A stretch of DNA of 61,675 nt from Kangiellaceae bacterium. Its GTDB lineage: Bacteria; Pseudomonadota; Gammaproteobacteria; Enterobacterales; Kangiellaceae. The translations under genes were made by a program, and so were the position numbers. Shown piece after piece: positions 1 through 61,675 of the stretch (within the stretch, counting starts at the first letter, position 1; each line of letters begins with the position of its first letter). The notes beneath the pieces were generated by a model. It had not been told where the DNA came from. It saw nothing but the letters and a program-made list of their open reading frames with translations, and did not search any database. The stretch spans positions 1-61,675 of the forward strand of contig JAPHTP010000022.1 in the NCBI GenBank assembly GCA_026196875.1, in the 5' to 3' direction.

Positions 1-1066
1 GCTCGTTAAATAATTCCACTAAGGTCTTCGGCTCACCGAAGTCTCGCTTGGTGTCATTAAAAGCTAACAGTTGTTGCTGCTCTGCCTCACTTAAATAATC
101 CAGTCGACCAATTTCTGTTTCCGGCTCCGCGACGATGGCTTCGCATAAAGCGATAAAATGACTCGCCATTCGATCAATAGTATTAGACCGATAAAGCTCA
201 GAGTTGTATTCAATTTGTCCTCTCAAGCCTTTAGCTTCTTCTCTCAATTCTAAAGTAACATCGAGGTTACTGACTTCACTTTCGAGCGGATACTGCTGAA
301 TGTTTTCACCCATTTCTACCGAAGCATTGTGAAGCACCATCATTATCTGATACAACGGGTGAACAGTCTTATTTCGGTGGGGCTGGATCAGATCTGCAAC
401 TTGTCTAAATGGGGTATCTCGGTTTTCATATGCTTCAAAACAGGTTTCCTGTACCTTTTTCAAAACATCAACAAAAGCATCATTACTCTGGACACTACTT
501 CTCAGTGCTAACCGATTGAAAAACGCTTTGGTTAGACTTTGAGCTTCACCGCAACTATGATTGGCAACAATTGCACCGACACAAACATCCTCTTGTCCCG
601 TATAGCGCTTTAACAATATTTTTAATACGGCTAAACAAACCATATAAAGTGAACACTCATTCATTTCAGCTAAAGACTTTAATTGTTGAGCTAGCTCACT
701 TTCAATGAGGAAACTATACGTTTCCGATGTCATTAACCGCCCTGCGGGCCGTGGAAAGTCTGTGGGCATATCCAGTGTCTCTGATAAGCCATCTAACTTG
801 TTTTGCCAATAATCTAATCGTTTTCCTATCCTTGTGATTTCTTCCTTATTCGCATTTGTGTCGCCTAAACTTTCTTCTTTTGAGCCCTGACTAAGCACTA
901 AATTACTTGTCAAGTCTTCAGCTAGCTGAGAAGCATTTTCAGTCAACCACTTGAGAAGTTCTTGCGGCAGTTCAGATTCGAGATCGCTCTCTCTAATGAC
1001 ACCGTTTTCTAATAGGAACTCAGTTTTTTCCAGACAAACTTTATGTAGCAATGATGAAGCAATCAT
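1..1066 (-). CDS. NRPS, N-terminal part: half condensation domain then adenylation domain (runs off window)
   Basis: The frame is open from the ATG at 1066 to the window edge (355 codons seen). The first ~75 residues are a linker. Then comes the C-terminal half of a condensation domain, starting at a YWQNKL segment followed by a PTDFPRP motif and ending near an EYNSELY segment. An adenylation-domain start (FNDTKRDFGEP, then LVELFNE) follows at the edge. The N-terminal condensation half, which carries the HHxxxDG catalytic motif, is absent. It is not in the gene before either, because that gene fills the upstream DNA with KS and carrier domains. The start overlaps the previous stop as ATGA (1063-1066), which implies translational coupling. 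The half-domain probably serves as a structural platform for the A domain rather than as a catalyst. Substrate specificity cannot be read because the A-domain core lies outside. Confidence 0.85.
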   Translation of the reverse strand, partial: MIASSLLHKVCLEKTEFLLENGVIRESDLESELPQELLKWLTENASQLAEDLTSNLVLSQGSKEESLGDTNANKEEITRIGKRLDYWQNKLDGLSETLDMPTDFPRPAGRLMTSETYSFLIESELAQQLKSLAEMNECSLYMVCLAVLKILLKRYTGQEDVCVGAIVANHSCGEAQSLTKAFFNRLALRSSVQSNDAFVDVLKKVQETCFEAYENRDTPFRQVADLIQPHRNKTVHPLYQIMMVLHNASVEMGENIQQYPLESEVSNLDVTLELREEAKGLRGQIEYNSELYRSNTIDRMASHFIALCEAIVAEPETEIGRLDYLSEAEQQQLLAFNDTKRDFGEPKTLVELFNE

Positions 1067-3816
1067 AGTGAACCTTCTTCAAATTCACCCAAGTCAGCAT
1101 CTTCAAACTCAGTGGTTAGTTCTTGCTTGTAAAGGTATGCATTAATAACCTCTGCAGTGTCGGCAACAGTATTTACGTCAAAGAACACTTTAAGAGGAAA
1201 GTTAGTATCAAGCTCCTTGCGTAAGATAGAGACAACTTGCATAGCTAATATTGAGTCTCCCCCTAACTCGATAAATCCATCATTTATGCTTATATTCTCA
1301 GCCTTTACATCCAATACTTCTGCCCAAGACCTGATCAATACCTTTTCGACGTCATTTCTCGGTGCGACATATTCTTTGCTTTTTTCAATAATTTTTGTTG
1401 TTGCTAACTTACTCTCTGGATTACTACTCTCCTTACTAGGTTCAGCATGAATTTCTTTTGTATTAACAGTTTTTAGATCTAGCCAATATTCTTTATCAGA
1501 AAAAGGATAGCCTGGAAGGGAAACTTTGTTAGCTCGTTTTTCCATCCATATTTTTTCCCACGGAACCTGAGCACCACATATCCACTGCTCGGCGATCTCG
1601 GCCCACTGAGATGAAAGGAGGCTCTTCTCTAAACCGGAATCATCTTCGTTTGATACACTGACTCTATTAGAATCTTGGTCTAAGATTGACAGGTCACCAT
1701 AGTAAATTCGTTGTTTCTGTAACGACTTAGAGGCAAGTGTTTTTGCACCGCTTAACGTTTTAAGTTTCTCCAGTAATTCTTCAACGGATTCGACAACAAT
1801 TGCTAAGCGATATGCTAACTCTTCTCTCCCTGTTTGCAGTGTATAAATTAAGTCAATAAACGATAAATTTGATTCCGTAGCGAGGAATTCAATATAGGAC
1901 TTTACATAAGCTTTCAGTTGAGTGATATTCTTGGCCGATAGAACAAAGAGATGTTTTTCGTTAATAGTATCAGATTCATCTCGGATTCTACTCATCAAAT
2001 CATCTTGGTATTCCTCAAGCAAGATATGAAGATTCACACCACTATCAGCAAATGAATTAACGCCTGCTCTTATTCTAGTTGAGGCATCACTACGGATATT
2101 TTCAAATAAAATTGTTTCATCAGCGAAGTAAAGAGGATGTGTCAAATCCCCAATATCTATAAACTCGTTTACTTTATTTTTAGTTATTGTCGCAGGGAAG
2201 CGCTTATTGTAGAGAGAAAGCGCTACTTTGATTACGCTGGCAATTCCACTCGCAGGCTCTAGGTGTCCAATGTTACCTTTCAAGCTCCCCAGACCGCAAT
2301 GCTTTCTACTTTGAGTAGACTTATCAAAAACGCCTTTAATACCTTCGAATTCAAATGAATCTGCCCACTTGGAAGCATATCCGTCGAGTTCGATATAACT
2401 GATATCTTCTGGTTTTATGTCTGCCTTTTCATAGCATCCGGTAATCACGTTAGTTAAAGATTCATATTTTACATCTGATAACGAGTTAGACTTTCCTCTG
2501 TTATTTTGATGGCAAGACTTGACCACGCTATAAATTCTATCTTGATCATGAATTGCGTCCTCTAATCGCTTTAATACCACTACGGCAACGCCTTCTCCTC
2601 TCGTAAATCCATCGGCAGCGTCATCGAATACAGCACATTTTCCCGTTGGTGAAAGCAGTCCATATTGGGATTCACTCACATAGTCATCAGCAAATAGGTT
2701 TAAGGAAACACCGCAAGCCACCGCCAAATCACTCTCTTTATTTAACAGAGAATAATAAGCACTGCTGATCGCGATTGCTGAAGAAGCACAGTTAATATTA
2801 ATTGCTTCACTTGGGCCACAAAAGTCGTAAAGAAATGATATTCTATTTGCAAAGTAGTAAGTTTGACTGGCAGAACCAAAGTGAAGGGAGCGCGAAACCG
2901 CTTCCTGGTTTTTTCTTAGAAAATGTTCGTACTCAGCGTACTCGTAACCGACGAAGACGCCGGTGTTAGAACCTGCAAATTTTGAAACATCTAGTCCGGC
3001 ATCCTGAAATGCATTGTAGACTTCCTGATAAAGGAGTCGTTCTTGTGGATCGATCAAATTTACATCATCAGAGGGTATACCAAAAAAATCGGGATCAAAG
3101 GATTTGACGTTTTCAATGAGCGCCCCCCATTTAGATATCGTCTTATTAGCGGCACCATCCTTATCATAAAATAACTCTGTATCCCATCGTGATTTTGGGA
3201 TCTCTCGAATACTATTTTTCTTATCAATTAGATTATTCCAAAACTCTCGATGATTGCCAGCTTCCGGAAACTTACATGCTATCCCAACAATGGCGACCTC
3301 ACTTTGCTTACTTCTAGCACTAGCCTCGTTTTCTTTTAAGCTAGACAAATTATAATGAGCAGCCAACTCATCAGAATAACCTTTAACTAAATGCTCAACT
3401 AAATCTTCTTTGGAAGAAAAACTCTTCCTTTGTATATCTATCGAGTAGGTTTTGCTAAGAAAGCTTGAAACTTTGTCCAGATCAAAGCTGGCTTTGTTTT
3501 CCTGAACAGAAATTTCTTCGCTAGCCTTCGTATTAAATTTGCTATTAGTATCGGGGAATGCTTCCATATCGAAGTAGTTTTCTTCAATATGCTCGACCAA
3601 TTCCCTAATTGAACTTAAGTTCATAAATTGCGCCGGCGTAACTGAAATATTCAGTTTTTTAGATACTTTGCTGATTAGGTTCATTGCCGCAATAGAGTCG
3701 ACTCCGAAGCTTGAAAACTCAGCATCAATATCCAGCTTTTCAGGAGGAATTTTAAGTATTTCTTCAATAATTTGAGTAATACTTTCAAGTACACTAATTC
3801 TGGAAACATTTTGCAT
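1063..3816 (-). CDS. ACP-KS0-PCP bridging protein (non-elongating ketosynthase)
   Basis: This 917-residue protein links PKS to NRPS. Domains in order are an ACP at about residues 5-75 (Ser near 40 in GVDSIAAMN), a ketosynthase at about 173-600 with its flanking subdomain, and a PCP at about 815-885 (LGGDSILAMQ). The KS keeps the nucleophile Cys343 (NCASSA) and the GHLE histidine. The HGTGT motif is replaced by DGYAS, so the first catalytic histidine is Asp478. That is the usual mark of a condensation-incompetent KS0, which passes the chain on without elongating it. The N-terminal ACP completes the module whose KS ends the preceding giant protein; only one base separates that stop from this ATG. 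The next gene overlaps this one by four bases. The expected path is chain from KS to ACP, transfer by KS0 to the PCP, and then the NRPS. Confidence 0.9.
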   Translation of the reverse strand: MQNVSRISVLESITQIIEEILKIPPEKLDIDAEFSSFGVDSIAAMNLISKVSKKLNISVTPAQFMNLSSIRELVEHIEENYFDMEAFPDTNSKFNTKASEEISVQENKASFDLDKVSSFLSKTYSIDIQRKSFSSKEDLVEHLVKGYSDELAAHYNLSSLKENEASARSKQSEVAIVGIACKFPEAGNHREFWNNLIDKKNSIREIPKSRWDTELFYDKDGAANKTISKWGALIENVKSFDPDFFGIPSDDVNLIDPQERLLYQEVYNAFQDAGLDVSKFAGSNTGVFVGYEYAEYEHFLRKNQEAVSRSLHFGSASQTYYFANRISFLYDFCGPSEAININCASSAIAISSAYYSLLNKESDLAVACGVSLNLFADDYVSESQYGLLSPTGKCAVFDDAADGFTRGEGVAVVVLKRLEDAIHDQDRIYSVVKSCHQNNRGKSNSLSDVKYESLTNVITGCYEKADIKPEDISYIELDGYASKWADSFEFEGIKGVFDKSTQSRKHCGLGSLKGNIGHLEPASGIASVIKVALSLYNKRFPATITKNKVNEFIDIGDLTHPLYFADETILFENIRSDASTRIRAGVNSFADSGVNLHILLEEYQDDLMSRIRDESDTINEKHLFVLSAKNITQLKAYVKSYIEFLATESNLSFIDLIYTLQTGREELAYRLAIVVESVEELLEKLKTLSGAKTLASKSLQKQRIYYGDLSILDQDSNRVSVSNEDDSGLEKSLLSSQWAEIAEQWICGAQVPWEKIWMEKRANKVSLPGYPFSDKEYWLDLKTVNTKEIHAEPSKESSNPESKLATTKIIEKSKEYVAPRNDVEKVLIRSWAEVLDVKAENISINDGFIELGGDSILAMQVVSILRKELDTNFPLKVFFDVNTVADTAEVINAYLYKQELTTEFEDADLGEFEEGSL

Positions 3817-3817
3817 G

Positions 3818-6800
3818 CTATTCTGCCTCTTCCAAAAATCGAGTTAAATCAGTACTAAGGAGAGCTCTTAATTCCTGCAAACGGTCTTTGCTTTGATTTG
3901 AATTAGAATTTACCGGCGCATTGTTTCGCTGAATATTATTGCTCGAAATATTTGTTTGTGAGCTATCAAACCAGTATCTATCTCTTAGAAATGGATAAGT
4001 TGGAATACTAATCCTGCGCGGCTTTAACTCGCCATAAAGCTTGTCCCAATCAATGTCGAGCCCCTTGACCCACATATCAGAAAGGCTTGAAAGCTTATTG
4101 CTTTTCATCAGTTTCTCAACCAATGCTTGTTTAATATCTTCGTCTTTACTTATTAAACTAATGCTTTCTTTGTCATCCTTTATTGAGCCTTGACATATAC
4201 CTTCACCGCTTTTTTGTTCACTAATAAACCGTTCTATTCGTTGAATTAGCTGTTCTGTTGAGTTTGCAAGAAAACTCACTCGGTATTCCATCGGTTCTCT
4301 TCCAACTTGCAATGTATAGGCTAATGAATCCAGTTCTATCGAATTCGACACACCAAGTTTTTCGACAAGGTAACTGCGTAGCTCTATTGCTTTTTGACGA
4401 AGTTGCTCAACTGATTTAGCTGAAAGCGGGAATATGAACTCCGAAGCTTTTTCGTTGGTAATTAAAGAACGCTCCTGGTTTAAAGACGGTTGGAACTCTT
4501 CCAATATAAGGTGGGCATTAGCTCCTCCGAAACTAAATGAGCTAACACCAGCTCTTCTAGGCAACTCTCGTTCGTCGTCTCCTACTAATGGTTCCCACTT
4601 CTGGGTCTTACCGTGGATATAGAAAGGACTATTATCGAGTCTTATATGCGGATTAAGTTCTTCAAAATGAATATTGCCTGGGATTGTTTTATGCTTCATC
4701 GCTAACAGCACTTTGATAACACCGGCAATCCCAGCTGCCGTTTCTAAATGACCAATATTAGTTTTGACCGAACCTATTCCGCAGAATGATTCTTTTAGTT
4801 CTCCCTGGCTATCTCGCTTTTTGATCTCTATAAAAGCTTTCTTGAGTGCATTAATCTCCACAGGATCACCCAGAGGCGTACCAGTTCCATGAGCCTCGAT
4901 ATAGCTTACGGTGTTAGGGTCGACTTTAGCTTTACTGTAAACGTCAATAAGCAACTCTGCTTGTGCATTAGGATTCGGCGCTGTCAGTGAAGTCGCATGA
5001 CCGCCATGATTGACCCCGGTACCTCTTACAATACCGTAAATATGGTTACCATCTTTGAGTGCTTGTTGCTGTGTCTTGAGAAATATAGCCCCGGCCCCTT
5101 CTCCTCGAACATAACCGTTAGCGCGCTTATCAAAAGTTTTACATCGACCGTCTGTCGCGAGCATACCTGCATTTCCAAAAGCAAGGTATAGTCCGGGACT
5201 AAGCAACACGTTTACTCCTCCGGCAATCGCCATATCACAGCTACCACTTTGTATCGCTTCCACCGCCCTATGTACTGCGACTAAAGAGCTTGAGCAAGCA
5301 GTTTCAATTGGCTCACTAGGTCCATGTAGATCAAGAAAGAATGAAATTCGGTTAGTTAATATTGAGTGAGTATTTCCCGTTGACGCGTAAGCCACAGCGT
5401 CAACATTACTTTCGCGCATTAGATCTAGATAATCTCGGCCGCCGACTCCGACAAACAAGCCAGTTTTAGTACCGGCCAAATCAGACGCTTTATGACCAGA
5501 ATCTTCAATCGTGTGCCAAACTGTTTCAAGGAATATCCTTTGCTGCGGATCCATTAACTCTGCTTCCATCGGAGAAATCCCAAAGAAGAATGGGTCAAAT
5601 TTATCTACGTCTTGCATAAATCCGCCCCATTTAGAATTGGTCTTGTTTTTCTCCTCTAATGGATCCCCGTCATAGGCTTTCCAATCCCACCTGTCAGGTG
5701 GAATTTCCGAGATTAGATCTTTCTCTGCTTTTAGATTTAACCAAAACTCTTCAGCATTTTCGGATTGTGGCATAACACAACTGAGACCAACGATTGCAAT
5801 GGGAAAACTTGCTGATAAATCGTTTGAGCTTCTGAAATCTAATATCGATAAATCTGCTTCCCTAGTTGCGCCAATGTTGTTTACAAACTGGTCACCAGGT
5901 TTATGCTCTTCTAAATAATTCGGTTCCGTGTGTTCATCCAAACCAGAAACTGTTGATGAAGCGACATTCTCAACCAGGTCGTCAGAGAAGTACCCTGCTA
6001 ATTGCTCTTGGTAGTTTTCCCCCAGATATTCGCTGAGTGAATTCAAAGTTGGATATTCAAAGAAGATAGCTGGTGTTAAATCAAGTTCATAACGCCCGTT
6101 CATTTCTCCAAACAACTTGCCCAAGCTAATTGAATCAAGTCCGTATTCACTCATATCAATATCTGGTGAAAGTTGCTCTTCATCGAGCATCAAAGTGTCG
6201 GCGATCATTCTCAGTAAGTCTTGCTTAACGAGTTTTCCGATTTGCTGAGAACTTGTTTGCATGCTCGCTCGTTCCTTAGGAAGTGACTCGCTTGTCTTAT
6301 CTAAGTTTTGAGGTAATTTTTCAATCATTACTGATTCACTAACCACTTTAGGTGGTTGAGGTAAGTCCACTTCAGCTACTCCGAGCATTCTTCTGATCTT
6401 ATTCAGCTCCCCTTGCATTACCATAAATTGACTTTTTCCACTAACCACCCCGTTAACAAACGATTCCAGCCCAATCTCAGTTTCAAGCGTATGAATTCCC
6501 ATCATATCTTTGAGGAACGCTTCCATTTGTTGCGTAATACCCATACCGCCATCTTTCCACAGCGGCCAATTAATAGAGATTGCATTTCCTTGACGTTCTT
6601 GTTGAGCTTTAAGCTGATTGCGTCTAACAGCAAAATTGTCCATAAAGCTATTCGCATACGCGTAGTCAGTCTGACCGGCATTACCAGTAATTGAAGTCAT
6701 TGATGAAAATAGACAAAAGAAATCTAGCTCTTCCGACTTTGTTGCTTGATCGATATTTACGGTTCCAAAAACCTTAGAACCAAATACAGAATCGAGTTCT

Positions 6801-9800
6801 TCGAGTGTTTTATTTGCTATCAACGAATCCTGCAATATTCCAGCGCTATGAATAATTCCGTTGATAGATGTGAATTTCTTCTTTGCTGTGGCCACGAGTT
6901 GGTTAACATCATTGAGCTTCGATACGTCCGCTCTTACATACAATATTTCTGCTCCGTTAGATTCAATTTCCTTAATGCGCTTTTTATGACTATCAGACAA
7001 TATTGAACGTCCCGACAGCACAAGCTTAACTCGAGCTTGCTTAGCTAGATATCGAGCGAAGATTAATCCTAACCCTCCTAACCCTCCGGTTATTATGTAA
7101 CAACCATTTTCTTTAAGTGGAAGATTGGAAACAGTAGGTATTTCAATTTCGTTTACCTCTCGGATATAACGCTTATCACCAATGTAGCGTACTTCAAAAT
7201 CGTCTCTTGTTCCTTCCTGTAATTCCGAAATAGCGCTTTCAATAATTTCTGTTGGATTAATGACACTTGAGAAATCATTATCGAAAAGTTCAATAGACTT
7301 GAAGTTGTATCTTGAGTTCTCCAAAGTCAAACACTTACCAAAACTCGCCATTGCAGAGTGCTGAGGTTGTAGGTTCTCATTATCATTGGCAAAAACATAA
7401 AGTATTTTTATCTTTTTTAACGCAGTAACTTCTGGTTCCAGCAACTTATTTAAGTCATCGAGCTTTTTCTGAGATTCCATTAATGCTCTACTAAGATACA
7501 GCAAAGATACCACTCCGTTTCTCAGACCTTTTTTCAACCTGTTTTTGTTACTATCAAAGTCGATTTCAGACCAGAGATGAAGAATATTCTGAATTGGGAT
7601 CTTTCTTTCAATTAAGGATTCTATTAACTTAATATAATCTTTAGGTTCCCCTGGATTAATTTGATATACATCTTCAGACAGTTGCTGATACTTAGCCGCC
7701 ATGCCAACTAAAATAACATTTGAGGATTTCGAACCATTCCGGCTCAAATATTCTTTTAGTGAAGAGCTTACCAACTCTGTTTGATCGAAGACAATAAAGC
7801 CTTCTTTATTACTAGGAGAGTCTTCGGTAGATTGGGTTGACGACTCCTTCCAAACACTCTCGAAGTATGCTTGCTTGCGGTTAGTTTTGAAAATTCCTGT
7901 AGATAAGCTTTGATTACTCGCTTGGGTTGCAGATTGAAAAAATGGGCGAGACACAAAATCCTTCATTATGACTAGAACTTTTCCATTTTTATCCAAAAGA
8001 TGGAAGTTAGCTTTCAAAAGATTAACGTCTTCTTTTAATTCCTCTACCCCCCAAGTTGCGTAGCCATAATGTAGATCTTTAAGTGGATTGAGTATTACAA
8101 CCTCACCTACAGAAACAGGCAAACTCAATGGAAGTTCCATTCCAACTTTTTTCAATAGCCCCATTGCTGTATGCAGGGAGCCATCCATTAGCGCAGGATG
8201 AAGCCAAAACTCCTCAGCACCAGCGTTCAAATTATCAGGCAGTTTAAGAATTGATAGCGCTTCTTGTTTCGTCGCACAGATCTTTTGTACGATTTGAAAG
8301 CTCCTACCCAGTTTCAGTCCCTGTGAGTTTAAGTATGGATAAAGCTCTTCGGAACTAATCACCGTTTCGGAACATCTATGCTTGATACCCTCTATATCTA
8401 ACTTATACGGAACTTGTTGTTGATAAGAAAAACTAAGCTCTCCGGTACAATGTGTTATTGGCTTATCATTAGTCGGCGTTTTGACTTCAAACATCACACC
8501 TTGATGGTTCGCCTTTACAGAAGTCTCAATTTTTCGCATATCTTTGGTAAAGACAATTGGTCTCTCCCACTTCAAGTTTCTTATCACTCTAACAGGGGTC
8601 TCAGCAGCAAGTTCGCCAGCCACTCTAGCCATCTCCATATAGGCAACACCAGGTAAGATCTTTTGCGTTTGAACAATGTGGTCTGCGAAGTAAAATTCTT
8701 CACCGGAAAACTGGGTAACAAACTTTTGTTCTTTTAAGGTAGAGGCATTTTCGTGAACGAGATGATGAATTGGCGAAATATCTGAATCTCCCACCTTATT
8801 GGATTGTGGTTGGCCTTGTTCAACACCGGGCTTAGAAATCCAGTATCGATCTCTAGCGAACGGATAAGTGGGTAAAGATATTCGTCTTACTTTTTTGTCA
8901 GTGTAAAGTTCCCCCCAATTGACTATACTTCCGTTAACCCATTCCTCTGCGAGCTGTTCAAGTTGTTCTTCCAGAGCTGCGCCAACCAACTTTAAACTGC
9001 TCTGCTTTTCTTTACCTTTTGTTTTTAAGGTATTTCCTCGATACAAATTATCGATATTTATTTCATTATCTAGATATCGGGTTAACTTGTGCTTTAAGTC
9101 ATCAATGCTTGCCACAACAATTGCAAGCCTATCTCGCATTTCATCTCGCCCTACCTGAAGAGTATAGGCAATGTCTGCTAATGCTTCTTCTCTTGCATTT
9201 AAATGCGATAGTAATACAACTGCATAGTCTTTTAATCTCTCTTCATTCTTAGCGGATAAAACGATCAACGCTGCAGTCTCGTCCAGGCTTTCTTTCTCGG
9301 ATATTGTTGGCAGATATTCTTCAAAAACGATATGAGCATTGGCTCCACCAAAGCCAAATGAACTTACTCCAGATCGTCTCGGTAAACTCTCTCCCTTTTC
9401 GTTTGTAACCGAATTCCATGGTACAGTCTTGTCAACAATGTAAAACGGACTACCCTCAAGCTTGATGTATGGGTTGAGTTCTTCAAAATTGATCGATGCC
9501 GGTATTTTTTTATGTTTTATAGCAAGCAAGACCTTGAATATACCTGCAATTCCTGCGGCTGTTTCTAAATGCCCGATGTTGGTCTTTACTGATCCCAAAC
9601 CACAATGGGGCTCTTCAGCAGGCGTCCTATTGTATTTTTTGTACATTTCGGAAAACGCTTTTTGTAGTGCCTGAATTTCTATGGGATCACCTAAGGCGGT
9701 TCCTGTTCCATGGCATTCAATATAACCGATTGAAGATGGATCTATATCCGCTTTCTCGTAAGCATCTAATAAGAGATTAGTTTGTGCATTCGGATTAGGC

Positions 9801-12800
9801 GCAGTTAATGTAGTAACCTTTCCACCGTGATTCTCAGACGTAGCTTTAATCAACGCATAGATGTGATTTCCGTCCTCTTCGGCTTTTGCCAAAGGTTTTA
9901 TAAAAATCGCTCCTGATCCCTCGCCTCTGACGTATCCATTTGCTTGCTTGTCAAATGTCTTACATTTTCCATCGTTACTAAGCATTCCCGCAATGCCGAA
10001 TGAAATGTAAACCGATGGAGAAACCATGACCTGAACTCCACCTGCAATCGCCATCTCACTACTTCCAGTATGAATTGACTCAACAGCACGGTGAAGGGCT
10101 ACAAGTGAACTAGAACATGCAGTGTCGAAGGGCGCACTTGGTCCGGTAATATCGAGTAAGAAAGAAATCCTGTTGACTAATACTGAATGTGTATTACCGG
10201 TAGAAGTGTACGCGTCGATCCCAATATTTTGTCGAGTAATCAAATCAGAGTAATCATTGGTAGCTACCCCTACAAACAACCCGGTTTTGGTGCCAGCCAG
10301 ATCAGAAACTTTTTGCCCCGAGTCCTCAACTGCCTTCCAAACAGTTTCTAGAAATATTCGTTGTTGTGGGTCCATCATTATTGCTTCGCGAGGCGATATT
10401 CCGAAAAACAGCGGATCAAATTTATCCACCTCTTTCATAAAACCACCCCATTTCGAGTTGGTTTTATTCTCTTCTTTCAGCGGGTCGCCATGATAATCTT
10501 CCCAAGCCCACCTATCTTCAGGAATAACACGAATCATGTTTTCTGCATTTTCTAAATTATTCCAAAATTCATTTAAATCATCGGATTCAGGCATCACCCC
10601 ATGCATGCCAACAACAGCAATTGGCTGTTCTTTAAAGCGATTCTCCGGTGAGAACTTAACACTGTGAGGCCCGCCAGTGTGTTGCTCCTTTGAGTTCGCA
10701 GATGACTTCCAGCCTTTATCCAGGACCAGTTTACTTTCTGAGGGAGCACTCTGTTTTTGAGCAACAGATTCATTGGCCGGCAAATCATTTTGTCCCCCTG
10801 CTGCCTCGCCAAAGTGAAACCTATTTGTTAGTTGCTGGTGCTCTACTGCCAGGTGTTTTGCGATCTCTTTTATAGACGGATACTCAAAAAACAAGACAGG
10901 CGTAACATCTAAGCCGTATTTTTCGTTAATTAAATTTGCATAAGTGGTCAATCCTATTGAGTCGAAACCCAGGTCGAGCAGTATCTTGTCTAAATCCATA
11001 TCCTCAGGATCTAACTTTAAGAAATCCATAACCATTTGTGCGAGTTCGTCCTGAACCATTAGTGCGAGATCGCTACTTGCACCATCCTGACTTTCAACTT
11101 GAGCATTCGCTTGTTGAGTCGTAACCGCTACTTCATTTGATTCGCCAAGTCCCCATGCCTTCTCTATTTTCTGTTTGTCACCCTCCACGATAATGAACTG
11201 AGTCTTTGCACCGTTGAGACCTGTTTCGAATGCCTTCACACCGGTTTCTGTTCTCAGAGGATGAATTCCTAAGTTCTTTTTAAAGAACAGCTCTGTCTGC
11301 TCGTCTAACTTCATTCCGCCGTCAGCCCATAGTGACCAATTTATGCTTAACGACTTACCGTGTCTTTTGCCAGCTATCTGTAGTCTCTCACGCTGTTTGA
11401 CGAAGGAATCCATATAGTGATTAGCAAAACTATAGTCACATTGACCAGCATTTCCTCCAACAGCGGCCATTGAAGAAAATGTTACAAAGAAATCCAGTTT
11501 TAAGTGTTTCGTCGCCTCATCCAAGAAGTGGGTTCCATAAACTTTCGGACCGAAAACAGCCTCCATTTCAGGTTTTGTTTTATTCTTAATATATGAATCT
11601 CTTAGAACACCGGCGCTATGTAATATTCCGTTTAACCCACCAAACTTGGATTGACTCTGTTCAATTAGACGCTTGACTTCAGAAGGGTTTGAAATATCGC
11701 ATTCAAGATAGATTGCATCTCCTCCTAGTTGCTTAATCCGCGTTAACTTGTCTTCAGTATTTTTTGACACAGCGGAACGACCAACTAAGATGAGTTTAGA
11801 CTGATGCTCTTTCGCTAAATGTTCAGCAAATATAAATCCTAGTCCTCCGGCACCGCCGGTAATTAAATAAGTACCCTGCTGCTTTATACCAGCATTTGCT
11901 GTACGAAGCGTTTCTGACTCAGCAATATCAATTTCTTCAATATCTCTTACATACCTTTTCTTATCCTTATAGCGAACTACCGTCGATGGGACAGAATTAA
12001 TATTTGACTCTAGAATCAAGATTTGCGCTAACCTATCAAAATCCCTCTTCTCTGACTCGAATTCAATAACTTTGCTCAACACTTTGGAGTTTTCTATCTC
12101 TAGTGTTTTGGTAAAGCCGGCGATAGCTTCTTGATGTGGCAGTAAATTATTTTTTCGGTGTGAGAAGAAGTAATTTAGAGAAATTTTGTTAACTAGCTTT
12201 TGTTCAGCCAATGATTTAGACAATGAAAGTAATGCATAAACACCAGTTTCCAGGCCATCGGAAAGTTTTTCCTCAAGATTATCGTCAGTCGTCTCCTCTA
12301 TATCTAAAGTGCCATCAAAACATAAGTTCTCTAGATCCCAGCCCCTAGAACTTAAAGAAGTGAAGAGTAAATTGTAGTCTTCTACCCTTTGCGGATTAAT
12401 TAAAAAACGACTTTCATCTAGCTGCTTAAACTCCTTACCAAAATTCGCGAAAACTAACCGCCCGTTTGGCTTCCCAAGACTTTCCAACAGCTGTTGGCAT
12501 GCTTGATACAATGCCTCGTTATCAGTAAAAACCAGTATATTTTTTCCAGCTTCAATACTTTCAATAGCCGGTATTGAAGTCTCCTCCCAACTAAAGGAAT
12601 AGTACAGTTCTGAAAACTCAATATCGCTAGCTTTTTCTGAAGGCTTTTCGTGTACGTCAGTTAAGGGAACGCCGATAGACTCCTTAATCTTAACAAGCAC
12701 TTTACCTTCACGATTTAAGACAAATACATTAGCCTTCGATACTTTTGAGTTAGGGTCTTCAATTTCCTTCACATAGGTATAACACTCATGCTCTAGAGGA

Positions 12801-15800
12801 GCCAAGATTTCTACTTCACCAATAGAATAGGGAACGAACATTTCTTCTTGTTCTTGACCTATCTTCGCAGCCATTGCCGCCTGCAACGAGCCGTCAATTA
12901 GTGATGGATGCAAAACAAAATCATCAATCTTACTATCAGCTATATCAGGTAGTTTTAATTCTCCAAGGACTTCATGTTCATTGTTATAAACATCCTGTAA
13001 AACTTGAAAGCTAGGGCCAAGATTTAGGCCTAAAGACTTAAATAATGGATACGCTTCTTTGCCATCAATAACTTTTTCGACCCGGCTTTTAATATTCTCT
13101 ATATCGACAAATTCAGGCTCGGCTTGTAAATCTTCATCATCGGCATAAACGATTCTTCCTTGTGAATAAAGTTGTTTCTTACCTTCTTTACCTTCACTAA
13201 AAACCTCAAAGTTAACTGTATCGCCGTTGGGTTTAAGATCAATGAGAGTTTCCGTTGTTCTATTTGACTCAACAGTTAAAGGGCTAACCCATACTATATT
13301 TTGAATTTTTTGCACTTTTTGACCAATTGCTAGCTCACCTGACTTACGTGCAAGGTCTAAATATGCGACTCCCGGTAAAGTTTGAATATCAGATACTAGA
13401 TGATCATAAATAAAAAATTCTTTTTCATTAAAGTTCTTTTTAAAGACCTGTCTTTCAAAAGTTGACTGATTTGTATCAATTAGTGGGTGAAGCGATCTTG
13501 TTGATTGGTTAGCAATTTTGCCTGAGTCAAATTGCTTTACTACCCAATGCCGCTTATCTGCAAATGGATAGGTAGGAAGCGATATCTTTGAAGCTTTCTG
13601 GTGCTTAAATCCACTCCAGTCATTAAGCAGACCTTCAACCCATAGCTGCGCCAACTTTCTTGTATCACGACTATGTGAAAGCATTTCTACAAACTCTTGC
13701 TTTTCCTTTTTGTTTAGTAGCTTAGTTAATCCCTCAGAGTTTTTAACATGACCGGCAATAATATTTTCATCTGAGGCTTTGTCTACAAAGCTTTCTAATC
13801 GAGTCACGAGCTCTTCAATTGATGAGGCAACCACTGCAACACGATGTTCAAATGACTTTCGACCTACTTGCAACGTATAGGCCATATCGCTGAAATTGCT
13901 CTGACAGCCTTTACGAATATCTCTATCTTTCAGATAAGCAATTAAACGGCGAGCATATTCTAATAATTGAACTTCTGTTTTTGCAGATAGCGGAAATACA
14001 GTTTCTCGAGCCTGAAATGAATCAACCTCATCAGATATATCTTGGTTTAGTTTATCTGCGTTTACGTATTCCTCTACAATTAGATGGGCGTTAGCTCCAC
14101 CCGCGCCGAAAGAGCTTACCCCTGCTCTCAGTGGGAAAGTCTCGTCATCAATTGATTTTGGTTCCCATTCGATCAGTTCTTGTTGTACATAAAACGGAGA
14201 GTTTTCGAAATCGATATGTTCATTAAGTTTTGTTGAATGTAACGAAGGTACCAATTGCCGATTCTTCATTTGGAGAAGAACTTTAAATAATCCAACTATT
14301 CCAGCCGCAGCTTCCAGGTGGCCAATATTGCTCTTTATAGAACCAATAGCGCATGTTTGATTGGGAATATCATATTTGCTAAACGCTTTCGACAAGCCCG
14401 AAACTTCGATCGGATCGCCTAACTCTGTACCAGTTCCATGTGTTTCAATATAACCAATTGTACGAGCGTCGACCTTTGCCTGTTTTAGGGCATCGTTGAT
14501 TAAATCTGCTTGTGCGTTAGGGTTAGGGACAGTATATCCGCTATTTCTGCCGCCATGATTAATTGTAGCTCCCTTAATTACACCATGGATGTTATCACCT
14601 GCTTTAATGGCTTCTTGAAGCGGCTTTAACAAGACTGCAGCAATTCCTTCGCCAGCAACATATCCGTCCGCGCCTGTTCCAAAACTTTTACACAAACCAT
14701 CTTTAGATAATGCGCCCAAAGACTCATTTATGTCGTGCTTAGATTGGTGTATATCTAGATTAACCCCGCCGGCAATTGCGCTAGAACATTCCCCTTTTAT
14801 GATTGCATCACATGCCAAATAAATTGCTGTTAGACTTGAGGAACATGCCGTATCAATTGTTAAACTAGGGCCTGAGAAATTAAAGAAATAAGAAATCCTA
14901 TTCGCAATACTCCATAAAAATGAGTTAGGGTTTGCATCCTCTCCGACGATTTTACTTTCAGCGCCGATCATTTGGTACATTGCCCAGACAGCACCAACAT
15001 AGACTCCTATGTTTCGAGACGATTTCTCATCAACAATTGTCTCAGGCGTATATCCTGCGTCTTCAATAGTTTCCCAAGCAACTTCTAGAAAGAGTCTCTC
15101 CTGAGGGTCAAGCATTTCCGCTTCCCGAGGCGAAATATTGAAGAAGAGAGAATCAAACTTGTCCAGTCCTTCTATAAACCCACCTCGATACCGCTTACTC
15201 GCTAATTTTGCAAATCGCTTTTCAAGTCGTTCACTAGAAATATCTTCAATACAATCCATTCCATCAGCTAGGTTCTTCCAAAGTTGATTAATGTTTTCTG
15301 CTCTCGGAAGCCGACCAGCCATTCCTACAACGGCTATGTCTTTCGGAGTCTCTAGTCTAGCTAAAGTTGAAGAAACCTTTGCTTCTCTCGTCCGACTTAG
15401 ACTTGCGCTAAATTTATTATCGTTTTTGGTGGGATTCTCCTCACTAGTTTCTTCAACCTTGGACTCTATACCACTTACTGACTGGCCACTCCCAACAGAT
15501 GTCAATTTCGAACTCTCTAAGCCCTCGCTATAACTTGGAGTGTTACCGGCCAAGCTCTTAGAAATATTGTGATACTTCTTTAACTTAAACTTCGCATTGA
15601 TATTTGCAAGGGCACTATTTGAGCCACCATAATTAGTTAACTCTGGAATGTTGACTCTATTGTTAAATAGTGAAATCAATTTGGAGAGAACAGTTTCAGC
15701 GTCTGATTCTTGCATTCCGACAGGTACAGCTAAGCGTACTAGCCCGTTGATTGTGCTATTTTTTTGCATTCCGACACTGTGAGCTCCTAAACGAATTCCA

Positions 15801-18460
15801 GTCTCTTGGAAAACCCATGCGATAAAAGAGTCAACCGGCAATTCAAAACCTCTAAACTCAGCTAGTTGTTTAACGTCTATCAAAACACAATGGCCACCTG
15901 AAGGCGTAACAATCGGAACGTTATTTTTAGCTAATCCAGCCGAAATACTGCGCACTAAATTCATTCGTCGAATCACACGTTTTTCAATTTGACCCGGATT
16001 ATTAAATGCCAATGCCACCAACTTTTTATCAATTACATCGAGGGCGACTCCCTCCTGACTGATAAGAGTCTGTATTTTGCTATGGAGAGCGAAATCGTTG
16101 GTTGCAATTAGGCCTCCTTTATTCACTGCAAAGTCCTTCGCTAAGCTTGCAATCACAACATCCGCATATGAGCAGAATTCATGACATACTTGCCATATAG
16201 TCTTATCTGAGTAGTCAGCGTCATGCTTAATAACAAACCTAGCATTCTCTAGTATTCTAGTTGCATCAAGAACTAAGGAAATTGAGTACTCCGCAAGAAG
16301 CGATCTCAGCTGTTTAACCTGTTTAATTGAAGTAGGTAATCCACCCGCAGCATTATCACTTAATTCGACGTATACAAATGCAATATTTTGCGCATTCCGT
16401 TCGACCTGGCTTGCCAGTGAATCCCAATCTATCCCGCCTTTAAAAATCTCAGAGGACGAAATTTCAAAGATTGCTCGACTAGGTATCTCTACTGGTTTAA
16501 AGCTATTGTCGATTAAGCTAAAAATGGCTGTAGGAAAGAGTATGTTTTGTAACACTTCTCCTTTTGATTCCCATGCTTTACAGAATACTTTTTCCGAAGT
16601 TCTTCCTGATTCTGTTAAAGAAAGGTACTCGAATGGAAATACGCTACGTAGGCTTTCTTGTGTATTGACTAACTGTTGAAGCTGACCATGATATTGACGC
16701 ATTTGCTCATCAATAAGAGGAAATTTGAGTTGCGCCCATGAATCTGTTTTTAGGTCAAACGATACTTTCTCGTGCGCCAACCTCATAGGATTAAAATAAC
16801 AATCCGCCAGTGAAGATGCCTGTATTCCATTCGCAAATTCTACTTCCGCTCGATTGCTTGTTTCATTGAGCACTTGAGGAGTCGAAATAGTTTCTAGAAC
16901 AACACTATCTTTAATCGACGTATCCTCATATTCAATCGATGCATCTTTCTCATTCTCGGCTTGCTTAACTTCCGAGTAAAACTCACTCAAATTGTGATTG
17001 TCAGCATCAGATGTCTGCTGTTTAGATGGATCAGCAATCATCATTACTAAATCCAGTACATTCTCCGGATCACTGTCTTCCTTCGACCGGCAAAGATAAA
17101 TGGTTTGAGTTAGAGGACGGAATTTGTTTTTAAACTGTAAATTGCCTTCGTCGTTAAAGATACCTTGGGCGCGCAGGCCATCCAGGATTTTATCAACCCT
17201 GGGATCTACATTCTCTGATTCCTCTAGCTTCGGCCCTAGTGTTACCCCTAGACTAAGCATATCCTGGTCTTCAGCAACTAGAGTTTTAATAATGTTTACA
17301 ATGGCATACTCTAATCCTCCCAATGGCATATCTGCAGGGTAGAATTCCAGATCCATCAGATACCCATTGAGTTCTTTTGACATTGGAGAAATGATAACTA
17401 CATTTTGAAGCGCGTCAGCGACGTATGTAAGAAAAATTCGATGTTCACTACTAAAAGTCCCAGCTAGTATTTCGTCCTTCGCAATAAATACCAATGGATT
17501 AACCATTGTCCTAGCATCGCACCACTGATCAATTGTCTCTATTATTTGCGCTGTTATATCTTCGCAGGAGCCGCATTTGAATTCTTCAGTTCTACAATCA
17601 CCGGCTTTCTCAAATTTTGAAACCTGATAACGAAGCCGCCTCATCTTCCCACCTTTTAGGCTGAAGCTTTTCAAATCTTGTACCCTCTGATTAACACTAA
17701 AGGGTGTTGATGAATACGGTTTCCCTGCAATTTCTTCTAATTCAAAATTAGTCAGAACATTAAGTTCTAGATTGTTATCCAAACAATAACTCGATAACTC
17801 TTGTGATAATTCATCAAAGTAATCTTCCGGCCCTGTATACGCATAAGCAAGGATAATATTATTGCTCCGGCTATAATTAAAATACCCTTCTTGAGAGCTC
17901 CCTATAAATATATTTGGAGCGATGTTCTTGGTCCCTCTTGATACCGAAGATTCATTTTTATATTTTTCAAAGATATCTTTTACGATAGGGCCCAGTGTTG
18001 GATGTTGCTCTATATCAGAATGTAAGGCGCGTATTGCTTTCCGAGTTTGTTTATAAACTAAGCTGTCATTGTCTGCTCTTGTCGCATGGCTACTCGCTAA
18101 ATCTATTACACTCTCAATTTGCTCGCTTGATTCGTTACGGATCGGTTTAGCGATATTAGGGCTAGCGCTATTATTGTCTTTGTCGATATCGAACATTCTT
18201 GTTAAGACCGCGCTATGCCCATTTACAAAGTACTTAGCTAAGTCATTAATGTTAAAATTCTCAAAAAGTAATGTTTTTGGTAACGAACCGAAGTCATCTT
18301 CCAACTTTTTAACTATCTTAAGTACGAAAAACGAATCTATGCCAAGCTCTGCAAACGGTGCAAAAGTATCAAAATCATGCTCACTTGAATCAGAGACTTC
18401 TCCAATTAAAGACTTTAGATAAGACTCTGTTAAATCTAATAAAAGATCGTTATCAAACAT
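3818..18460 (-). CDS. Giant trans-AT PKS: ACP-DUF2156-like-PLP lyase-KS-DH-KR-ACP-KS-DH-KR-ACP-KS
   Basis: The protein has 4880 residues and no AT domain, so malonyl loading must come from a free AT. Domains by approximate residue are: ACP 1-85 (Ser ~42 in LGIDSFF); GNAT/DUF2156-like 150-475; tryptophanase-like PLP lyase 545-935; KS1 1039-1465 (Cys1206); DH1 1655-1940; KR1 2195-2395; ACP 2470-2540 (LGFDSIG); KS2 2612-3050; DH2 3234-3500; KR2 3788-3985; ACP 4075-4145 (YGLDSIS); KS3 4219-4650, then a tail. All three KSs have Cys, the HGTGT histidine and the GHLE histidine. Both DHs have the first His and a D...Q or D...H second motif, but the usual Gly of HxxxG is Asp or Thr. Both KRs carry a VLRD/ILQD segment, as in B-type KRs. 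KS3's carrier is on the next protein. The two modules should each add an alpha,beta-unsaturated unit. The lyase-bearing N-terminus is very unusual. Confidence 0.92.
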   Translation of the reverse strand: MFDNDLLLDLTESYLKSLIGEVSDSSEHDFDTFAPFAELGIDSFFVLKIVKKLEDDFGSLPKTLLFENFNINDLAKYFVNGHSAVLTRMFDIDKDNNSASPNIAKPIRNESSEQIESVIDLASSHATRADNDSLVYKQTRKAIRALHSDIEQHPTLGPIVKDIFEKYKNESSVSRGTKNIAPNIFIGSSQEGYFNYSRSNNIILAYAYTGPEDYFDELSQELSSYCLDNNLELNVLTNFELEEIAGKPYSSTPFSVNQRVQDLKSFSLKGGKMRRLRYQVSKFEKAGDCRTEEFKCGSCEDITAQIIETIDQWCDARTMVNPLVFIAKDEILAGTFSSEHRIFLTYVADALQNVVIISPMSKELNGYLMDLEFYPADMPLGGLEYAIVNIIKTLVAEDQDMLSLGVTLGPKLEESENVDPRVDKILDGLRAQGIFNDEGNLQFKNKFRPLTQTIYLCRSKEDSDPENVLDLVMMIADPSKQQTSDADNHNLSEFYSEVKQAENEKDASIEYEDTSIKDSVVLETISTPQVLNETSNRAEVEFANGIQASSLADCYFNPMRLAHEKVSFDLKTDSWAQLKFPLIDEQMRQYHGQLQQLVNTQESLRSVFPFEYLSLTESGRTSEKVFCKAWESKGEVLQNILFPTAIFSLIDNSFKPVEIPSRAIFEISSSEIFKGGIDWDSLASQVERNAQNIAFVYVELSDNAAGGLPTSIKQVKQLRSLLAEYSISLVLDATRILENARFVIKHDADYSDKTIWQVCHEFCSYADVVIASLAKDFAVNKGGLIATNDFALHSKIQTLISQEGVALDVIDKKLVALAFNNPGQIEKRVIRRMNLVRSISAGLAKNNVPIVTPSGGHCVLIDVKQLAEFRGFELPVDSFIAWVFQETGIRLGAHSVGMQKNSTINGLVRLAVPVGMQESDAETVLSKLISLFNNRVNIPELTNYGGSNSALANINAKFKLKKYHNISKSLAGNTPSYSEGLESSKLTSVGSGQSVSGIESKVEETSEENPTKNDNKFSASLSRTREAKVSSTLARLETPKDIAVVGMAGRLPRAENINQLWKNLADGMDCIEDISSERLEKRFAKLASKRYRGGFIEGLDKFDSLFFNISPREAEMLDPQERLFLEVAWETIEDAGYTPETIVDEKSSRNIGVYVGAVWAMYQMIGAESKIVGEDANPNSFLWSIANRISYFFNFSGPSLTIDTACSSSLTAIYLACDAIIKGECSSAIAGGVNLDIHQSKHDINESLGALSKDGLCKSFGTGADGYVAGEGIAAVLLKPLQEAIKAGDNIHGVIKGATINHGGRNSGYTVPNPNAQADLINDALKQAKVDARTIGYIETHGTGTELGDPIEVSGLSKAFSKYDIPNQTCAIGSIKSNIGHLEAAAGIVGLFKVLLQMKNRQLVPSLHSTKLNEHIDFENSPFYVQQELIEWEPKSIDDETFPLRAGVSSFGAGGANAHLIVEEYVNADKLNQDISDEVDSFQARETVFPLSAKTEVQLLEYARRLIAYLKDRDIRKGCQSNFSDMAYTLQVGRKSFEHRVAVVASSIEELVTRLESFVDKASDENIIAGHVKNSEGLTKLLNKKEKQEFVEMLSHSRDTRKLAQLWVEGLLNDWSGFKHQKASKISLPTYPFADKRHWVVKQFDSGKIANQSTRSLHPLIDTNQSTFERQVFKKNFNEKEFFIYDHLVSDIQTLPGVAYLDLARKSGELAIGQKVQKIQNIVWVSPLTVESNRTTETLIDLKPNGDTVNFEVFSEGKEGKKQLYSQGRIVYADDEDLQAEPEFVDIENIKSRVEKVIDGKEAYPLFKSLGLNLGPSFQVLQDVYNNEHEVLGELKLPDIADSKIDDFVLHPSLIDGSLQAAMAAKIGQEQEEMFVPYSIGEVEILAPLEHECYTYVKEIEDPNSKVSKANVFVLNREGKVLVKIKESIGVPLTDVHEKPSEKASDIEFSELYYSFSWEETSIPAIESIEAGKNILVFTDNEALYQACQQLLESLGKPNGRLVFANFGKEFKQLDESRFLINPQRVEDYNLLFTSLSSRGWDLENLCFDGTLDIEETTDDNLEEKLSDGLETGVYALLSLSKSLAEQKLVNKISLNYFFSHRKNNLLPHQEAIAGFTKTLEIENSKVLSKVIEFESEKRDFDRLAQILILESNINSVPSTVVRYKDKKRYVRDIEEIDIAESETLRTANAGIKQQGTYLITGGAGGLGFIFAEHLAKEHQSKLILVGRSAVSKNTEDKLTRIKQLGGDAIYLECDISNPSEVKRLIEQSQSKFGGLNGILHSAGVLRDSYIKNKTKPEMEAVFGPKVYGTHFLDEATKHLKLDFFVTFSSMAAVGGNAGQCDYSFANHYMDSFVKQRERLQIAGKRHGKSLSINWSLWADGGMKLDEQTELFFKKNLGIHPLRTETGVKAFETGLNGAKTQFIIVEGDKQKIEKAWGLGESNEVAVTTQQANAQVESQDGASSDLALMVQDELAQMVMDFLKLDPEDMDLDKILLDLGFDSIGLTTYANLINEKYGLDVTPVLFFEYPSIKEIAKHLAVEHQQLTNRFHFGEAAGGQNDLPANESVAQKQSAPSESKLVLDKGWKSSANSKEQHTGGPHSVKFSPENRFKEQPIAVVGMHGVMPESDDLNEFWNNLENAENMIRVIPEDRWAWEDYHGDPLKEENKTNSKWGGFMKEVDKFDPLFFGISPREAIMMDPQQRIFLETVWKAVEDSGQKVSDLAGTKTGLFVGVATNDYSDLITRQNIGIDAYTSTGNTHSVLVNRISFLLDITGPSAPFDTACSSSLVALHRAVESIHTGSSEMAIAGGVQVMVSPSVYISFGIAGMLSNDGKCKTFDKQANGYVRGEGSGAIFIKPLAKAEEDGNHIYALIKATSENHGGKVTTLTAPNPNAQTNLLLDAYEKADIDPSSIGYIECHGTGTALGDPIEIQALQKAFSEMYKKYNRTPAEEPHCGLGSVKTNIGHLETAAGIAGIFKVLLAIKHKKIPASINFEELNPYIKLEGSPFYIVDKTVPWNSVTNEKGESLPRRSGVSSFGFGGANAHIVFEEYLPTISEKESLDETAALIVLSAKNEERLKDYAVVLLSHLNAREEALADIAYTLQVGRDEMRDRLAIVVASIDDLKHKLTRYLDNEINIDNLYRGNTLKTKGKEKQSSLKLVGAALEEQLEQLAEEWVNGSIVNWGELYTDKKVRRISLPTYPFARDRYWISKPGVEQGQPQSNKVGDSDISPIHHLVHENASTLKEQKFVTQFSGEEFYFADHIVQTQKILPGVAYMEMARVAGELAAETPVRVIRNLKWERPIVFTKDMRKIETSVKANHQGVMFEVKTPTNDKPITHCTGELSFSYQQQVPYKLDIEGIKHRCSETVISSEELYPYLNSQGLKLGRSFQIVQKICATKQEALSILKLPDNLNAGAEEFWLHPALMDGSLHTAMGLLKKVGMELPLSLPVSVGEVVILNPLKDLHYGYATWGVEELKEDVNLLKANFHLLDKNGKVLVIMKDFVSRPFFQSATQASNQSLSTGIFKTNRKQAYFESVWKESSTQSTEDSPSNKEGFIVFDQTELVSSSLKEYLSRNGSKSSNVILVGMAAKYQQLSEDVYQINPGEPKDYIKLIESLIERKIPIQNILHLWSEIDFDSNKNRLKKGLRNGVVSLLYLSRALMESQKKLDDLNKLLEPEVTALKKIKILYVFANDNENLQPQHSAMASFGKCLTLENSRYNFKSIELFDNDFSSVINPTEIIESAISELQEGTRDDFEVRYIGDKRYIREVNEIEIPTVSNLPLKENGCYIITGGLGGLGLIFARYLAKQARVKLVLSGRSILSDSHKKRIKEIESNGAEILYVRADVSKLNDVNQLVATAKKKFTSINGIIHSAGILQDSLIANKTLEELDSVFGSKVFGTVNIDQATKSEELDFFCLFSSMTSITGNAGQTDYAYANSFMDNFAVRRNQLKAQQERQGNAISINWPLWKDGGMGITQQMEAFLKDMMGIHTLETEIGLESFVNGVVSGKSQFMVMQGELNKIRRMLGVAEVDLPQPPKVVSESVMIEKLPQNLDKTSESLPKERASMQTSSQQIGKLVKQDLLRMIADTLMLDEEQLSPDIDMSEYGLDSISLGKLFGEMNGRYELDLTPAIFFEYPTLNSLSEYLGENYQEQLAGYFSDDLVENVASSTVSGLDEHTEPNYLEEHKPGDQFVNNIGATREADLSILDFRSSNDLSASFPIAIVGLSCVMPQSENAEEFWLNLKAEKDLISEIPPDRWDWKAYDGDPLEEKNKTNSKWGGFMQDVDKFDPFFFGISPMEAELMDPQQRIFLETVWHTIEDSGHKASDLAGTKTGLFVGVGGRDYLDLMRESNVDAVAYASTGNTHSILTNRISFFLDLHGPSEPIETACSSSLVAVHRAVEAIQSGSCDMAIAGGVNVLLSPGLYLAFGNAGMLATDGRCKTFDKRANGYVRGEGAGAIFLKTQQQALKDGNHIYGIVRGTGVNHGGHATSLTAPNPNAQAELLIDVYSKAKVDPNTVSYIEAHGTGTPLGDPVEINALKKAFIEIKKRDSQGELKESFCGIGSVKTNIGHLETAAGIAGVIKVLLAMKHKTIPGNIHFEELNPHIRLDNSPFYIHGKTQKWEPLVGDDERELPRRAGVSSFSFGGANAHLILEEFQPSLNQERSLITNEKASEFIFPLSAKSVEQLRQKAIELRSYLVEKLGVSNSIELDSLAYTLQVGREPMEYRVSFLANSTEQLIQRIERFISEQKSGEGICQGSIKDDKESISLISKDEDIKQALVEKLMKSNKLSSLSDMWVKGLDIDWDKLYGELKPRRISIPTYPFLRDRYWFDSSQTNISSNNIQRNNAPVNSNSNQSKDRLQELRALLSTDLTRFLEEAE
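15656..16828 (-). other. Domain: tryptophanase / tyrosine phenol-lyase-like PLP beta-eliminating lyase in giant PKS
   Basis: Residues ~545-935 follow the tryptophanase fold-type I pattern throughout. SGRTSE corresponds to QGRGAE (phosphate loop). DNAAGGLPTS corresponds to N.AGGQPVS. DATRILENARF corresponds to D.AR..ENAYF (Asp to the pyridine nitrogen, Arg to O3'). SLAKDFAVNKGG corresponds to the Schiff-base loop, with Lys775 as the expected PLP lysine. GGHCVLIDV and the C-terminal VRLAVP correspond to GGHAVFLD and VRLTIP; the family's carboxylate-binding Arg lies in the latter. The domain is somewhat shorter than the free enzymes (~390 against ~460-470 residues). All cofactor residues I can locate are present, so activity is expected. 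The substrate is unknown; beta-elimination of a cysteine-type conjugate is the favoured guess. Confidence 0.85.
17036..18013 (-). other. Domain: DUF2156 / LPG_synthase_C-like (GNAT-fold) region in giant PKS
   Basis: This stretch (residues ~150-475) lies between the first ACP and the PLP lyase and is not a standard PKS domain. Two segments resemble the C-terminal aminoacyl-transfer domain of MprF-type phosphatidylglycerol lysyltransferases. One is LKGGKMRRLRYQVSKFEKAG, matching the family's LKGKK..LR...NR.EREG pattern. The other is MDLEFYPADMPLGGLEYAI with a later LSLGV, matching the MDLMRR.PDAPNG..D.LI...LG pattern. Those enzymes transfer an aminoacyl group from tRNA. In a PKS the domain may have been reused for acyl or amino-acid transfer onto the ACP-bound chain. 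The match is by eye from short motifs. Confidence 0.55.
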
Positions 18461-18743
18461 TTAGTATCTCGTGTCGTTTTAACTAGGCTCTCGCGGTTCA
18501 TTTATCGCGACCTTCGGAAGACTTCAGGTTTGAACCCAAGGTGCGCTTTACACCAAGTCTTTGCCCAGTTTTTATATGTGGATTTTTTGTTGTAAATATC
18601 GGTTGAACTTGCCTAAAAACGATCGTTAGCAAATTCGATGTTTAAAAGAATTTTGATGAGTTTGAGCTTGTACTAATTAAAAGCTCCAAAATAAATAATC
18701 GAGTGATTAAAATCTAAATACCTAACACTAACGTTACGACGAC
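18461..18743 (-). promoter_or_regulatory. Leader region of the giant PKS gene, with two inverted repeats
   Basis: These 283 bases separate the aldehyde dehydrogenase stop from the giant PKS start. They contain a perfect 10-base palindrome AACGATCGTT at 18618-18627, inside a longer imperfect palindrome (TTGCC...GCAA). They also contain a 6-base inverted repeat GAGCTT/AAGCTC at 18664-18669 and 18681-18686. Neither hairpin is followed by a T-run on the minus strand, so neither looks like an intrinsic terminator. The Shine-Dalgarno before the PKS ATG is weak (GAG). The region may hold an operator, an mRNA leader structure or an internal promoter; I cannot tell which. Confidence 0.4.
18618..18627. 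repeat. Perfect 10-bp palindrome AACGATCGTT in PKS leader
   Basis: The sequence reads the same on both strands. It sits about 160 bases upstream of the giant PKS ATG, within a larger imperfect palindrome with TTGC/GCAA ends. It is a possible binding site for a dimeric repressor or activator. No regulator gene lies next to it. Confidence 0.35.
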
Positions 18744-20180
18744 TTATTTTGAATATGGCGGCCACATTGTCGCAGCTAGCTTGGAGACTAATTTAGATTG
18801 CCTAAAGATAGATCTACAATTGCTAAACTGTTTAAATCCCTCAAAGCCATGATAGCGTCCGAAGCCGCTCTCGCCTACTCCTCCAAAAGGTAAGTCATCT
18901 TGAGCAGCATGTAGCAGGACATCGTTAACCGTTACGCCTCCGGAGAATGTCCTATCTAATACATTTCTTTCTTCCTGGCGGTCATGTCCAAAATAGTATA
19001 ACGCGAGAGGTCTTGGCCGCCCGTTAATATAATCGATGGGTTCCTCTAGTGAGGAGAAACTCTTTATCAATAAAATTGGTCCGAAAATTTCGTTATTCAT
19101 AACACTCATGTTCTCTGTAGGATCGATAACTAGCGTTAGAGGAATTTTAAAGTGCGGTTGTCCATTGAAATCTTCATCGGAAGGATTAAGTGTTTTTACT
19201 TTTGCTCCTTTGAGTTCTGCGTCATCTATATATTGCATTAACCTGTCAAAATGGTGTTCATTTATTATTGAGGTGTAGTCGGGGTTATCCTTGATACTTG
19301 GATACATCATTTTAAAAGCGCTTTCCAGAGAAGCAACAAATTCTTTCAATATATCGTCATGTACAAACACATAGTCAGGGGCTAAACACACTTGTCCCGC
19401 GTTCATTGTTTTACCCATGATAATCTTAGCCGCGGATGACTCTACATCTGCACTCTTGCCAATAATTACCGGTGATTTACCACCAAGCTCTAAAGTAACT
19501 GGAACAAGGCTATTTGAGGCTTCCCTCATTATATCTTTCGCTACTCTGCTACCGCCCGTATAGACCAGATGATCAAAGTTAAGCTGGCTAAAGCTACGAC
19601 CTGTCTCTACGTCCCCGGTAATTACAGCGAGCTCTTCTAAATCAAAACTTTCGGCGATGGCCTTTTTGAACAAATCCGAAGTTGCAGGCGTTAATTCGGA
19701 TGGCTTTATCATAGCTCTATTTCCCGCAGAAAGCATTCCAGCCAACGGGCCGAATGCCAACTGCAAGGGAAAATTCCATGGTGATATACAACCTATTACG
19801 CCCAGCGGCTGATACTCTACTTTGGAACTTGCTCCCAAATATCCAATGGGAAACATCGACTTTCTTCTTTGCGGACGTATCCACTTTTTTAGTCTTTTAC
19901 TTGCATCTTGCAATGACGCAATTGAGCCTCCGATATCAGTCAGTACCGATTGATGTACAGAACGATGACCAAAGTCCTCAGACATCGCTGAACAAAACTC
20001 CTTCTTATAGTTCTGTAATACCGAAACAGCACGTCCTAATCTGTCGACTCTAGTAGCTATGTCAACAGTCCCCTCCTTATAAAAAGCTTTTCTTTGATTA
20101 TCGAGGATACTCTTCATCAGTAATTGAGTAACAGAAATATCTTCAGATGAAACTTTTTCATGATTAACTACTTCAACCAT
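18744..20180 (-). CDS. Aldehyde dehydrogenase (coniferyl-aldehyde dehydrogenase-like)
   Basis: This 478-residue NAD(P)-dependent aldehyde dehydrogenase oxidises an aldehyde to the acid. Visible residues are Asn136 (SPWNFP), the catalytic Glu231 (LELGGKSP) and the nucleophile Cys265 (NAGQVCLAPDY). The AGQVCLAPDYV form and the short C-terminus match coniferyl-aldehyde dehydrogenase-type members. The start is supported by AGGG seven bases before the ATG. It follows the GMC oxidoreductase by 107 bases on the same strand, so the pair could carry out alcohol to aldehyde to acid on a pathway intermediate or a precursor. A housekeeping detoxification role carried along with the cluster cannot be excluded. 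Confidence 0.9.
   Translation of the reverse strand: MVEVVNHEKVSSEDISVTQLLMKSILDNQRKAFYKEGTVDIATRVDRLGRAVSVLQNYKKEFCSAMSEDFGHRSVHQSVLTDIGGSIASLQDASKRLKKWIRPQRRKSMFPIGYLGASSKVEYQPLGVIGCISPWNFPLQLAFGPLAGMLSAGNRAMIKPSELTPATSDLFKKAIAESFDLEELAVITGDVETGRSFSQLNFDHLVYTGGSRVAKDIMREASNSLVPVTLELGGKSPVIIGKSADVESSAAKIIMGKTMNAGQVCLAPDYVFVHDDILKEFVASLESAFKMMYPSIKDNPDYTSIINEHHFDRLMQYIDDAELKGAKVKTLNPSDEDFNGQPHFKIPLTLVIDPTENMSVMNNEIFGPILLIKSFSSLEEPIDYINGRPRPLALYYFGHDRQEERNVLDRTFSGGVTVNDVLLHAAQDDLPFGGVGESGFGRYHGFEGFKQFSNCRSIFRQSKLVSKLAATMWPPYSK
19548..19556 (-). promoter_or_regulatory. ops-like 9-mer GGCGGTAGC (possible RfaH-type recruitment site)
   Basis: On the minus strand, inside the aldehyde dehydrogenase gene, the sequence GGCGGTAGC equals the core of the Escherichia coli ops element recognised by RfaH. 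It lies about 1.1 kb before the 14.6-kb PKS gene, in an operon whose early part encodes an RfaH-like protein. The same bases encode Gly-Gly-Ser of a conserved ALDH loop, and one 9-mer match in a window this size has a sizeable probability by chance. ops elements normally sit in untranslated leaders. This is suggestive only. Confidence 0.25.
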
Positions 20181-20287
20181 AGTATGACCCTTGTGGAGAA
20201 AAAAGTAATTGCCGCGTTTTACTAATTTAAACTTGTTTAAAAAGAGATTAAGAACTGTTTATAACAAAATGATAAATGTATCGTTTG

Positions 20288-21904
20288 TTAGCTTTGATAA
20301 TGTTCTAAGATTAATTCTGCGCCTTTAGAAGCTATAGCCATTGTGGGCGCATTAGTATTCCCACTCGTAATTGTTGGCATAATAGAAGCGTCAATAACTC
20401 TCAGGTTGTTTACTCCGTGCACCCTGAGTTGATCATCTACAACTGCCATATCGTCAGAGCCCATTTTACATGTGCCAACAGGATGGTAAATATGACAAAC
20501 CCGCTCTCTCAACATCTGCTCGATTTCTTCATCTGTTTGTATATGTTCGCCAGGGAAAAGCTCCTTCCCTCTATGCCTTTGATAAGCGTCCTGGCGTAAA
20601 ATATTCCGACCTAGTTTAAATCCATTGGTTAAATCTTTAACATCATCCTGATGATCGAGAAGGTTTAAATGAATTAATGGCTCCTCACTATAACAACCTG
20701 ATCGCAACTTAACTGTTCCTCGGCTTTTAGGCCTTAGCAAAGTTATATGTAATGAATATCCATGTTCCCTTATTACTTTATGATCGAGACCATGGTCATT
20801 GAAGAGTGAGCAAGTTGATTGCAACTGAATATCTGGAATTTCCTTGTCAGGATTCGAAAAAATAAATCCACCCGACTCTACGATTGGCTTTGAAAACAGC
20901 CCTGCTTGTTTTGTCACATGTCGATAAAATTCATAGGCCATTTTGAACACGCCTGAAAAGTTAAGCGCCACTGTATCTGAAACTTTACTCTTAGTCGAAA
21001 TAACAACATCCGCGTGTTCTTGTAAATTTTCACCAACACCGGGCAAATCCTCTACGACCTCAATCTCGTGTTTCTCGAGCTCTTCTTTAGGGCCTATTCC
21101 TGATAGCATCAAAAGCTTGGGGGTATTAAAAGTGCCCGCCGACACAATGACTTCTTTTCGCGCCGTGGCAACTTTAAGTTTCTTACCAACCCGATAAGTT
21201 ATACCTACCGCTTTTTTATCTTTGAAGTCGATTTTAATTGTCTGGGCTTTTACGACTACACTAAGATTGGACCTATGCATTACCGGATGTAAAAAAGCAT
21301 TAGCCGCGCTCTCTCGTCGTTTTCCTCTCATAGTAACCTGATACATCCCAACTCCAGCTTGAGTTTTCCCATTGAAATCTGAATTGTAGGGGTAGCCAGC
21401 TTGTAATGCTGCCAAAAGCAATCTTTCAGCGTGAGGGTGTGGGTTCTCAATATTTCGTACAGCCAAGCCGCCACTTTTTCCGTGGTACTCATTTTCGAAA
21501 TTTAGATTCGATTCGCAACGTTTAAAGTGCTCAAGTAAATCGCTATAACCCCAACCTCTGTTGCCGAGTGCTTCCCAGTGATCATAGTCTCGAGCATTTC
21601 CTCTGGAATAAACAAGGGCATTGATCGAACTCCCTCCACCTAGCGTTTTACCTTGAGGACAAAAAATATTTCGGCTATTGAGGTTTTCCTCTTTTTGGGT
21701 CCAGAATCGCCAATTATATTTTTCGCTCATGTAGAGCAAAACCGTACCTAAAGGAGTTTTTATCTTAGCGCTATCATCTTTGTCACCCGCTTCCACAAGC
21801 AAGACTTTGTGCGCAGGATTCTGAGAGAGTCTGTTAGCTAATAAACAGCCTGCTGACCCTCCGCCAACAATGATAAAGTCATAACTTGAATCAGATGAAG
21901 CCAT
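20288..21904 (-). CDS. GMC-family FAD oxidoreductase (choline / alcohol dehydrogenase-like)
   Basis: This is a 538-residue flavoprotein. The FAD-binding Rossmann motif is at the N-terminus (IIVGGGSAGCLLANRL, with VEAG at the end of the second strand). The GMC signature GKTLGGGSSIN lies near residue 90, and the motif GPKEELE lies in the middle part. The catalytic His is in YHPVGTCKMG near the C-terminus, followed by SGNTNAPTMAIASKGAE, with Asn in the second active-site position. It should oxidise a primary alcohol to an aldehyde, handing electrons to a quinone or other acceptor. It sits between a DoxX-like membrane protein (18-base gap) and the aldehyde dehydrogenase on the same strand, so the three are probably co-transcribed. 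The natural substrate is unknown. Confidence 0.92.
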   Translation of the reverse strand: MASSDSSYDFIIVGGGSAGCLLANRLSQNPAHKVLLVEAGDKDDSAKIKTPLGTVLLYMSEKYNWRFWTQKEENLNSRNIFCPQGKTLGGGSSINALVYSRGNARDYDHWEALGNRGWGYSDLLEHFKRCESNLNFENEYHGKSGGLAVRNIENPHPHAERLLLAALQAGYPYNSDFNGKTQAGVGMYQVTMRGKRRESAANAFLHPVMHRSNLSVVVKAQTIKIDFKDKKAVGITYRVGKKLKVATARKEVIVSAGTFNTPKLLMLSGIGPKEELEKHEIEVVEDLPGVGENLQEHADVVISTKSKVSDTVALNFSGVFKMAYEFYRHVTKQAGLFSKPIVESGGFIFSNPDKEIPDIQLQSTCSLFNDHGLDHKVIREHGYSLHITLLRPKSRGTVKLRSGCYSEEPLIHLNLLDHQDDVKDLTNGFKLGRNILRQDAYQRHRGKELFPGEHIQTDEEIEQMLRERVCHIYHPVGTCKMGSDDMAVVDDQLRVHGVNNLRVIDASIMPTITSGNTNAPTMAIASKGAELILEHYQS

Positions 21905-21922
21905 TCCAAAACTACTTCAAAA

Positions 21923-22315
21923 TTACGAGTATTTTACTAACATATGTTTATAAGCATCTGAATATGCTCTTAACAAGATGACTGTCAAGACCGCAACAAC
22001 AGTGAAAGCGTAATACCACTGTAATTCAAAGAAATAAACCAAACACAAGCATGCAGAGATAGGCGCGAGTAATGCCACTCCAAGCGCTGGCTTATAGTTC
22101 GTGAGCAAACTAATTGCACCAATTAGTTGAATAGACTTCATAAATGCCCAGAAGTAAGTCGTGTTTTTCAATGTATAAAGAAAAGCTTCTGACGGCGTAG
22201 GATCCGGAGTAATGTGGATATCAAACAGAAGATAAAGCGCTCCGTCTACCGCGCCAAACAGGAAAATTATACCCAAAAGGTAACGGGCAATTGTTTCGTA
22301 AATCTTTAGTTTCAT
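21923..22315 (-). CDS. Small DoxX-like integral membrane protein
   Basis: This 130-residue protein has four predicted hydrophobic segments (about residues 8-30, 55-75, 78-95 and 98-117) and a polar C-terminal tail. The spacing, with a FGAVDGALY-type start and a proline-rich loop after the first helix, resembles DoxX-like proteins. It is 18 bases upstream of the GMC oxidoreductase. DoxX-type proteins often accompany membrane-linked redox enzymes, so it could be a membrane or electron-transfer partner of the GMC enzyme. That role is inferred from position only. Confidence 0.65.
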   Translation of the reverse strand: MKLKIYETIARYLLGIIFLFGAVDGALYLLFDIHITPDPTPSEAFLYTLKNTTYFWAFMKSIQLIGAISLLTNYKPALGVALLAPISACLCLVYFFELQWYYAFTVVAVLTVILLRAYSDAYKHMLVKYS

Positions 22316-22528
22316 TTTATTGATAGCTCCAAATTGTTAAATAGCTTTCACTAACCGATTAGGGATTCGTTTAATAGATGTAACCATACTGCACATCGAT
22401 AAAGTAAATGCAACACCACTTGAATTTTAACAAGTTAAGATAGTTAACAAACTTAAAGAAACTTAGCCAAAACAGGCCAAGTTTGTGGTGCAAAATATGT
22501 TTATAAAATTTGATTTTCGCTATGCGAG

Positions 22529-23281
22529 TCAAGCCATAGCGCTTTCAGGGGTTTGTTTAGGTTGACTTTCCATTCTGGCTGGCTTTGATGTCGCTGTTAG
22601 CTTATCAGAAACTATTTTTCCATCCAGAAGTTCTACAATTCTGCCAGCTTTGGAAGCCGATCGAGGGTCATGGGTTACCATACATATGGTGGCTCCTTCT
22701 GCGTGAAGCTTATCAAACAGCTCCATTACCGCGTCTGCATTTTTTGAGTCCAGATTTCCTGTTGGCTCGTCCGCAAGTAGTATTGAAGGATTACCAGCTA
22801 TAGCTCTTGCCACCGCGACCCTTTGTTGTTGTCCTCCTGACAGCTGGGAGGGGAAATGTTTGGCTCTATGACCCATGTTAACCTTTTCCAACGCTTCTTT
22901 AGCCATCTGCCGATATTGGCTCTTCGAAAGATCTGTTCGATAGGTTAATGGTAGCTCAACGTTTTCTTCAACACTAAGGTCACTGATAAGATTAAAAGAC
23001 TGAAATATAAAACCTATCTCTTTATTCCTAATACGAGCTCGCTCGCCTTTAGAAATATTTGACACTTTATGACTTGCTAATGAGTATTCTCCATTACTTG
23101 TAGTGTCCAATAAACCAAGTAAAGATAATAGGGTTGATTTTCCGCAACCTGAAGGTCCAGAAATTGAAAGGTACTCACCCTTGTCGATTGTTAATGTAAT
23201 GTCACTCAGTGCATGTGTTTCAACTTCGTCAGTGCGAAACACTTTGCAAATTTTATCTAGTTTGATCAAAGCCTCAGTCAT
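22529..23281 (-). CDS. ABC transporter ATP-binding protein (MacB/LolD type)
   Basis: This 250-residue nucleotide-binding subunit has Walker [10 protein letters not shown] (42-50), a Q-loop in [13 protein letters not shown], the signature LSGGQ (147-151), Walker B ILLADE (167-172) and the switch His in MVTHD. The [10 protein letters not shown] segment and the length match MacB/LolD-family ATPases, which pair with an FtsX-like permease. No such permease is in the window. The start has GAGG nine bases before the ATG. The gene lies 31 bases after the adaptor gene, so the two form one transcription unit that probably exports the metabolite or supports self-resistance. Confidence 0.93.
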
Positions 23282-23312
23282 AATTATTGCCTCTTAATAG
23301 TTATTTAAAGTA

Positions 23313-24563
23313 TCAATTTAGTCTGAAAGACTCATAGGTTTCGAAACGAGTTGGATCAGAAGTTACTATTTTGTCTCCAACCTTCAGTCCTTCGATAATC
23401 TGGATCTGGTTAACAGAACCAAACCCAACTTGAACTTGAACTCGTTTTGCAAACATTCCATCTTCCGTAATCTTATAAAAATTAGTTTGACTCCTACTTT
23501 GCGCAAACAACGGACGACTTACATATAGTGCATCTTCTATTTCCGCGATCTTAATTTCTCCATTCACACTCAAATCTGGACGAGCGTCATCAGGAAGCTT
23601 ACTTGTAAAGCTCACATCTACCTGAACATTACCGTTAATAACAGCAGGGTCTATCCTAGAAATTTCTCCCTCAATTTTATTGTTCCGCGTATCAATAATA
23701 ACCTTTTGACCGACAGCGACTTCCCGTATCTGTATTTCTGGAACTTGAAGTTCGGCGATTAGCGAATCTTGCTGTGCAAGCTTCGCGATATTGGCTCCCA
23801 TCATAACTCTCTGACCTGCTTGTAATGGAACTTCAAGAACTATGCTATCCATGGAGGCTTTAACTTCTAAGTCATCAACCTGTTGTTGAATACTCTCCAA
23901 TATTTTCTTGCTCTTACTAAGCCTCGCCGATCTGGCACTGTTTTGTGCTATTAAATTCTCTTCCATCTTTTTCAGTTGATCCTGACTCGACTTCCATCGT
24001 TGTTTTAACTGCACCTTCGCTAACCGAGCTCGATTATATTCAAGCTTTGAAGTGGCGCCAGTCTCTATCAACTCGCTTCGAGCATTAAATTCATCTACGC
24101 CAATTTCGTAGTCTATCTTTGCGTTTAAAGCGTTTGATACCTGCTGTTGCAGTGCTGACTCTTGCGCGACCCTCTCAGCCTTAACTTCTGCCTCCATTGC
24201 CTCAAGCTCCCATTTAGCTTCCGCTAGTTGGCGCTCAAGTTGTGGGTTGCTCAGTAGAACAATCAAATCCCCTTCTTTTACAACGTTACCGGCTTTGACT
24301 ATAACTTTTTCCACTTTTGCTTCGAAAGTTGCTGACAACCACTGAATATTGTCCGGAACTAGTAAACCTGCTCCGCGGACGGAGACGGTATATTTCCCTC
24401 TTTTTACTACATCAAGAACGATACTGTTTCGGTCTATGCTGAAATCAGACTGACCAAGGTATATTAGATATTTGGCGGCAAAAAAAACTGGTACTGCTAG
24501 CAGTGCCAGCAATAAGTAGCGTTTAATACCGGGCGATTTCTTTTCTTCTATGGCAATATCCAT
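23313..24563 (-). CDS. HlyD/MacA-family periplasmic adaptor (membrane fusion protein)
   Basis: This protein has about 416 residues. There is one N-terminal membrane anchor (about 15-37). It is followed by a lipoyl-like segment (VEKVIVKAGNVVKEGD), a long coiled coil (about 100-235), the second lipoyl half (VLEVPLQAGQRV) and a beta-barrel/membrane-proximal region. The preferred start is the ATG at 24563, preceded by GGAG with a 5-base gap; a TTG codon just upstream is also in frame. It would bridge an inner-membrane ABC exporter to an outer-membrane TolC-type channel. Neither the permease nor the channel is encoded nearby. Confidence 0.9.
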   Translation of the reverse strand: MDIAIEEKKSPGIKRYLLLALLAVPVFFAAKYLIYLGQSDFSIDRNSIVLDVVKRGKYTVSVRGAGLLVPDNIQWLSATFEAKVEKVIVKAGNVVKEGDLIVLLSNPQLERQLAEAKWELEAMEAEVKAERVAQESALQQQVSNALNAKIDYEIGVDEFNARSELIETGATSKLEYNRARLAKVQLKQRWKSSQDQLKKMEENLIAQNSARSARLSKSKKILESIQQQVDDLEVKASMDSIVLEVPLQAGQRVMMGANIAKLAQQDSLIAELQVPEIQIREVAVGQKVIIDTRNNKIEGEISRIDPAVINGNVQVDVSFTSKLPDDARPDLSVNGEIKIAEIEDALYVSRPLFAQSRSQTNFYKITEDGMFAKRVQVQVGFGSVNQIQIIEGLKVGDKIVTSDPTRFETYESFRLN

Positions 24564-24566
24564 CAA

Positions 24567-25196
24567 GACTCCAGATCCACTTTAATCATCACTTGGTAAA
24601 CACGGCTGAAATAATGTGACTAATCCTAAAAGTCTAGATTCAGTGTTACCCAAAAACTAAAATCACTATAAGAAATCACCAAAACCAACACTAGCCCCAA
24701 ATTAGGATTTCTTTGTTTTTATATTAATTATGTTATTTCTACTTTATAGCCCGGTTGATTGAGAGCTTTCTTTGTTCAACGAAACAGAGGCACAAATACT
24801 AAATTTAGAAATCAGAAAATTTTAAAAAACTGGTCTATATTATGATAAAGGTATAAATAATTGCTTGTGTAGGAAGCCAGATGCTTAGAAACTTAATTTT
24901 TTATTTGGCAACTCTTTCCGAACTGAACGATTTAGTTCTCGTCATATGGGTATAGATATAGCTCCGCCCTGCAATTCTCTTTGCATGTTTCGTTAAAAAA
25001 AACCAGAGTACTAGCAAATAATCGAGAGTCTGTCCCACAGATAAAAAATCAGAACTTCGGACTTTCTAAACGGACTCTTAATAACTGACGCAAACCTAAT
25101 GTCGTTATAGCTAATTAACAATTAGCGTCTAAATTAGCTTTCTTATAAAATCTTTCATTCAACCTGGCTAAACAAGCCAGATATCAATATCTACAT
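24567..25196. other. Gene-free 630-bp region between the RfaH-like gene and the exporter genes
   Basis: This stretch is AT-rich and has no plausible coding region on either strand. It contains a weak hairpin (CTGGC/GCCAG) just after the RfaH-like stop. It also contains an exact 8-base inverted repeat AATCCTAA / TTAGGATT (24622-24629 and 24702-24709) with 72 bases between arms, close to the adaptor start. A promoter for the exporter operon is likely here, but I could not fix a convincing -35/-10 pair. Confidence 0.5.
25164..25180 (-). terminator. Weak hairpin after the RfaH-like gene
   Basis: CTGGC and GCCAG form a 5-bp stem with a 7-base loop, 17-33 bases past the stop codon on the minus strand. 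The T-rich stretch that follows is poor. It could be a leaky terminator, which would suit an operon read through with the help of an antiterminator. Confidence 0.25.
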
Positions 25197-25715
25197 CTAG
25201 TAGATCGACGTTTTACTAACATATGAAGATGGTACTGTCATAGTAGACATTCCACCCAACATATTTAGTAGTACTACTACCCTGTTTTCGCTATGCATCT
25301 CACAAAACGTGGCTTTAATATCAGTAAAGCCTTTACCATTTATAAAGACATTGTCACCTTTTTCGAAGGGGTGAATTTTGGCTCCGCCGTTTTGATGCTC
25401 ATATTCGCAAGCTTTTATACTATTGATAACAGAGTCACTAATCGTGGAGTACCTATCTCCGAACTTAACAAAGCCGGTAACGCCCGGTGAGTATTTAACT
25501 GAAGTGAGAGACTTTATTTCGGGGTCAACGTTTAGAAAAATATAGCGAGGAAACAACGACTCCTTCATGCTACGAGTAATAATTCCGGCGCGTTTACTTT
25601 TAGTTATAGCTCTGTTTATTAAAGGCCTATATACCTCGAACCCTTGCCTTAGCAAACTACCTTCAGCTACATCATCCTTTTGCGGTTTGCAATACACGAC
25701 GAACCAGACTTTCAT
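25197..25715 (-). CDS. RfaH/LoaP-like NusG paralogue (specialised transcription antiterminator)
   Basis: This 172-residue protein aligns along its length with RfaH. The NGN domain starts WFVVYCKPQ (RfaH WYLLYCKRG), then LFPRYIFLNVDPE (RfaH LFPNYLFVEFDPE) and SPGVTGFVKFG (RfaH TRGVSHFVRFG). The C-terminal KOW-type part has GDNVFINGKGFTDIKATF (RfaH GDKVIITEGAFEGFQAIF). Such proteins join elongating RNA polymerase at a specific leader site and suppress early termination across very long operons. Known relatives in antibiotic clusters are LoaP (difficidin and macrolactin) and TaA (myxovirescin). It lies just ahead of the long left block and is the most likely dedicated regulator of the PKS/NRPS genes. 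No DNA-binding repressor is present in the window. Confidence 0.88.
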   Translation of the reverse strand: MKVWFVVYCKPQKDDVAEGSLLRQGFEVYRPLINRAITKSKRAGIITRSMKESLFPRYIFLNVDPEIKSLTSVKYSPGVTGFVKFGDRYSTISDSVINSIKACEYEHQNGGAKIHPFEKGDNVFINGKGFTDIKATFCEMHSENRVVVLLNMLGGMSTMTVPSSYVSKTSIY

Positions 25716-25982
25716 TTCTCACACCACCTACTAAAAAAACTCAACATACTTCTTAAAATAATTCTATAAACTATTGAGTAATACTTATTCTTAATTAAAC
25801 GATGCTGAACTGCTCAATTATCCTACTCTTGGTAGCCAACTAAAAAATCTTCAGCAATACAACTTAAAATTTGAAAGCAAAGGTAAAACCAACAATTCGA
25901 CTCTTCTATTTTATAAATTGTTTAAACCCTTCGTAGACTCATTTTAAGGTTAATATTTTTATACTTATTTAAAATTTACTTC

Positions 25983-26279
25983 TTAACCACATTGAGCACT
26001 CGATAAACTCAACATGCTTTCTGAATTATTCGAAATCGAACCCTTATAGATAAGCTCTACCATCTCACCAATAGTACTAGCTACAAGGATTTCTTCTACA
26101 GGAGTATTGACCGACAAGGTATTTAGCGTGTCTGCAACTATAACCGCGCGGTCACAAGAGCTCGCACCTAGTTCGCAGAAATATGTATCGTCCGTAATAA
26201 TGGGAGCTTCCTCAAAAAGCTCGAATACTATTTTTTCTACATGCTTGACTAATACTTTAAAAATATCTTCTTTTTCCAT
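25983..26279 (-). CDS. Free-standing acyl carrier protein, beta-branching donor type
   Basis: This is a 98-residue carrier protein. The phosphopantetheine site is LGASSCDRAVI, the second Ser of ASS taking the cofactor. This form is close to the LGANSIDR motif of donor ACPs in HMG-synthase (beta-branching) cassettes rather than to the GxDSL of in-line ACPs. The start at 26279 is chosen because GGGAG sits six bases before it. The frame extends to an ATG at 26378, but that extension is hydrophobic, not carrier-like and lacks a ribosome site. No HMG synthase, decarboxylating KS or enoyl-CoA hydratase is visible in this window. They may lie outside, or this ACP may serve another loading step. Confidence 0.82.
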   Translation of the reverse strand: MEKEDIFKVLVKHVEKIVFELFEEAPIITDDTYFCELGASSCDRAVIVADTLNTLSVNTPVEEILVASTIGEMVELIYKGSISNNSESMLSLSSAQCG

Positions 26280-26285
26280 GAAACG

Positions 26286-26290
26286 CTCCC
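26286..26290 (-). promoter_or_regulatory. Shine-Dalgarno GGGAG fixing the free ACP start
   Basis: GGGAG with a 6-base spacer precedes the ATG at 26279. It marks this as the start instead of the upstream in-frame ATG at 26378. Confidence 0.7.
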
Positions 26291-26508
26291 TGACAATATG
26301 ATTGTCGATTTCTATTACTACATTTTTCAGTCTCAACAAAACCAAAAAATTAGACTTTGACATCCTAAATACAAGCAAAGTTTATTCTCAAGTTTCAACT
26401 TTAGCGTATTAGTTTTTATTCTGCTCAAGGTCGCAACAGTCTCTTTTTGAGATAGCCAAAATAGTATTTATGGAACGACTTGACAATGTGCAAATTGAGA
26501 TATTTGTT

Positions 26509-26608
26509 CATTTAATTCCAAATTCAACATTTTAATCCCCAGCAGAGATTTAATTATTTGTTCACTTTGCGAAATGTAATTATTTATTTCCAATTGTGAT
26601 ATTTTAAT
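26509..26608. repeat. Imperfect direct repeat, AT-rich, upstream of left block
   Basis: Two copies share CATTTAATTCCAAATT...ATTTTAAT and ATTTATTTCCAATT...ATTTTAAT, with arms at 26509-26536 and 26582-26608. TATTTGTTCA(T/C)T is also repeated at 26501 and 26555. The repeats lie 230-330 bases upstream of the free ACP start, a suitable place for activator sites, but AT-rich sequence produces such matches easily. Confidence 0.3.
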
Positions 26609-27211
26609 GACAGTAAGCCCTTATAAAATTTCACCAAAGCAATCTCGAGTTGGAATTATTGGCTCTTCAAGAAAGTTGATAACTAAAATTTTTCATCGCA
26701 AAAAATTAGTACAAGTTGGCTATTAACTCATATCTAAAAACGCGATGACCGTTTCATCTGTTTTACAAAAACACTTAGAACTTAATGTTTGTTTGAAGAG
26801 CAATAGTTGAAAACCATCATATTCAATAGCTCGCATGTTGACTCTATATTCGGCTGCATTATTCAGCCATTTTTTTCTTAATCTATGTTGCGACCATATC
26901 GACCTAATTGTCTCTCGTAATACGATTAATCTCAAATAAGATAAAGTTAAGGAACAGTAGAGAAAGTAGAAATAGCCCATGTGGGGATGGCGGAATATTT
27001 ACTGTTTTTAGAGCGTAGCTAAGAAATTGTAAATCGACGTTTTTTCTAATCTAACTGACCCTTAACTCAAACCAAATTTGTAATTTGAGACTAAAAGATA
27101 GCCCAGTGAAAATATTGATGAGATGATCAACCTATTAGATAGTGGATTGACCAGTACAAATATACTTCGAGTTCGCCCTCCAATAAGTTGCAATACATTT
27201 AGAATTTCGCT

Positions 27212-27237
27212 AGGGACTTATGTCCTTTTTATTTTTT
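27212..27237 (+). terminator. Terminator-like hairpin with T-run (plus strand), no gene in front
   Basis: AGGGAC, loop TTAT, GTCCTT forms a 6-bp stem (one G-T pair), followed by a T-rich tract ending ATTTTTT. It would end a plus-strand transcript, yet no plus-strand gene lies upstream in the window. This points to a small RNA, to a remnant, or to blocking of antisense transcription. Confidence 0.4.
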
Positions 27238-27720
27238 GCTGCTAGTTTATGACTTTTAGTAAAGAGATTCAGACCGGCTTTGGTTTGAGCTTTGCAGGAT
27301 AGAGGATAGATCCAGCAATCCTGATCCAACACCTCTATTAGAATAGTAAGCGCATCAAACGGCAGAATAATTAGCAAAGCACTTCTCAGCAACCTAGTCG
27401 AGTTAAAGCGATGGTTTCGAACCCTGCAACCAATTTTATCTGAAGCCAGGCATCTGTCATTTTTCTAAACCCAATTTAAGTAGAAAGTTGAGAAGTCCTG
27501 TGACTCAATAGAAACACTACGTCCCCAAATCCGACACCGATATCGAAAATTAACACTCATTTTGGCAGGTTCGAGGTTAAATCGAGATTAACTGCACTCT
27601 CATAACACGCTGTAAAACAGAAAATAGCTTGGAATTCTGTTATTTGATTAATAAGGAGAAAGAGCTAATATTGAGGGTGTAGGACTAAAAAGATAATTAT
27701 ACTTCCCAATAACGAACTTG

Positions 27721-29763
27721 ATGAACATCGCCCAAAGACTCTTACTTGCTATTACAATAGCTGCCGCTAGTGAGACATTGAATGCTGAAGAGAGCAAACC
27801 GTCTGAAAGTCTCCTAGACATTAGCCTTGAAGAACTTATGAATATCAAAGTTCGCACTGCTACGAAGCAAATTCAGCAGCTATCTAAGACTCCAGCGATT
27901 GTTTCCGTTGTTACTAAATTGGATATTGAAACCTGGGGTTATCAGTCTGTTGGTGAAGCGCTAAAACAAGTACCGGGACTATATGCGATTCATGATTATG
28001 TGGGCTACAACTATGGTGTGCGTGGCATAAATGGCGGGCAACGAGGATATAGCAAGATTGTCAAACTGATGATAAATGGTGTTGCTATACCATTTAGAGC
28101 CGATTCTACAAACTTCCTGGGGCCTGAGCTGATACCAATTGAGGCTGTGGAGAGGATCGAAGTAGTCAGAGGACCAGGTTCAGCGCTATATGGGGAAAAC
28201 GCATTTTTAGGTGTTATTAATGTCATCACTAAGAGTAGCGAGAGTGATTATTCTCAATTGCAATTGAATGTCGGTAGCAACCAATATACTTCGCTGTCTG
28301 GCATTTTGAGTAAAAGAAAAGATCGCTGGGGCTTTACTCTAAGCGCCGATATCTCCAGGTACAACTACGATGATTTATCTCTGCCCTCTTCCTCGCCGTC
28401 TTATGAGCTGTTTGATCAACTCGAGTCAAACAATGCAGATGTTCGACCAACAAGTCTTTTTATTGAGCTTGGGTATGATATGGTTAATGCTAGTCAAAAG
28501 TTAATGCTCAGCTATTCTCGTAAAGATGCGGTAGCCGAATTTATAGACTTTGGGACTTTGTCTCATGAAAACCGTATTTCACTCGATCAAAGCTTGCTCA
28601 ACTACAATATTGATTGGCATCTCAACGAAAAACTAGATTTAAAGTCTTCACTATCTTATTCAAACGGTAAACCAAGTTCAAAAGAGAGGTTGAGTCTTGG
28701 TGACCCATCAGTTTTCCCACACAGAGAATTCGAATTTAATGCCTATGAGTTGAATACCGAATTACACTTCAATCAAAATACGACAAATTCTATAATTTTC
28801 GGCATCGACTATATATACGACGAAGAGTCTCTAATACAAGTGTTTAGTGTCGACGCTAGCACCGGAAACCAGACGGCTCTTGCTCAACCTAGAGATGATG
28901 TTGTATTAAAAAATATAGGCGCTTTTGTTCAATGGCAAAAGAACATTAAAGACAATCAGGCCTTTACCTTTAACATAAGAAATGATGATCACAACATATA
29001 CGGCTCAAACCTAAACTACAGATTAGGTTATGTTGCAAACTTCACCGAGAAAATTTCGTCCAAGTTTTTACTAGGCTCGTCCTACAAGGCACCTGCAGCA
29101 ATGCAGCTTTATGCTCAACCAATTTATCCCGGTGAAGTTATCGGCAATGCTAACTTACTTCCTGAAGAAGCAATTACTTTGGAGTCTGAACTCTTATGGA
29201 AAGTTTCTAGCGAGTTAGCAATTAACTTTAACTTCTGGATAACGGAGATTAAAAATAAGGTAGAGCTTCTCCCTTTCGGTCCCAACGTACAACCACAAAA
29301 CTCGGGGAAGCAAGAAGGCTCAGGCATAGAAACTGAGGTCAAATGGATAAGAAATCAAGATTCGCTTATCGTAAATTTAGCATATCAAGACATGCTAAAT
29401 GAAACAGATATTTTATTTCAGGCGCCGCAAGTTGCACCAACTTCAATGTATCCCAAATTAACGAGTTTTATTAGATACCGTTATCTGTTAGATGAAACTA
29501 GCAGCTGGGGTGTTACTTATCAGTACTCGTCAGAAAGAAGAGCAACCAACTCAAACATTCGGGAGAATTTATTGCAACCTTATCAGTTGCCAGAATATTC
29601 TTTGGTAGGTTTAAGCTATTCAAAACGCTGGGGCAACACTCGCTTTCAATTAAAGGTTGATAATTTATTTGATCAGGACTTTGTCGAGCCAGGATTCCTA
29701 GGTATAGATATTCCAGGCTTAAAGCAACAAATCAGTTTAGGTATTACCTATGAAGTTAACTAG
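27721..29763 (+). CDS. TonB-dependent outer-membrane receptor
   Basis: This outer-membrane beta-barrel receptor has about 680 residues. A signal peptide ends near residue 23 (LNA|EES). The plug domain follows, with PAIVSVVTKLDI, a GVRGI motif and VERIEVVRGPGSALYGENAFLGVINVITK. The rest is barrel, ending in an aromatic-rich last strand (SLGITYEVN). I choose the ATG at 27721; the TTG just before it is also in frame, and neither has a good ribosome site. The type beginning SLEELMNIKV after the signal is common in marine gammaproteobacteria and takes up siderophores, vitamins or peptides. It overlaps the next gene by 14 bases. It may import the metal-bound product or a competing ligand; the ligand cannot be read. 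Confidence 0.93.
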   Translation: MNIAQRLLLAITIAAASETLNAEESKPSESLLDISLEELMNIKVRTATKQIQQLSKTPAIVSVVTKLDIETWGYQSVGEALKQVPGLYAIHDYVGYNYGVRGINGGQRGYSKIVKLMINGVAIPFRADSTNFLGPELIPIEAVERIEVVRGPGSALYGENAFLGVINVITKSSESDYSQLQLNVGSNQYTSLSGILSKRKDRWGFTLSADISRYNYDDLSLPSSSPSYELFDQLESNNADVRPTSLFIELGYDMVNASQKLMLSYSRKDAVAEFIDFGTLSHENRISLDQSLLNYNIDWHLNEKLDLKSSLSYSNGKPSSKERLSLGDPSVFPHREFEFNAYELNTELHFNQNTTNSIIFGIDYIYDEESLIQVFSVDASTGNQTALAQPRDDVVLKNIGAFVQWQKNIKDNQAFTFNIRNDDHNIYGSNLNYRLGYVANFTEKISSKFLLGSSYKAPAAMQLYAQPIYPGEVIGNANLLPEEAITLESELLWKVSSELAINFNFWITEIKNKVELLPFGPNVQPQNSGKQEGSGIETEVKWIRNQDSLIVNLAYQDMLNETDILFQAPQVAPTSMYPKLTSFIRYRYLLDETSSWGVTYQYSSERRATNSNIRENLLQPYQLPEYSLVGLSYSKRWGNTRFQLKVDNLFDQDFVEPGFLGIDIPGLKQQISLGITYEVN

Positions 29764-31042
29764 GTTATTTAAAAGATGCATAGAGTTTAAGCTAGCAATT
29801 ACGTTAACATTTTTGTTAGCGTGCAATACTTCCGTCGATGATGAGGTCGTAGAAGTTACACCAGAACAAATTCGAATAGGCATACTAGCTCCCATTACCG
29901 GACCACTAGCCGGTTTTGGACTTGATATGGTCAGTACTGCGAGGCTTGCAGCCTACGAAATAAATCAAGCCGGTGGCGTTAATGGTAGAGAAATTGGATT
30001 TCTTGTACGCGATACGAGGTTAGGCCGAACGGGTTCAACAGAAGCCAGTATGCAGATGACCGAAGAGCTTATCACTGAAGGTGTTGTTGGCATCATTGGT
30101 CCCGCAGGGAGTGGCACGACCCTTAGTATTTCACCAATTGTTGTAAGTAGTGATACGCCAGTCATTTCTCCTTCTGCTACCTCTCCGGCTCTCTCTTCTT
30201 TGGAGGATAACGATCTTATTTGGCGGACTGTTGCCTCTGATGCATTTCAAGGTGTGTTTCTGGCAGAAAAGCTAATTGCAGACGGTAATCAATCCATTAG
30301 TATTATTTATCGCGACGATGCTTATGGTTCAGGGTTACAAAATTCAGTTTCGCAACGGTTCGAAGAATTAGGTGGACAAGTATTAACCATTGTGAGTTAT
30401 CCTGAGTCCAAAACAGATGAATTTGGCGGAGCTGTAAGCGATGTTTTTGCAAATGGTACGCCGGATGCAATCATTGTAATTAGTTTTATTATCGATGGTG
30501 CTAATATAATGGTCTCGCTTGCTAACAGCGGTATACCTTCTCTCCCAAAACTTTATGGTGTTGATGGCAATAAGCGACAGGAATTGTTAGATAACTCTCC
30601 CCGTCAAGTATTGCTAGGAATGCGCGGTAGTTCACCAACTGCTCCATCGAGTTCCCCAAATTATGTTTCCTTTCGCGAAGCTTATCTAGAAAGTTTTGAT
30701 AAAGAACCACCGGTCTTTACTGAATCAACTTATGACGCAGTTTATCTGGTGGCATTGTCGATGAGTGTTGCTGGAAATAATTCATCATCGGGAATTAAAA
30801 ATAATCTAAGAGAACTTTCAAAAGCTTCTTCTGACGCTGCAATAACAATTAATGTCGGCCCTCAGGGGTATTCACTCGCCTTAGCAAACTTGTCACAAGA
30901 TTTAGATTTTGAGGGTGCCGCGGGCAGTGTTGGATTCGACCAAAATGGTGATGTCACCTCCGGAAATTACATTTTTTGGGAAATAGTCGAAAAAGATGGC
31001 GAACTGATATTTGAAACATTGAGTGAACAGTCTTTTCCATAA
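29750..31042 (+). CDS. Lipoprotein periplasmic-binding protein (Leu/Ile/Val-binding, Peripla_BP_6 type)
   Basis: This 430-residue protein has a lipoprotein signal peptide with lipobox LLAC and lipidated Cys25. The mature part starts IRIGILAPITGPLAGFGLDM and has the GGVNGREI and IIGPAGSGTT segments of ABC-type branched-chain amino-acid binding proteins. No ABC permease or ATPase of that system is nearby. Overlap with the receptor gene by 14 bases shows tight co-expression. It may act as a periplasmic partner that hands the receptor's ligand to another importer, or as a sensor-type binding protein. Downstream is convergent with the methyltransferase gene, with only 56 bases between stops. Confidence 0.9.
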   Translation: MKLTRLFKRCIEFKLAITLTFLLACNTSVDDEVVEVTPEQIRIGILAPITGPLAGFGLDMVSTARLAAYEINQAGGVNGREIGFLVRDTRLGRTGSTEASMQMTEELITEGVVGIIGPAGSGTTLSISPIVVSSDTPVISPSATSPALSSLEDNDLIWRTVASDAFQGVFLAEKLIADGNQSISIIYRDDAYGSGLQNSVSQRFEELGGQVLTIVSYPESKTDEFGGAVSDVFANGTPDAIIVISFIIDGANIMVSLANSGIPSLPKLYGVDGNKRQELLDNSPRQVLLGMRGSSPTAPSSSPNYVSFREAYLESFDKEPPVFTESTYDAVYLVALSMSVAGNNSSSGIKNNLRELSKASSDAAITINVGPQGYSLALANLSQDLDFEGAAGSVGFDQNGDVTSGNYIFWEIVEKDGELIFETLSEQSFP

Positions 31043-31098
31043 GATCTAGTTGGTTTGTTAGAGAAAACTCTCTCAAAACTGAGCTCACTCTGACTGCA

Positions 31099-31854
31099 TT
31101 ATTTTTTAACGCAAAAAAACAACGAACGCCCAACCACATCCATTTTAAGGTCTTCTTTTGCACGTAGCGATTGAACCAGACTAAATCCCGTTTGAGTTAG
31201 AGCAGCCTTTATTTCTTCGGAAGAATAGTAACGTTCATCAACTTTGAGATCGTACCTTTGCCAATTGTCTTGTCGACGAAAAATGGCGCAATGGCTATGG
31301 CCGATTCTATTTTTTTGATCATAAGAAGACTTGGGGACAAATACCAAATCTTCTTCGATAATATTGGGAAGTTCTTCGTGATCTTCTCCGCCCCAATAAT
31401 AGCGAAATCCTTCTTCCATGCGTAGGTCAAAAAAGAATGGCGCGCCAGGCTTTAACGCACAATTGACATTACTAAAGACTTTGATCAGGCTATCTAAACT
31501 CATAATATGGTTTAAACTATCAAGTAGAGATACAGCGCCGTCATGTTGTTCAGTAACCGAAAAGTCGCGAATATCACTGACAATAAATTCGGCTTCTGCT
31601 GCCCTATTCTTAGCCAAACTTATCATTTCTGCAGATCCATCGATGCCTGTTACCGAATATCCTTTGTGCAATAGGCTAGCGGCCATTTGTCCAGTTCCAC
31701 AACATAGATCCAAAATTTTTCCTTGCTCCGAAACCTTGCTCAATACAAACATTTCTATAGCAGGCAACATCGCAAGGCAACGTTCTCCCCAAAAACGATC
31801 GTATATATCAGCAAAGACGTCGTAGGTGTTAAATCTCTCACTTTTCTCACTCAT
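31099..31854 (-). CDS. SAM-dependent class I methyltransferase
   Basis: This 251-residue enzyme shows motif I at residues 47-56 (ILDLCCGTGQ), the acidic end of strand 2 (VTGIDGS) and a SDIRDFS segment at motif II. Residues FADIYDRFWGE at the N-terminus resemble small-molecule methyltransferases. A good AGGAAGGAAAT ribosome site precedes the ATG. It is the last gene of the right block, after the thioesterase. It is probably a tailoring enzyme acting on N, O or S of the product. Given the possible sulfur-inserting domain in the left block, S-methylation is worth testing, but the sequence does not decide the acceptor. Confidence 0.88.
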   Translation of the reverse strand: MSEKSERFNTYDVFADIYDRFWGERCLAMLPAIEMFVLSKVSEQGKILDLCCGTGQMAASLLHKGYSVTGIDGSAEMISLAKNRAAEAEFIVSDIRDFSVTEQHDGAVSLLDSLNHIMSLDSLIKVFSNVNCALKPGAPFFFDLRMEEGFRYYWGGEDHEELPNIIEEDLVFVPKSSYDQKNRIGHSHCAIFRRQDNWQRYDLKVDERYYSSEEIKAALTQTGFSLVQSLRAKEDLKMDVVGRSLFFCVKK

Positions 31855-31957
31855 TATTTCCTTCCTGGCTCACGCGTATTTAACAGATGAAGTATTACCT
31901 ATCGCTTTTGGTGTTAAACGTAAATGTTTTCGACTATAACCCGCCTTAAAAAATTAT

Positions 31958-32677
31958 TTAAACTAGCTGGCACTCGGCGGTTAGTTTACTGCGCATTTTC
32001 GCACAAATATCCCGATAATAATCATGTATAAAAAAGTGTCCTCCATGATATCGGTGCAAAGAGAAGTGTCCATATGTATATTCCTGCCATTCGTAAGCAT
32101 TGCTTAAGCTGACCATACTGTCGTTGTCGCTATAAAAGAAACTTAAGTTTGCATGAGTGACATGTTGAGGCATTTGTATTCTATATTGCTCCACCAATTT
32201 GTAATCGTTGCGCAGAATAGGCAAAAATGTATTTCGAAGTTCCTTAATCTCAAAAAAGTCTTGTGGTGTCCCACCTATCTTTCGGATCTCTTCCAAGAAT
32301 TCATTGTCCGGCAAAGCATGCAAGCAGCTTTTATATTCACGGTGAGGCGGATTTCGCCCGGACAAGAACACACTTTTCGCAGAGGGAAACCCTCGTTTAG
32401 CAATCGCCTTTAACAGTTCATATATAACCACACATGCCATACTATGTCCGTAAATGGCGTAAGGTCTCTCACGAGCCACAGGAATAATATGCAGTAACAT
32501 CTCAGCCACTGTCTGATCGATTGTGTCATGGCGTTTTTCGGCCATGCGAATTCCATGACCAGCGTATTCCAGAGGAACTAATTCTATGTCTTCACCTAGC
32601 TCTCTTTGCCACTTAGTGTAAATTGCATCGGCTGAACCTCCTGCGTAGGGTATGGCAAATAAAGTAATTGCTGTCAC
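31958..32677 (-). CDS. Type II thioesterase (editing)
   Basis: This 239-residue alpha/beta hydrolase belongs to the external thioesterase family that clears misprimed or stalled carrier proteins in PKS/NRPS lines. It shows the N-terminal FAIPYAGGSA motif, the nucleophile Ser79 in GHSMA (usual form GHSMG), an Asp in FSDNDSMV and the catalytic His in GGHFFIHD. The start codon is GTG, supported by AGGAG nine bases upstream. The ribosome site lies in the 20-base gap after the MFS gene, so the genes are co-transcribed. Confidence 0.93.
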   Translation of the reverse strand: MTAITLFAIPYAGGSADAIYTKWQRELGEDIELVPLEYAGHGIRMAEKRHDTIDQTVAEMLLHIIPVARERPYAIYGHSMACVVIYELLKAIAKRGFPSAKSVFLSGRNPPHREYKSCLHALPDNEFLEEIRKIGGTPQDFFEIKELRNTFLPILRNDYKLVEQYRIQMPQHVTHANLSFFYSDNDSMVSLSNAYEWQEYTYGHFSLHRYHGGHFFIHDYYRDICAKMRSKLTAECQLV

Positions 32678-32697
32678 TTAATTAGTCTCCTGGTTAA

Positions 32698-33939
32698 TTA
32701 ACTATTAGAACTTGATCTCGCTAAATCGGAAAAATGTTTACTTCTTTGTAAGGCAGGTAACAGTATTACGAGACAACAGATTGCCAAGAAAGCCTCGGTA
32801 AAAATTGAGAACATTAGCGGGCCAGTTGCCCCTTGGACCTCCCAGAAAAATCCCCCAATCAAAGGACCGGAGATCGCCCCCGAGTTACTAATAAAACCTT
32901 GTAGTCCAAATGCGCTTCCCTTGTTTTCTCCCGCTACTTCACTAATCAACTTAGACAGGACGAGTCCGGCTGAAGTAATTACGGTAGCATCGATAACAAA
33001 GAGCGCACTAATATGCCAGATACTCGTCACTTGCAACATAATCCAGGTGGTTGTCGCACCAATGATACTCGCGCAGCCCAAGAATAATGCAGGATTAATT
33101 TTGTCCGCGAAACGGCCTAATTTTGGTGCAACGATCATCGAGATAATACCGCCAGGAATATAAGCAATCGACAGCTCTTCTATACTGGTAATATTAAGAT
33201 GATCTAAAAGATAAACTTCTAAAAACGGTGCCACTAAAGAACCAGACAGTTGGCCAATAAAAATCATGCCAAACAAAAATATAGAAATAGTCGTAATTTT
33301 TAATGGTATCGATATTTCTTGTTCAACAGCAGTATCTTGTTTTGACATTGCTGCTACGGCTTTGTAACTCAAAACTGCCGCAATTGTAGAACTTATCGAA
33401 AACAGCAAAATAACCATATAACTGATCCAATCGGGTTGACTATAATCTTCTGCCAGTGATATCAGGGTGAAAGCTACAATTGAGCCGAACATAACACCTA
33501 ATCCCATTTGCCTTGAAGCTTCACCAAATATTTCTGCCCGGTTTTTAAACTCGCTCATCTGAGCGAAGCAAGTCTGCCAGACGAGCCAAAATATACCAGT
33601 ACCAAAGCCCAGGCAAAAAGTAGCAGCCACCATCATTTCATATTGAGTGTTTATGATAGCCAAATAAAGCAAGATATAAGCAACCGCTTTGATGACTGAT
33701 CCAAATAGAATCAACAAAGAACGATTGTTCCATCGATTAACACGTCTGGAAAACAACAGAGCGCTACATCCCGTTCCTATCGCTTGTAAAGAAAATAACA
33801 AACCCATCTGCCAACCATTTGCGTCAAAATTTTTATGAGCAACGATCGGAATCAAGAAGTTTATGAAAAACAAACCAAGCGAATCTAGCTTAATTGGAAG
33901 AAGCATTGGCCTTAGTTTTTCCGGTAAATTTTTATTCAT
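32698..33939 (-). CDS. Major facilitator superfamily transporter (probable product exporter)
   Basis: This 413-residue inner-membrane protein has about 12 hydrophobic helices in two bundles separated by a charged central loop (about residues 195-215, SKQDTAVEQE). The first half has the LLFSRRVNRWNN loop between helices 2 and 3. The second half has GRFADKINP at the matching place, the usual motif A variants. It is located between the TE-containing NRPS and the type II thioesterase, a common place for an export or self-protection pump. Confidence 0.88.
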   Translation of the reverse strand: MNKNLPEKLRPMLLPIKLDSLGLFFINFLIPIVAHKNFDANGWQMGLLFSLQAIGTGCSALLFSRRVNRWNNRSLLILFGSVIKAVAYILLYLAIINTQYEMMVAATFCLGFGTGIFWLVWQTCFAQMSEFKNRAEIFGEASRQMGLGVMFGSIVAFTLISLAEDYSQPDWISYMVILLFSISSTIAAVLSYKAVAAMSKQDTAVEQEISIPLKITTISIFLFGMIFIGQLSGSLVAPFLEVYLLDHLNITSIEELSIAYIPGGIISMIVAPKLGRFADKINPALFLGCASIIGATTTWIMLQVTSIWHISALFVIDATVITSAGLVLSKLISEVAGENKGSAFGLQGFISNSGAISGPLIGGFFWEVQGATGPLMFSIFTEAFLAICCLVILLPALQRSKHFSDLARSSSNS

Positions 33940-34110
33940 TGTTAATTCTCATTAAGATAAATTATTCGCTGTCAATAAAAGGCGTCGACCTAAACACCTC
34001 TTAGACTTCCCAAAATATAAAAAACATATAGAACACTATTGTCTATTTACTTGCTACTTTAACTCCTTTCGATTAAAAGAAACTATATCGGTACTACCGA
34101 ATTAACATAG

Positions 34111-37100
34111 CTAGGTTTGAACTTTGCTTTGCCTGATAAATATGTTTATTTCCTGCGCTAACAGGTCTAAGTTCACAATGTCTAGCAGTTGTCCATGATG
34201 TCCTTTTAAATGGATGGCTTGGCAGTTTGGAAAAATGGGTGCTAGCCCAAAAGATACAAGTGGTAAACTTTCCCGCTTATCGAAAAACTGATAGTACTCG
34301 TCGATTAGACCTTCCACTTCCGACCAGTCACCTGATTTTTGCATGTCACCTTCGCTCTGAAATATTAGGCCCGAGCCCGTATATGCTCCAAGCTTTCGGG
34401 TGTAGTCAAACAAGTGCAACGAGTGGTTAAGAATTTCTTCCTTTTCAATTGAAAACCGCGTGACTCGAGAGTCCTTGCCAATACGCACCATGTCTTCTTT
34501 TTTCATCGTATAGCCAATCGGATCGATAAAAAACACGCCGGCGACAGGAATTGACTTAGCAATCAGTCTGGCAGCGACGTCATGCGCTAAAATTGCACCA
34601 CGAGAGGCCCCTGCTAAATAAACAGGGGAAGTCGGCTGTTGATTGATAACTAACTGCGCATAGTATTCCGCCAAACTCGGAAGCGAATAGAGCGAATTTG
34701 TATACAACTCGATATTCTCACAAATGGAGACCGGTGTTTCGGTATCTATTTTTTGCACCAGCTTAAAGAAAGCTTCAGCGCCCGCCCCCGCCGGAGGGAT
34801 ACAATAAATGACTTCGTTTTTTCCTTCCTGATTAAATCTTACAAGGGGCTCAAACAGATGTTTCGACGCTCCGTCACTCATTGCTAAATCGAAAACACTT
34901 CGAGGCAAATTTTTGACGTAGAAAGGGCTAGATTTCAATTCACAATGCCGAACAACTTCTTGTAGAGCCTCAATTAACATGTCTACAAAATTTTGAATTG
35001 TCTTGGTGCGAAATTCTTGTTTATTGAAATCCAGGTTTACACTTAGTTTATTGTTGATTACCAGTGCATTTATGCTTAGTTTATGGCTCCGTTGTAAATT
35101 TCGGCTGACGTCACTACCAGTACTCTCATCCAAAACAGAAAAGACTAGTTCATCTTTCTCGCTGGGTTTATTCTTATCATCGAATTGGCCAAGATAATTA
35201 AATAGAATATCTGTCAAGCTTCGAGACTCCGAAGCGACTATGCGTTCATCTTTAACTAAATAACGTAATATGCCGTAGCCGATACCATTAGCAGGGACAG
35301 CTCTAACTTGCGCTTTGACGTCAGCGATTAACTTCGCCAAAGAAAGACCTTGTTTATCTTGCTGATGCGCTAGAGTTACCGGAAATAAACTTGTAAACCA
35401 GCCAACAGTTTCGCTCAAATCTATTTCATCAAATATATCTTCTCTACCATGGCCTTCCATCATAACTCGGAGTGAACTATTTCCCTGCCATCGATAAAAT
35501 GCAAGAAAAAGAGCCGAAAGTAATAGCTCATTAATTTGAGTTTGATAGGTTGAGTTGCATTTCCCTAAAAGCAATTGGGTATACTCTTCGTCCAGCTCGG
35601 CAGCAATACTTTTTGACATTGACCAGCGATTATCACGCGCGTCCTTATCTACCTTAAGCGGTTCTACAGGCTGATTTAGGCGGTTCACCCAATAGTCTCC
35701 TTCAGCTTTGAGCGCTTCACTCCCGGAGTAATCAACCAAGTTACTCGCCCACAATTGATAACTAGACGTCTTACTTGCCAACTGTACTGGCTCACCTGAA
35801 ATGAACTGGCTGTAAGCTTGAATTAAGTCGTTTAGCAATATACGCCAACTAACACCATCAACAACTAAGTGATGAATAATCCAGAGTAAGCGGCTTTGCT
35901 CTGGCTTGGCGCCAACTAGGTAAACAATTTTTAACAAGGGACCATTTTGAATATCAAATTCGGTCTTTTCAGTTTCCGCTATGCGCTTGATTTCAGATAA
36001 ATAACCAGATTCTTCACTAGACTGCAGATGGTAAATCCGTATACTCTTTTCCATTTCTTGTTCGGTAAGAGTTACAAATTCTGCACGCCAGTTTTGGTCA
36101 TTGTCTCTGGAAAACCTTAAGCGAAAAGCATCATGGCGTCGATATAATGCCGTCACTAACTGACTCAAAAAAACGGGTTCAAACTTCGCGGGAACACTTG
36201 TTAACAGAGATTGATGAAAGTGGCCTAATGATTTTATGTCGCCTCCTTCTCTTTCTGAGCAACTGCCGTCAGGCTTAAACATTGTTAAGAACTTACTGAA
36301 GAAACCTGACTTATTGGTATCTTGTAGAGCCTTTTCTTCTATGGTAAAAAAATCTTGTTGGATTGGCAATAACGGCAATCCACCTTCGCAATCTTCCTGT
36401 GAAATTGAACGGCGGATAGAAGAAGCTTGAGTTGCCAGCTTTTCAATGGTATTAAACTCAAAAATCATACGTGTTGAAAGGTTGATTTCTACGGCATTCG
36501 CGCGGCTAACAACCTGCAAAGACAGAATAGAATCTCCACCAATATGAAAGAAATTATCAGTTACTCCGACCTTTTCCAAACCGAGGACATCCTTCCATAT
36601 CTCACATAAAGCAATCTCAATAGGTGTGCTAGGCGCAATATAATCTTCCCTATCACGCCATAATGGTTCGGGTAAGTCTTTGCGGTTTGATTTCCCGTTA
36701 ACTGTCAAAGGAATTTTATCAAGCATGCTAAAAGTGCTTGGTATCATGTATTCCGGTAAAGTCTCCGACAACAGTTCGCGTAGAGAGTCTTCAACTAAAT
36801 TTTGTCCAAGATTTGATACAACATAAGCTGCTAAATACTTTCTGCCATCCTTTTCCCGGTCGATTACTATGGCTTGTTTTACGCCGTTCAATTGTGCTAA
36901 TGCATGCTCTATTTCACCGAGCTCAATACGATAACCTCTTATCTTAACCTGGAAATCGTTTCGTCCCAGGAACTCGAGATTGCCGTCAGGCAGCCAACGA
37001 ACTAGGTCGCCTGTTTTATATAATCGATCATATCCTTTGGCCAAATCTTCAGGCGTGGCAAAAGGATTATTAATGAAACGGGTTTCCGTTAACTCGGGCC

Positions 37101-40100
37101 GATTCAGATAACCTTTTGCCAGGCCGGCACCTCCGATATAAAGTTCACCTGGTGTGCCTGCAGGCTGACACTGTAAGCCTTCACCCAAAACATAAACTCG
37201 CACATTAGCAAGTGGCCGACCGATAATTGAGAGTCCCGATGGCTTAAGAGACTCCGGCTCAATTGAAAAACACGAAGTATCAACTGTACACTCAGTTACT
37301 CCATAAGCATTGTATAATTGAGTACTCGGCTCTAAGCACTGCTGCGTGTTAAAATGGTCTTGCATATTCCATACATCCGAGCCAACTATGAGATGCTTAA
37401 TTGACGGCATTTTTCGCTTATACAGATTTAAGTACTCGACTAAACTGCGTATTGTGGCAGGGACAAAATCAGCAAGGCCTACGTCATTTTCTTCAATTAG
37501 CTCAATCAGACCAGGGGCATCTAGAAGTTTCTCCTTTGGGCAAACTAGCAGTCGTCCACCGGAACAAAGAGCTCGAATCCAATCAGCTGTCGCTACATCA
37601 AATCCGTAATCCGCCATATTTAATACACAACCAACAGCCTCATTTAGATAGAGTCGTTTCCAACCGAAAAAGCGGCTTACGATTGCGGCGTGCTCTATCA
37701 TTACGCCTTTTGGTTTTCCGGTAGTACCGGAGGTATAAATCATATATGCCAAATCATTTACGGTACTATCGACTTCGGGCACAGCATCATCATAATTTGA
37801 TTCCCGCTCGGCAATTATTTCCTCCGCAGCAACGACACAACTCTGTTGTCCCAAATTCTCAATCAACTCCTCAAGGTCAGCAACGTATTTCCGTTGTGAG
37901 ACGACTAGCGGTGTCCGGGTATCGGCCAGAATAAACTCGACCCGGTCACGCGGGTGCTCTGGTGAAATTGGCACATAGGCCCCACCAGCTTTCAATACAG
38001 CTAATATACTAATAAAAGTTTCCGGACTACGGTCTAAATAAAGTGCAATAAAAGTCCCTGCAGGTAAGCGGGAGCCATCAACTTTCTTATACTCTCGAAG
38101 AATTTTATTTGCCAGACGGTTGGATAGCTCATCCAATTCCAGGTAGGTCAAACTTCTATCCTCAAAAGTTAGTCCGACCTGTTGCGAATTTTTCTTAACC
38201 TGCTGCTCAAACAAATCATGCAACATGATATCCCGCGGGTAATCCGCATCAGTTTGATTGAATTGGTAAAGTATTTGATGGCGTTCCGTTTCAGATAGTA
38301 ACTCGATATCTATAACTTTCTGCCGAGTGCTATTAGCCATCGTTTCAAGAATAACCTGATACATATCGACTAATCGAACAATACTACTCCGACAGTAAAG
38401 ATTAACTGCATAATTCATGGTACCGGTAATTTTCTTACCTTGGTCACTTAGACTCAGATCAAGGTCGAATTTGGCAGGAGTATATATGTCAGTTTCTTCA
38501 TCTAACGGAACCGCGGAAAAAGGCAAACCTGCCTGAAACTCAACCATATTGTTTTCAACCGCCATGCTAAACATCACTTGGAAAAGCGGATGACGTGAAG
38601 TATCTCGTTCCACTTTTAATACTTCAAGAAGGCGCTCAAAGGGTAGCTCTTCATGAATTTTTGCCTGGGTTACAACATCATGAACTTGCTTAATTAGCGA
38701 TGACAAAGTCATAAGTGGTTCTACTTCGGTACGCAAAGCCAATGAATTAACAAGTAGGCCTATTAGACCTTGAGTCTGTGGGTGATGCCGATTATCGGAA
38801 GGCGTTCCGACTATGATATTCTGTTGTCCTGAGATTCTTGCCAAGAGAATATAAAAAGCACTTAGCATTACCGTATACAAAGACGTGTTCTGTTCTCTCG
38901 ATATTTCTTTAAGTCGCGACGAAAGCTTCTCGTTCAACTCAAACGAAAAGTTATCCCCTTCAAAACTAACATTGCTAGAACGCGGGTAATCCGTTGGTAA
39001 AAGTAAGGTTTCAAATTCTGAGAGTTGTTCTTGCCAATAGTTTTTCAAGCGCTCGAAAAAAATACCTTGCAACCGTTCTCTCTGCCAAGCGGCGTAATCA
39101 ACATAACGAATCTCAGGTTTTGGCCATTCTACTTTCTGCTCCTGTTTTACGAGCTGGTAAGCTTGGCCAAGCTCACGCATAAAAATGGAAGTCGACCAGC
39201 CATCAAATGCTATATGATGCCATACGATTAATAAATATTTTTGCACATTTTGGTGATAGACCGCTGTACGAATACTTGCTTCTTTGGTTAAGTCAAATGG
39301 TCGATGAATTTCTTCGAAAACTCTTGACTTAAATTCTCCTGCATCCTTTACGATAATAGTCGTTAGATCAGATTTATAATCCAGTAACTGTTGATAATCA
39401 CGACCCAACTCATCTTGAAGATAGAGCGTCTTTAGTACTGGGTGCCGCGCGACAATAATGTCAAAAGCTGCTTCCATATAACTTGGCTCAAAATCATCGG
39501 TTAATTTGACAAAGTATGGGATATGATAGGCGCTACTGCCCTGGTCGAAACGCTCGAAAAACAGCATTCTCTCCTGAGCAAAAGATAATGGGTAAGGAGA
39601 GAGCTTTGTTTTAGGGATAAGGTCAACATCCTGATATTTATCAGCGACCCCTTTTACGGTTTTCTGTTCAAGTAAAATAGCGAGTGGAATGTCAACATTC
39701 AAGTTATTGCGGATTGCCGCGGTCAACTGTATCGCTAAAATTGAGTTTCCACCAATGCGAAAAAAATTGTCACTAATGCCGACTTTTTCAACACCCAGGA
39801 TTTGTTGCCAAACCAGGCATAGCTTTTCCTCAAAATCAGTTCGGGGTGCCTCATATGGGAGCCGTGATCCAAACTCCGGCTCCGGAAGTTTTTTCCTATC
39901 TAGCTTGCCATTAATGGTTATAGGTAATGCGTCCAATTGCATAAAGCTATCGGGTACCATGTAATCAGGTAGCACTACGGCAAGATCATTAATAAGTTCG
40001 TCAGGCTCAAAACGTTCTTCAGAAACAGGAACAATATAAGCCACCAAGTATTGATTTCCTTCTCTTTCTTTATTTATCACTACCGTTTGTTTGACATTTT

Positions 40101-43100
40101 CCAAGCGCCCTATCGCGTGTTCAATTTCGCCTAGTTCTATGCGGTGGCCGCGAATCTTGACCTGAAAGTCACTGCGTCCTAGATACTCAAGTTCGCCATT
40201 GGATAACCAACGGACTATATCACCGGTTCGATATAGCCGGTTTGTACCTTGAATCTTATCCTGTTCTTCGAAAAAAGGATTTTCGATAAACCGCTCAGTC
40301 GTCAATTCCGGTCGATTGAGATAACCTCGAGTTACCCCTAAGCCACCAATATATAGCTCGCCGCGACAACCTATCGGTAGTACTTGTTGCTCCTTATCCA
40401 GTACATAAACCTGAGTATTTGCAATTGGCTCCCCCAGGTTAACGCGCTCTACATCATTGAGGGATTTGGCACTTGACCAAACGGTTGTCTCCGTTGGGCC
40501 ATAAACATTAAATAATCTCAGATTAGATACGGCTTGCAGCTGCGGTAAATACTGTTGCGGAAAAGCTTCACCACCAACTAATAGTAAATCAACATCGGCA
40601 AAAACTTGTTCCGCGCGAGCCTCAGATAATAATAGCTGTAAGCGGCTTGGCGTTAGCTGAACCAACGTCGCCCGACTTGTCTGGATCAAGGAAACCAGTT
40701 TTGACGGACTTTGGCGCTGCTCTTCTGAGGCGAGAACCAGCGTCCCACCTTTCATCAAAGTCAAATATAGCTCGAGTACAAAAATATCAAAAACAATTGA
40801 AGTAACGCCTAAAGTGATCAGTTGTTCGGGTGGAACTAGCTTGTTATCCATTCCAGCTAAAAAATTGATTACATTCCTATGTTCAACCATTACACCTTTA
40901 GGCTTACCAGTCGTGCCCGATGTGTAAATCACATAAGCTAACTGTTCACTATTAACAGCAATAGACAGATTATTATCTGATTCATTTTTTAAGAGCGTCT
41001 TAATTTCTTCATTGTCCGCAGATAACAATTGTGGAGAATAGTCACTATCAACTAATAACTCCTTAAGTGTCGGTAAAAGCGCTTGTTGAGTAATTACTAA
41101 ATTAGCTCTGGTATCTTCTAGAATAAAACTACTACGTTGCGCAGGAAAATCGGGAGATATGGGGACATAAGCAGCACCTGATTTAAGCACGGCTAACATA
41201 CTAATAATCATTTCGAGACCCGGCTGTAAGTACAGCCCGATAAGGATATTTTCTACCTGCGTGGACTTTTGCTCAGAAGTAGATTGCTTATCTTCGAACG
41301 ATTGAACTCCGAGTTTTTTTCGGATCAAATGCGCCAACCGGTTAGCTTGGCTATTTATTTCTCGATAGGAGAACTCTCTTCCTTCAAATCTTAATGCAAT
41401 AGCTTCGGGAGTATCTTCTGCCTGATTTTCAAGGAGCTGGTGGACACAGGTATCACTTGCCACGGAAAGTTGAGTTTGATTCCATAACTTTGTCTGCTTG
41501 TAGTACTCTTCTTCATCCAAAGGAGATATCTTTCGATGAAGTTGTTGTGGATTTTTTGTTGCTGTATCAATTATTTTCGCAACTTGGTTTAGCAACTTCT
41601 CAGCTTTATTTGAGCTTAGCCATTCTTCTCCATACTCGAGCTTCATCAGCAAGCTATCATTTTGATCATACACTGTTAATGAGAGTGGATAATCTACCTT
41701 GCCAACTGATTGGCGAAAACTAACTAAGTTTTGGTCGCTCTGAGTTGCATTTGAGCCAATAGTTTCTTCAGCCATAGGAAAGTTCTCGAACACGAACAAA
41801 CTATGAAACAATCTTTCCCCATCCTGCTGCAAACTAGCTAGTGGAACATTAGAGTAACTATTTAGATCGGCGCTTAACCGATGAATTTGTAGTAGCACCT
41901 GCTCAACGGTCTCACACTGCCCCCAATCGATCACGAGTGGCAATGTATTAATATACAAACCGACGCTTGCTTCAATTCCATCAACAGGAATATCTCGTCC
42001 TGACACAGTAGTTCCTACCGTGGTTTTTTCGTCTTGTGTGTAAAGATTAATTAACTTGTGCCAAGCAAACTGAATCGCAACACTTACGGTCACTCCAAGT
42101 TTGCGGCATGTTTCTTTCAGTCTCAGGTATGATTGACCCTGAATTGATTTAACTGTCTCTGTAGCTCTTTCAAGAGTTCTAACCTGATTCAGTTCACAAT
42201 GGTTACTAAGAAGAGGATTAAGATCATTGGGATCATCAAATCGTTTTTGTGCTTCGCTCCAGTAAGTATTTATCTTATCTGCTTGTTTAGCATAATATGC
42301 TTGGGCTTTTAAGTAAGCAGTTTCTACGTTGAGTTTTGGCTGGTTACCATCCACAAGGTCGGCGTAGTATTGGTGCACTCTTTGCAACAATATTGCACTA
42401 CTCCAACCGTCACTAATAATATGGTGCTCCGTCTTGAGCACAGTGTAGAGTGCAGTATCAAGTTTAATAATGATAAACCTGAGCATACCTGGTTGCGATA
42501 AATCGAACCCCTGCAAACGATCTCGTTGTAAGATCTGCTGTAACTTTTGCTGCTGTTGGACCTCATCTAAGCCGCTGAGGTCTTGATAGCTAAATTTACT
42601 TTCATCAATCGAAGGTGCACTACTGATAACTTGCAAAATATCTCCTTCACCATCCCAATCAAAGGCAGTCCTTAAAATAGGAAAGCTTTGCGACGCCATG
42701 CGCCAGGCTTTTTGGTAAAGTTTGATATTAAGTTCATGGTGGTAGTCGAGTAGCAATTGTACACGATAAGCATCATCCTGAGGTTGACTCAAATAGTGAT
42801 AAACAAAGCCTTGTTGTAAACTGGTTGCAGGGAAAATCGCTTCGACGCTATTGGTACCTTGTTCCTGCATAATCGAATTATTTTTGAACTCCTCAAATCC
42901 ACTTGCAGCAGACTCTGTAGTTAAGAATTGCTCAAAGGCTTCTTCACTAAAAATCTGTTTTTCATTTAAATAATCTAGTAACGCCGATTTTTTCTGCCTC
43001 AGCGAATCGATAAACAATTCGTCCGGCGCATCTTCTCCGTAAGATAACTCAATATCATCACCTTCTACCCACAGGGAAATATCGCTATCCTGTGCTCTTT

Positions 43101-43116
43101 GTAGTAAGCCCAACAT
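34111..43116 (-). CDS. Terminal NRPS: TubC-type docking-C-A(Gly?)-PCP-C-A-PCP-E-TE
   Basis: The protein has 3001 residues and two modules plus release. The N-terminal ~60 residues resemble TubC docking domains (ISLWVEGDDIELSY, then a helix). C1 spans about 90-500 (HHIISDG, His231-His232). A1 spans 580-1070, with specificity residues read as D-I-L-Q-L-G-V-V-W, very close to the glycine code. PCP1 Ser is near 1125. C2 starts near 1176 (HHIAFDG). A2 spans 1656-2150, with residues read as D-V-A-D-I-G-A-V-D, suggesting a basic side chain (Arg/Orn-like, tentative). PCP2 is near 2196. The E domain spans 2249-2730 (HHLVVDGVSW, EGHGRE). The TE starts near 2773 (Ser2838 in GASRG, His in KGHHGQLL). The last residue should be D-configured before release. 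AAGGA before the ATG supports the start. Confidence 0.92.
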   Translation of the reverse strand: MLGLLQRAQDSDISLWVEGDDIELSYGEDAPDELFIDSLRQKKSALLDYLNEKQIFSEEAFEQFLTTESAASGFEEFKNNSIMQEQGTNSVEAIFPATSLQQGFVYHYLSQPQDDAYRVQLLLDYHHELNIKLYQKAWRMASQSFPILRTAFDWDGEGDILQVISSAPSIDESKFSYQDLSGLDEVQQQQKLQQILQRDRLQGFDLSQPGMLRFIIIKLDTALYTVLKTEHHIISDGWSSAILLQRVHQYYADLVDGNQPKLNVETAYLKAQAYYAKQADKINTYWSEAQKRFDDPNDLNPLLSNHCELNQVRTLERATETVKSIQGQSYLRLKETCRKLGVTVSVAIQFAWHKLINLYTQDEKTTVGTTVSGRDIPVDGIEASVGLYINTLPLVIDWGQCETVEQVLLQIHRLSADLNSYSNVPLASLQQDGERLFHSLFVFENFPMAEETIGSNATQSDQNLVSFRQSVGKVDYPLSLTVYDQNDSLLMKLEYGEEWLSSNKAEKLLNQVAKIIDTATKNPQQLHRKISPLDEEEYYKQTKLWNQTQLSVASDTCVHQLLENQAEDTPEAIALRFEGREFSYREINSQANRLAHLIRKKLGVQSFEDKQSTSEQKSTQVENILIGLYLQPGLEMIISMLAVLKSGAAYVPISPDFPAQRSSFILEDTRANLVITQQALLPTLKELLVDSDYSPQLLSADNEEIKTLLKNESDNNLSIAVNSEQLAYVIYTSGTTGKPKGVMVEHRNVINFLAGMDNKLVPPEQLITLGVTSIVFDIFVLELYLTLMKGGTLVLASEEQRQSPSKLVSLIQTSRATLVQLTPSRLQLLLSEARAEQVFADVDLLLVGGEAFPQQYLPQLQAVSNLRLFNVYGPTETTVWSSAKSLNDVERVNLGEPIANTQVYVLDKEQQVLPIGCRGELYIGGLGVTRGYLNRPELTTERFIENPFFEEQDKIQGTNRLYRTGDIVRWLSNGELEYLGRSDFQVKIRGHRIELGEIEHAIGRLENVKQTVVINKEREGNQYLVAYIVPVSEERFEPDELINDLAVVLPDYMVPDSFMQLDALPITINGKLDRKKLPEPEFGSRLPYEAPRTDFEEKLCLVWQQILGVEKVGISDNFFRIGGNSILAIQLTAAIRNNLNVDIPLAILLEQKTVKGVADKYQDVDLIPKTKLSPYPLSFAQERMLFFERFDQGSSAYHIPYFVKLTDDFEPSYMEAAFDIIVARHPVLKTLYLQDELGRDYQQLLDYKSDLTTIIVKDAGEFKSRVFEEIHRPFDLTKEASIRTAVYHQNVQKYLLIVWHHIAFDGWSTSIFMRELGQAYQLVKQEQKVEWPKPEIRYVDYAAWQRERLQGIFFERLKNYWQEQLSEFETLLLPTDYPRSSNVSFEGDNFSFELNEKLSSRLKEISREQNTSLYTVMLSAFYILLARISGQQNIIVGTPSDNRHHPQTQGLIGLLVNSLALRTEVEPLMTLSSLIKQVHDVVTQAKIHEELPFERLLEVLKVERDTSRHPLFQVMFSMAVENNMVEFQAGLPFSAVPLDEETDIYTPAKFDLDLSLSDQGKKITGTMNYAVNLYCRSSIVRLVDMYQVILETMANSTRQKVIDIELLSETERHQILYQFNQTDADYPRDIMLHDLFEQQVKKNSQQVGLTFEDRSLTYLELDELSNRLANKILREYKKVDGSRLPAGTFIALYLDRSPETFISILAVLKAGGAYVPISPEHPRDRVEFILADTRTPLVVSQRKYVADLEELIENLGQQSCVVAAEEIIAERESNYDDAVPEVDSTVNDLAYMIYTSGTTGKPKGVMIEHAAIVSRFFGWKRLYLNEAVGCVLNMADYGFDVATADWIRALCSGGRLLVCPKEKLLDAPGLIELIEENDVGLADFVPATIRSLVEYLNLYKRKMPSIKHLIVGSDVWNMQDHFNTQQCLEPSTQLYNAYGVTECTVDTSCFSIEPESLKPSGLSIIGRPLANVRVYVLGEGLQCQPAGTPGELYIGGAGLAKGYLNRPELTETRFINNPFATPEDLAKGYDRLYKTGDLVRWLPDGNLEFLGRNDFQVKIRGYRIELGEIEHALAQLNGVKQAIVIDREKDGRKYLAAYVVSNLGQNLVEDSLRELLSETLPEYMIPSTFSMLDKIPLTVNGKSNRKDLPEPLWRDREDYIAPSTPIEIALCEIWKDVLGLEKVGVTDNFFHIGGDSILSLQVVSRANAVEINLSTRMIFEFNTIEKLATQASSIRRSISQEDCEGGLPLLPIQQDFFTIEEKALQDTNKSGFFSKFLTMFKPDGSCSEREGGDIKSLGHFHQSLLTSVPAKFEPVFLSQLVTALYRRHDAFRLRFSRDNDQNWRAEFVTLTEQEMEKSIRIYHLQSSEESGYLSEIKRIAETEKTEFDIQNGPLLKIVYLVGAKPEQSRLLWIIHHLVVDGVSWRILLNDLIQAYSQFISGEPVQLASKTSSYQLWASNLVDYSGSEALKAEGDYWVNRLNQPVEPLKVDKDARDNRWSMSKSIAAELDEEYTQLLLGKCNSTYQTQINELLLSALFLAFYRWQGNSSLRVMMEGHGREDIFDEIDLSETVGWFTSLFPVTLAHQQDKQGLSLAKLIADVKAQVRAVPANGIGYGILRYLVKDERIVASESRSLTDILFNYLGQFDDKNKPSEKDELVFSVLDESTGSDVSRNLQRSHKLSINALVINNKLSVNLDFNKQEFRTKTIQNFVDMLIEALQEVVRHCELKSSPFYVKNLPRSVFDLAMSDGASKHLFEPLVRFNQEGKNEVIYCIPPAGAGAEAFFKLVQKIDTETPVSICENIELYTNSLYSLPSLAEYYAQLVINQQPTSPVYLAGASRGAILAHDVAARLIAKSIPVAGVFFIDPIGYTMKKEDMVRIGKDSRVTRFSIEKEEILNHSLHLFDYTRKLGAYTGSGLIFQSEGDMQKSGDWSEVEGLIDEYYQFFDKRESLPLVSFGLAPIFPNCQAIHLKGHHGQLLDIVNLDLLAQEINIFIRQSKVQT

Positions 43117-43129
43117 ATATATTCCTTAG

Positions 43130-46100
43130 TTAAATTTTCATCTTATGTTTGTTAGAACGTTTTCGATTTGCAGCTTTTTGCGTACCATTTGTTGACAGTT
43201 TATTTTGAATTTTTTGCAACCTTGAAATAGAAAGTGAATCTACGTCAAAGTCACTAGGCGTCGCTTCGCCTCCTATATTTGCTGTTTGCTTGCCGTGTTC
43301 GATAACTCTTTGTAGATTTCTTTCAAATGACTTGTATATCTGTTGCGATATGCCTTGAGAAAGATATGAATGAATGGTCAGTTTTAATAAACCATCGACC
43401 AATAAACAATCGATTGCTAAGCCAATGTTCTCTCTCGCCCCGGATCTCGCTGCGGCATCATCAGCAAAACAGCTTGTTTTTTGGAGATACAGTACGTTAG
43501 GATTAAAGTCGTTTTTCTCTAAATAGTTAACCTGGATCACAGGCATATCAGAATTAAAAAACTGAGACGATTGAGAACTCGCCTCAAATCCAACTCCTCG
43601 AGCAGGAATTCCCCGCAGCATCTCCTTAGTTTGAATAATTGTATCTGTGATGTTTTGGCGAGCGTTCAAAACTACCGGGAATTTGCGATTAAAACAGCCT
43701 ACTGTACGCGTGAAATTCAAAGAGTCGAATATCGCTTCTCTGTCCTGCTCCCGCAGTAACACTGAATTAAGCTTTTCCCCACATACTTCTTTCAGGGTTA
43801 TCGCTAAAGCACTCAGCACCAATTCTTTACTTGTTGTACGATATCCCTGATTTGCCATATTGATTGAATCGGAGGAATAGTTTTGTTCAAATGAAAGCGG
43901 CTTCTCCTCAACAATTTCAAGTTTGGGTTTTGGTTGAGAACAAACCTGTCTCCAATATGCTTCGTGTGTTTGGCTTTCTTTGGTAAATTTATTTAATGCT
44001 TGTTCCCATTGACGGTAGCTGCTAGTTTTTGCTTCTAGTGGCTCACCGCAAAGAAGCCTTTGTAGATCCGACGCGATAGTTTGCGTTGATATTTCGTCAC
44101 AAATTAAATTTGGAACAACAAAGCAAAGCTTCGACTTGCGATCGACATAGCCGGTAAGATGACCTATTTGCCACAAAGGCGCTTCGCGCAAATCGCAACT
44201 GGATACCCAATCACTAATCTGATTTTGGAATTCAACACTTAATAATTCTTCTTCAGCCACCGACAAATCGTAGTTGGATACATCTACTTTTCTAATTCTC
44301 GGTATCTTATCAATATTGTCGCAGAAACTCTGGACACCTCCATCAATGTCAAAATAGCAACGTAACATGTCATGCTGTTGCACTAAGGCTATTACGGCTG
44401 TTCTTATTACGTCTTCTTCAATATTGCTCTCTATGGGAATTATAAAAGCTTGGCAATCTGTTAGTTCTAGACTTGAACTGTCAGTACCTGATGACATAGA
44501 GAGCCGGGAAATATTATTTTGTTGACTTGGCGCCAAGGAAAAAGAACCTTCCAAAACGCCCTGCTCAGCTTCATAGTCGACTTCCGCTTTATGCTCTTTT
44601 AGCCAGCAGGCCAGTTGAGAAACTGTTGGGGCAGCGAAAACATCCTTTACTTGCAAGCTAAAACCAGCCTGACGTAATCGCGAGACTAATTGAATTCCTG
44701 ATATTGAGTCTCCGCCAATTCGGAAAAAATTATCTTCAACACCAACCTTTTCAATCCCGAGTAATTCTTGCCATACATCGCATAAGTCAGCTTCCAGTTG
44801 ATTACCAGGTGCAATGTACGCTTCCAGACTATCTAATACAGGCGCAGGTAACCGCCTGCGATCAACTTTGCCGTTTGCATTAAGAGGTATATCTTCAATG
44901 AATGAAAAACTATCCGGGATCATATATTCGGGCAAAGATTCAGCGAGCTTCTGCCGCAATGACTTCTGAGAAATTTTTTGGCCTGTTCGAGCAACAACAT
45001 AGGCAGCCAGATATTTTCTGTTGTCTTGCTTGAAATCAACAACAATAGCGCGTGACAGTTGAGGTATGGAGGCTAATACGTTTTCGATCTCTCCTAATTC
45101 AATTCGAAACCCTCTAATCTTGACCTGGCTATCAATTCTACCAACATAAAGCACACTACCATCGTTAAGTCTGCGTACTAAATCCCCAGTCCGATAAATC
45201 TTTTCTCCCGAATTAAAAGGGTTATCAATAAAGCGCTCCGCTGTTAGTTCTTCCCTATTAAGATACCCCAAAGCTAAACCTTCACCACCAATGTACAACT
45301 CTCCCGTACATCCATATGGGACTGGTTTATATTGTTCATCAAGGATGTATAGCGAAGTTTGATTAATCGGATAACCGATAGGAACACTTTTAATCTTTGG
45401 GGTTAACTTGTCGATTACCAACGCGGTAGCAAATACCGTAGTTTCGGTTGGGCCGTAGACATGGATAAGTCGTCCTTTACCTAAAACATTAAATGCTTCT
45501 TCAACATGGTTGTAAGATACCGCCTCACCGCCAAACATCAAATTCTTGATACTTGCTAAATGCTCCAACTGCTGCTCTACTAGCAGATTAAATAGTGCTG
45601 TTGTTACAAACATTGATGTCACTTGATGCTGCGTAATTAGCTTAGCAATTTTATCTGAATCCAAGACATCATTTTTGTTTGTCAAAACTACCCGACCACC
45701 GTTCAGTAAGGCTCCATACAGGTCGGGGACACAACCGTCAAAGGCATAGTTCGAAAGCAATAAGCAAACATCGTCATCATCTAAATGCAGATAATTGGTA
45801 TTTTTGATAACACGAATCACACTCTTGTGGCGAATTAAAGCACCTTTTGGCTTACCTGTAGTCCCAGAGGTATACATGATGTATGCCAAATCGTCACCGC
45901 CGACAACCTGTTTCAGATCACTTGACGACTCCATACTTAAATCAAGTTGATCGGTTTCTATAACATTTAAACTCGATGTTAACGACAAAGTATCAGCAGA
46001 ATTGGTTAGGAGTATTTTCGCGTCACAGTCATCCAAAATTCCAGTAGTACGTTCAATTGGATTGGCAAAATCGAGCGGTACATAAGCTGCGCCTGATTTC

Positions 46101-49100
46101 AACACGGCAAATATCGCTATAAGCATGTCGAATCCAGATTCAAACCGCAAGGCAATGACATCTCCCTGCTCAACTCCCTGCGAAACAATATAATGAGCAA
46201 GCTGGTTGGAACGGTTGTGCAACTCGGTATAACTTAAAGTACTTTCGCCATAGACCGCTGCGATTGCATTTGGTTTACGAGCGGCCTGGCTCGCAAATAG
46301 CTCTCCAATGCTCAGCTCCAATACAGGATTAAATGAACTGGCTGTATCATCATCTAACAATTGCTCTCGATCTAAATCGTTAAAAAAGTCAATGTCTGCA
46401 ATTTTATCCTCGGGTGCAATCGCAACTTTCTTGAGTAGTTGCTTAAAGTGCCTTGCTAACCTTTCAATCCTTTCGCTGCTGAATAATGCCGTTGCATACT
46501 CCCAGTTGACTTCAAGCTCTTCACCGTTAACTCGACAAAATACAGTCAAGTCAAATTTCGCAATTCCAGCCTCAAATGAAACATCCTGTAACGCTCCATC
46601 GGTCGATAATCCCATATCTTGATTTTGTAAAACCAGGCAGATATCAAACAAAGGATTTCTATCGGGAACATGAGTTTGATCTAAAGCCTCGATCAGATCT
46701 TCATATGCATAATCCTGATTATCGAAATCTTGTAACGTACGTGATTTAACACGCGCCAACAGTTCAGTAAAACGCTCACTATTTTCAACAGTATCTCTTA
46801 ATGCCAGCGTGTTAACGAACATTCCGATGAGTCCGTGTGTTTGGTGTTGATAGCGACCGCTGACGGGTGTACCAATAGTTAAATCATTACCAGCACCGTA
46901 TTTTGCTAACAAAACTCTAAAAGCAGACATCAATACCACAAACAAGGAGCAGCCTTGAGCTACTGCCAGCCGCTGCAACATTTGAAGCTCATTTCTATCA
47001 AGCCTGGTATGCAAAGTCGCGCCGCTAAAATCTCGAGCCGGCGGTCTGGGGTAATCCGTATCCAATTGCGCTACGGGTAAATCTCCGTCGAAACGTTCAA
47101 GCCAGTGTTTAACCTGTCGTTGATATTTTTCCGTTTTAACCTGGGCGATATCTGCAACTGCGAAGTCTTTATAGCTAATAGGCAAATCGGCTAGCAAACC
47201 GCCTCTTTTTAGCGCCATATATTCCTGAATAAAAATACCAACCGAAGCTCCGTCAGTAATGATATGGTGCATATCTATCAACATAAAATAGCGCAAACGC
47301 ACCTTAATGAAGATCACCCTTAATAGCGGCGCGACTAAAAGGTCAAAAGGCTTGACGTACTCTTCAACGACGCTTTGCAATACTTGCTGAATTTCTCCAC
47401 TTCGTTCCGAAACATCAAGATAAACAGGTGTAAATTTTATTCCTTTTGATATCTTCTGTATGGGAGAACCATCTATCACTTCAAAGCGGGTGCGCAAGCT
47501 TTCGTGGCGTTCTACCAACCATTGTAGTATCGCTTGTTCCTTTTCCATGACAGGCGCTTGCGCTAGCTCAATTATTGCTGTCGCATTGTAAGTAGTAGCA
47601 TTTGGATCAAGTTCGGACTGCATATACATTCTACGCTGAGCACGGGAAAGTGAGTAATATTCTGCCTCTTCAATGATAGGTATCTGTGTCGATGAGATGG
47701 AATTTGGCGCTTGACTAACCGAGGAACTCAGAGAAGTAGCTTCACCCTCTTCAAGTTGTTCAACCGCCTTGTTGAGCCCCCTATGTTTACATAAAGAGTC
47801 GATGAAATCTTTGAGACTTTCAGTGGCCAAAATGTCTGAGAGTTCGGCATTTAATCCAAGCATTTCATTCAGGATATAAATGATCCGGGTGCCCGATATC
47901 GAGTCTCCACCCAACGCATAGTAATTATCGGTCAATCGAATAGCATCATAGCCCAAAGTATCGCACACAACGTAGGCAATAACTTGTGCACCGATAGTAC
48001 TAAACTCGTCGCTATTTTTCGTACTGTTAAAGTCCTTTATAGATTCACCAACTCTAGCTACTCGATACATTTCTTTGGGGTCAGAGTTATTGGCCTCGTC
48101 GGTTAAACCTCTGACAGTTAATTTGTTCGCAGTTTGTTTGGATCGCCTAGTATCCTCAAACCAAAACCGTTGCTTAATAAATGGTTGGGATGGAAGGTGA
48201 ATGCGTCTAAACTTTTCATCTTTAAATAAAAGAGTCCATTTTACTTGAGCGCCGGCAACATAAAGCTGAGCCAATAGCTCAAGCTTTTCTGCCGTAGGCC
48301 AGACTTCGGAATCTAACAATCCGTTAGCTTGTCGTCCTAACTCACTCGGCTTCATTTTGGATTGAGAGGCCTGCTTCTGATTACCTGACTGACTGTTTGA
48401 TAAACGAAATATACCTTCAATCGTTCCAGAGCTAACTCGACTACGCAGTGATATGATCAATTGTTGTAGTCGCTCGACAAGCAGCGAAATAGAATCTGCC
48501 AAAACGATTACTCGTTCAGAATACTGAGGACGACCTACCGAGGCCGTATAGCAAAGATCTGCCAGATTGGTTTGCGGTTCTCGGGCCAGAAAATCCAGAT
48601 AGCGTTGCACAGTTTCAGTTAATAGCTCCGGATTGCGCGCAGAAATAGGAAGAGCGAAACACTTATTGATCTTCTCTATATCAGAATGCTCAGCTAAAGT
48701 TTCATCGTCTGCTTCATATTCTTGCAATAACAAATGACAGTTGGTCCCACTTAAACCGAAAGAACTCACACCTGCAATACGTGGTGAGGGCGCATCCCAC
48801 GACCGTAGCACGTCATTGTAAAAGATGGGGCTATTGCAAAAGTCAACAAACTGGTTGGGAATTTGAAAGTTGAGACTAGGGGCTAATTGCTGATGCTTAA
48901 AACTCAGCAACACTTTGATCATAGACGCCAGGCCTGAAACGCCGACAGTATGCCCAATATTAGTTTTAACCGAACCTAAACCACAAAATTGTTTTTTATC
49001 GGTGTTTTTCGAAAAAGCTCCGCTTAGTCCCTTTAGCTCTATTGGATCTCCGAGATGAGTCCCAGTTCCATGCGCTTCAATATAGGATATTTGTTCCGGA

Positions 49101-50125
49101 TTAACCTTTGCGCGTTGCCATGATTTGAGTAAAACTTCCTGCTGCGCACGAGAACTTGGTGCAGTAATTCCATTGGAAGCTCCATCACTATTAACTGCCA
49201 CTCCTTTAACTAAACCATATACTGTATCCCCGTCGCGCTTTGCTTTCGACAATGGCTTTATCATTATCGAAGCAACTCCTTCTCCCCACACAGTTCCGCT
49301 TGCTCGTTGGTCAAATGCACACACTTGAGCGTCTTGATTTTCAACTTCGCCAACAACATTTTTAATTGGTAAAAACATCAAATTAATTGCGCCAACTAAT
49401 GCGCTATCGCAATCGCTTTGAGCAAGCGCTTTTACCGCAGCATCCAAAGCTACTAAGCCAGATGAACATGAAGTATCAACAACCTGAGCAGGACCGCGCA
49501 AATTCAAAGAATACGATAATCGCCCTGCTAACAAAGCTGACCAAGAACCGGTCATAGAATTAAAATCACGCTTTGGCATATCGATAAAGTCAAGATAGTT
49601 GTTTACCATCCTGTGAGCGTGGTCATTTCCAATAAACACACCTACCTGCTTTCCATAAAGTTCACTATGTTGATAGCCAGCATCTTCAATTGATTCGACT
49701 AGTACTTCGAGCATTAATCGATGGTAAGGATCCATATGATGCGCAACTTGTGGAGCAATCCCAAAGAACTCCGCGTCAAATTCGTCAACCCTATCTAAGA
49801 ATCCACCGCGAAACAAAGGTAGTTCTTCATCAGTCACAGCAGTTAACTCCTTGAGCCTGGCATCTGGAAATTCTCTAATACTATTTCGCCCTTCCCTCAA
49901 GTTTTCCCAAAAAGCGTCTTTATTATCTGCATCAGGAAAACGGCAGGCAATCCCAACAATTGCAATGGGCTCGCCTACTACGTCGACATCTTTTTGATCC
50001 AGTAGCTTAAGATAGTTAACCGCTTCACTTTTAGGCAATTTATTCTCTTTTACCTGTTGCAATATATAGCGAAGTAAATCCTTTCGAGCCGCTTCTCTCG
50101 TTAAATCATTATCCTGAGCTGTCAT
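43130..50125 (-). CDS. Hybrid PKS-NRPS: KS-carrier-C-A-PCP-degenerate E
   Basis: The protein has 2331 residues. N-terminal docking helices span 1-50. The KS spans 55-465 with Cys220 (DTSCSSG), HGTGT and a GHTVG histidine, so its triad is complete. A long linker leads directly to a carrier (Ser ~742, LGGDSISG), with no AT, KR or DH. The C domain starts near 822 (HHIITDG at ~954). The A domain spans 1300-1745, with specificity residues read as D-G-P-F-M-G-V-V-F, suggesting a hydrophobic amino acid. A PCP lies near 1806 (IGGDSISG). The last ~440 residues follow an epimerization domain but have Pro2005-Asn2006 where the active-site His-His should be, so epimerization is unlikely. The C-terminus is strongly basic (RKRSNKHKMKI) and probably meets the acidic TubC-type domain of the next protein, 13 bases downstream. 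Confidence 0.9.
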   Translation of the reverse strand: MTAQDNDLTREAARKDLLRYILQQVKENKLPKSEAVNYLKLLDQKDVDVVGEPIAIVGIACRFPDADNKDAFWENLREGRNSIREFPDARLKELTAVTDEELPLFRGGFLDRVDEFDAEFFGIAPQVAHHMDPYHRLMLEVLVESIEDAGYQHSELYGKQVGVFIGNDHAHRMVNNYLDFIDMPKRDFNSMTGSWSALLAGRLSYSLNLRGPAQVVDTSCSSGLVALDAAVKALAQSDCDSALVGAINLMFLPIKNVVGEVENQDAQVCAFDQRASGTVWGEGVASIMIKPLSKAKRDGDTVYGLVKGVAVNSDGASNGITAPSSRAQQEVLLKSWQRAKVNPEQISYIEAHGTGTHLGDPIELKGLSGAFSKNTDKKQFCGLGSVKTNIGHTVGVSGLASMIKVLLSFKHQQLAPSLNFQIPNQFVDFCNSPIFYNDVLRSWDAPSPRIAGVSSFGLSGTNCHLLLQEYEADDETLAEHSDIEKINKCFALPISARNPELLTETVQRYLDFLAREPQTNLADLCYTASVGRPQYSERVIVLADSISLLVERLQQLIISLRSRVSSGTIEGIFRLSNSQSGNQKQASQSKMKPSELGRQANGLLDSEVWPTAEKLELLAQLYVAGAQVKWTLLFKDEKFRRIHLPSQPFIKQRFWFEDTRRSKQTANKLTVRGLTDEANNSDPKEMYRVARVGESIKDFNSTKNSDEFSTIGAQVIAYVVCDTLGYDAIRLTDNYYALGGDSISGTRIIYILNEMLGLNAELSDILATESLKDFIDSLCKHRGLNKAVEQLEEGEATSLSSSVSQAPNSISSTQIPIIEEAEYYSLSRAQRRMYMQSELDPNATTYNATAIIELAQAPVMEKEQAILQWLVERHESLRTRFEVIDGSPIQKISKGIKFTPVYLDVSERSGEIQQVLQSVVEEYVKPFDLLVAPLLRVIFIKVRLRYFMLIDMHHIITDGASVGIFIQEYMALKRGGLLADLPISYKDFAVADIAQVKTEKYQRQVKHWLERFDGDLPVAQLDTDYPRPPARDFSGATLHTRLDRNELQMLQRLAVAQGCSLFVVLMSAFRVLLAKYGAGNDLTIGTPVSGRYQHQTHGLIGMFVNTLALRDTVENSERFTELLARVKSRTLQDFDNQDYAYEDLIEALDQTHVPDRNPLFDICLVLQNQDMGLSTDGALQDVSFEAGIAKFDLTVFCRVNGEELEVNWEYATALFSSERIERLARHFKQLLKKVAIAPEDKIADIDFFNDLDREQLLDDDTASSFNPVLELSIGELFASQAARKPNAIAAVYGESTLSYTELHNRSNQLAHYIVSQGVEQGDVIALRFESGFDMLIAIFAVLKSGAAYVPLDFANPIERTTGILDDCDAKILLTNSADTLSLTSSLNVIETDQLDLSMESSSDLKQVVGGDDLAYIMYTSGTTGKPKGALIRHKSVIRVIKNTNYLHLDDDDVCLLLSNYAFDGCVPDLYGALLNGGRVVLTNKNDVLDSDKIAKLITQHQVTSMFVTTALFNLLVEQQLEHLASIKNLMFGGEAVSYNHVEEAFNVLGKGRLIHVYGPTETTVFATALVIDKLTPKIKSVPIGYPINQTSLYILDEQYKPVPYGCTGELYIGGEGLALGYLNREELTAERFIDNPFNSGEKIYRTGDLVRRLNDGSVLYVGRIDSQVKIRGFRIELGEIENVLASIPQLSRAIVVDFKQDNRKYLAAYVVARTGQKISQKSLRQKLAESLPEYMIPDSFSFIEDIPLNANGKVDRRRLPAPVLDSLEAYIAPGNQLEADLCDVWQELLGIEKVGVEDNFFRIGGDSISGIQLVSRLRQAGFSLQVKDVFAAPTVSQLACWLKEHKAEVDYEAEQGVLEGSFSLAPSQQNNISRLSMSSGTDSSSLELTDCQAFIIPIESNIEEDVIRTAVIALVQQHDMLRCYFDIDGGVQSFCDNIDKIPRIRKVDVSNYDLSVAEEELLSVEFQNQISDWVSSCDLREAPLWQIGHLTGYVDRKSKLCFVVPNLICDEISTQTIASDLQRLLCGEPLEAKTSSYRQWEQALNKFTKESQTHEAYWRQVCSQPKPKLEIVEEKPLSFEQNYSSDSINMANQGYRTTSKELVLSALAITLKEVCGEKLNSVLLREQDREAIFDSLNFTRTVGCFNRKFPVVLNARQNITDTIIQTKEMLRGIPARGVGFEASSQSSQFFNSDMPVIQVNYLEKNDFNPNVLYLQKTSCFADDAAARSGARENIGLAIDCLLVDGLLKLTIHSYLSQGISQQIYKSFERNLQRVIEHGKQTANIGGEATPSDFDVDSLSISRLQKIQNKLSTNGTQKAANRKRSNKHKMKI

Positions 50126-50138
50126 AGCAAACTATTCC

Positions 50139-53100
50139 TTAAAGCTCTTCTAAAACCGAATCAACGGACTGATTGTCTTTGGTCAATCTGTCCATGATAT
50201 TTTCCCAATCATCGTCCGTCCTCGCAGGCTCGGTTTGAAGATTGTCTTCTTCCTTAGATACCCCACGTTTGTCGTCAACATATTCAGCCATGACGTCAAC
50301 AGACGGGTAAGAGAAAATATCCGACATATCAACAATTCCGGGATATTGCGATTCGATTATCTTAAGTAGATGGGTCGCCATGATTGAGTTACCTCCCATA
50401 TCCTGGAAGTTGGTGAATATGTCAATTTCTGCGATTCCCAGAACGCTTGCATAAATGGTCGCAAGAGTCACCTCTGTTTCGCTTAGTTCATCTTCGCTCT
50501 TACCCAGTATTTGGAGATCTTCAATTATTTCTTCGCTTTGTTCATTGCCTGGAGATGCGACAGTTGTTTGAAATTTCAATTCAAGCTCCGGAGACAGGCA
50601 GAACACTAGTTGGTCGCGAACATGGGTGAACACCGCAGGGTTAATATCTGCCGGCAATATACGCGTAACGTTGTTAGCTAATATCTGACCAAATTTGTTG
50701 AATGCATTATCTGTTGTCAATGAAGTAAAAGGCGTCATTTCAGTATCAAGCTCAAAATCGACCGACATTCCAACCTCACTCCAACTCGGCCAGTTAATCG
50801 AGTTGATCGCTATATTTTTATCTAATGCAACCTGCACCAAAGCATCCATAAATGCATTCGCCGCCGCATAGTCGCTTTGACCCTCACCGCCAACTAGCGC
50901 AGTAATTGAAGAGTACAAACTAATAAAGTCTACTGATTCGGCCGCTAGCGCAGAAAGCAGATTGACTGTACCTTCTAGTTTCGGCTTTAAAACCGAATCA
51001 AAAGTGTTAAATGATTTACGTAAAACAAAACCGTCGCCGGCTATCCCGGCAGCATGAAACACTCCGTTTACTCGACCGAAACGCTCTTTCAAAGAACTAA
51101 TTAAACTGGCTACTTGTTTGCTATCTGTAACATCTACCGACATATAACTAACTGACTTTAACTGTGATTGCAGCGTCAGTAGCGTTGCGCAAATAGAAGA
51201 CTGTTTTTCGTCAGTCATATTCGCTGCAATCGACTCCCATTTGTCTGATGCAGGAAAACTGGAACGCCCGAGTAGCACAACATTGGCCTTAGCATTACTA
51301 GAAATGTGTCCAGCTGCAGCAAGGCCAAGACCGCCAAGACCACCAGTGATGATATAAACGCCTTCCTCACGATAATCAGCTGGCTGTTCCTCTGGTAAAG
51401 TTTTAGGGAACAGTTCTTGCTGATAACACCTTTGTTGACGCAATGAAACAACTCTACCAGTAGGTATACTGAACAGTTGAGAGACTACATCGGTTGGATC
51501 AGAGTCAACCGCAACATCAAGCACACGACAATCGAGTCCGGAAGTTTCCATGGCAAAAGTGAGTCCAAATATTGCGTTAGAAGCCGCCAATGGATTTAAT
51601 TGCTTATCAGAGTCATCTACTGCGTAAGCTCCACTGCTAACGATTGCCAATCCCCAAGGTAACTTTAGCTTTTCATCCAAAATTGCCTTGCTCAAATAAA
51701 ACAATGTATCGGTGCTCAATTTGCGTCGTTTTGCAAAAGTTTCACTGTCAAATAGATAATCACATTCATCCTCGGATACGGCATAATCAGTCGCCATCAA
51801 AATTCCGGAAATTCCTTGCGCTAATTCGCTCTTCAGTAATTGAGAACACCCCTCTGCGCTTGCGATGAAAGAACCTTTAAGCACCTCTTCTTCAGCAGTT
51901 CTAAGGATTACATGGCGGAAGTCTATTCCCCGATTCTGCATAGCTTGGAGTAAAAATTCTGTGCGGTTTTGAGTACTCGAAATAACAAGCAATGGCCCTT
52001 CGACCTGTGTTGAATTAGATGAATAATCCGTTAGAGGGATCCATCTTGTTGCAAGATATTCGTTTTCATGTATATCGCCATTGTTAAAATCGAAATTATG
52101 GACCTTCTTAGTAACGTAGCCTTCGGCTTTTGCGATTACTTCTCCTTTTAGATCGACCATCACAACATCATAGCTATGAGTTTCTTCTTCCCCCGTGACT
52201 GGAGTTTTAGCAGTCACCAGGCTGTAGAACGATTCAGTGAACGGCTTGCAAAGTTGAAAAGACTTGTACATAAAAGGCAGATAGGTTTCACTCGTACTTT
52301 GGCTTGTCAAATTCATGGCGTTATCAAGCATGGCTGGATGAATAATCAAATCACTCAGCTCCTCTTTAAACTCTTCTGGCAAAGCTAGCGTCGCGAGTGC
52401 TTGCGAACCTTTCATCCATGCCTTGCTAATTGAGTTCCAGTGTGGTCCGAATTGAAATACACCAGTATCTTGTTCACTAAGATATTCTTCAATGAACTCT
52501 TCGGCATTTTCCTGAATATTCAAAAAGCTGGTATCTTTTTCGAAAACTTGATGCTGCTCTTTTATTTTACCTTCGACATGTTGCTGCCAATGAGCCTGCT
52601 CCTCTTTTTCGCTAGCACTGACGATGCTGAAACGATACCCGTCCTCAACCTTTGTTAAGCTGACTCTTACATTTCTGACATCGTTTGCCTCTACTATCAT
52701 TGGTTGCAAGAAAAACAAATCAGCTAATTCCATAACATCCAGACCAAGCGCATCTTTAGCAACAAATCGTGCCATCTCCAAGTAAGTTGTACCCGGAACT
52801 ACTCCTGTTTGATTAATTTTATGATCTGCCAGTACCCAATGAGTTTCGTTACTAAAACTAGATTCATATAACCACTCGTTTTCCGTTTGTGATAGGCGTC
52901 TTTCAACTAATGGGTGCAACACAGACTTGTACCCTTTCACTTCACTGATTTTAGGATCAGCCCAAAGTCGAACTCGCTCGAAAGGATAAGTCGGCTGCGA
53001 AAGTCTGCGGCACTTCTCCCCATCGAAGCACTTTGCCCAATCCACTTCAGCTCCCTGGCAATAGTTTTTAGCCAGTGACAGCAGATCGCTTTGAGCAAAA

Positions 53101-54935
53101 CTCTGAGTATATTGAAGCAATGCTTGATCCGCCTGCTCAGTAAAAACCCTTCTTTCTCGTTCAGTAATTTCTCCTGGCCCACGTTGTGTTTTCTTTTCAC
53201 TCACAACCGAAAAGCCACCATAAAAAACATTTTCAACTTGTTGGCCATCCAGTGCAGCCAAACTCTGCTTTAATGCTTGGCGGAGTTCTTGTTTGCTAGT
53301 AGCGATAAGACAAATACGATGATTGTAATGACCTCTACCAATCGCAGCGGTATAACAAAGATCAGCCAGCGACCACTCATCTCCGCTGCAAAAATTCTGA
53401 TAACGAGTAACATAGTCTCGCAACAATTCCTGTTTTTTAGCTGATACTACCAAGCAATAGTTTTTTTGTTCACTTGGCCGCTCAGATATTTGTGGAGCTT
53501 CTTCGATTACCATATGGCAGTTGGTTTTGTTAAAACCAAATGAACTAACCGCAGCTCTTCTAGGTTTGTTATTTGAAGGCCAAGATTGACGTTTATCCGA
53601 GACATAAAGAGGACTTGCCGCAAAATTTATATAAGGATTTGGCTGATTAAAGTTGATAGTCGGAGCCATCTCTTTATTCTGAAGTGACTTAATAACTTTA
53701 AACAATGAAGCAATTCCCGAAGATGCGACCAAATGTCCCATATTAGTTTTCAAGGAACCAATTGCGCAAAACTGTTTACGCTGAGTAAACTGGCGAAAAG
53801 CGTTAGTTAGCCCTTTAAATTCAATCGGGTCACCGAGCACCGTTCCAGTACCGTGAGCTTCAATGTAGGAAAGGGATTCCGGATCAATATCAGCATCTTT
53901 CCATGCCCTTAAAATAACTTCTTCTTGGGCTTCAGCGTTAGGCGCCGTCAGCGCATTTGATGCGCCGTCGTTATTGATCGCACTGCCCTTAATCACGGCG
54001 TGAATATTATCACCGTCTCGCAACGCTCTTTGCATAGATTTGAGCATCACCATTGCAACCCCTTCACCCCATACGGTACCGTTGGCATCGGCATCAAAAG
54101 TACGAATCATGCTATCTTCAGATTCAACCGAACTCATACTCATGCCACCTTGCAAGTTAGGTTTTAATTCTCCATGTACAATGTTCACTCCACCAGCTAA
54201 CGCTGCACTACACTCGCCACTAAGAATTGCTTTAGCTGCCATGTGTACTGAAACCAAACTCCCTGAGCAAGCCGTATCTACCAACATACAGGGGCCACGA
54301 AAATTAAATAGATAGGATATTCGGCTCGCGATAATACTTTCCCATGCGCCGGTCAGTTGCATGGGATCTTTCTTAGCACTATAACGATACTGAGAAATAT
54401 TAGTCCCTTCTCGGCCTATATAAACGCCTGTATCACTACCAAATAATTTTTCGCCGCCGTAACCAGCGTCTTCCATTGCTTCCCAAGTTACTTCCAATGT
54501 GAGACGCTGGTTAGGGTCCATATAGGTTGCTTCTTTTGGCGGAATGCCGAAAAAGTTCGCATCAAATTTGTCAATTTCTCGCATATAACCAGCTGGCGCA
54601 TATGCATCGTCTAAGTCCTTTGGATCGGCAACAATACCGGTGACGTATTCCATATAGTATGGGTTACGTAAAACGTGCTCGGCATCCTTTACTCTTATTT
54701 GCGGATACTCATCGATGCAGTTGATTCCGTCTCGCAATAACTCCCAAAACTCTTCTACACTTTCTGCTTTAGGAAATCGTCCTGCCATGCCAACCACAGC
54801 GATGTCATTATCTGATTTTTTGGAAATTTCGTTCGCGTTAGCCTGTGTTATTTCGAGCAAGAACCGCTTTGCATCTTCTTGGCTCAGCTTTTTTTCTGCA
54901 ACTTGATTGAGTATGTAACTTTTTATCGTATTCAT
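50139..54935 (-). CDS. Trans-AT PKS module KS-DH-KR-ACP
   Basis: This 1598-residue one-module protein lacks an AT. Docking helices span 1-40. The KS spans 43-475 (Cys223 in DTACSGS, HGTGT, and a GHLVA histidine). The DH spans 673-945, with first His in ADHKINQTG, but the second motif reads LDNAMN, Asn where Gln or His is usual. The KR spans about 1190-1395 (ITGGLGGLG, catalytic Tyr and Asn in SDYAAANAF, B-type-like GD in HAAGIAGD). The ACP is near 1515 (MGGNSIMATH). It should add a malonyl unit, reduce it and perhaps dehydrate it. The start is supported by AGGA eight bases before the ATG. It lies between the similar module at 55013 and the hybrid at 43130, in colinear order. Confidence 0.92.
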   Translation of the reverse strand: MNTIKSYILNQVAEKKLSQEDAKRFLLEITQANANEISKKSDNDIAVVGMAGRFPKAESVEEFWELLRDGINCIDEYPQIRVKDAEHVLRNPYYMEYVTGIVADPKDLDDAYAPAGYMREIDKFDANFFGIPPKEATYMDPNQRLTLEVTWEAMEDAGYGGEKLFGSDTGVYIGREGTNISQYRYSAKKDPMQLTGAWESIIASRISYLFNFRGPCMLVDTACSGSLVSVHMAAKAILSGECSAALAGGVNIVHGELKPNLQGGMSMSSVESEDSMIRTFDADANGTVWGEGVAMVMLKSMQRALRDGDNIHAVIKGSAINNDGASNALTAPNAEAQEEVILRAWKDADIDPESLSYIEAHGTGTVLGDPIEFKGLTNAFRQFTQRKQFCAIGSLKTNMGHLVASSGIASLFKVIKSLQNKEMAPTINFNQPNPYINFAASPLYVSDKRQSWPSNNKPRRAAVSSFGFNKTNCHMVIEEAPQISERPSEQKNYCLVVSAKKQELLRDYVTRYQNFCSGDEWSLADLCYTAAIGRGHYNHRICLIATSKQELRQALKQSLAALDGQQVENVFYGGFSVVSEKKTQRGPGEITERERRVFTEQADQALLQYTQSFAQSDLLSLAKNYCQGAEVDWAKCFDGEKCRRLSQPTYPFERVRLWADPKISEVKGYKSVLHPLVERRLSQTENEWLYESSFSNETHWVLADHKINQTGVVPGTTYLEMARFVAKDALGLDVMELADLFFLQPMIVEANDVRNVRVSLTKVEDGYRFSIVSASEKEEQAHWQQHVEGKIKEQHQVFEKDTSFLNIQENAEEFIEEYLSEQDTGVFQFGPHWNSISKAWMKGSQALATLALPEEFKEELSDLIIHPAMLDNAMNLTSQSTSETYLPFMYKSFQLCKPFTESFYSLVTAKTPVTGEEETHSYDVVMVDLKGEVIAKAEGYVTKKVHNFDFNNGDIHENEYLATRWIPLTDYSSNSTQVEGPLLVISSTQNRTEFLLQAMQNRGIDFRHVILRTAEEEVLKGSFIASAEGCSQLLKSELAQGISGILMATDYAVSEDECDYLFDSETFAKRRKLSTDTLFYLSKAILDEKLKLPWGLAIVSSGAYAVDDSDKQLNPLAASNAIFGLTFAMETSGLDCRVLDVAVDSDPTDVVSQLFSIPTGRVVSLRQQRCYQQELFPKTLPEEQPADYREEGVYIITGGLGGLGLAAAGHISSNAKANVVLLGRSSFPASDKWESIAANMTDEKQSSICATLLTLQSQLKSVSYMSVDVTDSKQVASLISSLKERFGRVNGVFHAAGIAGDGFVLRKSFNTFDSVLKPKLEGTVNLLSALAAESVDFISLYSSITALVGGEGQSDYAAANAFMDALVQVALDKNIAINSINWPSWSEVGMSVDFELDTEMTPFTSLTTDNAFNKFGQILANNVTRILPADINPAVFTHVRDQLVFCLSPELELKFQTTVASPGNEQSEEIIEDLQILGKSEDELSETEVTLATIYASVLGIAEIDIFTNFQDMGGNSIMATHLLKIIESQYPGIVDMSDIFSYPSVDVMAEYVDDKRGVSKEEDNLQTEPARTDDDWENIMDRLTKDNQSVDSVLEEL

Positions 54936-55012
54936 GAGTAAAATCCTTTAACTACCACAACACTTAACCCCCTAAAAAGGTTAAACAAAATTCATCGGTA
55001 AATAACTTCGGT

Positions 55013-58000
55013 TTAAATAAGTCCCTGAACATCCTCAACGGAAATTTCTCCCGCAGCCAACTTACTGAGTTGTTCTTCCAATTGTTGTTCAATTATGGCT
55101 TCATCGGTCGCTACTTTATTAGGCCCCTGCTCTGGCGTGATTACGGGTTCCAATACCTTTCTAAAAACAGATGCTTGCTCTCTTAAAGTGGTATAGGTAA
55201 ACAAGTCTGCCATGTCTATTACACCAGAATGTAACTCCTCGAATGCTTGGTATTTTTGGGTCGTTAAAATTGAGTTTCCGCCCAAGTCATTGAATGAATC
55301 ATCAATATGCAATTCTGATTTATCGAGTACTTGTCCCCAAACCTTCGCAACCATTAAGTCGTATTTATCAGGCTTCGAAATTCCGATTAAATCCGTATGC
55401 TTTGTATTTACATTAGACTTCCCCAAATTTGAATTCATTCCGCGACTTTCATTCGCGTCACTTTTCAACATCGCTGCTACTTCTTCACTACAAGCAAGAT
55501 TTAATGATTCAAAATCCTGCACCGTCGCTTGGGGATTAACACTAGATATCACTACCGATGGCGGTAATTCAGAACCAGCGGATATAGCAATCAATAGAGC
55601 TTGCAGAGCTTCCTTAGTGTTGATAGGCAGAAATATTTCATCTTCATTAACTGCGCCATACTCCACAGCGATTCCCGTTTCTCGCCACGCTGGCCACGCA
55701 ATTGACAATCCAGGAAGCCCTTCTCTGCGGCGCTCTGTTGCAAGTGCATCCAGAAAACGATTCGCTGCGGTATAATCACTTTGACCTGCTTCATGGCATA
55801 CACCTGCGATGGATGAATACATCACAAAAAAGTCAAGCGGATCTGTTTTGGTTAGTTGATGTAAATTCAAAGCACCTTGAATTTTTGGAGAGACAACTCG
55901 CTGCAAATCTTCACTAGACTTATTGATTAAAAAACCGTCCCCGGCTCTACCAGCAGCATGGACAACACCACTTATTGGGCCACTTTTTTCACGCAACGCT
56001 TGCAATAACAGCTGCGTCTGATTATTGTCGGTAATATCAAGAACAACACAGTCAAGATCGACACCCAGTTTGGATATTGCCAGTAGCTTTTCTAACTTGA
56101 GCCCCAACTTTTGTGGTGATTCCTCAGAATCGATTAGCGTTGGCCATTCCTTTGATTCAGGTAATTCAGTAGTCGTTGTTAGAACTAACTTAATCTTCAA
56201 CCCTTGAGATTTTGCTTGAGCAGCCATCTCTAGAGCCAGTTCAAGCCCTAGAGCTCCACAGCCACCAGAAATAAAATAAACACCCTCATCTTTCAAACGC
56301 AGAGGTTTTAAAGTCTGAGGTATTTCGACTAACTCCAGAGATTCGTATAGGTTATGACCCTCACGAATAATTTTTGCATGGCCTTGTGAATTTGTTTTTG
56401 GTTCCTGTAGCTGAAAACAGATTTCATCAAACTCTAAGGTTTGGATATCGAGACAAAGCAAAGACATCTGGGGATTTTCGAGAGAAGCGATGCGCGAAAA
56501 AGAAGCTATTGCAGCTTGCATAGGATTTACTTCTTCACCAAATGCGTGCTGTGTGAGTACTAAAAAATTGCCTGAATAACTCAACTTTTGCTGTACGATA
56601 CTGTTAACGGTTGTCATCAATTGGAGCAGAGAACAATTGCTTTCATCACGACTCAAACACTGCCAACCTGCTGCGTAAATAATCCCGCTTAGTTCAAGTG
56701 ATAATTCGTTCAACTTAGCCAGACAAGTAATATAGTCTTTCCGATCTTGCCTTAGCTCAATTACTTCGGCATTTCTATTACGCAGAAATTCAACTAAAGC
56801 AAGCTGTTCCTTTTCACCATTATGAACAACCAGAAACGCCTGAGCTTTCATATCGATTTGAAATTTTTCCTCTGTCTCGACCGCTCGCTCATTAGCTATT
56901 AAATTTAGGCAAAACGTATTAACCGAAGAGTTTGGCCTGTTGAGCATTTCAAATTGCGTAGCCTTTTTAATTCCGTAACGCTCAACCGTGGCGCAGACTT
57001 TTCCTAAACTATCCATCAACTTTGCCTGGAAAGTTACGACTTCCCCTTCTGGTTCACTAGTTCTTATCAAGTGGACAAAGAAGTTCCCCGGTAGGTTTGT
57101 ATAAATCCGTAACCCTCGGTAGAAAAATGGTAGATAGAGATCTCCACTCCCCCCAATATGATTAGCAGCATTAATAGCGGTATCAAGTAGCGCTGGGTGG
57201 TATTGATAATCCTGTATTTCATCAACGTAAGTTTTAGATAGTGATAGTTCGACTAGGTATTCCGTTTGTTCAGCATTACACCAACTTTGCTTTAAGCTGT
57301 TATACCAACGTCCTCCTATCTCCAGACCTCTGTCAAGATCATCTTGACTAGTCAGTTCAAGCGACACTGGTAAAGAACTTAGCAGTTCGCCCATATTTTC
57401 TGATTCAGGAATTTCATCCTGGTTTATCGAAGCCTCATCTAGACTTAACTTCGCCAAAGCATGCTCTTGCCAGCCGCCATCATTTCCCTGACTACAAATT
57501 TTTATTTCGTAGTTTTCGGCTCCACCAATTAACTGCAAATGGAGTTCCTTATGTTGGTAATCCTCTACGATAAAAGGGCTTAAGAACTGAATACTTCCAA
57601 AGTTTATGCTTGATTTATCTCCTTTGTTTAACCTGTCTGCAACGGCTAACATCATCTCTACATAACAGGTTCCAGGTAAGACGTATGAACCCTGAACTTT
57701 ATGATCAGACAATTCCCAATGACTAGTAGCGCTTAAAGTCACTCGGTAAAGGGAAAAATCCTTTGATTCCAAAACCTGAGATAGCAAGGGGTGATTCAGT
57801 GCCACCCCTCCATTTCGATTAGCGGCTAATGCTTCACCGGCTCCTGTTGTTTCGACCCAGCAACGTTGATCAGCGAAAGGATATACCGGAATAGAAATTC
57901 GAGCTGCATTAGTACCTTCAAACCACTGTTCCCAATTTGGTTCAGCTCCACCGCAATAGTATCTCGCTACAATCGTAAGATTTGATTTTCTTTCAGTTTT

Positions 58001-59884
58001 TTTGGTGCCGTCCGCGAGACAATGTTTAAGCAATTGATTTGCCTTTTCTGTTAGTTCTTGCTTCTTGAATTCGTCTTGCTCCTGGCTACCTGTTGATGAA
58101 TGTACACCTGTATTTATATCTTTATCTTTGAAATCTATTTGTTTTTCGAAATGTCTGTTAACTTTTCTATCTCGTAACTGGTTACTATCTCCTTCAATAA
58201 AGTGAGACAGCTGTGTAACAAGTTCATTAACTGATGAATAAACTAAAGCAACACGGCGCTTGTGGTGTAACCTTCCGGTTGAAGCTGTAAAACTTAAGTC
58301 TTTAGGTTTAATCTTACTATTAGATTCAAGAAAAGTAAGATAGTCTCGAGCTAGCTGTTTAAGTGCGATATCTGTCTTAGCGGACAATGGAAGAAGATAG
58401 CTTTGGGTATCATCATTTTCTGGTTTTTCTTTCTTAGAATTATTCGCAGACTGCAAAACTACATGACAATTAGTACCGCTTAATCCATATGAACTCACAC
58501 CAGCAATAAGCTTCTGTTGACTAGCGCCGCTTTTATCTCTGCTTTTTGCATTTGACGGAAGCCACTCATTCAAACGATCATTAACATAGACTGGTGATTG
58601 TTCGAACAGTATTTGCCGGTTGGGTTGACGGAAGTTTAAACTAGCCGGTAGCTTGCCATATTTCATCGAAAGTACGACTTTAGCCAAGCCCGCAAGACCC
58701 GCCGCATTATCTAAGTGACCGATGTTGCTTTTAACGCTACCGACGCCACAAAATTGCTTGCGCGTAGTCGCCTGTTTAAATGCTTGTTGGATACCACTGA
58801 TCTCAACCGGGTCGCCCAGTTTGGTACCTGTTCCATGAGCTTCAATATAAGACACTTCTCGCGCAGTTACACCGGCATCCCGCCACGCAGACTGTATGAG
58901 TTCGGCTTGAGCGTTGCTATTCGGCGCTGTGAGCCCAACTGATTGCCCATCTTGATTAATTGCGCTACCGCGAACAACCGCGTGAACCTGGTCTCCATCT
59001 TCCAACGCTTTTTCCAACGGCTTCAATGCAAACACCAAAACACCCTCGCCGATAGACATTCCATCACTCAATTCATCAAAAGTTTTGGTGTGACTATCTG
59101 CAGCAAAATTGTCCTGAATGTCCTTAACTCCTACCCCGGTTGTCGATTCTAACAACAAAGGGACTAGGCTGATATTGACGGTCCCGACCAACGCCATATC
59201 GCACTCACCACTTCTCAATGATCGACATGCAAGATGAAGTGCAACTAAACTGGAAGAGCATGCCGTGTCGACTAACATGGTCGGTCCCTTCAAATCGAGA
59301 AGGTAAGCCAGGCGGCAAGCGATAACAGAATTAATATTGCCTACAACAGAAATCTCCGGTGCGTCTGGTGCAACTGTATCGATTAAGTGCCGATAGCTTT
59401 CTCCAAAGTCATTACTAATACCTGCGAACACGCCGGTGTTGCTACCTTTTATCGAATTTCCGCCATAACCCGCGTCTTCAAGTGCATGCCAGGCAGTTTC
59501 TAAAAACAGGCGTTGTTCTGGAGCCATCATGTTTGCTTCTTGCTTCGAGAGACCAAAAAATTCGTGGTCGAACCTATCAATATTTGATAAAAAAGCCGCG
59601 CGCAAGTAGTTCTGTTCTGAAACTTTGGTAAGCACTCCTGATAATCGTAGAAATTCTTCAACGTCTTTTTGGCGAGAAACAGGAAAGTCATCTATTCCCG
59701 AACATCCCTCTAGCAACAACTGCCAAAAGCTATCAAGATTAGTCGTTGAACCAACTTTCCCCGCCATACCGATAATCGCAATATCGTTTTGACGCTTTCG
59801 CTGTTTCGTTTTTTTGACTAACTCATCTTCACTTTGAGCGGCGGCTGCTAGTATATTATCAAGCGCTAAGTTTTTTATATCCAT
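55013..59884 (-). CDS. Trans-AT PKS module KS-DH-KR-ACP
   Basis: This 1623-residue protein has the same layout as its downstream neighbour. The KS spans 34-478 (Cys209 in DTACSSS, HGTGT, GHLDN). The DH spans about 695-960, with an intact HKVQGSYVLPG first motif but LDTAIN as second motif (Asn for Gln/His). The KR spans 1202-1408 (ISGGCGALG, SDYTAANRF, RAGDGF B-type-like). The ACP is near 1534 (LGGNSILTT). The KS N-terminal segment starts with a charged helix suited to docking. The upstream gene is the free AT, 42 bases away. It is the first complete elongation module seen in the right block and probably accepts a chain from an NRPS outside the window, since a condensation-domain end lies upstream. 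Confidence 0.92.
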   Translation of the reverse strand: MDIKNLALDNILAAAAQSEDELVKKTKQRKRQNDIAIIGMAGKVGSTTNLDSFWQLLLEGCSGIDDFPVSRQKDVEEFLRLSGVLTKVSEQNYLRAAFLSNIDRFDHEFFGLSKQEANMMAPEQRLFLETAWHALEDAGYGGNSIKGSNTGVFAGISNDFGESYRHLIDTVAPDAPEISVVGNINSVIACRLAYLLDLKGPTMLVDTACSSSLVALHLACRSLRSGECDMALVGTVNISLVPLLLESTTGVGVKDIQDNFAADSHTKTFDELSDGMSIGEGVLVFALKPLEKALEDGDQVHAVVRGSAINQDGQSVGLTAPNSNAQAELIQSAWRDAGVTAREVSYIEAHGTGTKLGDPVEISGIQQAFKQATTRKQFCGVGSVKSNIGHLDNAAGLAGLAKVVLSMKYGKLPASLNFRQPNRQILFEQSPVYVNDRLNEWLPSNAKSRDKSGASQQKLIAGVSSYGLSGTNCHVVLQSANNSKKEKPENDDTQSYLLPLSAKTDIALKQLARDYLTFLESNSKIKPKDLSFTASTGRLHHKRRVALVYSSVNELVTQLSHFIEGDSNQLRDRKVNRHFEKQIDFKDKDINTGVHSSTGSQEQDEFKKQELTEKANQLLKHCLADGTKKTERKSNLTIVARYYCGGAEPNWEQWFEGTNAARISIPVYPFADQRCWVETTGAGEALAANRNGGVALNHPLLSQVLESKDFSLYRVTLSATSHWELSDHKVQGSYVLPGTCYVEMMLAVADRLNKGDKSSINFGSIQFLSPFIVEDYQHKELHLQLIGGAENYEIKICSQGNDGGWQEHALAKLSLDEASINQDEIPESENMGELLSSLPVSLELTSQDDLDRGLEIGGRWYNSLKQSWCNAEQTEYLVELSLSKTYVDEIQDYQYHPALLDTAINAANHIGGSGDLYLPFFYRGLRIYTNLPGNFFVHLIRTSEPEGEVVTFQAKLMDSLGKVCATVERYGIKKATQFEMLNRPNSSVNTFCLNLIANERAVETEEKFQIDMKAQAFLVVHNGEKEQLALVEFLRNRNAEVIELRQDRKDYITCLAKLNELSLELSGIIYAAGWQCLSRDESNCSLLQLMTTVNSIVQQKLSYSGNFLVLTQHAFGEEVNPMQAAIASFSRIASLENPQMSLLCLDIQTLEFDEICFQLQEPKTNSQGHAKIIREGHNLYESLELVEIPQTLKPLRLKDEGVYFISGGCGALGLELALEMAAQAKSQGLKIKLVLTTTTELPESKEWPTLIDSEESPQKLGLKLEKLLAISKLGVDLDCVVLDITDNNQTQLLLQALREKSGPISGVVHAAGRAGDGFLINKSSEDLQRVVSPKIQGALNLHQLTKTDPLDFFVMYSSIAGVCHEAGQSDYTAANRFLDALATERRREGLPGLSIAWPAWRETGIAVEYGAVNEDEIFLPINTKEALQALLIAISAGSELPPSVVISSVNPQATVQDFESLNLACSEEVAAMLKSDANESRGMNSNLGKSNVNTKHTDLIGISKPDKYDLMVAKVWGQVLDKSELHIDDSFNDLGGNSILTTQKYQAFEELHSGVIDMADLFTYTTLREQASVFRKVLEPVITPEQGPNKVATDEAIIEQQLEEQLSKLAAGEISVEDVQGLI

Positions 59885-59926
59885 TGTCTAAATCCGTATA
59901 ATCAATCATTGCCTTTCGCGTGTGAC

Positions 59927-61210
59927 TTAACTCAAGTATTCCTCCATCAACTGAGTTTGTCCTGTTACGCTTGCAATTTCCCGGAACCTTTGTTGCAGCT
60001 CTATTTGTTCTGCGCCTTTGCTAGTCAAAATTTGTGAAAGCAAATGCAAGCCTAACTTCATTTCCTTGTCATCAGCTTTTCTTTCTTCTGTGGTACAAAG
60101 CTCATGCATTTCTTTAAGCTTTTGATACGGTTCGATAACGTTTTCCTGGTAACTTGTATTGTCAAAATTATTGTTACGAGTACTTACTGCAACTGCCATG
60201 CATTTACCCAGAAATGCCGGCTGATATTGTAGAGTGCGCATATCTATTTCGAGTTGTTGCTTCAACGGCTTTTCATCATCTTCGTGATCTAGCGAATAAG
60301 ATTTCGCGTCAGCGAATAAAACAGAAGTAAGTTTCTTCAAGACTACGCCGGGGCCGCTTTCAATAAACAAATCGATTCTGTCACTGGCCAATTTTATTGC
60401 CTCAAATTCGCCTGAAACCAATCGCTGCATGCTTTCCTGCCACAACACCGGCTGACTGATCTGCTTAGTCAGAAGCGTTGCGATTTGATTTACCTTATCG
60501 TAAGGCTTTGCATTTACGTTTGCGACAACAGGGATCTTCGGCGAGTCTAATTTGATACCTTGAACCAAATCAAAAAATTGATCTGAGGCAGGTGCCATTA
60601 ACGGGCTGTGAAACGCTCCACTGACCCGCAATGGAATATAAGTAGCATCGGTTTCTTTCAGTGCCGCCTTAACTTTCTCGAGTGCATCAAGTCTCCCAGA
60701 AAGAACTAACTGAGCAGCTGAGTTATAATTTGCGATAACGAAATCTTTTTGATAACCCGGAATCGTATTGCAAACTTCTTCGACGTAGCTCCTATCGAGT
60801 TTTAAGACCGCGGCCATACCTGTATCACCAGTTTGACTGCAATTGGCCATTGCCTGCCCCCTGCCACGTGCGAGTCTTAATCCATCTTCGAAACCAATTG
60901 CCTCTGCACAAATTAAAGCGCTAATTTCACCGATGCTATGTCCTGCCATGACAACAGGTTGTAATCCTGTCTCTTGTTGAAATACACGATAAGCCGCTAC
61001 ACTACACAAAACCAATGCAGGTTGCGTATTTTCGGTGCTATTCAAAACATCAGCGGGAGCTTCGAAACACAGATCTTCCATATTTGTCTCGAGCACATCT
61101 GAAGCGGCATTAAACATTTCTTTAACTAATTCGTAACGAGAAAACAGTTGTTTCCCCATCCCTGAATATTGGGCACCTTGGCCCGGAAATAACATTGCTA
61201 TATTTTTCAT
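59927..61210 (-). CDS. Discrete trans-acting acyltransferase (malonyl type)
   Basis: This 427-residue enzyme loads extender units onto the AT-less modules. It shows LFPGQGAQY at the start, Ser92 in GHSIGE and His201 in GAFHSPLM; GAFHS is the malonyl-specific form. The catalytic domain ends near residue 310 (ESGPG, KKLTSVL). About 110 further residues form a helical tail not needed in simple FabD enzymes. AGGTAACG precedes the ATG with good spacing. As the only AT in the window it probably serves all PKS modules in both blocks, unless other ATs lie outside. Confidence 0.93.
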   Translation of the reverse strand: MKNIAMLFPGQGAQYSGMGKQLFSRYELVKEMFNAASDVLETNMEDLCFEAPADVLNSTENTQPALVLCSVAAYRVFQQETGLQPVVMAGHSIGEISALICAEAIGFEDGLRLARGRGQAMANCSQTGDTGMAAVLKLDRSYVEEVCNTIPGYQKDFVIANYNSAAQLVLSGRLDALEKVKAALKETDATYIPLRVSGAFHSPLMAPASDQFFDLVQGIKLDSPKIPVVANVNAKPYDKVNQIATLLTKQISQPVLWQESMQRLVSGEFEAIKLASDRIDLFIESGPGVVLKKLTSVLFADAKSYSLDHEDDEKPLKQQLEIDMRTLQYQPAFLGKCMAVAVSTRNNNFDNTSYQENVIEPYQKLKEMHELCTTEERKADDKEMKLGLHLLSQILTSKGAEQIELQQRFREIASVTGQTQLMEEYLS

Positions 61211-61228
61211 ATCGTTACCTATTTACTT

Positions 61229-61675
61229 TCATGCTTCGGTGACAGCAGCTTTGACCAAATTGATGTAACCACTGGCTAAGCTAGTCATTTTTTGTTCACA
61301 TAAACGTGTATTATCAAAATCTAGACGTTCCGCAGTTCCTTTTTCATTAATCTTGAACACCATGTCGAATCCAGGATATTCACTAGCTATTCCTTGTCTG
61401 TCGACAAAGAGTGTCAATACACCGTTATCGTGTTGGCGATCTAAAGACGGAAAATTGGTTTGTGTTTTAGTATGAGTTCGCAGTTTAAAAACATGCTGAA
61501 CCATTTCACTAGTATTGTTGAGTTGAGAGAAATCCAGCGGGATAATTCGATACCCATCGGAATCTGCAGAATATAAAGTGATCACATCCTGTTGTAGCAT
61601 TTTGTGGAGCAACAGTCCGTGCATAGCCAATACCACGTCATAAGTGGTGACGTTATTTTTGGACGCGTAGGTACC
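61229..61675 (-). CDS. C-terminal end of a condensation-like domain protein (runs off window)
   Basis: The frame is open to the right edge (148 codons seen, plus stop). It resembles the C-terminal half of an NRPS condensation domain: VTTYDVVLAMHGLLLHKMLQQD matches the VTLFMVLLAAF.LLLHRY..QDD segment. The last part, with acidic and hydrophobic spacing up to YINLVKAAV, matches the end of such domains. The usual EYN.DLF motif is blurred, so it may be divergent or inactive. The protein ends with this domain, with no carrier or A domain after it. It is 18 bases before the AT gene and presumably delivers or starts the chain for the first KS. Its N-terminus and active site lie outside. Confidence 0.65.
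   Translation of the reverse strand, partial: GTYASKNNVTTYDVVLAMHGLLLHKMLQQDVITLYSADSDGYRIIPLDFSQLNNTSEMVQHVFKLRTHTKTQTNFPSLDRQHDNGVLTLFVDRQGIASEYPGFDMVFKINEKGTAERLDFDNTRLCEQKMTSLASGYINLVKAAVTEA

Follow-up and report, generated by a model that had tools for sequence, protein, structure and literature searches.

A predicted carbon–sulfur lyase domain ahead of a KS in a Kangiellaceae polyketide synthase suggests a station for sulfur insertion

What does a PLP-dependent lyase do when it sits inside a polyketide synthase (PKS), ahead of a KS? The question is raised by a contig of a Kangiellaceae bacterium (the window, meaning the whole stretch of 61,675 nucleotides analysed here), the minus strand of which encodes a 4880-aa PKS with the N-terminal order ACP-DUF-SH-KS in one protein. 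The initial annotation had placed a PLP lyase between an ACP-DUF unit and a KS in a single reading frame, and our analysis confirms this placement, with the lyase domain (SH) at residues 546–935 and its key lysine at position 775. The features on which the argument draws are the following.

18206–18436, minus strand: ACP opening the 4880-aa protein (residues 9–85, GIDSFFVLK), the proposed cognate carrier for DUF-SH, found with our own ACP HMM and one of 48 N-terminal DUF-adjacent ACPs that form a starred set
17027–17950, minus strand: DUF (DUF2156/LPG_synthase_C fold, residues 171–478), the proposed (thio)cysteine-attaching domain
15656–16825, minus strand: SH, by homology a PLP-dependent C-S (thiocysteine-type) lyase domain (residues 546–935)
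16136–16138, minus strand: codon of Lys775, the predicted PLP Schiff-base lysine, a position at which all 84 SH rows and all 14 stand-alone rows among the matches listed have K
14084–15349, minus strand: KS immediately C-terminal to SH (residues 1038–1459), Cys-His-His kept, a member of the clade of 57 post-SH KSs (support 99)
3818–14083, minus strand: remainder of the 4880-aa protein, DH-KR-ACP-KS-DH-KR-ACP-KS, the final KS without an ACP
1063–3816, minus strand: next protein, ACP-KS-ACP, its KS with DGYAS replacing HGTGT (non-elongating type)
2–1066, minus strand: condensation-domain protein, truncated at the contig end
25197–25715, minus strand: gene for a NusG-type antitermination protein (PF02357), upstream of the operon

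The domain had been described as tryptophanase-like. The part of this description that stands is the tyrosine phenol-lyase (TPL)-type PLP fold with its Schiff-base lysine, which is present in both sequence and model, whereas a tryptophanase identity does not hold: the nearest solved relative is the SH domain of the guangnanmycin thiocysteine lyase (9cen; 31% identity). An enzyme acting on Trp, Tyr or another beta-substituent would share this fold and lysine, but the window SH scores below every curated cut-off (PRK13238.1, 176.8 against 285 bits; tyr_phenol_ly, 131.9 against 720.7; TnaApg, 124.4 against 750; tnaA, 101.6 against 825.8), and it groups with SH domains in a tree in which a starred branch of length 1.51 splits off 13 of the 14 stand-alone rows among the matches listed (one gene, in L002 and L021, is counted twice). 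The exception, the stand-alone protein L011, lands on the SH side on a long branch, its placement being unsure. Residues that are rare in stand-alone lyases but conserved across the 84 SH rows among the matches listed include W575 (in 84), F777 (83), C858 (82), H894 (83) and G915 (84). We therefore consider a tryptophanase or tyrosine phenol-lyase very improbable.

Judged from its residues, the active site around Lys775 is not collapsed: each of the residues Lys775, Asn703, Asp732, Arg735 and Arg909 is invariant over the 84 SH rows among the matches listed. Arg909 is presumably the counterpart of the carboxylate-binding arginine of TPL. The grouping with SH domains also supports, by homology, the earlier proposal that the domain would act as a PLP C-S lyase on an amino-acid conjugate bound to the N-terminal ACP, with a heteroatom remaining on the chain afterwards. 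Milano et al. 2013 (PMC3870968) describe the embedded domains as being without the TPL residues that protonate the leaving group, a loss that fits a different leaving group.

A lyase that precedes a KS had also been put forward as new, and here the literature decides otherwise. Table 2 of Milano et al. 2013 (PMC3870968) gives Kordia algicida A9ECY5 as CP-DUF2156-PLP3-KS-KR-CP-KS and names a similar protein, F8TUA6, from Lysobacter sp. ATCC 53042; Meng et al. 2021 (PMC8479088) report 109 clusters and three non-leinamycin families of DUF-SH PKSs; and, according to Phillips et al. 2024 (PMC7618002), annotated non-leinamycin DUF-SH modules contain a single ACP and no TE. From what Milano et al. 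print of the Kordia and Lysobacter proteins, their layout is that of the window and no essential difference is seen, although the window protein is longer and is followed by genes that lead up to a condensation domain. The ACP-DUF-SH-KS layout is thus widespread and already published, and the window protein belongs to a known, little-studied family.

Our DUF-SH alignment scan confirmed 121 relatives, of which 80 are listed; those listed include Bacteroidota, Pseudomonadota, Acidobacteriota, Actinomycetota, Chloroflexota and Myxococcota. A pattern scan of viral contigs gave 105 matches and 0 relatives. Layouts were counted in 84 SH rows (78 of the 80 listed relatives, the window, G139 and four plasmid records); L069 (broken frame) and L107 (contig end) were left out of the SH tree and the counts because their SH stretch is short. 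Among the matches listed, KS follows SH in 56 of the 84 rows: 48 have an N-terminal DUF-SH-KS, four a contig-cut DUF-SH-KS and four an internal cassette followed by KS. The other rows comprise 25 with SH-TE, two internal cassettes followed by C and one cut after SH. These layouts were read from mechanical ORFs with our own HMMs, and some genes in loci of high GC content are blurred by frame breaks and antisense ORFs.

Layouts cluster strongly on the SH tree (a 'quick' tree without bootstrap), with 8 changes against a minimum of 6 and a shuffled mean of 44.8. One set (support 94) comprises the TE rows, another (49 rows, support 93) the 48 N-terminal rows and one contig-cut row; the K. algicida locus shares the window's starred 27-row set. 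The thiocysteine lyase domains GnmT-SH, LnmJ-SH and WsmR-SH (9cen is the GnmT pathway structure) resemble the window in fold, in the DUF-SH pairing and in a similar neighbouring ACP, and window and leinamycin-type loci are 34–37% identical over DUF-SH. Unlike the leinamycin-type terminal module, KS-ACP-ACP-DUF-SH-TE, the window protein has one ACP before the DUF, a KS after SH and no TE. Leinamycin-type lines are also found elsewhere: a genome in the window's order (G139:C32:72358-95839, L028–L030) carries ...KS-ACP-ACP-ACP-DUF-SH-TE with LnmK- and HMGS-like genes, and further SH-TE cases outside Actinomycetota occur in Pseudomonas (L097) and Chloroflexota (L088).

What, then, would the lyase contribute ahead of a KS? 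In trans-AT-type PKSs, we think, ACP-DUF-SH-KS is probably a station that installs sulfur. The acyl chain would reach the N-terminal ACP from an upstream polypeptide whose closing KS or KS-DH has no ACP of its own, and there the chain would be, or become, an alpha,beta-unsaturated thioester. The DUF would join cysteine or thiocysteine to the beta-carbon; SH, by homology to the assayed SH domains, would form an external aldimine via Lys775, and pyruvate and ammonia would then be lost, so that -SH or -SSH stays on the chain; and a KS of one dedicated clade would accept the sulfur-bearing chain and extend it. What computation shows is which domains are present and in what order, which residues are kept, that the SH layouts separate in the tree, of which type the DUF-adjacent ACP is, that the post-SH KSs form a clade and what fold the DUF has. 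No AT family is among the domain matches of the 4880-aa protein; a discrete AT at the window's far end (59927–61210) may belong to another cluster. A second assembly line occupies 34111–61210 and comprises that discrete AT, two KS-DH-KR-ACP proteins, a KS/C/A/PCP protein and a C/A/PCP protein with TE.

Our initial model, prompted by the NusG-type gene upstream, was a loading module, in which the DUF would put an amino acid (such as Cys supplied by Cys-tRNA) on the ACP thiol and SH would make the starter with no upstream chain involved. The position of ACP-DUF-SH at the start of a PKS gene that opens its operon would suit this reading as well as a sulfur station, as would the frequent NusG-like neighbour (near 22 of 53 loci, the window counted among the 53), the aminoacyl-tRNA transferase fold of the DUF and the presence of the ACP as a separate small gene in five loci (L058, L067, L068, L071 and L074). 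We demoted it because the long line would then end in a KS or KS-DH that has no ACP, both in C188 (a contig from the same genome as the window) and in the four other clusters examined: the line's last protein ends in KS-DH in Aquimarina AU58, Lysobacter and Pseudoduganella, and in KS in Kordia and C188. In AU58, where the long line ends in KS-DH, the protein ACP-DUF-SH-KS-DH-KR-ACP-KS-DH starts with a bare ACP, a class III aminotransferase gene comes next, and last stands an ACP-KS-ACP-TE protein comparable to the ACP-KS-ACP protein of the window; feeding of ACP-DUF-SH by that KS-DH would leave the line with one start and one end. Lysobacter gene order, which puts the long line first, agrees with such feeding, and the internal homologues come after an extension module, the KSs behind their SH domains belonging to the same clade. 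A loading module is thus unlikely.

If a sulfur-installing station is fed in this way, the incoming chain would need to become a Michael acceptor. Among the matches listed, the feeding module contains DH and KR in six of six internal cassettes (L075, L081, L082, L085, L086 and L103, where the two domains are spread over two proteins), although modules of this kind often have both domains anyway. These six are the internal cassettes with known content after SH and a visible feeding module; L107, which has KS-ACP-ACP before the DUF and neither DH nor KR, and L110, with only KR, are cut after SH and were excluded. All 25 SH-TE loci among the matches listed are flanked by an HMGS. DH and KR in the one case and a flanking HMGS in the other suggest two routes to the acceptor.

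For the window itself, the part of the line that comes before it is probably encoded on C188, a link that we draw only through likeness to Kordia: the last KS of C188 is the sister of the Kordia one (support 100). C188 encodes ...KS-KR-ACP-KS-DH and then DH-KR-ACP-KS, next to which MBL-fold and enoyl-CoA-hydratase-like genes (assigned by eye) flank an HMGS that is the sole PF08540 match in the genome. By our own HMMs the window holds no HMGS or LnmK, its contig ending about 3.8 kb behind the 4880-aa gene. The final KS of C188 (residue 794) appears from its sequence to be active, as does the last KS of Kordia, and no DH or KR follows it in C188, so the acceptor would need the C188 HMGS or a non-elongating transfer.

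The ACP next to the DUF offers a second line of evidence. In all 25 leinamycin-type synthases among the matches listed, an HMM of 45 N-terminal ACPs scores the DUF-adjacent ACP over the other member of the pair (in G139 by no more than 0.7 bits), and a control HMM of 67 ACPs from after SH reverses this ranking in every one of the 25. Mean identity to the N-terminal ACPs is 0.301 for the DUF-adjacent ACP, 0.223 for the first ACP and 0.233 for other ACPs, the top HMM scores among the last belonging to the five separate-gene ACPs. Our claim is based on ranking and mean identity because the ACP tree (FastTree, 245 rows, 78 columns, too short to prove it) leaves the leinamycin-type DUF-adjacent ACPs apart from the N-terminal ones: its best pure set of 53 rows holds 49 N-terminal, 4 internal and 0 leinamycin-type ACPs, and the separate ACP of L074 is placed distantly on a long branch. 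ACP-DUF-SH thus looks like an inherited unit, with the DUF-adjacent ACP within the cassette, leinamycin-type synthases included. If so, the chain would sit on the second leinamycin ACP (ACP8), not the first, during sulfur insertion, and ACP8 would carry the sulfur; Phillips et al. 2024 (PMC7618002) speculate instead that ACP8 serves off-loading.

The DUF lies directly upstream of SH in the same protein. It matches PF09924 over the cut-off and, nearly full length by both profile (built on the window and 63 of the 81 listed loci) and fold (AF2 alignment of the window and 61 of the 81 loci; for SH, of the window and 46), the aminoacyl-tRNA-dependent phosphatidylglycerol synthases (DUF2156, MprF/LPG_synthase_C). 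FK.KF is kept, whereas identity is 16–19% and the window DUF is embedded in a PKS. According to the model, the DUF carries the fold of aminoacyl-tRNA-dependent transferases, which leads to a concrete hypothesis about the donor: a charged tRNA. Conjugate addition has been proposed for the leinamycin DUF (PMC7618002), and Meng et al. 2021 (PMC8479088) and Phillips et al. 2024 (PMC7618002) treat both what the DUF does and when sulfur is inserted as open questions. We tentatively suggest, with more doubt than conviction, that the DUF of DUF-SH synthases, leinamycin included, is an aminoacyl-tRNA-dependent transferase that takes Cys or cysteine persulfide from charged tRNA(Cys) and brings its sulfur to the beta-carbon, after which SH removes the amino acid. 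Were this true, the tRNA pool of translation would be the sulfur donor for a polyketide assembly line.

Whether the window SH would leave -SSH, as a thiocysteine lyase, or -SH, as a cysteine lyase, is a separate matter. In Meng et al. 2021 (PMC8479088), three assayed SH domains show a 50- to 106-fold preference for thiocysteine substrates, and the main active-site residues are common to N-terminal and TE rows, both of which speak against a cysteine lyase. On the other hand, the same paper reports weak cysteine lyase activity of LnmJ-SH, and among the matches listed the 52 N-terminal and 25 TE rows differ at four mostly fixed sites (577, Q in 48 against E in 25; 608, F in 48 against L in 25; 638, Q in 51 against H in 21; 714, H in 43 against N in 20). 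A cysteine lyase is accordingly a realistic possibility for the window, albeit not the one we favour.

The last step of the proposed station concerns the KS. All 57 KSs directly after SH among the matches listed (53 N-terminal or contig-cut, four internal) form one clade with support 99 and no other KS inside (FastTree, 174 KSs). Such a clade fits a KS dedicated to a sulfur-bearing chain, but SH and KS may be co-inherited, so a single KS clade need not imply a single substrate. N-terminal and internal cassettes alike indicate that the chain would be elongated after sulfur insertion, which would make ACP-DUF-SH-KS a natural unit for engineering. Three testable points make the case valuable: a DUF with the fold of tRNA-dependent transferases, the assignment of the ACP, and chain elongation once sulfur is in place.

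Inspection of the gene neighbourhoods led to several further observations. A KS with DGYAS or DGYAT for HGTGT in an ACP-KS-ACP protein occurs in the window (1063–3816), in L115:5514-9311, and also in Kordia and Lysobacter; by sequence, this is a non-elongating KS that these lines share close to their end. Window positions 22529–24566 encode an ABC ATPase and a membrane-fusion protein, with NCBIfam matches that include the darobactin export proteins DarD and DarC, below cut-off; the ORF list has no permease-sized ORF adjoining them, whereas L066 has an adjacent MacB/FtsX permease. As conserved partners, an ALDH upstream of the PKS was matched by a window-seeded HMM in only four of 80 scan loci (L067, L071, L074 and L079) and a GMC oxidoreductase in none of the 80, the latter absence being weak because the HMM was built on one sequence and missed the AU58 GMC gene that Pfam finds. 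The ACP-DUF-SH-KS cluster of AU58 (L118:14503-19404) includes two Aminotran_5 genes, one of them a NifS-like cysteine desulfurase by eye, and a C_GCAxxG redox protein, possibly a local sulfur supply.

A product may be suggested for some relatives. Helfrich is said to have described, in 2019, a cuniculene gene cluster of Aquimarina. The cluster is present in A. muelleri, Aq78, Aq349, EL33 and RHTr2 (PMC9323603, PMC9860996), and three of these strains (A. muelleri, Aq78 and RHTr2) coincide with our loci L033, L039 and L041, all of which are ACP-DUF-SH-KS. From the shared strains we infer that the clusters are the same and that cuniculene is probably made by a line of the ACP-DUF-SH-KS type.

Finally, a stand-alone SH-like lyase of 402 aa in G172 (L011:13-2634) comes immediately after an EgtD-type histidine methyltransferase (PF10017) and the end of an FGE-sulfatase (EgtB-like). 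Of 76 genomes in the surroundings of G172, no other has a match to it at E<=1e-40. Its sequence and setting make it a candidate for a non-canonical C-S lyase in the synthesis of ergothioneine.
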